Source of the DNA: a virus
Length of the DNA: 36,902 bases
Virus record (IMG/VR): IMGVR_UViG_3300035204_000692
Location: 1 to 36,902 of that record
Reading direction: 5' to 3' (one strand)
How positions within the stretch are numbered: the stretch's first letter is position 1; each line of letters begins with the position of its first letter. The notes under the pieces are model-generated. The model saw nothing but the letters and a program-made list of their open reading frames with translations, was not told where the DNA came from and searched no databases. Below are positions 1-36,902 of the stretch, piece by piece. A program made the translations under genes and the position numbers.

Positions 1-678
1 GAACTGGATGAACTTAAAAGAGATGAAGCAGAAGTAGTTTTTGATTTTAAAAGTGAACGAAATGCGAAACAATTTGCAAAGGATGTTGAGAATTCTGCCG
101 TGGGACTAGCAAACAAAGGTGTCGAAAGATACAAGGGTAAGTATAGAGTCGTTATTACTGGTATGACCACGGCCATGCACAAAAAAGCAATTGGGAAATA
201 TGCACACAAGAACAAAGGTGAATTCTCTCATTCAAGTTCTGAGGTTACACCCAAAGGATATGGCCCATATAAAGAATTCGTAACCTTCCCAACCGCAGAT
301 GGTTCAACACATTGGTTAGATGAAACACCTGCTAATTCTATGGGTGGAACATTTGCCGCTGGACAAGTTGGCGAACCTGGCGCAATTGCCGGTATTGATA
401 TGCCACTAGGTAAGAAGAAAAAGAAAAATCCTAAGGGATGTGAAGTGTTCAGTGTTGATTCCGATACCTTTAACAAGTGTGTTGGTAAAAAACCAAAAGG
501 TAAGCGTTGGAATAAATTTGTAAATACTGAATCTGATATCGGTAAGAAGATTCGTAAATATTCTTTACGAAATCCTAATCGTGGAATTATCATTCAAGAC
601 GAAACCACAGGCAAACAGGTTTATGTTCGCCGGCGTTGGAACGATAATCGATTAAAGCATAATAAGAAAAAGAATTAA
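1..678 (+). CDS. Hypothetical protein, 5'-partial at the window edge
   Basis: The reading frame is open from base 1, so the start lies upstream; an internal GTG at 100 is not needed as a start. About 225 residues are visible. They are rich in Lys and Gly, with a KKKKK run in the middle and a very basic C-terminus (…RRRWNDNR…KKKN). A Gly/Ala-rich stretch resembles linkers in phage virion proteins, but I recognise no family. It is the only plus-strand gene here and ends tail-to-tail with the minus-strand lipoprotein gene, sharing the four bases TTAA. No signal peptide or membrane segment is visible. It may be the last gene of a rightward module; function unknown. Confidence 0.75.
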   Translation, partial: ELDELKRDEAEVVFDFKSERNAKQFAKDVENSAVGLANKGVERYKGKYRVVITGMTTAMHKKAIGKYAHKNKGEFSHSSSEVTPKGYGPYKEFVTFPTADGSTHWLDETPANSMGGTFAAGQVGEPGAIAGIDMPLGKKKKKNPKGCEVFSVDSDTFNKCVGKKPKGKRWNKFVNTESDIGKKIRKYSLRNPNRGIIIQDETTGKQVYVRRRWNDNRLKHNKKKN

Positions 679-1646
679 GTCTTTTTCCTACTAAGATTTT
701 TAAATCCATTCTTGATTTTAACTTGAGCAACAATCTTCTTTGTCAGGTCGCTTGTCATTCTAGAAGCGAACCCGTCACGACCAAATATTTCTTTTCTTTC
801 CTCTGGGGTAAGATGTTCTTTGGTTTCTTCGATTAATTCTACAATTTCTTCAATTGCTTTCTTGTTATTCTTACCGTCAACGAGCATCCATCCAACAACA
901 CCAAGTGATGCAAGGAATCCTACAATCAATACAATAAGACCAACTGTTGCAATTTCTTCGAGATAGTATTGTGATGCGGCCGCAAATCCTACGGTCAACA
1001 CACCAATCGCCAATACAACACCACCCAATTTACCATTCACCCAGAAGGTTAGGAATGCACCACCAATTAACATACCAAACCCTATTACGAAAAATAGAGT
1101 GATAAAACTGTGTAAGTTTTCGAGTGCTTCTTTTCTAACCTCTCGGTCGGATTGTTCGTATTCTGCTACCAAATCTTCGAGTTGTTCTATCTGACCCACA
1201 GCAGCCGCAACACGATTGTTCGCAGATTCTAGGTCCTCTAAAGATTCGTCTATTCGAATTTGTTCCTTCTGTGCATCGTCCACGGTTTCCTTGATGACCT
1301 CTGCGGAATTTTCGATGCTGTCGAGAGTCGGGTCGATGTTGTAGTTTCTGTCCTCGGGCACCAGAGCGATGTTGTCCAATATTTCGTTCGCCTGTTCGTC
1401 TATCGTTTCTAAGTCGTTCCCGATGACTTCTGATGCGTTCGTTATCTCGTCCGTTTGTTCTCTCTGCTCCCTTACGCTGTCCACCACGGTTGAAGCGGTG
1501 TTCTCTGGATGACTGTTCATGTCTTGCAGTGCTTCGCACCCTATCATCAGAGTTGCGACTGTTATCAGCGAGAGAATTCTTCCATTGAACAAACCTCTCT
1601 TTGACTTGTTCTGGTGTGAGTTTATTTTTTGTGATGGTCTTGTCAT
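675..1646 (-). CDS. Putative lipoprotein with coiled coil and three membrane segments
   Basis: 323 residues. A basic N-region is followed by a hydrophobic stretch ending in LMIGC (Cys37), a plausible though not ideal lipobox. Residues about 40-175 are acidic and heptad-like (many E, D, Q), as expected for a periplasmic coiled coil. Three hydrophobic segments follow at about 180-203, 207-226 and 232-256, then a charged tail of about 65 residues. An excellent Shine-Dalgarno GGAGG precedes the ATG at 1646. The first 512 bases overlap, out of frame, the secreted-protein ORF starting at 1722. A lipid-anchored N-terminus, periplasmic rod and membrane-embedded C-terminus recall unimolecular spanins (family knowledge), but three membrane spans are atypical. 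Function is inferred only. Confidence 0.72.
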   Translation of the reverse strand: MTRPSQKINSHQNKSKRGLFNGRILSLITVATLMIGCEALQDMNSHPENTASTVVDSVREQREQTDEITNASEVIGNDLETIDEQANEILDNIALVPEDRNYNIDPTLDSIENSAEVIKETVDDAQKEQIRIDESLEDLESANNRVAAAVGQIEQLEDLVAEYEQSDREVRKEALENLHSFITLFFVIGFGMLIGGAFLTFWVNGKLGGVVLAIGVLTVGFAAASQYYLEEIATVGLIVLIVGFLASLGVVGWMLVDGKNNKKAIEEIVELIEETKEHLTPEERKEIFGRDGFASRMTSDLTKKIVAQVKIKNGFKNLSRKKT

Positions 1647-1722
1647 TATTTACCTCCGAGTCCTGTGCAACAACTGGTGTTGCGAATAATAATACTGTCA
1701 CTACTGCAATCAATCTAATCAT
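1135..1722 (-). CDS. Small secreted protein overlapping the lipoprotein gene in another frame
   Basis: 195 codons from an ATG with a strong GGGAG ribosome binding site. The first 20 residues form a clear Sec signal peptide ending in VVAQ after a hydrophobic LLFATP core. Residues 21-60 look like normal protein (TPEQVKERFVQW). From about residue 62 onward the sequence is extremely rich in Arg, Gly, His and Gln, probably because the same DNA encodes the lipoprotein in the other frame. The gene therefore may be a real nested partner, as in Rz/Rz1 pairs, or its 3' part may be dispensable. A sequencing or natural frameshift joining the two frames is an alternative. The N-terminal part is well supported, the C-terminal part poorly. 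Confidence 0.5.
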   Translation of the reverse strand: MIRLIAVVTVLLFATPVVAQDSEVNNDKTITKNKLTPEQVKERFVQWKNSLADNSRNSDDRVRSTARHEQSSREHRFNRGGQRKGAERTNGRDNERIRSHRERLRNDRRTGERNIGQHRSGARGQKLQHRPDSRQHRKFRRGHQGNRGRCTEGTNSNRRIFRGPRICEQSCCGCCGSDRTTRRFGSRIRTIRPRG

Positions 1723-1732
1723 TTTTATCTCC

Positions 1733-2308
1733 CTATGATTTAGAATTAAATTTCCTCTTTATATATGTATTGTGGCCATACTTACAGACATAATATGCAT
1801 CTACGATATCAGAAACTGGATTGATGATTTTTTCACCCTTGGCCTTATATACTGCCATTAGGTTGATTCCTGTTTCTTCCAAGAAGGCCTCATGCATTGC
1901 TTCTTTATTGGCATTGCCCTTACCAGTAGCAAATTTTTTGACTTGAGTGGGGGCGACCGTGGAGTGTTTTTTCTTTTCTCGCCACATTCTATATTTCAAT
2001 ATGCCGGTATTTTCACCAATATTAAATACTTGTCCCTTTGCACCGTAGGCATAATCTTCAATACAAACATAGTCTGATGATAGTATATGCGGGAGGGCCC
2101 ATCCAGAAATATATTCATATCTACCCATTGGGTCTTTTGGTGGGTTTGCTAAGAAACCATTTAATTGGTATCCTAGTTTTTGGACGGCATATTTGGGTTT
2201 GGTGGTATAATAATATATACGACACTTTTGAAAATCAAAATCTTTACCACCATCATACACACACACGGCCGGACTCGTCATGCTATAATCAACACCTGCA
2301 ATTCTCAT
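1733..2308 (-). CDS. RuvC-like Holliday junction resolvase
   Basis: 191 residues with an RNase H-fold resolvase pattern. The N-terminal GVDYSMTSPAV supplies the first catalytic Asp, CIEDYAYG near residue 83 the Glu, PTQVKKFATGKGNANK is the conserved basic loop before the third motif, and SDIVDAYYVCKYG near the C-terminus holds the last Asp pair. Length is close to RuvC (about 170). The protein is expected to resolve branched recombination or replication intermediates before packaging, a job done in T4 by endonuclease VII. A GGAG site lies eight bases before the ATG. A late-type TATAAATA and a terminator lie just upstream, so it can be transcribed apart from the porin gene. Confidence 0.8.
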   Translation of the reverse strand: MRIAGVDYSMTSPAVCVYDGGKDFDFQKCRIYYYTTKPKYAVQKLGYQLNGFLANPPKDPMGRYEYISGWALPHILSSDYVCIEDYAYGAKGQVFNIGENTGILKYRMWREKKKHSTVAPTQVKKFATGKGNANKEAMHEAFLEETGINLMAVYKAKGEKIINPVSDIVDAYYVCKYGHNTYIKRKFNSKS

Positions 2309-2320
2309 TCAATACTCCAT

Positions 2321-2355
2321 AAAAAACAGTAGTGGGCCTTCGATGACCCACTACT
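2321..2355 (-). terminator. Intrinsic terminator after the porin gene
   Basis: On the minus strand a 9-bp perfect stem (AGTAGTGGG pairing with CCCACTACT), extendable by a T-G and a C-G pair, has a short ATCGAA loop and is followed by G and six T (plus-strand A run 2321-2326). It lies 29 bases past the porin stop and should end the porin transcript. Confidence 0.8.
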
Positions 2356-2362
2356 ATTTATA
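2355..2362 (-). promoter_or_regulatory. T4-late-type promoter element
   Basis: TATAAATA on the minus strand, identical to the T4 late consensus recognised by gp55/gp33/gp45-modified polymerase. It points at the RuvC-like gene, 47 bases upstream of its ATG. Its last base is the first base of the terminator stem, so initiation would occur inside the stem and the new transcript would not form the full hairpin. Confidence 0.5.
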
Positions 2363-2383
2363 TCACAAAAATGTGACTTGGAA

Positions 2384-3535
2384 TCAGAATGTAACTTGAA
2401 GTTGAGTTCGAAGCAAGTATTCGCCTTCGGCGGCACTTGTGTTCCAACCAGTATCTCCAGTTTCCCAACCATCAACATCATTGAAAGAGTAACCAACATC
2501 AGTTGACCACTTAACATTGTCATTGATGTGGTAATTCACACCAAAGGTAGCAATGCTTAGGTCAGTAAGACCCTCACCTGCACTACCCAACTCATAACGA
2601 GCGAACGGTTGAATGTCATCGGTTACAAAGTAACCTGCTTGAAGCGTTGCACCCCAAGCATCAATGTCATTCTCATTCTTCCAAACATATGCACTGTCAA
2701 GCGTGAAACCACCGTTATGTAGATGTCCATCTACAGTATAAGTAGTCCAATTGCTATCACCAACACTGTTCGAAGCAACACCTGCACCAAGGGTAAACCA
2801 ATCACTGGCGTCCCACTCAGCACGACCTTGAATAGCATAAGTATTCTCGGCCTTAAATGCATCAGTGTTTTTCGAATCGAAACCATCGGTATATGCACCA
2901 TAAAGGCGGAAAGAGCCTGCATCGTATCCAAGTTCAACACCTTGCGAACGACCTTGACGGAAGTTGCGTGAGACAATAGAACGGTCTACTGCCAAAGAGT
3001 TAGAACTGGACTGGTCATATTCCCACAGATAGTGAGTTTTCATTTGACCGGCACGAAGAGAGAAATTTCCCCAACTTTGTTTAAGCCAAGCATCCTCAAG
3101 AACAATGTCACCGTTGTTGTCATACTCAACACTTGTTTTGTAAGTAGTGTTGGGCGAGAACAATTGGCCACTGAAATTAAGTTTAACTCGGCGAATATCA
3201 AAGCCATGTTGTGCTTCATCATCACCACCATCACGATACATCCAACGGGTTTGAATTTCTCCGTGTACATTTACAGTCACGGGATTCGTTCCGTTACCCA
3301 TCATCATGGTGCGAGCATCTGCATCAGCAAGAACATCCCGAACAAGTTGACGAGTCGCTTCGGCTCGTTGGTCGTTCAACCAGTTATCACTGTCTGATGC
3401 AGAGAGTTCGGCAATCCTTGCCTCTGCGGCTTCAAGCCTTGCTTGAAGGTCGATTTCATCGGCAGTAGCAAAACCAGTAGCAATTCCTACTACTAATCCT
3501 GCCATACCAATTTTTAAAAATTTTGAAATACTCAT
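2384..3535 (-). CDS. Outer-membrane porin, OprO/OprP (phosphate-selective porin) type
   Basis: 383 residues from the ATG at 3535, chosen over an in-frame upstream start because GGGAG sits just before it and the protein then begins with a signal peptide (MSISKFLKIG, hydrophobic core, cleavage near ATA-DE at about residue 25). A short coiled coil follows (LQARLEAAEARIAELSA). The rest alternates polar and aromatic residues as beta strands, with Porin_O_P-like blocks (DIRRVKLNFSGQL, YKTSVEYDNNGDI, LEDAWLKQSWGNF, GRSQGVELGYDAG), and ends in VTF, the terminal aromatic of BAM substrates. It should form a channel in the host outer membrane. It is visibly richer in GC than the sugar genes, suggesting transfer from a host. 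Substrate specificity cannot be read from the sequence. Confidence 0.88.
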   Translation of the reverse strand: MSISKFLKIGMAGLVVGIATGFATADEIDLQARLEAAEARIAELSASDSDNWLNDQRAEATRQLVRDVLADADARTMMMGNGTNPVTVNVHGEIQTRWMYRDGGDDEAQHGFDIRRVKLNFSGQLFSPNTTYKTSVEYDNNGDIVLEDAWLKQSWGNFSLRAGQMKTHYLWEYDQSSSNSLAVDRSIVSRNFRQGRSQGVELGYDAGSFRLYGAYTDGFDSKNTDAFKAENTYAIQGRAEWDASDWFTLGAGVASNSVGDSNWTTYTVDGHLHNGGFTLDSAYVWKNENDIDAWGATLQAGYFVTDDIQPFARYELGSAGEGLTDLSIATFGVNYHINDNVKWSTDVGYSFNDVDGWETGDTGWNTSAAEGEYLLRTQLQVTF

Positions 3536-3564
3536 GTGTGTATCTCCCTTTATAATTACCGGCG

Positions 3565-3750
3565 TCAAACGCTGGCGATAAGGCTCCATAGTTCACGAAC
3601 GGCGCCAGCGACCCAATTAACACCATCCCATGCGAATGGAACAAGTGCTAATGTGATTAGCATCGAACGATTAATACCGACCTTACCTAATGTACTGGTA
3701 ACTACATCGTTACCACACCCCGTTGCAGGGCAATCTGTTTTGTTAGCCAT
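3565..3750 (-). CDS. Small Cys-containing membrane protein
   Basis: 61 residues from the ATG at 3750, preceded by AAGGAG. The N-terminus carries DCPATGCG, a CxxxxC pair, and the C-terminal half (MLITLALVPFAWDGVNWVAGAV) is hydrophobic enough for one membrane span. It sits 29 bases upstream of the porin start, so the two are probably co-transcribed, from the promoter at 3827-3855. The size would fit a holin-like or accessory envelope protein, but no family is recognised. Confidence 0.6.
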   Translation of the reverse strand: MANKTDCPATGCGNDVVTSTLGKVGINRSMLITLALVPFAWDGVNWVAGAVRELWSLIASV

Positions 3751-3783
3751 AACTATTTCTCCTTGTATGGTTACCAAATGTAT

Positions 3784-3803
3784 TTGGGGGTTTACACCCC
3801 CAA
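3784..3803 (-). other. Perfect hairpin in the leader of the small membrane protein gene
   Basis: TTGGGGG and CCCCCAA form a 7-bp stem with a six-base loop. It is not followed by a T run in the minus direction, so it is a poor terminator. It lies between the proposed promoter and the ATG at 3750 and may instead stabilise or control the porin mRNA. Confidence 0.5.
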
Positions 3804-3826
3804 CCTGTTGTTACAATGAAACAATC

Positions 3827-3855
3827 ATTATAACCAATTAAATATGTTTTGTTTA
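3827..3855 (-). promoter_or_regulatory. Sigma70-like promoter for the small membrane protein and porin
   Basis: A perfect TATAAT (plus 3827-3832) lies 17 bases downstream of TAAACA (plus 3850-3855, four of six matches to TTGACA). The -35 overlaps the nrdJ stop codon. Transcription would start near 3820, giving a leader that contains the hairpin at 3784-3803. Confidence 0.45.
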
Positions 3856-5775
3856 GTTTGTTAAGTCTACTATCTCACAACTCTGTCCAGAACATGCCAT
3901 AGTTTGTGTTCCTTTGGTGTTGTCTTCCCTTTCATATTCTTCTAATCCATCCCAGTTGATTGTGTCTGGTAGTTTATGTAGTAGTTCTTTGTACTCCGCT
4001 TCCGTACAACTTTGGTATGGAGCCTGCTTGTAGGTGTGGTCAGCGTAGGGTAAAAAAGAAATTCCAGAAATTTCATCAAAATTTTCCCATACCCATGCAC
4101 CAACTGTCATCCATTCGTGTTCTTTTACTGTAATTGTCACAGAGGGTTTATGCTCACACCAGTGCCGTTGATATGTTAACCACAATTCTAATTGTTGAAT
4201 TGCAGACAAATCCTTTCTACAGATGGCGTTTTTTGGTGATTTTAACGGAAACGAAAATACCATTGTGTGCTGTGGTTTAGTAATATCTGGTTCATGGGGA
4301 AATCCTTTATCCATCATAAACTGACAAAGTGGATCCTTGATATCAGCACGAACAGTGCGGATATAATATGGATTGTGTCGTGCATGAATCCCAGAGGCCG
4401 CATCTACTAACTGTGATACTGTACCACTAGGTTTAACGCATGTAATCGCAACAGACTCATTTATTCCGAGGACTTTAGCGTATTTCTTGTTCGTGGCGAC
4501 CGCTTTGTCCCGAAGGTTTTCAAGCAGTGTAGGTAGTTTACCCTTGCTTCCGTTCGTCAAAGAATTATCCATGATACCTGTCATCGATACACCCAACAAA
4601 CGCTCTTCCTCGCAGTTCTTCTTCCATTCACTGGAAAGATAGCGGAAATTTGTGAGGGTTGATTGCCATGTACCAAGGATTGTTGCGAGACGGACTTTGC
4701 GTTCTAAGTCCTCTTCTGTGTCCTTCTCTCGGACTACAACTTCGGTCAGGTTACAGAATTCACGGTCACGAAGAATAATCTCAGAACATGGATTTGTACC
4801 GAAATCAAAATTGGAATCTCTTCGTTCTAATCTATCACATTGGTTCTTTGCCGCTTTGCGATTGAAGATTCCTCTTTCGCCACTCTTGGACTTATAAAGG
4901 GACATCCACTCTTCCATGAATGTACCAATTTCTGGTCGGTCTTTGTAACAAGCGGAATTATTTGCCAGTGCCCGTTGACTATCTGCAATCCACCATTGAC
5001 CACTTTTTGCTTCTCGCATTCGGTCATCGGTTAAATCTGATAGTGAAATTAATGCGGACCTACGAACTCCTCCGACAACCACAACCTCTGCAATTTTACA
5101 GATGATATCGTGACATTCGATAGAAGTAAGTTTTCTGCCTTTTGCTTTTCGGAAGGTGTTGACGGTGAATTTAAAAAGGTCTTCAAGTGGGCCAGGTCCA
5201 CTTGCCCGTCCTCCAAATGTCTTAAGGCGTGAACCGGCAGGACGAATCTTTGACAAGTCCCATTTTGGGACTTGACCTCCAATAAGAAGGCTAAAGAGTT
5301 CCTTATATGCTTTCGCCCAACCAATCTTCGAATCTTGGACAACAATTGTCGTATCACTGTCTTCAAACTCCTCTGCAATGTCGGGTAACCGTTCTACGAA
5401 AGTTCGTTCTACAGAAAAACCGGCACCTGTACCACACATAAGAATGTATAATATTTCATCAAATGAACGGACTCTAGTTGCTGACAAATATGCACAATTG
5501 TATCCCGCAACATTATCTCTGTGAAGTGCTTCCCCTGCTGTCATCAACGCTCTCATTGATGGCATAATTTCTTGGTTCACCACGGCGGTTTCTAGTTCTT
5601 TTCTTTCTTTGGGACTAACAGTATATCCACAAACATCATCTAAATGTTCAACGAAAAAATCAAAGTATCTACCAACAGTTTCTGGCCAAGTTTCTCGTTT
5701 ACCTTCTGATTCTATCCATCTAGAATAGCGAGAAAGATGAATGAAATCCTGATACAGTGTGGGTAATTGATTCAT
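3853..5775 (-). CDS. nrdJ: Adenosylcobalamin-dependent (class II) ribonucleotide reductase, monomeric
   Basis: 640 residues; the ATG at 5775 is preceded by GGAGAG, whereas an upstream in-frame start has no such site. It reduces ribonucleotides to deoxyribonucleotides using vitamin B12 coenzyme. Key residues resemble the Lactobacillus leichmannii enzyme: GYNCAYL (Cys94) and FCNLTE (Cys341) as the redox pair, NPCSEI (residues 328-333) with the thiyl Cys330 and Glu332, KPSGTVSQL near residue 440, and a C-terminal ACSGQSCEI with the shuttle cysteines 628 and 633. GTGAGFSVERTFVERLP also fits the monomeric RTPR type. All catalytic cysteines are present, so it should be active provided the host supplies cobalamin. 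It follows thyX, forming a dNTP supply unit. Confidence 0.95.
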   Translation of the reverse strand: MNQLPTLYQDFIHLSRYSRWIESEGKRETWPETVGRYFDFFVEHLDDVCGYTVSPKERKELETAVVNQEIMPSMRALMTAGEALHRDNVAGYNCAYLSATRVRSFDEILYILMCGTGAGFSVERTFVERLPDIAEEFEDSDTTIVVQDSKIGWAKAYKELFSLLIGGQVPKWDLSKIRPAGSRLKTFGGRASGPGPLEDLFKFTVNTFRKAKGRKLTSIECHDIICKIAEVVVVGGVRRSALISLSDLTDDRMREAKSGQWWIADSQRALANNSACYKDRPEIGTFMEEWMSLYKSKSGERGIFNRKAAKNQCDRLERRDSNFDFGTNPCSEIILRDREFCNLTEVVVREKDTEEDLERKVRLATILGTWQSTLTNFRYLSSEWKKNCEEERLLGVSMTGIMDNSLTNGSKGKLPTLLENLRDKAVATNKKYAKVLGINESVAITCVKPSGTVSQLVDAASGIHARHNPYYIRTVRADIKDPLCQFMMDKGFPHEPDITKPQHTMVFSFPLKSPKNAICRKDLSAIQQLELWLTYQRHWCEHKPSVTITVKEHEWMTVGAWVWENFDEISGISFLPYADHTYKQAPYQSCTEAEYKELLHKLPDTINWDGLEEYEREDNTKGTQTMACSGQSCEIVDLTN

Positions 5776-5816
5776 AATATAATTTCTCTCCAATATGTTT
5801 GTTTTTCGTTGCATTT

Positions 5817-6554
5817 TTATGTAGGTTGTTTTGTAAGTACAGACCAAGATTTTTTAAATAAAGGATTAATAATTTTCCCAACTGCTTCTGCATACTGTTG
5901 GATTTCCCACTGTGCGTGTTCCTCAATTCTTTGTTTATAGAACCTTGCGTATGCGGCCAGCGAACCAGTCCAATACCATTCCGTATACATCCCCTGCGGG
6001 AGAACGAATCGTGCTTGCTCTGGTGCAACATTAGATGAAATCAATTCTTCATATGTTCTTATTGCATTATTCATCAAATGTTTATATGATTCATATAGTG
6101 GGTGTGTTGCAAAACCACCAGAAGTTTCCCCGCCCCCATCTACACATTCTAACCAACCATCACTGCCTTGTTTAGCATTACCAGTTGGTCGGTGTCGCCA
6201 CTTGGGATGATAAAACTCTGGTGGGGTGTCTACATATCTTCTACTAATTTCATTCTCCACAAACCCCTGCTTATGCTTGAAGAATTGTGTGCGAATTGAA
6301 ATGGGTGCTTTGATACGCAAAGTAATTTGTGGGTGTGCGAACGGTGTCCAATGGTTGTGTTTTGCCAAATACTCGATGAGTTTTTCGTCTTTAGTATATA
6401 AACAAGGCCTACCACCGTGGTCGATATCAAAGTGACTTTCGCTTGCAAAAGAAACTCGGGCAGCGTTTACCACGGTCAAGTCACTTCCCATGTAACTTAC
6501 CAATTCAACATGTCCTTTGTCTAACACTTTTTCTTTTTTATTTTTTTCCACCAT
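5817..6554 (-). CDS. thyX: Flavin-dependent thymidylate synthase ThyX
   Basis: 245 residues from the ATG at 6554, preceded by AGGCAGG; a TTG seven codons upstream is less likely. It makes dTMP from dUMP using FAD, NADPH and methylene-tetrahydrofolate. The signature region reads HKQGFVENEISRRY, where the RHRx7S motif of classical ThyX appears as HKQx7S with the NE-S-RY core kept. PPEFYHPKWR and NVAPEQARFVLPQGMYTEW, the latter in the usual substrate and FAD binding region, are also recognisable. It lies between a small unknown gene and nrdJ. The altered motif matches what I recall of a phage and bacterial ThyX subgroup rather than loss of function. Confidence 0.9.
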   Translation of the reverse strand: MVEKNKKEKVLDKGHVELVSYMGSDLTVVNAARVSFASESHFDIDHGGRPCLYTKDEKLIEYLAKHNHWTPFAHPQITLRIKAPISIRTQFFKHKQGFVENEISRRYVDTPPEFYHPKWRHRPTGNAKQGSDGWLECVDGGGETSGGFATHPLYESYKHLMNNAIRTYEELISSNVAPEQARFVLPQGMYTEWYWTGSLAAYARFYKQRIEEHAQWEIQQYAEAVGKIINPLFKKSWSVLTKQPT

Positions 6555-6582
6555 AACAATAACCTGCCTATCCAATCAATTT

Positions 6583-6756
6583 TCATGTTGCTTTTGCTTT
6601 GTTTGTTTCGTCTGGTTTAAATTCTTTACCATTATTCAATTCTTCTTTATAGTATTGGTAAAGTAAATCCCAATCTTCGATGTGTCTGGGGTGACCCCAC
6701 ATCCAACCATATTGCAATAAACTTTCAAATGCTTTTTTGATATTACTTTTGTTCAT
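6583..6756 (-). CDS. Small hypothetical protein
   Basis: 57 residues, taking the ATG at 6756 (MNKSNIKKAFESLL). It overlaps the end of the DUF4406 gene by 14 bases, and a GAGG lies upstream within that gene. Several Trp and Tyr residues (QYGWMWGHPRHIEDWDLLYQ) suggest a compact folded domain. No membrane segment, Cys pair or known motif is seen. It lies among nucleotide metabolism genes; function unknown. Confidence 0.6.
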   Translation of the reverse strand: MNKSNIKKAFESLLQYGWMWGHPRHIEDWDLLYQYYKEELNNGKEFKPDETNKAKAT

Positions 6757-7123
6757 CTGGTAGTGGCGCCTCATAATAAATTTTTAATCCAAGGGCCTTT
6801 GCAAGATGCCATTCTGCTTTTGCCCCACGACTTGTTTCAAACTCGGACATCATATACATTGCTGTACACTTGTCACATATGGCAACACAATCTCTCTTTA
6901 ATGCATCCCGCATAAACTCACGGTCTTCATAATCGGTTGCAGGGTCAAAATTTAAATGACCATTGGGTGGTTCACCTTCTTGTCTATCCATCTCGGCAGG
7001 ATTAATCACAACCCATCCCTGTCTTTCCAAAACTCTTGCTTGTCGGTCGAATGCAGGGAAATTTCCATCCTCATATCCTCGCATCGGCCCGGCGATATAA
7101 ATTGTTGGTTTTCTCTTTTTCAT
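6743..7123 (-). CDS. DUF4406 / nucleoside 2-deoxyribosyltransferase-like protein
   Basis: 126 residues from the ATG at 7123, which overlaps the primase stop as ATGA and is preceded by GGAG. The N-terminus IYIAGPMRGYEDGNFPAFD is the hallmark of DUF4406, a relative of nucleoside 2-deoxyribosyltransferases. VVINPAEMDR and SRGAKAEWHLAKALGL (with the putative catalytic Glu) follow in the family order. Members are thought to act on nucleosides or nucleotides; the substrate here is unknown. The position between primase and thyX fits nucleotide salvage. Confidence 0.8.
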   Translation of the reverse strand: MKKRKPTIYIAGPMRGYEDGNFPAFDRQARVLERQGWVVINPAEMDRQEGEPPNGHLNFDPATDYEDREFMRDALKRDCVAICDKCTAMYMMSEFETSRGAKAEWHLAKALGLKIYYEAPLPDEQK

Positions 7124-8175
7124 ACTTTTCTCCAATGACGAAATTTTAATTTCGCTTCTAAACCATTAACTGTATTATCGTCAATTATTTTTTGAATATT
7201 TCTGCTCGATAACCTATAGGCCATGTCATTAATATCTTTCTCTTGGATATCTTCTGGCCATACACAAACATCTTTTCCTAATTCAATCAATTTTTCAATG
7301 TATGCACAAATCTGTCGGTTGCGTGGTTCGTTGTCTAGTATGTAAGTCATTTCGGAATTTTCAAACCGAAGCGGAACATCTCTTAACGCACCTGCACCCA
7401 CCATTGCTGTAGCGTTTTTAAGAAACAAACTATCGATTGGGCCTTCAACAACATATACTCGTTTCTTTGGGTCTACTCTCCATAGACCATACCATAGTCG
7501 GTCGATACTTTTATCGCCCTTAATAGTAATATACTTAACGGTGGTTCTTGCCTTTACTTCGTCTGCCATAGTCAATGCACGACCCTGACATGCAACCACT
7601 GTTCCATGACTATTAAAAAATGGGATTACTAATCGTTCATCTTTACCAAACAGGATATTGTCTGGATCCAATTTATTGGCGAATGATGTAAAATCATCTG
7701 TGTAATACAATAATTTGAAATGTTGTTTTGGAATCATTCTCATATTGGCGAACTTGACTGCTGTGTGGTCACTGGGCAAATCTGCAAGACACTGTAATGA
7801 ATCCAATAAACTGTCTTTCTTTTTAAATGTTGGTGTTGCGGTAAATTTAAACAAATCTTCTTTTTCCTTTGGTTTCTTGTAATTGGAATGACCGTTTTCA
7901 CCAGAACGATATCTTTCCAAGGCATATTCCTTACAAACCGCAGGTGAAATTATTTCTAAAAATTTATATAGGGTGTGACCTACACCACAGTTGTGACATT
8001 TATAAAAATAATCCGAACCCTTTTCAAAAAAGAATCCCCGACATTTATTCGGATTCTTTTTTGAGTCACCGCAAATGGGACATCTGCAATTAGCAAGATT
8101 GTCTTTCTTCCATTTAAATTTTCCTAACTGTGAGGATATTTGATTGATGAATTTTCTATCAATGTATATACTCAT
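7120..8175 (-). CDS. 61: DNA primase, T4 gp61-like
   Basis: 351 residues. The ATG at 8175 overlaps the helicase stop as ATGA. It synthesises RNA primers for the lagging strand together with the gp41 helicase. An N-terminal zinc-binding domain (CPICGDSKKNPNKCRGFFF, then YKCHNCGVGHTL) is followed by a TOPRIM-type core with VYVVEGPIDSLFL (catalytic Glu) near residue 240 and MTYILDNEPRNRQI (metal-binding Asp) near 280. Length matches T4 gp61 (342). It is adjacent to gp41, as expected for the primosome pair, and translational coupling would keep the two in proportion. Confidence 0.92.
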   Translation of the reverse strand: MSIYIDRKFINQISSQLGKFKWKKDNLANCRCPICGDSKKNPNKCRGFFFEKGSDYFYKCHNCGVGHTLYKFLEIISPAVCKEYALERYRSGENGHSNYKKPKEKEDLFKFTATPTFKKKDSLLDSLQCLADLPSDHTAVKFANMRMIPKQHFKLLYYTDDFTSFANKLDPDNILFGKDERLVIPFFNSHGTVVACQGRALTMADEVKARTTVKYITIKGDKSIDRLWYGLWRVDPKKRVYVVEGPIDSLFLKNATAMVGAGALRDVPLRFENSEMTYILDNEPRNRQICAYIEKLIELGKDVCVWPEDIQEKDINDMAYRLSSRNIQKIIDDNTVNGLEAKLKFRHWRKV

Positions 8176-9563
8176 ACATTCCAATCCTTGAATTTGGCTT
8201 CATAGTTCTTACCATTAAATCCTGCTCCGTTTGCCAATGCAGGTTGACCTGTATTAATTAAATCTCTTTGTTCTTTGTCATCGACATCAAACAATTTCAT
8301 TTTAGCCCTATTAATTCCAACAACAAATTTTCTATTTAAAACTATATCGTTGTATCTATTTTTTAATTGCTTAACAAGAATTTGGTTCTTTGTATCCAAT
8401 TCTTCCGTGGAAATTATTGCGAACATAAAATCTGCTGTTGCAGGAAGACCAAATGATTCTGATGTATCTTCGAGTCCCACATCGGTACTTGTAAATCCCG
8501 TCCTGTTTGTTTGTGTTGCCGAGAAAATGGGAACATCATTTTCTACTGCTAGTCCCCGCAATTCTTCGGCAATGGCCTTAATGTAAGTATAGGAATTAAC
8601 ATTTGAATTTGATTTAAGTCGTGACGATGCACAGATATTTAAATAGTCAATAAAGATAATGTCTGGTTTGAATCTTTTCTTTAACCAAAGTTCATCTATT
8701 AGATTTCTAAAATGTTGAGCGTTTGCGGTTGCAGTGGGATACTCTTTGACAATAAGTTTCCCTTTATTAACTTCACGAATTTTATTCATTTTCTTGTCAT
8801 ATAATTGCTTGGGTAATTCCTTCAAATCATCCAATGTAATGTCCATTAGGTTTGCATCGATTCTTTCGGCGATTCGTTCTTCTGCCATTTCACATGTGAT
8901 ATAAAGGACATTTTTGTTTTGTTGTAAACAATTGGCGGCATGATGACACATGAACAAAGATTTACCAACACCTGTTCCCGCTAAACATATATTTAAAGTT
9001 TTGTTTGGTGTTCCACCATTGGTAATAACATTGAAAAAATCTAAATCAAATGGCACTTTAGATTCTACTCTGTGATAAAAATCATATCGTTCATCTGCAT
9101 CTTCAATGTAATCGTGGCCGATGTGGTCATCAAAACATACAGACAAAGCAGAAGAAAGTATTTCTGGAATTGCATTTGCTGTTTTGTTGGCGGATTGTCC
9201 ATCGATAATATGAATAGATTCCATAATGGCATTATACACCGCCTTGTCTTTACAGAATTCTTCAGTTTTATCGATTAACCATTTCTCGTCTTGGTCAACC
9301 TCAATTTCTTTGAATACCCCCAACTTATCAACACAAATGTTGTAATCGTCCTGTGATAGGGTCGAATCAGAATCCAATGAAATTACAATTGCTTCTCTTG
9401 TAGGAATATTATTATACTGAGTAATAAATTCTTTAATATGGGAAAATATTGTGCGGTCGTTTTTGTCTTGAAAATAAATGTCTTCTATAAACGGAAGAAC
9501 TCTTCGTGAATACGAATCATTCTCCATCAATTGGTTTAGAATTATCTTCTCTATGTTCGCCAT
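8172..9563 (-). CDS. 41: Replicative DNA helicase, T4 gp41-like (DnaB family)
   Basis: 463 residues; the ATG at 9563 is preceded by GGAGTAGG, with a GTG one codon earlier as an alternative. It is a hexameric 5'-3' helicase with a RecA-type motor: Walker A LAGTGVGKSLF near residue 195, VLYITCEMAEERIAERI, Walker B PDIIFIDYLN near 300, and the sensor region VPIFSATQTNRTGF near 345. The N-terminal 150 residues correspond to the DnaB-like helical domain. It overlaps the preceding small gene by 47 bases and the primase by four. Size is close to T4 gp41 (475). Confidence 0.94.
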   Translation of the reverse strand: MANIEKIILNQLMENDSYSRRVLPFIEDIYFQDKNDRTIFSHIKEFITQYNNIPTREAIVISLDSDSTLSQDDYNICVDKLGVFKEIEVDQDEKWLIDKTEEFCKDKAVYNAIMESIHIIDGQSANKTANAIPEILSSALSVCFDDHIGHDYIEDADERYDFYHRVESKVPFDLDFFNVITNGGTPNKTLNICLAGTGVGKSLFMCHHAANCLQQNKNVLYITCEMAEERIAERIDANLMDITLDDLKELPKQLYDKKMNKIREVNKGKLIVKEYPTATANAQHFRNLIDELWLKKRFKPDIIFIDYLNICASSRLKSNSNVNSYTYIKAIAEELRGLAVENDVPIFSATQTNRTGFTSTDVGLEDTSESFGLPATADFMFAIISTEELDTKNQILVKQLKNRYNDIVLNRKFVVGINRAKMKLFDVDDKEQRDLINTGQPALANGAGFNGKNYEAKFKDWNV

Positions 9564-9861
9564 CACCTACTCCATACAATTCATTTTTTTGTAATTGTTT
9601 ATCAATAACATCAATCAACACATCACCCAAAAAGTTTATCATCTTTTTATCTTCTGTCAAGTTCTTTGGGTTGTCTAGGATATAATAATCAAATTTTACC
9701 TTTGCGTTGCCCGCTTCTTTGTCTTCGTCAAATTTAACTGTTCCATATTGCCAAACCAACTTCTTGTACTTACCACCAATCCCAGTAAATACAAACGGCA
9801 TTTGTTTATCCTCGGGACGAGGCGTAAGTTCATACTTCTTCTCTATCGGTAATCTCGCCAT
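9517..9861 (-). CDS. Conserved small protein between uvsX and gp41
   Basis: 114 residues from an ATG preceded by GGAGGAGT. It overlaps the uvsX end by 32 bases and the helicase start by 47, so the three are tightly linked. The sequence is soluble and charged ([19 protein letters not shown], then [11 protein letters not shown]). A small gene at this position is, from memory, common in T4-like cyanophages and other marine relatives. I recognise no domain; a role as a replication or recombination accessory protein is inferred only from position. Confidence 0.7.
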
Positions 9862-10891
9862 CGGACTCCTCCTCTACACTGCTTCCATATTTAAATTCTT
9901 TGCCAACCACTTCTTCAAGTCGTTGCATGATATCTTCTGTGAAATACTTTTCGGGCTCTTTGTAAATTGATTTTTCAAATGCTTTGCGGCCATCTGGCAT
10001 TTCAATACGAGTTGATACCTTCTTGAAAATTTCATGTTTAAGTGCAATATCAACCAACCCATAATATGGATTCAATCCTGTATCATAACTCAACATGACA
10101 TCAACCTGTGAATTTTCTTTTGTAAGTCGGGACTTGTAAAGTTTACAATGGACGACATTACCAACGATATCCGTTCCCTCTTTCACCTTTCTCTTTGAAA
10201 GATAAACAATAGTTGAAGCGGCATACTTTAAACCAGAACCACCACCCATTTCTTTTGTCGGGAACATAGAACCAATTACAGCGTATGTGTGGTTGGTCAT
10301 AATGAGTGGAACACCAATCTGTCCAAGTTTGAGAGTAAGTGTACGGAATGTAGACTTTACAACTTGGGCACGGGTCATGTCCTTTGTTAGTTTTCCTTCG
10401 GCCGTATCTGTCATCTCTTTCATTGTTGACAACATACCCAACGAATCAAGAACAATCATCATTGGTTTTTGTTCGCTCTTCTTTTGTTCTTTGTAGTTAT
10501 CACAAATTTGAATTGCTTGGTGTCTAAATTCCTCGACTGTTGCAACAGGAAAAACTGCAATGCGAGAAGAATCAATGCCTCGCTCGTTAAACATTTCTGA
10601 TGTTACTGCCTGTTCTGTGTCAAAATATAGGACAACACCATCAGGATTATCTGATAAGAATTTCGATACCATTCCCAATGCAAAAAAAGTTTTGCCTGTT
10701 GCACTTTCGCCGGCGAGGGCGATAATTTTATTATCTGCCATACCACCATACAAACTACCACTTAGTAATGCGTTAAATGCATATGAACCTGTGTCAACAA
10801 ATCCATTGACATCAGATTCTACACCATCTGAAACAACACTTGCAAGTTCGTTGCTAGATGCTTTCACCATATTGTTTAAAAAATTACTCAT
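9830..10891 (-). CDS. uvsX: UvsX recombinase (RecA/Rad51 family)
   Basis: 353 residues. The ATG at 10891 overlaps the polymerase stop as ATGA, with AGAAGGA upstream. It forms filaments on single-stranded DNA and catalyses strand exchange for recombination-dependent replication. Walker A is [12 protein letters not shown] near residue 58, followed by [16 protein letters not shown], Walker [12 protein letters not shown] near 150, and the DNA-binding loop region [20 protein letters not shown] near 200. Length is near T4 UvsX (391). An acidic C-terminal tail (EEESDGE) is typical and may tune DNA binding. Confidence 0.94.
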
Positions 10892-13443
10892 ATAAATAGT
10901 CCTTCTAATGTTGCTACTTCTTCGTGATGCCATCCAATTGTGTTTAGAATGGTTTTAAGTGGGTCAAGAAAAGACTTCTCGAACTGTAAATTATAATCTA
11001 CAAATCGCTCTAAGTCAAACTCTTTTGGTAGAGAATTTAAAAAAGAAATTACTCGTTCGCCACTAGGATTTGGTTCTTTCAAATACAGAAATTTAATCTT
11101 TTCTCCATTTTTGATTGTCTGATACTTTCGTTCTAACTTATGGACTTTGATTAAATTGTTATGAATCAATGCTCCCTTTACAGCAATGGGCGTTCCCTTA
11201 CTATAAACTGTTGAAGCACTTGCATATTTTTCTAAAGCACGGACACTTCGGGGAAACGCAACTTCTTCGGGAGCGAGAGTTTTGAATTTTTTCTCAAAGT
11301 CCGAAACAAAATCGTGAAGGGTTGATTCGTCTTCTTGCATGATGATACGAATTGCCTTTTTCAATTCATCTCTCACTACATTGGGAGTCGATGACCGTGT
11401 TGTTTCGATTCCCATTATTTTTAATTTGGGTTCGTTGTATTGAACACCTTCAGAATTGTGAACATTTAGAATATATCTTTTCTTGGCAGTCCATACACCA
11501 GTATCGGCAATAACCTCTCGTTCCATTACCATTTTGTTTTGGTATGCATTCATCACCGATGCGAGTTCATCATATTGCTTTCCAATGAATGGAGTTATGA
11601 TTTCTTTTGCCGCTTTGTCGAGGAATTTGACCACATCCAAATTGGTGGCATCGGGCCCGCATACCTTATCAACAAGATTCCCACAACGCAGATATACACT
11701 ATCCGTATCACTCGCAACAACATAATCATAATCTTTCGTACCAACTGTTTTGTTTAGAAATTCATTTAGTCTATCAGCAATCCAACGAATGCTTAATTGC
11801 CCAGACAATGTAATTGCTTCTGCCATATCCACATCAAAGAAACGAAACCATTGATTACCCAATGCACCATAAGCAGAGTTCAAGGCAATCTTCAATGCCA
11901 TCTGTCGTGTTCCCCACTTTGCAATTTCATAATCTTTTTCGGCGAGTAACTTTGAAACATCACCACCAAGAGCGCCAGATTTTAGAATGGATTGTCTTTC
12001 TTTTTGACAAGAAATCATTTTCTTTTTTGCAACCTTTCGGTCTTTATACATTTGTTCCATCAATGCAGGCAGGAAACCTTGTTTGTCTCTGGTATAACAA
12101 GTTCCATTTGCGGCGACAGAATAATCGTTATCGATATGTGTTTTGAGTGCTTTCTTGAAATGGTCAGATTGTTCACCAAGGACACCATTGGGTGTAATCA
12201 TATAATCTTTTGGTTGTTGAATTTTTGTTTCGGGACTGATATTGTACTGCATGATTAAGTGAGGGTACAGACTGTTCAAATCGAAAGACACAACCCAATC
12301 GTGCATTCCTGTGATGGGGTCTTTGACATATGCGCCGGCGTATTGTTCGGATTTATTTTGATGTGTTGATTGCGGAACAACAATGTTTTGTTCACGCAAG
12401 TGTTGGTATATAATGCAATCCCAAGTACGAACCTGACCGAATACATCTTCATAATTACATTTTGCAAGATAGGCGATTGAAGCATTCAGTTCTAACAATC
12501 GCAACTTGTTATCTAACTGTTGTACCAACTCAACATCTTTAACATTATATTCCATGAACTTTGGAAAGTCGTGCTTGTAGAATTCTGCCATGGAATCATA
12601 TTCCGCATACGACAATTTCTTTGCACCCAATTCTACCCACGCAATATGATTCAACGAATATGACTCTTGGTTCACGAAAGTATAGTTGCGATATGTCTCA
12701 AGATAATCGAGAACACTTATACCAAGAATTTTATAGATGGTATGCTTCTTGTCACGCAAGAAGACTTTACGACTACGAATAACTTTCCACGGAGATAATC
12801 GTTTAGGGAAATGTTCACCAAACAATTTCTGCATTCGGTGAACCATATATGGAATGTCAAAGAAATCAATATTCCAACCTGTTACAATGTCTGGTTGAAT
12901 ATCACACCATAGGTCAACAAACGATTGAAGCAGGTCTTCTTCGTTGTCAAACTTATATTGTTGAACATTCTTCCCCTCACGCACAATATCGAATTCACCA
13001 ATACCAAATATATGATAGTCATCACCGATAATCATGGTGATTGCAATGATGCGTTCATCAGCATTTTCAATATCGGGGAAACCATTTTCACATTCGGTTT
13101 CAATATCGATATTTGCAATTACTACTTTCGAGAAGTCGTATTTAATCTCATCGGGAAATGCCTCACCAAAAAATTGATACACATAATTTGTGTTGCCAAA
13201 TATTTCGAATCCACTAACATCACTATACCGTTCGATAAACTCACGACACTCTTTCATGTTGCCTGGATTAATTGGTTCTACCGGCCGACCATCAAGAGTT
13301 TTGTGTTTGGTTTTTTCTTTGGTGGGGACAAACAGCGTTGGATTATATTCAATCTTGCGAGTAACAGGATTACCATCCGATGTTCTTCCCCGATATAAAA
13401 TGTTTTTACCATATGAAATAGCATTGGTATAAAATTCATTCAT
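10888..13443 (-). CDS. 43: Family B DNA polymerase, T4 gp43-like
   Basis: 851 residues, slightly shorter than T4 gp43 (898). The 3'-5' exonuclease motifs are present: NIDIETE (Asp113, Glu115), [14 protein letters not shown] near residue 195, and YNVKDVEL near 300. The polymerase motifs follow in order: A ([11 protein letters not shown]), B ([13 protein letters not shown]) and C ([12 protein letters not shown]). The C-terminal [14 protein letters not shown] region resembles the clamp-interacting end of other gp43 proteins. No Shine-Dalgarno site precedes the AUG; instead a sigma70-like -10 box ends six bases before it. The gene is complete, with no intein or split visible. Confidence 0.96.
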
Positions 13444-13449
13444 ACGAGT

Positions 13450-13478
13450 ATTTTACCCTACTGATGCTGTTTGGTCAA
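13450..13478 (-). promoter_or_regulatory. Sigma70-like promoter for DNA polymerase, possibly leaderless
   Basis: TTGACC (plus 13473-13478) and TAAAAT (plus 13450-13455) are 17 bases apart on the minus strand. The -10 ends exactly six bases before the gp43 ATG at 13443, so transcription should begin at or next to the A of the AUG. The -10 covers the TAA stop of the upstream glycosyltransferase gene. Confidence 0.6.
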
Positions 13479-14187
13479 GTACTTCTTGTTTGAATTGTTC
13501 GAAATGGTGGTTGTGGTGGTCTTCTGGTTTTTCCTGTCCGTTTTCGACCACATAAATATTTCCAACAAAATCATACACACCATTTTCATCGGGTTCAATT
13601 CTGGATGGAAATGGTTCTGCGGGAGGATATGGTGGGATTGTTCTGCTAATATTCATATAATCATCGTGGAACAAAGTAGTATTTTCTACGATAGGCCACA
13701 CAACCTCTTGAATAAACTTTTGGTCATGGCCATATGAATCTTCCACAGGGACATTACTTATATGAAAATCCATATCAATCAAAAGTCCATTTCGTACACC
13801 CCACATACCACCCAAAATTAGAGGCGCATGGAAAACAGGATGGTCACGCATTGCATGGAAATTTTTATCACTCGCCAACCATGCATCGACTGCCTCTTTT
13901 TCACGAAGACTTAATCTACTATCACAATCTCGGGACAAGAATACTTGGACTGTGGGATCCGAACACGCTTTAAATTTCCACATCATTTTATTACCAGAAG
14001 AATTCATAAAAATTTTAACATTATCAAATGATGATAATTTTTCAATAACCTCTTGGGGAACAGTGTTGTCAACATAATACCAACATTCAAAGTCAGGATA
14101 TATTTCTTTTGCCAATTCGGCGTTACGAATTGCTCCAAAAGTATATTTTTCGTCTGCTCCATATAAAGAAAATCCAATTACATTCAT
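13453..14187 (-). CDS. GT-A type glycosyltransferase-like protein
   Basis: 244 residues starting at an ATGA overlap, with TGGAG upstream. The N-terminus (IGFSLYGADEKYTFGAIRNA, then PDFECWYYVD) matches a family seen in phages and large DNA viruses. FLSRDCDSRLS near residue 104 gives the DxD-like metal site of GT-A enzymes, and the downstream MRDHPVF and GGMWGVRNG fit the acceptor and product-release region. The C-terminus is His-rich (DHHNHHFEQF). It is the last gene of the glycan island, immediately before gp43. Sugar and acceptor are unknown. Confidence 0.72.
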   Translation of the reverse strand: MNVIGFSLYGADEKYTFGAIRNAELAKEIYPDFECWYYVDNTVPQEVIEKLSSFDNVKIFMNSSGNKMMWKFKACSDPTVQVFLSRDCDSRLSLREKEAVDAWLASDKNFHAMRDHPVFHAPLILGGMWGVRNGLLIDMDFHISNVPVEDSYGHDQKFIQEVVWPIVENTTLFHDDYMNISRTIPPYPPAEPFPSRIEPDENGVYDFVGNIYVVENGQEKPEDHHNHHFEQFKQEVLDQTASVG

Positions 14188-14876
14188 GCTGTTACTCCAT
14201 TAAATAATTCATGTGTTTTATAGTGACACTTAGGGTTGCGACTACTACTAAAATAATAATGTTGGGCGTTTGCATCAAATTTTTCCTCGATGTCATCTTC
14301 GACACACACAACCCGTTTTCCAAACTTCGTTGGTTTAATTGATTGCGTTGCTAAAAATTCTCCGATAGCAACATCATCCATTTTACCACCTGTTCCATCA
14401 TAATGCAAGTCTTTTTTATTTGCAACCAAGAGTTCGGCAACATCTCGACTAAAAACCATACAAGCACCAGAAACATATTCTATACCATTCCACTCGCCCA
14501 TTTCACCACCATAAAATTTTTCTCTTGGTTGTGATTCTAAATACTTATTTAATAATTCAAGGTGAATATAACTTCCACAATTTGGTCGAATAATATAATC
14601 AAAATCCTCCAAAGATAATAATGTCTCAAATGCTAATATAGTTTTCATCAATAAAAAACCATATTGTTCGGGAGCATTGCAAGCAATGAGTCCCTCTCCT
14701 ACGGCACATGAACCCTGTGGAATATCAATATTGTGTTTGTTTAAAAAGGCATCACCATAATTGTAGAATATCTTTGTGTTCTCTGGAGGATCGTTTGCCC
14801 ATGTATCTTGGCACGCCTGAACACATTCAGTCCAACCGTGGCCATCACTTGCTAATATTGATATTACTGTTTTCAT
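14184..14876 (-). CDS. GT31-like glycosyltransferase
   Basis: 230 residues from MKTVISI at 14876; an in-frame ATG at 14897 is possible. It overlaps the epimerase end by 32 bases and the next gene by ATGA. YIIRPNCGSYIHLELLNKYL and EYVSGACMVFSRDVAELL resemble the acceptor and Gly-rich blocks of beta-1,3-galactosyltransferase-type (GT31) enzymes, and KMDDVAIGEFL supplies the E/DDV-G motif expected near the catalytic base. No membrane anchor is present, unlike eukaryotic relatives, so it should act in the cytoplasm on activated sugars or lipid-linked oligosaccharides. Confidence 0.66.
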   Translation of the reverse strand: MKTVISILASDGHGWTECVQACQDTWANDPPENTKIFYNYGDAFLNKHNIDIPQGSCAVGEGLIACNAPEQYGFLLMKTILAFETLLSLEDFDYIIRPNCGSYIHLELLNKYLESQPREKFYGGEMGEWNGIEYVSGACMVFSRDVAELLVANKKDLHYDGTGGKMDDVAIGEFLATQSIKPTKFGKRVVCVEDDIEEKFDANAQHYYFSSSRNPKCHYKTHELFNGVTA

Positions 14877-15870
14877 TTTCTGTTTTCCAATAATCATAAA
14901 TGCCTTTGTTTACTTCATAATCAAACATGATTCGGTTTCGCATTGGTTGAACCTTTGCCCAATCCCACATTTTCTGTAACCCTTCGTGTAAAGGCGTTTT
15001 GTGTTCGAACCCTAATATATCACAAGACTTTTGGTGCGTAGACCATGCATGTTTTACTTCATGTCTACCCTCAAGGTATTGCATCTCGGCGTTGCCAGGC
15101 AAAATTTCAATCAATGTGTTTGCCGCTTCGGTGATAGACACTTCTTCAATACCACCGATATTAATAATTTGTTTGGATGATTTTGGAGAAATTGCGGCAT
15201 TCCAAAATGGTTCTAGTACATCATCAATATAACTAAATGCTCTAGTTTGTGTTCCGTCACCAAAAATTGTGATGGGGTCTGCCTTTAAATACTGATACAT
15301 CCAAATACCCAAAACATTTCTATACTTGTCCCAAATATTTTGCTTCACACCATACACATTGTGTGGTCGAAGAATACACCAATCAAGACCGTGTTGTTCA
15401 CCTGCAATTTCAATATCCATCTCACAAGCGGCCTTTGCAACTCCATATGGGTCAATAGGTTTTCGTGGCATCGATTCGTCAAAGGGTGTATCATTGTTAC
15501 CATAAACTGCCATGCTTGATGTAAAGACCAATCTTTTGACATCATAATTAATACATTTATTAACAATATTTGCCGTGGAAATTAAATTATTGGTATAATT
15601 ATATTTTCGAATGAAGGGACTTAATCCTTCGGCCGCATATGCGGCAAAGTGATAAACATAATCGGGTCTATACTTTTCAAACACATATTCAAGTTCATGC
15701 TCTGAAGTCGCTAAATCAAATTGGAAAAACTTTACTCTTCGGTCAATGTTGTTTTTGTAACCACCACTGAGGTCATCGATACCCAAAATTTCGGCCTCGG
15801 TATTCTCAAGCAACCAATCTGCTAATCGTGACCCCAAAAGGCCACCAACTCCCGTAATTAAAATTTTCAT
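14845..15870 (-). CDS. NAD-dependent sugar epimerase/dehydratase (extended SDR)
   Basis: 341 residues from MKILITG at 15870, preceded by AAGGAG and overlapping the gmd stop as ATGA. The Rossmann motif GVGGLLGSRLADWLL is at the N-terminus, FTSSMAVYG gives the catalytic Ser, and YGVAKAACEMD the Tyr-xxx-Lys pair. LRPHNVYG and FGDGTQTRAFSYIDD are typical of UDP-glucose 4-epimerase-like enzymes acting on nucleotide sugars. The exact reaction cannot be fixed; placement beside gmd and fcl allows a role in GDP- or UDP-sugar conversion. Confidence 0.85.
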   Translation of the reverse strand: MKILITGVGGLLGSRLADWLLENTEAEILGIDDLSGGYKNNIDRRVKFFQFDLATSEHELEYVFEKYRPDYVYHFAAYAAEGLSPFIRKYNYTNNLISTANIVNKCINYDVKRLVFTSSMAVYGNNDTPFDESMPRKPIDPYGVAKAACEMDIEIAGEQHGLDWCILRPHNVYGVKQNIWDKYRNVLGIWMYQYLKADPITIFGDGTQTRAFSYIDDVLEPFWNAAISPKSSKQIINIGGIEEVSITEAANTLIEILPGNAEMQYLEGRHEVKHAWSTHQKSCDILGFEHKTPLHEGLQKMWDWAKVQPMRNRIMFDYEVNKGIYDYWKTENENSNINISK

Positions 15871-16838
15871 AGTACTCCTTTCCAATGGTCAACCATTTCG
15901 TGCATCATACTTTCAAATGTATATTCGGGTTTCCAACCAAGAACCTTTCGGATTTTACTGGAATCTCCCCGAAGGAATTTTAATTCTTCAGGACGCATAT
16001 ACTTTGGATTTTGTGTGACATAATCTCTATAATCTAATTCTAGATATTTAAATACAACTTCACACAAATCCCGTACCGAATGTGTTGTGCCGGTTGCGAC
16101 ACAAAACTCATCTGGTGTTTCATGATTGATAATTTGAATCATTGCTCTGGTATAATCTTTGGAGTGGCCCCAATCACGGTAAGAATCCATGTTGCCCAAT
16201 TCTAACTTATCACGCAATCCCTTTTTAATTTCGACTGCTTGCTTAACAACCTTATTGGTTACAAAATTAGAACCCCTTCTTGGTGATTCGTGATTAAAAA
16301 GAATACCATTACACGCATGTAAATTATATGCGTTTCTGTAGTGTCGGACTAAATTGTATGCTAGGAGTTTTGCACATCCATATGGACTAACTGGATTCAT
16401 TGCTGTGCTTTCTCTTTGAAATCCATCATCATCTATAGTATTACCAAACATTTCAGAAGAACTTGCTTGATAGAATTTTGCTTCGGGTGTAAATTGTCTG
16501 TAAATTTCAAGTAAGTTTAGAACACCAAGACCATTTGTTTGAATAGTATATGATGGTACATCAAAACTAATTCTTACATGACTCATGGCGCCCAAGTTGA
16601 AAATGTGTGATGGGTTTACAGAAGTGACAATTTTTGTTAATGATGGCACATCAGTGAGGTCACCATAATATGTGTTCACATCACTCAAATGTTCTAATCT
16701 TGTTTCTTGATTTTCAGCAGTGGATTGTCTTCGTACAATTCCATGTACTTCATATCCCATGTCGAGCAGATGTTCAGAAAGATAACTTCCATCTTGCCCG
16801 GCAATACCACTAATTAATGCAACTTTTCGCTCACTCAT
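15867..16838 (-). CDS. gmd: GDP-mannose 4,6-dehydratase
   Basis: 323 residues. It converts GDP-D-mannose to GDP-4-keto-6-deoxymannose, the first step to GDP-L-fucose. Family blocks are in order: ALISGIAGQDGSYLSEHLL (NADP binding), GIVRRQST, NLGAMSHVRISFDVP, ASSSEMFGNT, SPYGCAKLLAYNLVRHYR (catalytic Tyr-xxx-Lys), GILFNHESPRRGSNFVTNKV, and GNMDSYRDWGHSKDYTRAM. Length is slightly below bacterial Gmd (about 370). It overlaps fcl upstream and the epimerase downstream by ATGA, so the pathway enzymes are co-translated. Confidence 0.96.
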   Translation of the reverse strand: MSERKVALISGIAGQDGSYLSEHLLDMGYEVHGIVRRQSTAENQETRLEHLSDVNTYYGDLTDVPSLTKIVTSVNPSHIFNLGAMSHVRISFDVPSYTIQTNGLGVLNLLEIYRQFTPEAKFYQASSSEMFGNTIDDDGFQRESTAMNPVSPYGCAKLLAYNLVRHYRNAYNLHACNGILFNHESPRRGSNFVTNKVVKQAVEIKKGLRDKLELGNMDSYRDWGHSKDYTRAMIQIINHETPDEFCVATGTTHSVRDLCEVVFKYLELDYRDYVTQNPKYMRPEELKFLRGDSSKIRKVLGWKPEYTFESMMHEMVDHWKGVL

Positions 16839-17734
16839 TTTCTAGAATCCTCATAATTTTCACAAAACCATTTAATTGTTTGTTCCAACCCAGTTTCAAT
16901 AGGAACAAATTCATAATCAGGCAATAATCTTTTTAACAAACTACTATCAGAAGGTTTTCTCAATTGACCTTCACGCTTACCATTATATATGATGTTTCCA
17001 TCAAACTTCATTCGCCATGCAATTTCTTGTGCAATGGTGGCAATAGAAATTTCTTTATCGGGGGCAATAACAAATGGTTCTGGTTCATCATAATTATTCA
17101 AAATCCATTTAGAAATGTTGGCAACATCTTGAGAGTATATAAATTCCCTGTATGCTTTTCCCTGCCCCCATATCTCAAAGTCAGTATTATTCTTTTTTGC
17201 CAAATAACATTTATGAATAAGAGATGGAATAACATGGCCATCTTCTAAACTAAAATTATCGTGGGGGCCATAAATGTTACATGGAATAACTGTAACAAAA
17301 TTACATCCATATTGTTCTCTGTATGCTCTGCTTTGAACCTCTATCATTCGCTTTGCATAAGCATAAGCATAGTTGGTGATATGTGGTTCTCCTTTGTGAA
17401 TTTGGTCAGGATGTAGGGGATAGGAAACATCGTCTGGAAAAACACAGGTACTCATAAACGAAACAACTTTATCTACATTACAAATTCTTGCCGCTTCTAA
17501 AACATTTGAATTTAAAATGATATTATCATAAAAGAATTCGCCCGGCTTTGTTGTATTTGCTTTAATCCCGCCGACTTTGCCGGCGCAATGAATGATAGAA
17601 TCGATTTCATGTGTGGTGATGTAGCGAATGATATCATCAATCTGCATTAAGTTTACATGTTTTCGTGATGGTTTAAAATCTGATTCAATTGCTGAACCAA
17701 CCAAACCCTTTCCACCTGTAATGAGTGTTCTCAT
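16835..17734 (-). CDS. fcl: GDP-L-fucose synthase
   Basis: 299 residues; ATGA overlaps at both ends and GGAGG before the start. It carries out the epimerase-reductase step from GDP-4-keto-6-deoxymannose to GDP-L-fucose. LITGGKGLVGSAI binds NADPH; CAGKVGGIKANTTKPGEF, FMSTCVFPDDVSYPL and NYAYAYAKRMIEVQ (Tyr-xxx-Lys) are diagnostic of the WcaG/Fcl family, as is PCNIYGPHDNF. Together with gmd it completes synthesis of GDP-fucose from the host GDP-mannose pool, feeding the two GT10-like transferases of the island. Confidence 0.94.
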   Translation of the reverse strand: MRTLITGGKGLVGSAIESDFKPSRKHVNLMQIDDIIRYITTHEIDSIIHCAGKVGGIKANTTKPGEFFYDNIILNSNVLEAARICNVDKVVSFMSTCVFPDDVSYPLHPDQIHKGEPHITNYAYAYAKRMIEVQSRAYREQYGCNFVTVIPCNIYGPHDNFSLEDGHVIPSLIHKCYLAKKNNTDFEIWGQGKAYREFIYSQDVANISKWILNNYDEPEPFVIAPDKEISIATIAQEIAWRMKFDGNIIYNGKREGQLRKPSDSSLLKRLLPDYEFVPIETGLEQTIKWFCENYEDSRK

Positions 17735-18321
17735 TTAAATACCTCCATATTTCGTAGGTCTGGCCAATCTTCTAATACCCAATCACGGGGAGATGTTTTC
17801 ATGGCTTCTGGTAATTTATTTAATCCAAGTTCTGCTGTTTCAGGAGTCATGTAGTAATGATATCCGACCGTATTAATATTTTGTGTTCTCCAAGGAATAT
17901 TTGGTTCTCGGCCATCATAAGACATCTTTTTTAATTCTTTGGCGGCGTCCTCATTATCAGTAAGAATCATTCCACCCCTACCAAGACTAAGATGCTTTTG
18001 AAACTGAAAACTCAAACACATAAAACTATTGTTGATATAACTATTCTTTTCCCACAATACAGCGGCATCAATGATGTTTGTGTTTCCTAAAACATAACAG
18101 TTTTTCCAGTTTTCATCTCTCCATTCCCAATTCAAATTTAATTTCATAGCAAGAAAAGGAACAGAGATATATGTTCGGGCAGGAATTGTGATATCATTTG
18201 CATTTGTATATCGCAAACAAAGTTCTAAACCATGAGTGCAACAATCTACAGCAACACCATAAGGCGCACCAAAGAAATCTGCTACTACATTTTCAAATTG
18301 TTTGACGGAATCAAAATTCAT
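17731..18321 (-). CDS. Truncated DegT/DnrJ/EryC1-type sugar aminotransferase
   Basis: 196 residues, about half the usual length (about 370). The PLP-binding large domain is recognisable: FGAPYGVAVDCCTHGLELCL, IIDAAVLW (Asp85, contacts the PLP ring nitrogen), LSFQFQKHLSLGRGGMILTD (Lys109, the Schiff-base lysine) and GYHYYMTPETAELGLNKLPE. The C-terminal small domain is absent, and ATGA overlaps at both ends show that the stop is part of the operon design. Full-length relatives aminate keto sugars such as the Gmd product (giving GDP-perosamine). Whether this short form is active is uncertain. Confidence 0.75.
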   Translation of the reverse strand: MNFDSVKQFENVVADFFGAPYGVAVDCCTHGLELCLRYTNANDITIPARTYISVPFLAMKLNLNWEWRDENWKNCYVLGNTNIIDAAVLWEKNSYINNSFMCLSFQFQKHLSLGRGGMILTDNEDAAKELKKMSYDGREPNIPWRTQNINTVGYHYYMTPETAELGLNKLPEAMKTSPRDWVLEDWPDLRNMEVFK

Positions 18322-18857
18322 TTGGTCGCCTCAACATTTAAACTAATTAGTGTTCCGTTGTCTTTGTCCATGTGTGGAATATATGCCTGAGAGTGGTCAT
18401 CAAAATCAGAATGTTCCGTTTCTCTCCAATCATATTTTTTAACATCTTCGAAACCACAATCGGTCAATACTTCTGAAAGTTCCCAGAAGTCATAAACTGT
18501 TTTGTGATAGATTACTTTATCACCCATTTGCATCTTGCCATAGAGCGGCCCAAGAACATCTACCAAATCAATTTCACACATAAAGTACAACTCCGCCATA
18601 CTGGTGAAATCTGGAACAGCAATACGCAATGTTCCATTTGGTTTAAGTACTCGATGCCATTGTTCAAGAAGAACAATAATTTCTTCTCTATCAAAGTACT
18701 CAATCATGTGAGATGAATAAATCAAATCGACACTATCGTCTGAGTAATCTTTCAGAAAGATATCACTGTGGTCTAGATGAGAATAATCACCACCATCAAT
18801 GTGTGTCCACCCTTCACCAAAATTTCTCCAACCACAACCGATATTTAATTTAATCAT
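18318..18857 (-). CDS. SAM-dependent methyltransferase (type 11)
   Basis: 179 residues. LNIGCGWRNFGEGWTHIDGG is the SAM-binding motif I, DDSVDLIYSSHMIEYFDREE corresponds to motifs II and post-II, and VLKPNGTLRIAVPDF to motif III. Class I methyltransferases of this compact type within sugar clusters methylate sugars or sugar intermediates. It overlaps the GT10-like gene by eight bases and the aminotransferase gene by ATGA. A substrate cannot be named; O- or N-methylation of the glycan made by this island is the natural inference. Confidence 0.85.
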   Translation of the reverse strand: MIKLNIGCGWRNFGEGWTHIDGGDYSHLDHSDIFLKDYSDDSVDLIYSSHMIEYFDREEIIVLLEQWHRVLKPNGTLRIAVPDFTSMAELYFMCEIDLVDVLGPLYGKMQMGDKVIYHKTVYDFWELSEVLTDCGFEDVKKYDWRETEHSDFDDHSQAYIPHMDKDNGTLISLNVEATK

Positions 18858-19728
18858 TGGACGCCTCTATTATAGTTTCGATTTCGGCCCAAATATTATA
18901 CTTGTCCAATATTAAATCTCTTGCTTTTGACATGGCTAAAATGTTTTCCTCTGTCGGTGGTGTTTTGATTATATCAATAACCTGTTCGATAGATTTAAAA
19001 TCATCTATATCTTTTATGTGGTGGTAACTACCTTCGGGAAGATACTCAGACACATTAGGACATCCCCAATAAATAGGCATCGTCCATGAGAGCAGAGCAT
19101 CAATTGGTTTTTCACTCACACAGTTATAGCAACTGGAATTTTCAAAAGCAATTGAATAGTGGTATGGATATAACCCTTCATACTTACAATAACTATTATA
19201 CTCTAATTTTCCTTTAAAGCAAGAGGCAATGTTCCCATAATTTTCTATACCATATGCTCCAAATATATCAATATCTTTGGTGTGTTCTACTAAGTTTATT
19301 AAGAAATTTACTCTTTTTCTATGTCCGCTTATATCAATTTTTCCACTGGTAATAGAACTGACCATGTGTTTTTTATCATCTCGATTGTATTTTAGATTCT
19401 TTAAGAAATCGTATGATTTAAGAACTCTCCAAGTAGGCACGAAATGATACTTTCTGTCTGTGTATGTTCCTTGAAAAAACAAATCGTCTGGCCAATTTAA
19501 TTTTGGGGGTTTAATTTCTGGTTCTTCTCTTTGAAGATATATCACCTTATTCAAAGGAACATTATTTGGTACTCCACCATCAAGAACTACATGATAATCT
19601 GCCTCAGATATATTGGTTGTTGCTTGTATATTATTCCACACTCCCTTTTCTTGTGGGGTGTGAATTTTATATGTGTTTAGCAAATCACTGGAACTTCCCC
19701 AATCACAATGAAACATTATTTTAGCCAT
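18850..19728 (-). CDS. GT10-like (alpha-1,3-fucosyltransferase type) glycosyltransferase
   Basis: 292 residues from MAKIMFHCDWG at 19728, preceded by AAGGAA and overlapping the cupin stop by eight bases. The C-terminal half has the GT10 signature: YHYSIAFENSSCYNCVSEKP, then LLSWTMPIYWGCPNVSEYLP, corresponding to the FENS…TEK…PVYWG block that binds GDP-fucose. FFQGTYTDRKYHFVPTW and IDIFGAYGIENYG fit the preceding Rossmann domain. With gmd and fcl nearby, GDP-L-fucose is the likely donor. The acceptor (host lipopolysaccharide, a virion glycan or another glycan) is unknown. Confidence 0.85.
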   Translation of the reverse strand: MAKIMFHCDWGSSSDLLNTYKIHTPQEKGVWNNIQATTNISEADYHVVLDGGVPNNVPLNKVIYLQREEPEIKPPKLNWPDDLFFQGTYTDRKYHFVPTWRVLKSYDFLKNLKYNRDDKKHMVSSITSGKIDISGHRKRVNFLINLVEHTKDIDIFGAYGIENYGNIASCFKGKLEYNSYCKYEGLYPYHYSIAFENSSCYNCVSEKPIDALLSWTMPIYWGCPNVSEYLPEGSYHHIKDIDDFKSIEQVIDIIKTPPTEENILAMSKARDLILDKYNIWAEIETIIEASND

Positions 19729-20128
19729 CAATAAATTCCTTGTCTGCTTCGGGCCCAAAATAAGGTCCATTTTTAAATTCGTAAACTATAGTATCATCTT
19801 TGATACAAGAATATTTGTGGCCACCGGCAAAGGTAATTGTACAATCACCCTCATTTAAAATTTCCGTTCCCATAAATTTGGCATCTTCATCATAGTAATC
19901 AACCTGAACAGAACCACGCATAATAACCCATGTTTCTTGTGTCATGTCGGTGTGCCTCTCACATTTAATGTGCTTGTGGTTGCGAAACGATTTACCGGCA
20001 TCCATTTTCATTAAAGCACCCTGAAGATATTTGTCTTCAGAGGTGAAATCAAAACGGGCACCATCTAAATCATCTAATCTATAGATGCAATGTAGCACAT
20101 CACCATTTATATTTGAATATTCTTTCAC
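19721..20128 (-). CDS. Cupin-fold protein
   Basis: 135 residues with a GTG start that overlaps the preceding stop as GTGA; AGGAAG lies upstream. NHKHIKCERHTDMTQETWVI supplies His and Glu residues typical of cupin motif 1, then RGSVQVDYYDEDAKF and LNEGDCTITFAGGHKYS match the second half of the beta-barrel. Small cupins in sugar clusters are often ketoisomerases or sugar epimerases. A metal-binding dioxygenase-type or regulatory role is possible. No catalytic assignment can be made. Confidence 0.72.
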   Translation of the reverse strand: MKEYSNINGDVLHCIYRLDDLDGARFDFTSEDKYLQGALMKMDAGKSFRNHKHIKCERHTDMTQETWVIMRGSVQVDYYDEDAKFMGTEILNEGDCTITFAGGHKYSCIKDDTIVYEFKNGPYFGPEADKEFIDG

Positions 20129-21381
20129 AATATACTTCCTACTAATTCAACATCTTTAATGTCTTTTGGTTCGTTTCTTTTTTCTTTAAGTTCACGAACG
20201 ATACCCAAAGAAGCAACCTTTACACCGTCATGCCAAAAATGGTTTTTTGGATTATAAAGAATGTCGTGTCTTGTTTTTGTATATTTTTCAATCTCATTGT
20301 TATGACTGTGGACATCTTCGTGTCCTGAAATCTCTCCCCAATCGTGAAGATAATCTAAATCTTGTCCTTCACGAAGACCGTATAAGGATAATACAGAACT
20401 TGCAGTAATACAATATTTTTCTGGATTCAAATTGTTAACCTTAATAAAGTTCTTGTAATATTCAAATTGACTTTGAAATTTTGTATAGTGTATAAAGTTT
20501 GCTTTGTTGGCATGATGAATACTATTATCATTGAAGTATGTTCTTGCGATTTGAATAGTTTCTTCATGGGTATCATTAATGTGACACGAATGTTTTCCGC
20601 AACCAAAAATACTTCTAATCTCTTCTTTTAAGGATACAGGATCCGTCGTGGAATTTGGTTTGATTAGAACGGCTATCATTGGAGCATCGTTCGTATAACA
20701 AAGTTCCGCCTTTCTAGCGAACCCTGCAAAGTTTTGTTGCCAACCTAATCCCCATTCTTCCCCCAAATAAAGTTGTCTCACAAAATTCAAGGCGCCGTTT
20801 CGTGACCACGGAATATTTTTTACATAAACAATAGAACTGTGTTTATTTAATATTTCAAATGTTTCATCAAGTTTTTCGTGTTGATGAACTGCTGATGGGA
20901 AAAGGGTTACAATCAGAGAATCCTTATCCAACACTGCATATTCTGAGGCCATTGCATCCATATAAAATGAATCCAATCCTAGTTCTTTAAAATAATCGCT
21001 CGAACAATTAAGTTGTCCCTCGGAAGCAGATTGTGCAATGTGATATTCCACATCTCTGTTGTATAGTATTCCTGCCGCAACTCTATGGGCCCCATTTAGT
21101 AACAACATGTTCGATGTTACAGGAACAGTACCGTAGTAACTGTTGAATCCATTTTTTGATATAGAATCTAAAATGTTATCAAATGTAGTCTTGAAACTTT
21201 CATATGTTTTTTTATTGGGATTATCTAATTCATCAAAACCATTCCACACTCGCAAATGTTCTTTATATACATCTTCACCAAATGATGTGTCATAACCATT
21301 CTCTCGATATTTGGCGTAAATATATTTTGCGGGTATATCAAAACGATTGTTGTTTAATAATTCAATAGATTTTATTTTCAT
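20125..21381 (-). CDS. Two-part protein: ParB-like N-terminus and possible nucleotidyltransferase-like C-terminus
   Basis: 418 residues. Near residue 93, NMLLLNGAHRVAAGILYNRD resembles the GxHR core of ParB/sulfiredoxin-fold domains, which bind or hydrolyse nucleotides. The C-terminal 110 residues (ASSVLSLYGLREGQDLDYLH; HNPK-like YNPKNHFWHDGVKVASLGIV; KEKRNEPKDIKDVELV) resemble a nucleotidyltransferase-like module found with glycan genes in bacteria and viruses; this is from memory and tentative. The central 200 residues are unassigned. It lies between a GT2 enzyme and the cupin, with 4-base overlaps on both sides. A role in activating or attaching a sugar is inferred. Confidence 0.6.
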   Translation of the reverse strand: MKIKSIELLNNNRFDIPAKYIYAKYRENGYDTSFGEDVYKEHLRVWNGFDELDNPNKKTYESFKTTFDNILDSISKNGFNSYYGTVPVTSNMLLLNGAHRVAAGILYNRDVEYHIAQSASEGQLNCSSDYFKELGLDSFYMDAMASEYAVLDKDSLIVTLFPSAVHQHEKLDETFEILNKHSSIVYVKNIPWSRNGALNFVRQLYLGEEWGLGWQQNFAGFARKAELCYTNDAPMIAVLIKPNSTTDPVSLKEEIRSIFGCGKHSCHINDTHEETIQIARTYFNDNSIHHANKANFIHYTKFQSQFEYYKNFIKVNNLNPEKYCITASSVLSLYGLREGQDLDYLHDWGEISGHEDVHSHNNEIEKYTKTRHDILYNPKNHFWHDGVKVASLGIVRELKEKRNEPKDIKDVELVGSIL

Positions 21382-22109
21382 AGTGTTTCCAATCGTTGAT
21401 ATGGTGGTTGTTTTCGCAAAGCGGCCTCAATTCGCAATTGTTCATGGGGTACTTTTACCCAATCAGAATATTCGTTTGCTTCGTTGTAAACATACATTCC
21501 ATCGGGTATATATTTGAATCTTTCGCCTGACATTTCTAACATTGGCCACATAAAGGTCAAATCACCGGCCGCTTTATACCACTCTCCATCTGTATCAATA
21601 AAATCTTTGGGGTCGATTTTTAAAATCAATTCTCTTCTAAATGTTCTAAGGTGTGTGGCACGCCATTCGTCTTGCCGAAATTTATTTTGTTTTACTATAT
21701 CATCAGGATATCTTCCTTGACCGACCACCCGACCATGTGATGTGTGATACTTGGACCCATAAGTCATCCAAGTATTTTCATCGTAATATTCATCCAGTTT
21801 TTCTAATACCCAATGATTTGGTAGCCAATCATCAAAATCTAAGGTCACAATAATTGAACCTTCTTTGGCCATTTGTGAACCTTCATACACATTTTGTGTT
21901 TGGTATTTTCTAGTTTCGTTTCGAACTACAGTTAGATTATCATATTCTTTTTCTTGTTCTAACAGATATTCATAAGTACCATCTGTGGTTTGGGCATCAA
22001 TAGCAATAACATCAAAATTATCGTGGTATTGGTTGGCCGCAGACAATACTGAATTTTCAATCCACTGTCTGGAATTATATCCCATCATTAAAATTGTGTA
22101 ATGATTCAT
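21378..22109 (-). CDS. GT2 family glycosyltransferase
   Basis: 243 residues from MNHYTILMMGYNSRQWIENS at 22109, chosen because GGGAG lies upstream and it overlaps the epimerase stop as ATGA. NFDVIAIDAQTTDGTYEYL and GSIIVTLDFDDWLPNHWVLE (DxD motif near residue 95) define the GT-A fold of family 2, and RTFRRELILKID follows. No membrane segment is present, so it is a soluble transferase using a nucleotide sugar. It is probably one of the chain-building enzymes of the island. Confidence 0.88.
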   Translation of the reverse strand: MNHYTILMMGYNSRQWIENSVLSAANQYHDNFDVIAIDAQTTDGTYEYLLEQEKEYDNLTVVRNETRKYQTQNVYEGSQMAKEGSIIVTLDFDDWLPNHWVLEKLDEYYDENTWMTYGSKYHTSHGRVVGQGRYPDDIVKQNKFRQDEWRATHLRTFRRELILKIDPKDFIDTDGEWYKAAGDLTFMWPMLEMSGERFKYIPDGMYVYNEANEYSDWVKVPHEQLRIEAALRKQPPYQRLETL

Positions 22110-23011
22110 GCCTTTACTCCCATTGAATCTTCCAATTTGATTGTTGATTCCCAACCCAAAAGGTCTTTTGCTTTTGTACAATCGGCAAGAGTTTCCCTTG
22201 CTTCACCATCTCTAGGTGGAAGATGAACATATTCAGCATCCTTTCCACCAATCATTTTTATTAAATCGTGAATGTTATGATTAGTTTCTGAACCGATATT
22301 AAATGTTTCACCGATTACTTGGTCACCTGCAAGCATTGCTTTAATGTTTGCATCTACGACATCCAAAACATTGACATAATCTCGCCGTTGCATACCATCA
22401 CCAACAATAGTCATGGGTTCACCGGCGGCAACTTGTCTTTGGAAAATGCCCATGACAGGTGCATATTGTCCTCTTCTTGGTTGTCTATTTCCATACACAT
22501 TAAAATATCTAAATATAACAGTTTCTAATCCAAACAAATCTGTGAACATTTTACACAGGTCTTCTCCAGAAACTTTAGTTACTGAATATGGATTTAAACA
22601 ATCAGTGGGCATCGTTTCTTTGTTTGGTATTTCATTTTCTAAACCATATGCCGCCGAGGTTGAAGAATATATCACACGGCGAACATCATGTTTTCTTGCC
22701 GCTTGCAATACATTACAAGTTCCTAAAACATTTGTTTTGGTTGCCAATATTGGGTCTTCGATTGTGTTCATAATCCGTGCTTCTGCCGCTAGATGAAAAA
22801 CACAATCAACATCTTTGAACAAAGGTTCAATCCTATTAAAATCGGCAACATCATAATCCCAATATTCAGCAGAATCATTATAGAAAAATGATTCGTGTGC
22901 ATCGGAAGATTCGTTGTCAATGACAATAACATGATGACCTTGTTCTACCAAAGCATCTACAATATTCGAACCAATGAACCCTGCGCCGCCTGTTACTATT
23001 ATTCGTTTCAT
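22106..23011 (-). CDS. UDP-sugar 4-epimerase-like extended SDR
   Basis: 301 residues. The NAD motif is VTGGAGFIGSNIVDAL; VFHLAAEARI, YSSTSAAYG (catalytic Ser), NPYSVTKVSGEDLC (Tyr-xxx-Lys) and FRYFNVYGNRQPRRGQYAPV are typical of UDP-GlcNAc/UDP-glucose 4-epimerases of the WbpP/GalE group. IVGDGMQRRDYVNVLDVVDA and FNIGSETNHNIHDL complete the family pattern. It is the second epimerase of the island and differs clearly from the one at 14845. It could act on the product of the UDP-sugar dehydrogenase encoded just upstream, for example UDP-glucuronate to UDP-galacturonate. Confidence 0.88.
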   Translation of the reverse strand: MKRIIVTGGAGFIGSNIVDALVEQGHHVIVIDNESSDAHESFFYNDSAEYWDYDVADFNRIEPLFKDVDCVFHLAAEARIMNTIEDPILATKTNVLGTCNVLQAARKHDVRRVIYSSTSAAYGLENEIPNKETMPTDCLNPYSVTKVSGEDLCKMFTDLFGLETVIFRYFNVYGNRQPRRGQYAPVMGIFQRQVAAGEPMTIVGDGMQRRDYVNVLDVVDANIKAMLAGDQVIGETFNIGSETNHNIHDLIKMIGGKDAEYVHLPPRDGEARETLADCTKAKDLLGWESTIKLEDSMGVKA

Positions 23012-23757
23012 GGTGTGGCCAATCCTAATACTTGATGTATTTCCTTATGATGGTCAGAGTGTGGTCGTAATGAATGGCAGTCAATATAAAATCCCGCTTG
23101 TATAAGTTGAGGATGCCATTTCCAATCGGCTCTATCGATTCTTCTATTAATCGTTTGTGTTTTCTGTACTACCCTACCACCCTCTTCTTTGAATTCCATA
23201 ATTTTTTTAGATGAAAATACCTCATCTACATTCCATTTGGTTAAAGCGGGCCCGTTCCAACCTTCAGGAGTATGTACTTGATTTTCATCAACTTCATCAA
23301 TAACTTTATTTACATACGAATGAAAACTATCTCCATCGATACCCAAAACTTTATCAAACATTTTACCCAAGGCCAAATGATAACAAATTGGAAAGTAGTC
23401 GCCTTCCGAATTTAAATTTGTCCAATCTGGTTGTGTTGCTGTCCAATTCATTACCACCTCATTCCAATAACTTCGAGACATTGGAAACATATCAATATCA
23501 CTAGTAATCCAAAGCGTATCGGGTTCTTGTGTAGGATACCATAGTCTGGCCAACTGTGCTTGTGTATGGACTGGCAAATTTTTGTCTATTGGGATATGAT
23601 GAACTTCACCATATTTTTTACTGATATCAATGTTTGGGTCACCAACATGAATCAATACAGGTGTAATATCAATAACCTTCTTCCATGTTTTTGAAACATC
23701 ATTCCAAAAATCTAGATAATAAGGATTATCATCACATGACATAATAACTTTAATCAT
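23008..23757 (-). CDS. Putative GT-A type glycosyltransferase
   Basis: 249 residues from MIKVIMSCDDNPYYLDFWND at 23757; it overlaps the dehydrogenase stop by eight bases and the epimerase start by ATGA. DTLWITSDIDMFPMSRSYWN near residue 90 looks like the DxD donor-sugar site of nucleotide-sugar transferases. YFPICYHLALGKMFDKVLG and the C-terminal GFYIDCHSLRPHSDHH are also distinctive. No close family comes to mind; marine phage genomes carry similar proteins in sugar clusters. Assignment rests on the DxD region and context. Confidence 0.6.
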   Translation of the reverse strand: MIKVIMSCDDNPYYLDFWNDVSKTWKKVIDITPVLIHVGDPNIDISKKYGEVHHIPIDKNLPVHTQAQLARLWYPTQEPDTLWITSDIDMFPMSRSYWNEVVMNWTATQPDWTNLNSEGDYFPICYHLALGKMFDKVLGIDGDSFHSYVNKVIDEVDENQVHTPEGWNGPALTKWNVDEVFSSKKIMEFKEEGGRVVQKTQTINRRIDRADWKWHPQLIQAGFYIDCHSLRPHSDHHKEIHQVLGLATP

Positions 23758-24592
23758 TTGACACCGCCGAGGATTTGTCTGCCCAATCCCAATCTTTCCT
23801 AATAATTTTATTTTGTTCCCATACCACATTTAGAAGTCGTGGTTCGATACCATTTTCTATCATTGTTTCCATTAATGCATTAACATCTTTTGGAAAGCAT
23901 GTGCCACCAAAACCATAATCACCATCTGGGCCCGGCACATCCGTGTGAGATTTGCCAATTCGTGGGTCTGCAAGAACACCAATCAACAGAGTATCCCAAT
24001 CAATGTTTGGGTTTTCATCGACAAGCAAACGAATTTGATTGAAGAACATTACCTTAGTTGCCAAGAAACAGTTTGAAGTATATTTAACCAATTCCGATTC
24101 GTCAGATGTCATTTCATACACCGGCATGTCTAGGAAATTGTTTCTAAACAAATCGGCAACCATGTTGGTATAACATTGTTGTCCTTCAGGGCCTCCAATA
24201 ACCGTTCGGTCAGCATTTACAAAATCTTGATTAGCATTGGCCGCCGTTAAAAACTCAGGACAATGAACAAGATTTGGTAGTGCATATTGTTCAGACAATA
24301 TTTTGGTTGTTCCCACAGGAACTGTTGATTTCAAAATAAGAACTTGGTCTTTGTTAAAAGTAACACTTGAAATAAAATTTGTAATCGCAGAAATGTTTGC
24401 TCGTCCGCCTTCTGCATTATACATTGGGGTAGGTAAACATATAAACACATATTTACACTCCATTACTTCTTCTAATGTGTTGGGGGATTTTTCGGGAGAT
24501 ATATCATATACCAAAGGGTCGAGGTCCTTAAAACCATATGCAACCGCACCACCCACAAATCCATTACCAATAATTCCAATTTGATTATTCAT
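23750..24592 (-). CDS. Short UDP-glucose/GDP-mannose dehydrogenase-like protein
   Basis: 280 residues, versus 390-450 for typical enzymes. The NAD domain begins IGIIGNGFVGGAVAYGF. CKYVFICLPTPM, ILKSTVPVGTT, HCPEFLTAANANQDF (with the catalytic Glu) and GFGGTCFPKDVNAL (catalytic Cys near residue 234) are all kept, as is KYTSNCFLATKVMFFNQI. The C-terminal nucleotide-binding domain is absent. Full-length homologues oxidise UDP-glucose or GDP-mannose to the uronate; the short form may bind its substrate differently or act in a dimer. It overlaps the Nmad1 gene by one base (TAATG) with an AAGGAA site. Confidence 0.82.
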   Translation of the reverse strand: MNNQIGIIGNGFVGGAVAYGFKDLDPLVYDISPEKSPNTLEEVMECKYVFICLPTPMYNAEGGRANISAITNFISSVTFNKDQVLILKSTVPVGTTKILSEQYALPNLVHCPEFLTAANANQDFVNADRTVIGGPEGQQCYTNMVADLFRNNFLDMPVYEMTSDESELVKYTSNCFLATKVMFFNQIRLLVDENPNIDWDTLLIGVLADPRIGKSHTDVPGPDGDYGFGGTCFPKDVNALMETMIENGIEPRLLNVVWEQNKIIRKDWDWADKSSAVSND

Positions 24593-24909
24593 TATGTTTC
24601 CTTAGAATTCACATACCCACTGAACAAAATCATGTAATTAATAATATCTAGTACGGCATCTTCAAACCCCTCATTGTTAACCTTTAATTCACCGGCGTCT
24701 ACAAAAGTAGATAATCGAGAAACTTTATCAATAACACGCACAAGGAATCCACACTCGGTCGAACACACACCCATTGCCTCGCATCGTTCAAAGTTAGCAA
24801 ATGGTTTCTCACCACCTTGTCCTGCATAATCGTGGTTCTTTTGTTTCATTATATTCAATGCGGTCTTGCACAAAACGGCATGATGTTTTAGTAATTGTTC
24901 TCTGTTCAT
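24592..24909 (-). CDS. Nmad1 / DUF1599 protein (nucleotide modification-associated)
   Basis: 105 residues. KNHDYAGQGGEKPFANFERC, CGFLVRVIDKVSRLSTFVD and EDAVLDIINYMILFSG match the DUF1599 pattern, whose helical fold and acidic residues recall MazG-type nucleotide pyrophosphohydrolases. The family has been described as associated with nucleotide modification. It follows the dUTPase gene with GGGAG before its ATG. The two nucleotide genes interrupt the sugar island, suggesting pool sanitising or a modified-base pathway. Confidence 0.75.
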   Translation of the reverse strand: MNREQLLKHHAVLCKTALNIMKQKNHDYAGQGGEKPFANFERCEAMGVCSTECGFLVRVIDKVSRLSTFVDAGELKVNNEGFEDAVLDIINYMILFSGYVNSKET

Positions 24910-24911
24910 TA

Positions 24912-25469
24912 TTATACTCCCGTACTTCCAAATCCACCAATACGCTCAGTAGTCTGTCCCGGCTGTTCTGTAACTTCTTCAAGAACATTAGGAACACTTT
25001 CAATTAATTCACCTTGTGCAAGTCTATCGCCATGATATATACGAATTTCGTCTGCACTTCCATTGTATAGCATTACAAATGTTTCGTGGTAGTAATCGGA
25101 ATCTATAATACCAACACCATTAGGAATAATTAAACCCTTCTTTAAAGAAACACTTGAGCGAGGATGAATACGAACAGAATGACCTACTGGAATTTTAAAA
25201 ATTAATCCAGTAGGAATACATGCTCGTTCGCCGGGAGCGAGGTCAATACCGACACCAAATGTTCGGGTAGAACCTTTAGGCATTGCCCAACATTTACACA
25301 ATCGTTCCTCTAATTTATTATCCATTGTGTATACTTTTACTTTAACTTCATCATTCTGATAAAGTGTTTCTTTAAAATATGCTTTAATGTCAAAACAGGC
25401 CGAACCCGCAGTGGCATATACAGGGTCAAACCCATCTTCGTGGAGTTTGTAATAACCTAATTTTTTCAT
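24912..25469 (-). CDS. dut: Deoxyuridine triphosphatase (dUTPase)
   Basis: 185 residues with all five trimeric dUTPase motifs: AGSACFDIKAY (1), HPRSSVSLKKGL (2), PNGVGIIDSDYYHE (3), IYHGDRLAQGELI (4) and the C-terminal RIGGFGSTG (5). An insertion of about 30 residues lies between motifs 1 and 2 (around ERLCKCWAMPKG), which makes it longer than common phage forms (about 150). It hydrolyses dUTP to dUMP, keeping uracil out of DNA and supplying ThyX with substrate. It overlaps the GT10-like gene by ATGA. Confidence 0.95.
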   Translation of the reverse strand: MKKLGYYKLHEDGFDPVYATAGSACFDIKAYFKETLYQNDEVKVKVYTMDNKLEERLCKCWAMPKGSTRTFGVGIDLAPGERACIPTGLIFKIPVGHSVRIHPRSSVSLKKGLIIPNGVGIIDSDYYHETFVMLYNGSADEIRIYHGDRLAQGELIESVPNVLEEVTEQPGQTTERIGGFGSTGV

Positions 25470-26323
25470 AATTTACTAAAATAATTATCCCACAGATAAT
25501 CATCGCTTCCTTTCAAATTTTTAACACGGTTTAAGTTATCTTCGATTGCCGGCATCATTTTGTGGTATACATCGGCATTAAGATTGAATATTGATGGTTC
25601 AAAATCTTCTGTTAACATTATCATCCCATCGGTATTAAAATATTTACCAATAGATGGACACCCCCAATAAATAGGAACAGTACCAAGTGCAAGACAATCC
25701 GTTAATTTTTCTGTGAAGTAATGGTCGTATGTTGAATTTTCCATTACCACACTAAACATATAATCTTTTAAACCCTCTGTTTTGTCTGGATGAACCATAG
25801 AATTTTCTGTTCCAAATCTAGGTGTGCCACACGCACCACCCATAACATCAACTCGCCCAGATTCCAACATGCGTTTTGCTTGGTGGTGACGATATGCATG
25901 GCCAGGACACATTTGTTTATGTGATGCAATCATAGAACACAATTTAGTTTTTTTATGGATACCATAATCAGATTCTTTAACCCAAGGCAAAACACTGTTA
26001 GGGAAAACAAATTTAAATCTAGGGTCTAGTTGTAGAAGTTCTTCATCACCTGTGAATATTGCGGCATAGTGAGGCAATATCTCTTTATAATTGGCCCTCA
26101 ACCATCGGTAAACATCTGGTCGTATGTCTCTAGATTCAAATACCCAACCGAATTTTTTATCGTGTTTGGGCGCCTTCATCCCTTCTGAAATTCCCCTATC
26201 AATCCATACTTCAATATCTCCTTCAGACATACTCCAAGAAAACTCTTTCGGTACTCTTGTCGAACACGAAGAATAATCGGGATGGAATAAAAATTCACCC
26301 ATCAATCTCACATTTGGTTTCAT
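25466..26323 (-). CDS. Second GT10-like glycosyltransferase
   Basis: 285 residues. The GT10 signature is clear: YMFSVVMENSTYDHYFTEKL, then LALGTVPIYWGCPSIGKYF. KTKLCSMIASHKQMCPGHAYR and VDVMGGACGTPRFG fit the preceding part of the donor domain. It is only distantly similar to the GT10-like protein at 18850, so a recent duplication is unlikely. It overlaps dut and the next gene by ATGA. The donor is probably GDP-fucose or a related GDP-sugar. Confidence 0.86.
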   Translation of the reverse strand: MKPNVRLMGEFLFHPDYSSCSTRVPKEFSWSMSEGDIEVWIDRGISEGMKAPKHDKKFGWVFESRDIRPDVYRWLRANYKEILPHYAAIFTGDEELLQLDPRFKFVFPNSVLPWVKESDYGIHKKTKLCSMIASHKQMCPGHAYRHHQAKRMLESGRVDVMGGACGTPRFGTENSMVHPDKTEGLKDYMFSVVMENSTYDHYFTEKLTDCLALGTVPIYWGCPSIGKYFNTDGMIMLTEDFEPSIFNLNADVYHKMMPAIEDNLNRVKNLKGSDDYLWDNYFSKL

Positions 26324-27000
26324 AAAGTTCTTCCTAACATATCTTTGCTATTGTACACCATATCTGGTGGTGGGTCAAGAAGTGTATTTACATTTAAGGG
26401 TGGTTTTGTATAATGTTCAACAGGAAATTTTGCTTTTTGTTCAGGGTCGGCCTGATAAAAAAGTGGTTCGTTGGGCGTCAAAATTAAAAATTCTTTATGT
26501 AATTCGGCGGGGGCACAATCAATAGGAATGTTACGATTATATACGAATTCTTCTGCAACAGATATACACCTCTTCATATATTCAGGATTAATAAAAACCA
26601 CGGAATGAAGACATAACATATTGTGCAGTTGAATAAAATCATCATTATATTGACTTGCACGGACACTATCATATCCGCCTTGTGTGCCAACGCCTGCATG
26701 ACTGATTCCCAGATACAATGCTGAACACTCGTCTGGGACTTCTATGATTGGTGTGAAGGGAGAATCTGTTCGGGTTGCATCATCTTCAAATATTAAGCAC
26801 GGCAAAGTTTTCTTTGCTAAATGCCAACATGAGATATGTGAATACCCACAACCAACAATGCCCGGCGACTTTTTGATTGCCCTAAACCGTTCGTGGTTTA
26901 GTTCTAATTCATCGCACATTTTTGATATTCTGGTTGCTTGACCTGTTTCATCATCAAGATTAATCCAATATGATTGGATTTCACGAAGGTCTATTTTCAT
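26320..27000 (-). CDS. GT25-like glycosyltransferase
   Basis: 226 residues. SYWINLDDETGQATRISKMC at the N-terminus, then GIVGCGYSHISCWHLA and LPCLIFEDDATRTDS, follow the order of the GT25 family (lipopolysaccharide galactosyltransferase-like), with EDDA giving the metal-binding acidic residues. The usual C-terminal region is divergent. It is the first gene of the glycan island in transcription order, starting seven bases after regA. AGGAAG precedes the following gene inside its 3' end. Confidence 0.68.
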   Translation of the reverse strand: MKIDLREIQSYWINLDDETGQATRISKMCDELELNHERFRAIKKSPGIVGCGYSHISCWHLAKKTLPCLIFEDDATRTDSPFTPIIEVPDECSALYLGISHAGVGTQGGYDSVRASQYNDDFIQLHNMLCLHSVVFINPEYMKRCISVAEEFVYNRNIPIDCAPAELHKEFLILTPNEPLFYQADPEQKAKFPVEHYTKPPLNVNTLLDPPPDMVYNSKDMLGRTL

Positions 27001-27006
27001 TATGAA

Positions 27007-27411
27007 TTATCCTTTACCGATATGATATTTGGGAATCAATTCCCACTCATCCTTTTCTTTGTATGATAAAATTTTAATTTGACCCATAGAAACTCTGGGT
27101 TCAACCACCACATCGGGGTCAACAATTTCTAATAATCCCCATTCATTTAACAGGGAAACAATAGTGTTTCGCCGGCCGATATCACCAACACTCAAATCAG
27201 TTGATAATCCATCAAGTGAAAATAACTCTTTAAAGTGTACGATATAATACTTTCCTCTTTTGTGGAGGATGTGACATGATTGGTATAATTTATTGGACTT
27301 TTTTGAAGACACCCCTATACGAGTTAGGGTTTCTTTAATTTTCAAAAAATTATCGGGATTTTCAAAGATGACTTCAACTAAATCTTCAATCCCAATTTGG
27401 ACATTTTCCAT
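27007..27411 (-). CDS. regA: RegA translational repressor
   Basis: 134 residues (T4 RegA is 122). FLKIKETLTRIGVSSKKSNK, LYQSCHILHKRGKYYIVHFK and FSLDGLSTDL correspond to the conserved RNA-binding core. RegA binds the start regions of early mRNAs and blocks their translation, including those of clamp-loader genes in T4. The start has an ideal AAGGAG site. As in T4 it lies directly downstream of gp62, but the next gene is the glycan island instead of gp43. Confidence 0.92.
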   Translation of the reverse strand: MENVQIGIEDLVEVIFENPDNFLKIKETLTRIGVSSKKSNKLYQSCHILHKRGKYYIVHFKELFSLDGLSTDLSVGDIGRRNTIVSLLNEWGLLEIVDPDVVVEPRVSMGQIKILSYKEKDEWELIPKYHIGKG

Positions 27412-27428
27412 TTGCGGCTCCTTGCAGT

Positions 27429-27812
27429 TTAATCATTATATTCACCGCCCAGTTTTTTCTTCAATTCACTCACCTGCTCATGTGTCAAAATATCTAACAC
27501 TTCCAAAGCCTTTTTATTTGAGTACCCATAATATTGTTTGATTGTATCTAAATCCTGGACAGGTTTTTTCTTTAACCATTTACTATATCTCTTTCGAGGT
27601 CTAATACTATGTAGTAAATAATCAAATTGCATCTTTTTATCCAAGTGGCCACGCATATTAATTTCATTGGCCTGAAGGATTGTGTCTGGGAAAAATGATA
27701 ATGTTTTGTTTACAAAAAATGGCACATATCTCTTCTCAACCTGTTCGTCTTCGGTGTCGAGAAGAGACTTCTTTGTGCTGTTGATTGCATTTATGTAATC
27801 GAATAGTTTCAT
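27429..27812 (-). CDS. 62: Clamp loader small subunit, T4 gp62-like
   Basis: 127 residues from MKLFDYINAINSTKKSLLDT at 27812, chosen because it overlaps the membrane transporter stop as ATGA; the longer open frame upstream is antisense to no gene but lies inside the transporter. RYVPFFVNKTLSFFPDTI and the RKRYSKWLKK segment match gp62 of marine T4-like phages, shorter than the 187 residues in T4. It joins four gp44 subunits to load gp45. No Shine-Dalgarno sequence is visible, so translation probably depends on ribosomes finishing the transporter gene. Confidence 0.85.
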   Translation of the reverse strand: MKLFDYINAINSTKKSLLDTEDEQVEKRYVPFFVNKTLSFFPDTILQANEINMRGHLDKKMQFDYLLHSIRPRKRYSKWLKKKPVQDLDTIKQYYGYSNKKALEVLDILTHEQVSELKKKLGGEYND

Positions 27813-28858
27813 ACGAGAGAGTATACCCCGGCCACCAGTAGTAGTGCAACCCAAATTCCCAATGCTTTTGCATATTCTCCCCACGGTGTATTGAAGTACA
27901 TACGACCGATGTGCATACACTTGTGGGTAGGACTTACAAGGTAACCAGAGTACTCAAGTGCGAAGAACCACACGAAGTATTCCAGACCATACACGGATGA
28001 TAGAATCACCACAAGTCCAGAGAACTTACTCGATGAACCAAGACAGAACGCAGAGGTAAATGCCAGAACTGAAATCGCAACGAATCCAACTGTGGTGTTA
28101 ATGTCAAGCACTTGAGAATTCTCAAGGAAGACTTCGATTTCACCGTAGTAACTCTTCGCATAGTTCGATGCGACAATGACAACCGAGAGAGTTGCCACCA
28201 AAGGCCACTTGATGTATGATAGAATATCACCAAGTGCGAAGGTCTGTGACAAACACAGATAGTAAATTGCTAAAGCACTAAACGCCCACTGTGGTTCTAG
28301 ACCGACCCAAGGTGTGATGGAAGCAATACCCAACAGAAGTGGCAATGCACCATAAAACAAACGGGGTTTGTGAATATCAAATCCTGCATCAAGACTAAGT
28401 TGAATGTCCTCTTCTTTGATTCGGAACATGATGTAGTATGTGATATACGCAATCGTTACCGCTAGAAGAGGCCAAAGCATTCCGACAACCGCACCATAGG
28501 TCAGACCCAATGCCGCAATGGGCATGATGATTGTCTTTTCCAGTGGTGACCACAGATAATAGTGGTGAGATGCTAGGTAGTCGATGATACCAAACTTATG
28601 CCGGCATGTACTACACTTCTCCTTCGATGGTGCGAGCGAATCAAGAATACCCGCAGAGGTGGTTACTCTGCCCGGAATGGGCAACACACCACCGAATAGT
28701 GAAACCAACGCAAGCACAAGTCGCTTCGACCTTACCTTGCGAATGAGAATACCAAACACATCATGCAGATAGAAATGGTCACGAACGATTCCACCAATAA
28801 TCATGATAGCAACCAAGTAGAAAATATATTCTTGATTGTTAAATATTAAGTGCATCAT
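27809..28858 (-). CDS. Multi-pass membrane transporter, DUF401 / ion-transporter-superfamily-like
   Basis: 349 residues, mostly hydrophobic, with roughly eight to ten membrane segments. LPIPGRVTTSAG at residues 59-70 and SGYLVSPTHKCMHIG near 310 resemble the two paired signature loops of DUF401 proteins, a predicted transporter family related to the ion-transporter superfamily. A cytosolic CSTCRHK could bind metal. It starts at ATGATG overlapping the gp44 stop and ends overlapping the gp62 start, ATGA at both junctions. GC is high (34 of 60 at 28621-28680, versus 15 of 60 at 17461-17520), pointing to transfer from another genome. The substrate is unknown; a small organic anion or ion is plausible. 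Confidence 0.72.
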   Translation of the reverse strand: MMHLIFNNQEYIFYLVAIMIIGGIVRDHFYLHDVFGILIRKVRSKRLVLALVSLFGGVLPIPGRVTTSAGILDSLAPSKEKCSTCRHKFGIIDYLASHHYYLWSPLEKTIIMPIAALGLTYGAVVGMLWPLLAVTIAYITYYIMFRIKEEDIQLSLDAGFDIHKPRLFYGALPLLLGIASITPWVGLEPQWAFSALAIYYLCLSQTFALGDILSYIKWPLVATLSVVIVASNYAKSYYGEIEVFLENSQVLDINTTVGFVAISVLAFTSAFCLGSSSKFSGLVVILSSVYGLEYFVWFFALEYSGYLVSPTHKCMHIGRMYFNTPWGEYAKALGIWVALLLVAGVYSLV

Positions 28859-29796
28859 TTAAAAGTACACTCCATCATTAGTTCTGTAAGACATGCTGTT
28901 AGGTTAATTTCTTGGTCGGCAACACGGGATGCTTTGTCTTGATAATCAGCAAGAATTAAAATGGCTGCCGGAATTGAAGACGATTCAAACGATTCATATA
29001 ACCCATCATAAATTCTACGAAATATTCTAGTTTGGTCGTTGTCTAAATTATCAACCACCCATTTTCTAACCAATGTGAATTCTTTTTTCTTCATAGAAGA
29101 TACAAGGGTATCTAATTGAATATCACCAAGATTGGATAATATTCCATTGTCAATTATACCTGCAACCGAATATCGTTGAAGTTCATTTATAATCCTACGA
29201 AAATCAGGAAAATGTCGTGCTACTAATTGTGCAACAACTGGTTCTTCATATGTAATATTTTCGTTTACAAGAATGTATTTAATTCTTTCTAACAGTTGTA
29301 CCGCAAGTATTGGTTTTTCTGTATTGGGAATTCTAAACTCAACATTCGTGCATCTAGAATGCAGTGGTTCAATGATTCGATTCTTGAAATTGCAAGTCAA
29401 AATAAACCGACAGTTCTTTGAAAACTCTTCAATAAATCCACGCAATGCGGGTTGTGTTGATTGTGCATTTGAGTAATCAAACTCATCAAGAATGACAACC
29501 TTTTTAGAACCAGAAATCGAAACTGTGCTGGCAAAGTTCCGAATCTTTGTTCGTAAAGTATCAATGTTACCATCTTCTGAACAGTTAATTATGATATAAT
29601 CTGTATTCAATTCGGAGCATAATGCTCTAGCAACTGTGGTCTTTCCACAACCTGCTCCGCCCGATAACAAAAGATTTTGGGCCTCATCGGCCTGTATCAT
29701 ATCATGAAATGTTTTTTTAATAGATGATGGTAAAATACAATTGTCTATAGTTCGTGGGCGATATTTTTCAACCCACAAGTATTCATTATTTGTCAT
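28855..29796 (-). CDS. 44: Clamp loader large subunit, T4 gp44-like (AAA+ ATPase)
   Basis: 313 residues (T4 gp44 is 319). WVEKYRPRTIDNCILP at the N-terminus is the RFC box, LLLSGGAGCGKTTVARAL near residue 42 is Walker A, KKVVILDEFDYSN near 95 is Walker B, and EPLHSRCTNVEFRIP near 140 contains the SRC arginine finger. It loads gp45 onto primer junctions. It starts four bases after the gp45 stop without a clear Shine-Dalgarno site and overlaps the transporter by ATGA. Confidence 0.95.
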   Translation of the reverse strand: MTNNEYLWVEKYRPRTIDNCILPSSIKKTFHDMIQADEAQNLLLSGGAGCGKTTVARALCSELNTDYIIINCSEDGNIDTLRTKIRNFASTVSISGSKKVVILDEFDYSNAQSTQPALRGFIEEFSKNCRFILTCNFKNRIIEPLHSRCTNVEFRIPNTEKPILAVQLLERIKYILVNENITYEEPVVAQLVARHFPDFRRIINELQRYSVAGIIDNGILSNLGDIQLDTLVSSMKKKEFTLVRKWVVDNLDNDQTRIFRRIYDGLYESFESSSIPAAILILADYQDKASRVADQEINLTACLTELMMECTFK

Positions 29797-29800
29797 TTAT

Positions 29801-30496
29801 TCAACCGTTGTACTTAGAGTCTGCTTCCAGTGCAATCCAGTATCGAAGATTTTTTGTTTTATGTTCGAACTGACTCACAACCTTTTCAGTAATATTAACG
29901 GTGTATTCACCCGACATTAGTTTTAGATTTTCCACTTTGAAAAACATTTCAAACTCGGCAGATGAATCGTATGTTACATTTTGAAGTTCGATTGAATATG
30001 AGTTGCTTGATGGGTCTGCTTTATCAATAACAACTGCTTCGATGCCCGTAGCAGAATTACGAATACACAAATCTGGCAACTGAAGTACAGAGGCCGCCTT
30101 GGTCATTTCACTAAACACACTTGGTTTCCAATCAAAACTAATAACTGGTTCCGGCATTTTAATTTGTTTTTTAACTGTGGTTAGAAGAGATGGGTCAGAA
30201 AAATAATACTTAACTGATGCCCCATTTTCTTCAATTATGACATACTTATCAGTAAAATCAAATGTAGGGTTTTTGAAGAGAGAAATAACTCCCAAGAATT
30301 TGTTTAAATCCCACAATCCAAATTCATTGTCAAATGTTTCTGATACAGTTGCTTCTGCCATAACATTCTTTACTGGTGAAATGGTTGTAAGTTTATTTCC
30401 CGCAGAAACTAGAAGGTTAGAATTTATAGAAGCAAAATTCTTAAGTACTTCAAGGGTATCACGGGAAAGGGTTAATTGTGTTGCTGTTGTTGTCAT
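29801..30496 (-). CDS. 45: Sliding clamp, T4 gp45-like
   Basis: 231 residues (T4 gp45 is 228). LSRDTLEVLKNFASINSNLL at the N-terminus and FGLWDLNKFLGVISLFKNPT near residue 78 are conserved in gp45 of T4-like phages. The trimeric ring tethers gp43 and, in T4, also activates late transcription. A strong AAGGAG site precedes the ATG, and a sigma70-like promoter lies at 30528-30556 with a start near 30521. It heads the gp45-gp44-transporter-gp62-regA unit. Confidence 0.94.
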   Translation of the reverse strand: MTTTATQLTLSRDTLEVLKNFASINSNLLVSAGNKLTTISPVKNVMAEATVSETFDNEFGLWDLNKFLGVISLFKNPTFDFTDKYVIIEENGASVKYYFSDPSLLTTVKKQIKMPEPVISFDWKPSVFSEMTKAASVLQLPDLCIRNSATGIEAVVIDKADPSSNSYSIELQNVTYDSSAEFEMFFKVENLKLMSGEYTVNITEKVVSQFEHKTKNLRYWIALEADSKYNG

Positions 30497-30527
30497 AATA
30501 TAATCTCCTTAAGATTTGTTCACATAT

Positions 30528-30556
30528 ATTGTATCATCCGAGTGGTACATCGTCAA
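30528..30556 (-). promoter_or_regulatory. Sigma70-like promoter for gp45
   Basis: TTGACG (plus 30551-30556) and TACAAT (plus 30528-30533) are 17 bases apart, with five of six matches at each box. The -35 lies in the last codons of the zinc-protein gene. The predicted leader is about 25 bases and contains the AAGGAG site of gp45. Confidence 0.6.
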
Positions 30557-31253
30557 TACTATTTTTAATTCTTTCTTGAGGCATTACACCTCTTGGTGGT
30601 GGTTGATTTGGATCCACAACATTACTGGCGCCGCACCCACTACACTTTTTTGGTTTTGCTTTTCGGCCGCATTTACTACATCCTTGTTTTGGTATTTCAG
30701 GATTGTTTACCTCTTCTTTGTTAGGTGTTTGTTCAACTGTTCCGACAACCGTTTCTGTAGTTTCTTCGGCGTCTGGATTGGCGACTTCACCACGATGTTC
30801 TGTATCGATACCTTTACTGAATAAGGTAAACTCAATATTCATTTTTCGTGGTGATTGGTTTTGCTTTGCACTTTCTTCAGTTTCTTGACCATATGGTGTA
30901 TGGTTAGTAAAACCAGGCATTTGCATCGGACACACAACATGTGGGTAATCGAGTTTGGTATAGGAGTCCTCGGGCCCATTCAACCACGATTTTGGTTTAT
31001 CACCACAACCACATAACCCGCAATAATAAATTCCATCCGAATGGATGCTCTCTCTTCTCCATTCACATGGTGAGTCCAAACCTAAACTTGAATCACCATG
31101 ACAAGAAATAACACGCAGTCGTTTTGTCTTCTCGTCTGTTTTGGTTTCGTTTGCGCCTTTAGACCACGCCGACTTTAAGAAAGAACCAACTCTTCCTAGA
31201 GTAAGTTTTTCGCTTGCATCACCTTCTTGCCGGCCTTTGGGAGAATCTGACAT
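30534..31253 (-). CDS. Cys-rich zinc-binding protein upstream of gp45
   Basis: 239 residues. Cys51, Cys63, Cys78, Cys81, Cys83 and Cys108 form one probable metal site (YYCGLCGCGDKPKSW), and GCSKCGRKAKPKKCSGCGAS near residues 195-215 is a clear zinc ribbon. The region between (about 125-190) is acidic and probably disordered. The N-terminus is polar and positively charged. I recognise no family. Zinc ribbons of this type often contact nucleic acids or RNA polymerase, and the neighbourhood (SH3-barrel protein and the clamp, which in T4 activates late transcription) makes a regulatory role possible. Confidence 0.7.
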   Translation of the reverse strand: MSDSPKGRQEGDASEKLTLGRVGSFLKSAWSKGANETKTDEKTKRLRVISCHGDSSLGLDSPCEWRRESIHSDGIYYCGLCGCGDKPKSWLNGPEDSYTKLDYPHVVCPMQMPGFTNHTPYGQETEESAKQNQSPRKMNIEFTLFSKGIDTEHRGEVANPDAEETTETVVGTVEQTPNKEEVNNPEIPKQGCSKCGRKAKPKKCSGCGASNVVDPNQPPPRGVMPQERIKNSIDDVPLG

Positions 31254-31259
31254 TCGATG

Positions 31260-31535
31260 TTACCCCTCAATTTTTTCGTATTCAGAAAATTCAATTACAC
31301 TATCAACACGAAACGACCGCCACGATTGTGCTTCGATATCCCAAACGGGCATAACTTTTTCATTTGGTGTTTTCTTTGTTTTGCTTTCAACAACCGTTGG
31401 AAGCAAATCTTCTTTTAGAGTACAAATCATTGTTCTCTCAGAACCATCCAGTTTTTCGAAAACAACTTTACATACCTTTGTTTTCAAAAGGGATTGAATC
31501 CAATTCTTTTGGTGGTTTCTCACATTATCATTCAT
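31260..31535 (-). CDS. SH3 beta-barrel (DUF2693/WYL_2-like) protein
   Basis: 91 residues. KVVFEKLDGSERTMICTLKE is the family hallmark (FxKxDGxxRxMxCTL), followed by LLPTVVE and a C-terminal MPVWDIEAQSWRSFRVDSVI. Proteins of this kind are small five-stranded barrels common in T4-like phages; their biochemical role is not known. GGAG precedes the ATG and a TATAAATA element sits 18 bases upstream. It precedes the zinc protein by six bases, so the two are co-transcribed. Confidence 0.78.
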   Translation of the reverse strand: MNDNVRNHQKNWIQSLLKTKVCKVVFEKLDGSERTMICTLKEDLLPTVVESKTKKTPNEKVMPVWDIEAQSWRSFRVDSVIEFSEYEKIEG

Positions 31536-31552
31536 TATAAATCTCCGTACTT

Positions 31553-31560
31553 TATTTATA
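31553..31560 (-). promoter_or_regulatory. T4-late-type promoter element
   Basis: TATAAATA on the minus strand in the 111-base gap upstream of the SH3-barrel gene. Transcription would begin about a dozen bases before the ATG at 31535, leaving room for the GGAG site. The rest of the gap is AT-rich and holds only a weak inverted repeat (31580-31587 with 31601-31608). Confidence 0.5.
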
Positions 31561-31646
31561 TCAATTTTAAAAAAACATTAAAGTTTTTTATACATTACAC
31601 AAAACTTTTTATATTCACTTTTGAACATAAATCCAATAAATGCCTA

Positions 31647-31871
31647 TTAATCATCGCACTCACCACATTCACAACACTTACCCATAATCCATTTCAACAA
31701 ACCACATTTGGTTTTTTGACATTCAATAGGCCAACATTGATTCTTATGTGGGATGTAGTCAGCAAATTCTATTGCTCGGGCGGATGATGTCTTGATTTCT
31801 TCGTCAGACAAAAGGATGTCAATAGGAACATCATCGACCATTACAATTGCATGTCTATAAGTATCATTCAT
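31647..31871 (-). CDS. Small Cys-rich hypothetical protein
   Basis: 74 residues. The start overlaps the preceding stop as ATGA, with GGAGG upstream. The first half is ordinary (HAIVMVDDVPIDILLSDEEI); the C-terminus is Cys-rich (CWPIECQKTKCG, then GKCCECGECDD), with seven cysteines in about 30 residues, suggesting metal binding. No family recognised. It is the last of three tiny genes after rnh. Confidence 0.65.
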   Translation of the reverse strand: MNDTYRHAIVMVDDVPIDILLSDEEIKTSSARAIEFADYIPHKNQCWPIECQKTKCGLLKWIMGKCCECGECDD

Positions 31872-32077
31872 AGTTGGTCCTCCTCATCTTCTTCACCGGC
31901 ATATGGGTATAATTCAGAAATATGTACCCAATCCCCTTCTTCTTCCATGTTTGTTTCAATCAAAACAAATACTTCTAGTTCTTCCGTCCAATCACGAACG
32001 GTTACAATTTTATCCCCATGAACAGAATCACGGTGAAATACCTTTGTCCCCTTTTCCAACTGATTAACGCCTATCAT
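31868..32077 (-). CDS. Small acidic hypothetical protein
   Basis: 69 residues from MIGVNQLEKGTKVFHRDSVH at 32077, preceded by GGAGGA. The pattern KGTKVFHRDSVHGDKIVTV, then WVHISELYPY, suggests a small beta-barrel like a KOW or SH3 fold, ending in an acidic tail (EEDEEDQL). It overlaps the basic 65-residue protein gene by 14 bases. Unknown function; the acidic tail next to a very basic neighbour might indicate a pair. Confidence 0.65.
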   Translation of the reverse strand: MIGVNQLEKGTKVFHRDSVHGDKIVTVRDWTEELEVFVLIETNMEEEGDWVHISELYPYAGEEDEEDQL

Positions 32078-32261
32078 AATAATCCTCCATATTCTCGCTC
32101 CAATCATCTGGATGGTAAATGTTTTTACAATCTAGTTTTTCTCTGTGGCGATTTTTTCGCCTGTTTAGTTTACGAATTCCCTTACGGGGGTCAATGTCAC
32201 GAATATCATCTTCATAATCATTGTTTTTATTTTTACGCCGTTTGTTACGCTTGCTCCCCAT
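32064..32261 (-). CDS. Small basic hypothetical protein
   Basis: 65 residues starting one base after the rnh stop, with GGAG seven bases before the ATG. The N-terminal two thirds are highly basic (SKRNKRRKNKNN; KLNRRKNRHREK), the C-terminus contains acidic and aromatic residues (YHPDDWSENMEDYYDRR). Probably nucleic-acid binding or unfolded. No family recognised. Confidence 0.65.
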   Translation of the reverse strand: MGSKRNKRRKNKNNDYEDDIRDIDPRKGIRKLNRRKNRHREKLDCKNIYHPDDWSENMEDYYDRR

Positions 32262-32262
32262 T

Positions 32263-33093
32263 TCAAAACTCCGTGATACTTCCTATTAATTTATTCAACT
32301 TATTTGACACGAAGTAATTAAACAATTTGCTTCTGTCGGTTGATGATGGTTTATTAAATTCCACCAATATTTTTTCTTCTGCCCAATCGGGCACTTGATT
32401 TAAATCCACCATGTTATGATTTCTTTTCCAATTATCTGTGGTGTTCCAATTATCGATATCTTCAATAATCATATTAATCTTTTTAACACCACATCCCTTT
32501 TGCCGTTTTCCTTCTGTCACAAACACATCATTATCTGAGAGTATGTTTGGAACACCATCCGATGCATCTCCTTTGATAATATGTTCTAAAAGAAATCGTT
32601 CGGGGTCATCACAAACCAAAAACTTTTTATGGGTTGGACTGTATTGCTTGATGTTGGGGTATCGTTGCAGTTGTTGGAAATCTTTATCCGAAGAAACAAT
32701 AACAATTTTTTCTTGTTGATGATAATGTTTACAAATAACACCTATGATATCATCTGCTTCACATCTTGGAATACCAATACTTTTATATGGGAAATTTTCT
32801 ACAATTTCATCCCGAATGATTGCAAGTGAATTATAAATTGCATCCCAATCAAACTTAGATTTGGTTTGAGATTTTTTTCTGTTCTTTTTATATTCGGGGA
32901 AAATATCTCTACGCCATTGATTACCAGAATCTTGACATATCACCAATTCACCATATGACTTGAACTTTGTTCGATACATTCGATAAGTATTCAGAACCAA
33001 ATGGCGAAGAAGTCCTTCGTCAATTTCATTACCATGTTTAATTGTTTGAAATAAACTTGCGAGGATGAGTTGATTATTGTCCAATAAAATCAT
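32263..33093 (-). CDS. rnh: RNase H / 5'-3' flap exonuclease, T4 Rnh-like
   Basis: 276 residues (T4 RNase H is 305). The FEN-type acidic residues are visible: LLDNNQLILA at the N-terminus, ICQDSGNQWRRDIFPEYKKN near residue 52, RCEADDIIGVICKHY near 110 and VIVSSDKDFQQLQRYP near 130, followed by KGDASDGVPN and the helix-hairpin-type GCGVKKI. It removes RNA primers from lagging-strand fragments. The start overlaps the upstream gene as ATGA. Confidence 0.9.
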   Translation of the reverse strand: MILLDNNQLILASLFQTIKHGNEIDEGLLRHLVLNTYRMYRTKFKSYGELVICQDSGNQWRRDIFPEYKKNRKKSQTKSKFDWDAIYNSLAIIRDEIVENFPYKSIGIPRCEADDIIGVICKHYHQQEKIVIVSSDKDFQQLQRYPNIKQYSPTHKKFLVCDDPERFLLEHIIKGDASDGVPNILSDNDVFVTEGKRQKGCGVKKINMIIEDIDNWNTTDNWKRNHNMVDLNQVPDWAEEKILVEFNKPSSTDRSKLFNYFVSNKLNKLIGSITEF

Positions 33094-34226
33094 GCAAATG
33101 CCTTTAATATAATTGTGTTGCCGTTGATACGACCAGTTGGTTTAGTAGATTTTGTTTTTAATGTTCCCCACGCCTTATTAAATGCCCGTATTCCCTTCAC
33201 TGCTTCTTGTAACATTGCATGTGGTTTTCTAAGGCGCCGAGTTTCTGATTGTTCTGAAGAAAAATTCTGCAAGGTTGAACCTTTGACCGAAAGGCCCGAT
33301 AAATCCTTTGCATGGTAAATTGTCAATTGACGATACTTCGTATTAAACACGATAAGTTTAGAAGCACCAATAATATCCTCTGGTTTAATACTTACCAATT
33401 TATATTCTTCGTTAGTATTTTCATATTTCATTTTCGACACAAGTTGTTGTGGTGTCTTTACTTTTCGTTTTCTGGGCTTGCGGGGTTTAACCGCAATTCG
33501 TCCATGCTCATAACAACCCTTTGTAATTTCTTCTATGTTCTTCAACCACTTCTTTTGCTGTGGTCGAGTCATAAAATCATATGCTTCTTTGAGTTGGTCA
33601 CATTGTCCCTTCACCAATTCTTGAATCTCATTACAATAAGTCTTTTCTAAATACTCTGCAATCATTTTTGACTGCATGGATTTTACTTCCCTGCCTGATA
33701 ACCACCCACCGACATCAAAAACAATTTCTTTTTTATTAATGATTCCATCCAAAATATCATCCAGTTTTTGTTCAATGTCCCCAATATATTCCGAAACTTG
33801 GTCTGCAATTCTTTCTTGAATAGTCTTGGTAGACTTCGGGGCGGCCTGTTGTGCCCTGATTTTATCTGCTTTTTTTCTGGATGTAGTATTTTTAATTTCC
33901 AGAAGATATTTGTCTATTGTTTCTTTAAACGAAGTGGGAACAGAAATTCCCTTTGGAATTCTGGATGCTACCCGACAATAAGGAGACAGCACATCATATT
34001 GAAATGTAGTTCCACCTGAGTATGATTGTACTTCCTTCTTGCCGTGGACACTGGTTACATAATCCAATACCCACTTCTTTTCTTTCGCCTTGGTCATGTG
34101 TCCACAACGATACCAATTAACCGCCTTATGTAATGACCAAGCGAGGTCGTTGCTTTCAGATAAGGCATCCAAGGAAGGTTCGTTTCCATATGCCTTGGAC
34201 ATGTACTTATTGTGTTTTTGTTTCAT
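33090..34226 (-). CDS. Conserved hypothetical protein of T4-like marine phages
   Basis: 378 residues if started at the ATG at 34226; MSKAYGNEP at 34202 is an alternative start. No Shine-Dalgarno site precedes either. A helical, charged middle (KADKIRAQQAAPKSTKTIQE) is followed by a basic VKPRKPRKRKVKTPQQLVSK linker near 250-270, then a domain with IVFNTKYRQLTIYHAKD. From memory, similar proteins occur beside replication genes in marine T4-like phages, with no known function. Basic patches suggest nucleic-acid binding. It has its own strong promoter. Confidence 0.75.
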   Translation of the reverse strand: MKQKHNKYMSKAYGNEPSLDALSESNDLAWSLHKAVNWYRCGHMTKAKEKKWVLDYVTSVHGKKEVQSYSGGTTFQYDVLSPYCRVASRIPKGISVPTSFKETIDKYLLEIKNTTSRKKADKIRAQQAAPKSTKTIQERIADQVSEYIGDIEQKLDDILDGIINKKEIVFDVGGWLSGREVKSMQSKMIAEYLEKTYCNEIQELVKGQCDQLKEAYDFMTRPQQKKWLKNIEEITKGCYEHGRIAVKPRKPRKRKVKTPQQLVSKMKYENTNEEYKLVSIKPEDIIGASKLIVFNTKYRQLTIYHAKDLSGLSVKGSTLQNFSSEQSETRRLRKPHAMLQEAVKGIRAFNKAWGTLKTKSTKPTGRINGNTIILKAFA

Positions 34227-34232
34227 AGTATC

Positions 34233-34260
34233 ATTATACCATAATCACATATAGTGTCAA
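34233..34260 (-). promoter_or_regulatory. Consensus sigma70 promoter upstream of the 33090 gene
   Basis: Both boxes are perfect: TTGACA (plus 34255-34260) and TATAAT (plus 34233-34238), spacing 16. The -35 overlaps the glnA stop codon. The -10 ends six bases before the ATG at 34226, so the mRNA would be leaderless for that start or have a leader of about 24 bases for the start at 34202. Confidence 0.75.
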
Positions 34261-35342
34261 GCAGTAACAGCCTTTGCTTTAGATTTGGATTTTCGGGTCT
34301 TTTCAATGGCCACTAAACTATTTGTTAATGAAAATAATACACTGTATGGGTCGCAATTAGCGGCCGGCCGCCGGTCTTCCATGTAAAAATTGTCCCCCTT
34401 AATAACACTAGAAGGAATTCGGACAGATGCCCCTCTATCACCAATACCACTTTTGAATTTATTAATGTGACAAGTTTCATGGTCGCCCGTTAGTCTTCTT
34501 TCATTACCAACACCACACACCGAAATGTGTTCGTTGTGGTCTTTTTCTAATTGGTCTACAATCAGTTTAACTTCGTCTTCACTATATCCATTATCTCGCA
34601 TACATTTTGTGCTGAAATTGATATGACATCCCGAACCATTCCAATCTCCTGCAATTGGTTTGGGGTCGTATGAAATAATCACATTAAAATATTCGCTCAA
34701 CCGTTCCATAATATATCGAGCAATCCAGAGTTCATCGGCCAAATCTGTTGCACTCAAAACCCCCAATTGATATTCCCACTGAGACAACATCACTTCGGCA
34801 TTTGTTCCTTCGATATGTAAATTGGCCTTGTGACACATTCCAGTATGCTTTTCAACAAAATTTCTCCCCTGAACAAAATTTCCAGAACCACAATAATATC
34901 TTCCTTGGGGTTGTGGGAAAACTACTTGGTTTTCCTTCATCGGCCATCCCAATGGACGAATGCTTCGATTATCGAGGATAACATATTCTTGTTCTGCACT
35001 AAAAAGAATATCATTCTTTTTTAATTTTTGAAGTTTTGCTCTGGTATTGCTTGGGTGTGGTTTTCCATTAGGAAGCATAACCTCACACAATACAATGAAC
35101 GAGTCCCACCCATCATTTTCGTCATTCATAGGATTGTTTACCATGTAAACAGGTTTAAGCACAAGGTCGCTATCATCGCCTGGTGCTTGCTGTGTGCTTG
35201 ACCCATCAAATCCCCACTCAGGAATTTGCTTTGCGGTGGTTGGAAGTTTATCAACTTCCACAATTCTAATTTTGCTTCGTAAGTTTTGGACAGGGGTGTA
35301 TCCGTCTAACCAAACATAATCAACTCTAATTTTCTGTGACAT
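34257..35342 (-). CDS. glnII: Type II (eukaryote-like) glutamine synthetase
   Basis: 361 residues, a normal length for GSII. It joins ammonia and glutamate using ATP. The family blocks are all present: PEWGFDGSSTQQAPGDDSDL (41-60), SAEQEYVILD with the metal-binding Glu (115-124), PQPQGRYYCGSG (144-154), NAEVMLSQWEYQLG (181-194), DPKPIAGDWNGSGCHINFST (226-245), GNERRLTGDHET (279-290), RGASVRIP (303-310) and EDRRPAANCDPYS (322-334). Catalytic residues appear intact, so activity is expected. It starts nine bases after the methyltransferase stop with AAGGA. A phage copy would draw host nitrogen into glutamine for nucleotide and amino-sugar synthesis (inference). Confidence 0.95.
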   Translation of the reverse strand: MSQKIRVDYVWLDGYTPVQNLRSKIRIVEVDKLPTTAKQIPEWGFDGSSTQQAPGDDSDLVLKPVYMVNNPMNDENDGWDSFIVLCEVMLPNGKPHPSNTRAKLQKLKKNDILFSAEQEYVILDNRSIRPLGWPMKENQVVFPQPQGRYYCGSGNFVQGRNFVEKHTGMCHKANLHIEGTNAEVMLSQWEYQLGVLSATDLADELWIARYIMERLSEYFNVIISYDPKPIAGDWNGSGCHINFSTKCMRDNGYSEDEVKLIVDQLEKDHNEHISVCGVGNERRLTGDHETCHINKFKSGIGDRGASVRIPSSVIKGDNFYMEDRRPAANCDPYSVLFSLTNSLVAIEKTRKSKSKAKAVTA

Positions 35343-35351
35343 TATTTATCC

Positions 35352-36902
35352 TTACTCACTTGGTTTATAAAAAACATAAACGGGTTCAAATTTATGGAAC
35401 TTACCGTTCACTTTACAATAGTTCTTACACTTGGGGACACCATCATCACCCACTCGATTTTGCCCAGGCATCCCAACCATTGCCATCTTCAGTGTATATC
35501 TATACACCATTCCATACTCTTCTAGAATTTTTTTGGAATCTTCTTCTAGCGGGAGATAGTTTTTTCCAACTTTCAAATCGGCAATGTTCCATAAAAGATA
35601 TCTATCGGGCCTTAAATATTCGGCGCATGTCTTCAGTGTTGGTCGTAAGAACCCGTCACGCCACGAATCATACGAAGACCCATATCTTTTGTACGACTGA
35701 GCGGCGTCTTCGCTATACGCCTCTCTGTTGAAATAAGGCGGCGAAGTAAAGATGAGGTCGAGTTTGCCTTTGTACTTTTGGAAGTCGGGGTTGTATGAGA
35801 TGTCTTCGGCGCAATCTGAAAATATTTCATATGTATTGGTTTCAGAAAAGAAAGGGTTTCCCCGATAAGTTTTGGTATTAAAAAAATCTGCCACATCAGA
35901 ATACCGACTAGCACTGCGCCCGTCATAATGGTTGTCAGGATTAGGGTCAGTGCCAATATAATTGATAGTGCGGTCATCCCGTACAGACATAGCACCAAGT
36001 ATCCTACCGCCCCAACCAGCCGATGGGTCATAGATGTTAATAACTTCTTGGTTCTTGATGGTTTCGGTGAATCTTTCATACAAGTATTTAGCAGTCATAG
36101 GAGGATAATTATGTGCTACTTGTATGTATCCTACTCGAAACGCCACAAAGGCATGTGGGAACAATTTTTTGTGCTTTAGTTTAAACATTCTAATTAAATA
36201 AATGTTGTCATTAGACAAATTATCCAAATCAATATTTGAAACATTTCTCTTGGTGAGTCTACCAGAGTCCCATAATTCCCGAACCTCATCAGCAGTAAAT
36301 GCCAGTGTGGTCTTTTGGTCTACTTGAATATATCCAGTAGAAGTTTCTCCTGTATTCTTTTGCTCAGATAACCACCAATCATAACCATTAAAAATATTTT
36401 TGTGTGTTTCAAATGCCTTTAACCATTCATGTGGTGTATTAACTTTGACAATCGCAGTTTTGGTATCATTCTTCCTTGCACATGCACTCATATAATAAAA
36501 ACTATCACGCTTGAAATGCCGTTTTCCAGATTTAATCATTCGTGGTAGGTGGCGGTCATCGGCAAACAAATCATAAATGGAGTATCCATTATCATTTTCA
36601 TTGTAATTGATTCGAGTCTTGTACATATGAGGAAACCACTGGTCAACCTCAACCCCCAAATGCCTATCATTAATAATTACATCATTTTCGATATCAGACA
36701 ATTCATCGGTATGTGTAAATTTAGAAACATTATATTCCGACAACTTATTAAAATTTTTGACAATATCGGGGTCATTTTTTCCACCTCTAGGTGGACAATT
36801 GTGTTCGGCCCAAATATCAACAATTTTCTTTCTGAGGTCAATAATCCATTGTTCGAATTCTTCATCGGTCATATCGAGAAGGTCTTCAAAATAACAATTA
36901 AT
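35352..36902 (-). CDS. DNA methyltransferase (adenine or N4-cytosine), probably 5'-partial
   Basis: The frame is open to the right edge; an internal ATG at 36872 would give 506 residues but has no clear ribosome binding site, so the start may lie beyond the window. IYDPSAGWGGRILGAMS (motif I, about 280-296 from that ATG) binds SAM, and LIFTSPPYFNREAYS (motif IV, SPPY at 377-380) is the catalytic loop of amino-methyltransferases. ADLKVGKNYLPL follows. The N-terminal 270 residues are unassigned and may read the target site. No restriction partner is seen, so it probably protects phage DNA or modifies the host genome. Confidence 0.82.
   Translation of the reverse strand: MNCYFEDLLDMTDEEFEQWIIDLRKKIVDIWAEHNCPPRGGKNDPDIVKNFNKLSEYNVSKFTHTDELSDIENDVIINDRHLGVEVDQWFPHMYKTRINYNENDNGYSIYDLFADDRHLPRMIKSGKRHFKRDSFYYMSACARKNDTKTAIVKVNTPHEWLKAFETHKNIFNGYDWWLSEQKNTGETSTGYIQVDQKTTLAFTADEVRELWDSGRLTKRNVSNIDLDNLSNDNIYLIRMFKLKHKKLFPHAFVAFRVGYIQVAHNYPPMTAKYLYERFTETIKNQEVINIYDPSAGWGGRILGAMSVRDDRTINYIGTDPNPDNHYDGRSASRYSDVADFFNTKTYRGNPFFSETNTYEIFSDCAEDISYNPDFQKYKGKLDLIFTSPPYFNREAYSEDAAQSYKRYGSSYDSWRDGFLRPTLKTCAEYLRPDRYLLWNIADLKVGKNYLPLEEDSKKILEEYGMVYRYTLKMAMVGMPGQNRVGDDGVPKCKNYCKVNGKFHKFEPVYVFYKPSE

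Follow-up and report, generated by a model that had tools for sequence, protein, structure and literature searches.

Organization of the clamp-loader region

The window analyzed here spans all 36,902 bases of a virus record and carries a T4-like replication gene cluster on the minus strand. Pfam and PHROGs name the sliding clamp (gp45), both clamp-loader subunits (gp44 and gp62) and the translational repressor regA, and leave unnamed the 349-amino-acid open reading frame that lies between genes 44 and 62, its one PHROGs match (phrog_14035) being a family without an assigned function. These flank identities, together with the open reading frame itself, bear out the earlier note's description of a multi-pass protein gene between the two clamp-loader genes, and the exact ATGA that it described at each transporter junction is present in the sequence (Table 1). 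The GC content of the transporter gene is 0.446 versus 0.34-0.35 for its neighbors, and its dN/dS of ~0.09-0.11 indicates purifying selection.

Table 1. Coordinates of the features at the clamp-loader locus of the window
Feature	Position	Strand	Evidence
Gene 45, sliding clamp	29801..30496	-	gp45-slide_C 5.3e-13; phrog_223 1.2e-70
Gene 44, clamp-loader large subunit	28855..29796	-	Pfam AAA + Gp44_lid 7.5e-15; phrog_168 1.6e-119
Transporter, DUF401-like ion-transporter-superfamily membrane protein (349 aa, ATG start)	27809..28858	-	phrog_14035 1.3e-77; TIGR00529 7.3e-8 (sub-cut-off); AlphaFold pLDDT 83
Gene 62, clamp-loader small subunit	27429..27812	-	Phage_clamp_A 2.9e-14; phrog_225 3.2e-43
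regA translational repressor	27007..27411	-	Translat_reg 2.9e-41
ATGA overlap, gp44 stop / transporter start	28855..28858	-	sequence
ATGA overlap, transporter stop (TGA) / gp62 start (ATG)	27809..27812	-	sequence
Exchanged block, edges approximate	27770..28826	-	~96% identity to L002, flanks ~76%

The 3' end of gene 44 (the MMEC codons) holds a GGAG 11 nt ahead of the overlapping transporter start. A GGGG run lies 13 nt upstream of the gp62 ATG in the window, and a GGAG occupies this place in L003, one of two related viral loci (L002 and L003) described below. Because its spacing is long, the Shine-Dalgarno-like run before gp62 is weak, yet it is present, and the duplex energy of the gp62 start with the anti-Shine-Dalgarno sequence is -5.2 kcal/mol, compared with a median of -3.8 for the starts of the window. 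The statement that gp62 lacks a ribosome binding site of its own was thus too strong, and the GGGG run suggests that gp62 may start translation partly on its own. A search upstream of gp62 for a promoter or a T4-late-promoter signal found none exceeding those of shuffled sequences.

Elsewhere in the window, the protein encoded at 2384-3589 matches the phosphate-selective porin O/P (PF07396, 2.9e-8), and the one at 34257-35342, near the replication cluster, is glutamine-synthetase-like (PF00120, 2.9e-15; PF03951, 2.8e-11).

Family and predicted fold of the transporter

Pfam gives no match for the window protein itself, which does not reach the curated score of PF04165, and its match to TIGR00529 (AF0261) scores 32 bits, below the equivalog cut-off of 378. 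Four of its relatives (L034, L036, L155 and L182) exceed the Pfam DUF401 cut-off. The window protein is therefore DUF401-like through its relatives and its structure and not as a scored member of the family.

An AlphaFold model built with 15 sequences from the window and viral contigs had a pTM of 0.83; residues 58-69 were modelled less reliably, at low confidence. Its top viral structural match was the "DUF401 family protein" of Ralstonia phage RP12 (TM 0.89), and this match, the fold and the relatives above the Pfam cut-off together uphold the proposed kinship with DUF401 and the ion transporters. The top solved structures found by Foldseek were the TRAP transporter SiaQM (SiaM), ArsB and VcINDY, with a probability of 1.00, although the TM-scores were only ~0.6, the rmsd ~6 A and the identity 11-14%. 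A sequence search against solved structures gave no significant match, and hhalign, run on a shallow alignment, detected no internal repeat between the protein halves. The model has the characteristic fold of the ion-transporter superfamily. Like SiaQM, ArsB and VcINDY it is helical overall, with segments that are broken and hairpin-like, and it differs from these solved proteins in its low identity and TM-score. With the DUF401/TIGR00529 proteins (PF04165), RP12 included, the likeness extends to both fold and full-length alignment; the differences are the absence of the first ~60 profile positions from the window protein and a genomic place confined to its own clade.

The invariant residues include R64, H98, H99, E107, K108, H312 and K313, and an anionic substrate would fit these conserved charges. 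We infer that during infection the protein moves a small solute, probably an anion, and would aid the phage through nutrient supply. The gene neighbors of the transporter in other phages, which include Hsp20-like, GMP-reductase-like, peptidase-like and tail-fibre genes, were judged partly by eye and offered no constant partner that names a substrate. The literature yielded no biochemical data on phage DUF401 proteins.

Phage genes are frequently repurposed, and the protein might instead be a membrane effector built on a transporter fold, acting for example in superinfection exclusion or lysis timing. The matching phage members align to the DUF401 profile from about position 60 onward, and the loss of this N-terminal part, which could alter transport activity, would suit such an effector; the sole cellular relative found is of equal length (348 aa). 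Conservation over the whole length, the invariant Arg, Lys, His and Glu residues and the ion-transporter-type fold are better suited to transport, however, and we consider an effector unlikely.

Recurrence of the 44-transporter-62 order

A scan of viral contigs found 32 loci with relatives of the transporter. Two of these, L002 and L003, have the order 44-transporter-62-regA with identical overlaps, and they provide the recurrence in other contigs by which the earlier note proposed that the arrangement be checked. A second, alignment-based scan found no further 44-transporter-62 among the best 80 of 503 encoding stretches. In the other phages examined, among them the annotated cyanophages S-H25, metaG-MbCM1 and S-CAM4, the transporter gene has a different location, and a plasmid collection contained no match to it. 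The window, L002 and L003 group in a single clade of the gp44 tree (support 100/98), on which the transporter label needs one change, and only in this clade was the transporter seen between 44 and 62. Because L002 and L003 repeat the gene order and the two overlaps, and dN/dS is ~0.1, the arrangement is not due to chance.

The 44|62 junction as a site for extra genes

We sampled the junction in 80 loci found with the gp44 query, which were then dereplicated. A gap of at least 150 bp separated 44 from 62 in 47 of the 57 dereplicated marine contigs having both genes, and these 47 have a gene in it. Because loci were chosen for their resemblance to the window gp44, this rate applies to these relatives and not to all T4-like phages. 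The same gap was found at 1 of 54 junctions between 62 and regA and at 13 of 61 between 45 and 44. An ATGA (or GTGA/TTGA) formed the 5' junction in 47 of 48 occupied sites and a stop/start overlap the 3' junction in all 48, although these are not independent events, since most come from related contigs; for the 3' overlap, in-frame starts were sought near the gp62 match and most distances were also measured directly. In relatives with no cargo (L087, L093 and L096), 44 and 62 overlap directly, the overlap reading ATGA/GTGA or TAATG.

The cargo belongs to several families: Cpn10 (GroES-like), SET, FkbM and other methyltransferases, DruA-like proteins, a 2OG oxygenase and a short single-pass protein. 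The GroES-like co-chaperonin is the commonest occupant, and at least 18 changes in all are required to place the cargo labels on the gp44 tree. The clade of the window falls inside a large branch whose usual cargo is GroES; no relocated GroES gene was found in the window, which is an incomplete genome. The junction between 44 and 62 is thus a recurrent docking site for differing extra genes in marine T4-like phages. In the window gp44 and gp62 on either side of the transporter are intact, both overlaps are present, and in relatives this position is empty or filled by different cargo. The arrangement is real and is an instance of this recurrent insertion site, not a unique rearrangement. The products of genes 44 and 62 form a single essential complex, and the pair is a textbook example of translational coupling; marine relatives nevertheless repeatedly interpose unrelated cargo between them with the overlaps kept. 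The site is a natural experiment on how far coupled translation tolerates intervening genes, as well as a predictable spot to seek auxiliary genes in uncultured phages.

The GroES-like cargo (L044:4939-5241 and 33 other ORFs) is strongly diverged from contig to contig. Two ORFs between the clamp-loader genes (L076:5404-6555 and L062:3534-4640) weakly match Druantia DruA.

Annotated genes between 44 and 62 are found in Pelagibacter phages Mosig and HTVC008M, Methylophilales phage Melnitz-3 and Synechococcus phages SynMITS9220M01, S-8S53 and S-SSM5. Phage P-SSM2 has denV, dam and others directly upstream of gp62, in a stretch that stops short of gp44, while 44 and 62 are adjacent in Escherichia phage JS10, Dickeya phage LIMEstone1 and Vibrio phage K493. 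The earlier note knew of the arrangement in no described phage. For a gene between 44 and 62 as such this does not hold, given the annotated isolates, and the novelty applies to the transporter cargo alone. The Kyanoviridae isolates of this type (S-SSM5 with denV and dam, HTVC008M and Mosig with a 2OG-Fe(II) oxygenase, and SynMITS9220M01, Melnitz and S-8S53) resemble the window in having extra genes at this place, the first of which overlaps the gp44 stop by 4 nt. They differ in lacking the transporter, in that several have more than one gene, and in that gp62 is not in every case overlapped by the gene before it. The free-standing homing endonucleases of T4, such as mobE overlapping nrdA, are likewise start/stop-overlapping insertions into an essential operon, but the cargo of the window is no endonuclease and most cargoes here are chaperone-, modification- or metabolism-like. 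The open-access literature searched contained no paper on the 44|62 site or on a phage DUF401 protein. The transporter is a new cargo at a site that has apparently not been reported before, and it highlights a widespread, uncharacterised phage transporter family.

Proposed translation through the insertion

Taken as a whole, the account that we think probable is that a secondary transporter of the DUF401 branch sits as accessory cargo at the recurrent 44|62 site. Cargo is inserted seamlessly, its start overlapping the gp44 stop and its stop overlapping the gp62 start. The clamp-loader genes of T4 are translationally coupled (review PMC2988022). With the start/stop overlaps at the cargo, ribosomes ending gp44 would be able to re-initiate on the cargo and then, we infer, feed gp62. 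On the simplest reading, the weak Shine-Dalgarno-like runs would assist these successive terminations and re-initiations, and the essential operon could thereby withstand cargo being often gained, lost or swapped. The site used for GroES-like cargo in most relatives contains the transporter instead in the lineage of the window, and the window's copy was replaced in a later step through homologous exchange with a related phage.

The membrane protein could also be tied to the replisome, its placement setting the gp62:gp44 ratio or tethering clamp-loader synthesis to the membrane. Such a tie would agree with the overlaps kept on both sides, with purifying selection on the transporter and with the coupling known from T4, but relatives hold unrelated cargo or none at 44|62, and in nearly all other phages the transporter family lies away from these genes. 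Since the cargoes vary and the transporter usually sits elsewhere, no specific partnership between transporter and clamp loader is conserved, and we regard the tie as improbable. The dependence of clamp-loader stoichiometry on the transporter, which the earlier note put forward, is possible but is weakened by the turnover of cargo among relatives. There is also a slim chance that the junction serves as a translational relay slot, in which the identity or length of the cargo would tune the amount of gp62 per gp44 and, here, replisome assembly would be linked to transporter synthesis; if so, phages would adjust clamp-loader assembly by exchanging cargo.

Origin of the transporter allele

The identity between the window and L002 changes sharply at both edges of the block given in Table 1. 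Compared with L003 the pattern is reversed, the transporter being 70% and gp44 and gp62 93% identical. Transporter dS is 0.14 to L002 and 2.27 to L003, while gp44 dS is 1.75 to L002 and 0.28 to L003, and the first transporter codons in the window resemble those of L003. This mosaic, together with the L003-like first codons, suggests that an L003-like phage already having 44-transporter-62 took up an L002-like allele. Judged by these sequence comparisons, the window's copy of the transporter is the product of homologous exchange with a related phage of higher GC and identical gene order.

The exchange also bears on the step in GC content, from which the earlier note had suggested acquisition from elsewhere. 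The higher GC of the gene stood, but the foreign acquisition did not, as the allele matches L002 at the same site, and L002, the source-like allele, is GC-richer in its own genes too, which explains the step. A cellular origin deduced from GC was rejected for the same reason, the block being ~96% identical to phage L002 at the same place, in agreement with dS. Direct acquisition from a bacterial host, flagged by a GC of 0.446 versus 0.34 around it and by a 49%-identical relative in one small bacterial MAG, is very improbable: the phage gene at the same place in L002 has GC-richer neighbors, the same query found relatives in 503 viral stretches versus the one MAG, and 192 genomes sampled from the phylum of that MAG contained no other copy. 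An assembly chimera that placed the transporter in the clamp-loader operon would account for the sharp breaks in identity at both block edges, but is dismissed as extremely improbable because L002 and L003, with different metagenome identifiers, share the order and the intact overlaps at 70-96% nucleotide identity.

The bacterial relative (L200:2995-4041, in a MAG of ~1 Mb) adjoins genes that, as judged by eye, are MFS-like and radical-SAM-like.

In L002 (2154-4057) and L003 (2145-4048), genes 45 and 44 have two further genes between them, one GDP-fucose-synthase-like and the other GDP-mannose-dehydratase-like. Relatives of these two genes in the window (70% and 63%) are located at 17731-15891, within a big glycan cluster (13453-26323) that contains epimerases, a GDP-mannose dehydratase, a UDP-glucose dehydrogenase and glycosyltransferases, and also two family-10 fucosyltransferase-like proteins.

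Follow-up and report, generated by a model that had tools for sequence, protein, structure and literature searches.

Type II glutamine synthetase (GSII) has been known from marine viruses since 2007, when Yooseph et al. (PMC1821046) described a large viral group of the enzyme in the Global Ocean Sampling metagenomes. Members of that group came from metagenomic scaffolds, were assigned to viruses by their neighbouring genes and fell near eukaryotic glutamine synthetases and mimivirus in the authors' tree. Glutamine synthetase has also been reported in nine moraphages (PMC12619734), and glnA in jumbo phages (PMC13037316). The copies that we find in huge phages (LR756501-LR756503, LR745206) are GSII and 43-45% identical to the protein described here; like the moraphage enzymes they are phage-borne, but they branch outside the T4-like phage clade to which our protein belongs. 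No cultured carrier of GSII was found in 50,697 annotated phage records, where the only four carriers were all huge-phage metagenomic entries, yet a single scan recovered at least 592 viral contigs with relatives of the gene. With these contigs and the three published reports in hand, the view taken in a preliminary description of this locus, that such genes are rare in phages, fails outside cultured phages.

The gene analysed here resembles the group of Yooseph et al. in being a type II enzyme assigned to viruses, as theirs was in marine metagenomes, and differs from it in lying within a T4-like replication cluster and in a clade apart from eukaryotic glutamine synthetases. It occupies positions 34257-35342 on the minus strand (-) of a 36,902-base IMG/VR fragment, the whole of which we call the window, and is a complete reading frame of 361 amino acids with an ATG start, confirmed as a real gene and not a chance frame. 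Both the beta-grasp N domain and the catalytic C domain are recognised by Pfam above cut-off (Gln-synt_N, PF03951, 2.8e-11; Gln-synt_C, PF00120, 2.9e-15). The NCBIfam GlnII model matches at 2.4e-106 and 355.7 bits, compared with 55 bits for GlnA; this score lies below the 500-bit cut-off for equivalog naming, as do those of the yeast (426) and Medicago (418) GSII enzymes. In a search of the PDB the best match was Streptomyces GSII (4bax, 1.5e-86), with all GSII entries at about 1e-80 or better and GSI entries at 1e-9 or worse. Judged by such comparisons of sequence, the protein sits nearer to GSII than to either of the types GSI and GSIII.

Alignment to solved GSII structures shows that 12 of 12 metal, ammonia and phosphate ligand positions are conserved (D46, E117, E119, E183, E190, H240, R283, E289, R303, R308, E322 and R324), which bears out the initial observation that all GSII catalytic blocks are intact. 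We take the roles of these positions from the maize enzyme and transfer them by way of the alignments. An AlphaFold2 model of the protein (pLDDT 93.7, pTM 0.92) has Streptomyces GSII 4bax as its closest PDB structure (TM 0.89/0.94). The two-domain fold, catalytic residues and length are shared with bacterial and eukaryotic GSII (GlnII of Streptomyces 4bax, and the plant, yeast and animal enzymes), whereas identity to them is at most about 50%. Compared with its nearest relative, the 90% identical L002, the gene shows dN 0.054 and dS 0.45, and with dN/dS of about 0.12 it is under purifying selection.

The window carries a T4-like replication set of gp43, UvsX, gp41, gp61, gp45, gp44, gp62, RegA and RNase H, together with ThyX, ribonucleotide reductase (RNR), dUTPase and a sugar-nucleotide and glycosyltransferase block. 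All features given here are on the minus strand (-). Directly upstream of GSII, at one edge of its slot, is a DNA methyltransferase with a TSPPY motif that serves as a marker of the lineage (35352-36872); the other edge is a phrog_11903 protein of unassigned function (33090-34226), followed by RNase H/5'-3' exonuclease (phrog_107; 32263-33093), the sliding clamp gp45 (29801-30496), the clamp loader subunits gp44 (28855-29796) and gp62, the small subunit (27429-27920), and the translational regulator RegA (27007-27411). Farther along are the family B DNA polymerase gp43 (10888-13443), whose nearest isolates are cyanophages at about 50% identity, a gp61-like primase (7120-8184) and ThyX (5817-6575). 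Viral core genes lie on only one side of GSII, as no more than 1.5 kb of contig remains upstream of it. Its position within the T4-like replication cluster makes the gene phage-borne, and the core genes on the same contig substantiate the original assignment to a phage. GSII starts 9 bp past the end of the upstream methyltransferase, is served by an AAGGA ribosome-binding motif and has a composition (GC 0.40, GC3 0.33) resembling that of adjacent phage genes; with the dN/dS value above, these features indicate that the gene is resident in the phage and kept by purifying selection. None of the genes recognised in the window belongs to purine or CTP biosynthesis, which counts against the metabolic role proposed below.

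Other parts of the window have features of their own. The methyltransferase, which has a long N-terminal extension, is conserved across this uncultured T4-like lineage, and among the matches listed from known phages no more than about half of the query is covered, at roughly 30% identity or less. Between gp43 and RegA (13453-26323) are glycosyltransferases together with a GDP-mannose dehydratase, a predicted fucose synthase, a UDP-glucose dehydrogenase and a GT10 protein.

In three trees, of 97, 45 and 55 sequences, the window GSII falls in a clade made up of phage sequences only (SH-aLRT 97, 96 and 99), which stands apart from bacterial and eukaryotic GSII. When long-branched relatives with replaced catalytic residues (pseudo-GSII, below) were added in a tree of 80 rows, a split with support of 95 separated the bacterial, eukaryotic and remaining viral rows from the T4-like and pseudo-GSII rows. 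The T4-like set needs two changes in that tree and the small group containing the window lies near the boundary, so its exact placement there is unsure. A eukaryotic source was rejected, as a grouping of the window with eukaryotic GSII gave p-AU 0.021, and bacteria commonly have this type too, with GSII in about 41 of 198 Bacteroidota genomes; the label "eukaryote-like" is not supported. A limited sampling of bacteria gave no close source either: nothing exceeded about 50% identity when the best 80 of at least 591 genome-contig matches were compared, and nothing was closer than 48% in 198 Bacteroidota genomes and 121 genomes of one Planctomycetota order. The preliminary description had named a place inside a bacterial-host clade, with host DNA alongside, as grounds for rejecting it. 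What we find is an all-phage clade and a phage context, and because the gene is neither of a bacterial clade nor in host DNA, that description withstands this challenge.

The position of GSII was followed through the lineage using the methyltransferase, not GSII itself, as anchor, with 80 loci sampled, some of them overlapping contigs already found. An intact GSII lies between the methyltransferase and phrog_11903/RNase H at 17 of the 80 loci and immediately upstream of the methyltransferase at five (one of which, L266, is cut by the contig end). A GSII-like protein whose catalytic residues are replaced fills the slot at eight loci, and a far more degraded protein does so at one (L263); GSII is elsewhere at one locus, and at four the slot is not covered. 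GSII is dispensable in the lineage, since no copy is found nearby at the remaining 44 of the 80 methyltransferase loci. A second arrangement, with GSII between primase and ThyX-RNR, is seen in sister phages such as L005, L006, L012 and L041; in L006 and L041 the gene is flanked by gp43-UvsX-gp41-gp61 on one side and ThyX-RNR on the other. GSII thus has a fixed slot, running from methyltransferase to RNase H-gp45 or from primase to ThyX-RNR, that is often empty, and no contig searched whole held more than one copy. The primase-ThyX position in the window is taken by a DUF4406/deoxyribosyltransferase-like gene (6743-7135), which in L235 and L275 lies beside gp45; in the L275 contig it is GSII that lies between primase and ThyX, as though the genes had traded positions.

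Pseudo-GSII was found at loci L216, L217, L219-L221, L226, L236, L276 and L293-L305. A dedicated scan returned 13 contigs that share 57-100% identity with the query, along with five loci that are more distant (30-31%); some of these contigs are among those described above. These proteins, 344-414 amino acids as called (one cut by a contig end), carry the replacements E183 to G/A, E190 to S/T, H240 to N/I/C, E289 to G/Q and R308 to C, while most of the fold signature is kept. Lacking key metal and ammonia ligands, they are putatively inactive. They nevertheless show pairwise dN/dS of about 0.05-0.2 where dS is unsaturated, and a structure model retains the GSII fold (pLDDT 86.5). Every catalytic residue is kept in the full-length relatives aligned, except in the pseudo-GSII clade and L263. 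Our literature search found no relevant paper on phage pseudo-glutamine synthetases, and pseudo-GSII is apparently a conserved phage protein not previously described. The L263 protein, between the methyltransferase and phrog_11903, has 319 amino acids, is 21% identical to the window GSII and has lost most catalytic residues; it may represent this decay at a more advanced stage.

A lead to the host comes from one gene. A phosphate-selective porin (Porin_O_P) is encoded at 2384-3535 (-) in the window and also in the sister contigs L005, L012 and L033. Relatives occur in 117 of 121 genomes of the Planctomycetota order mentioned above (best 40% over full length) and in 30 of 149 planctomycetes at large, which points to a member of that order as candidate host. 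Hosts outside the planctomycetes were considered by the same porin similarity and found weak (3 of 249 Pseudomonadota and 6 of 145 Verrucomicrobiota genomes; the Bacteroidota survey comprised a few genomes only). In the candidate order GSII is present in 12 of 121 genomes, and in most genomes Gln-synt_C matches a frame of 730-820 codons, the size of GSIII. GSII as a class is not known to carry the tyrosine at which GSI is adenylylated. However, because GlnE was found in only 8 of 61 genomes of these bacteria, our only host lead, escape from host adenylylation, as first suggested for this gene, is not a demonstrated advantage and is left unsupported.

Since a degraded version is under purifying selection in some sister phages, glutamine synthesis may not be the sole selected role of the gene. 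Mainly because pseudo-GSII sits at the same slot, we keep in mind, as a tentative and rather unlikely reading, that the slot could serve a role without catalysis: a GSII-fold protein would manipulate host nitrogen control or have a new activity, the window copy being the enzymatic form and its stripped sisters selected pseudoenzymes. It is more doubtful still that GSII acts chiefly as a binding partner, joining or competing with host glutamine synthetase or its regulators to alter host nitrogen control, with catalysis secondary. The eight sampled loci with E183, E190, H240, E289 and R308 replaced, the selection on these proteins and their predicted fold would fit such a partner, but pure binding would not require the full catalytic set that the window copy and its other full-length relatives keep, and few genomes of the candidate host order contain a GSII.

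The neighbouring methyltransferase and the large glycosyltransferase and sugar-nucleotide block bring to mind a repurposed ligase that couples glutamate to some other amine, as might serve to modify DNA bases or surface glycans, and the glutamine synthetase fold does include other ligases such as gamma-glutamylputrescine synthetase. We regard this as improbable: the NCBIfam match to that enzyme is weak (E 0.03), the ammonia-site-aligned D46 and E289 are intact, there was no recognisable nucleotide hydroxymethylase, and in sister phages GSII adjoins ThyX-RNR and not the methyltransferase. Patchy presence among related phages could also be expected of a recent host gene or a mis-assembled contig, with no selected function. 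That idea is hardly credible, being already contradicted by purifying selection and phage-like composition, by the same syntenic position across many independent assemblies and by the identity ceiling of about 50% to bacterial GSII in the samples searched.

We therefore favor a model, which we consider likely, in which a T4-like phage lineage, aquatic and uncultured, uses the window GSII as an auxiliary metabolic gene to make glutamine during infection, the gene having been acquired long ago and later spread among phages. The phage would produce an ATP-dependent glutamate-ammonia ligase that forms glutamine from host glutamate and ammonium. The glutamine would chiefly supply nitrogen for making purines, CTP and amino sugars. 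This supply would coincide with phage DNA replication using the phage's own ThyX, ribonucleotide reductase and dUTPase; the analysis shows the intact gene with its fold, selection, phage context and phage-only clade, and from these we infer the activity, its timing, the use of the glutamine and the host. The earlier suggestion that nucleotide synthesis would receive unregulated glutamine is plausible. The gene would have come from a bacterial-type GSII source and then moved between these phages, which repeatedly gained, lost and relocated it at two positions of the replication cluster.

To the viral type II enzymes already known from the ocean, our analysis adds a lineage assignment, a slot in which GSII is intact, stripped or absent, and an apparent pseudoenzyme. 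The viral type II glutamine synthetase of ocean metagenomes is now tied to a defined T4-like lineage and a fixed slot, which makes its role testable. With the stripped sister proteins, that slot also offers a natural contrast of glutamine synthesis with a function that needs no catalysis.
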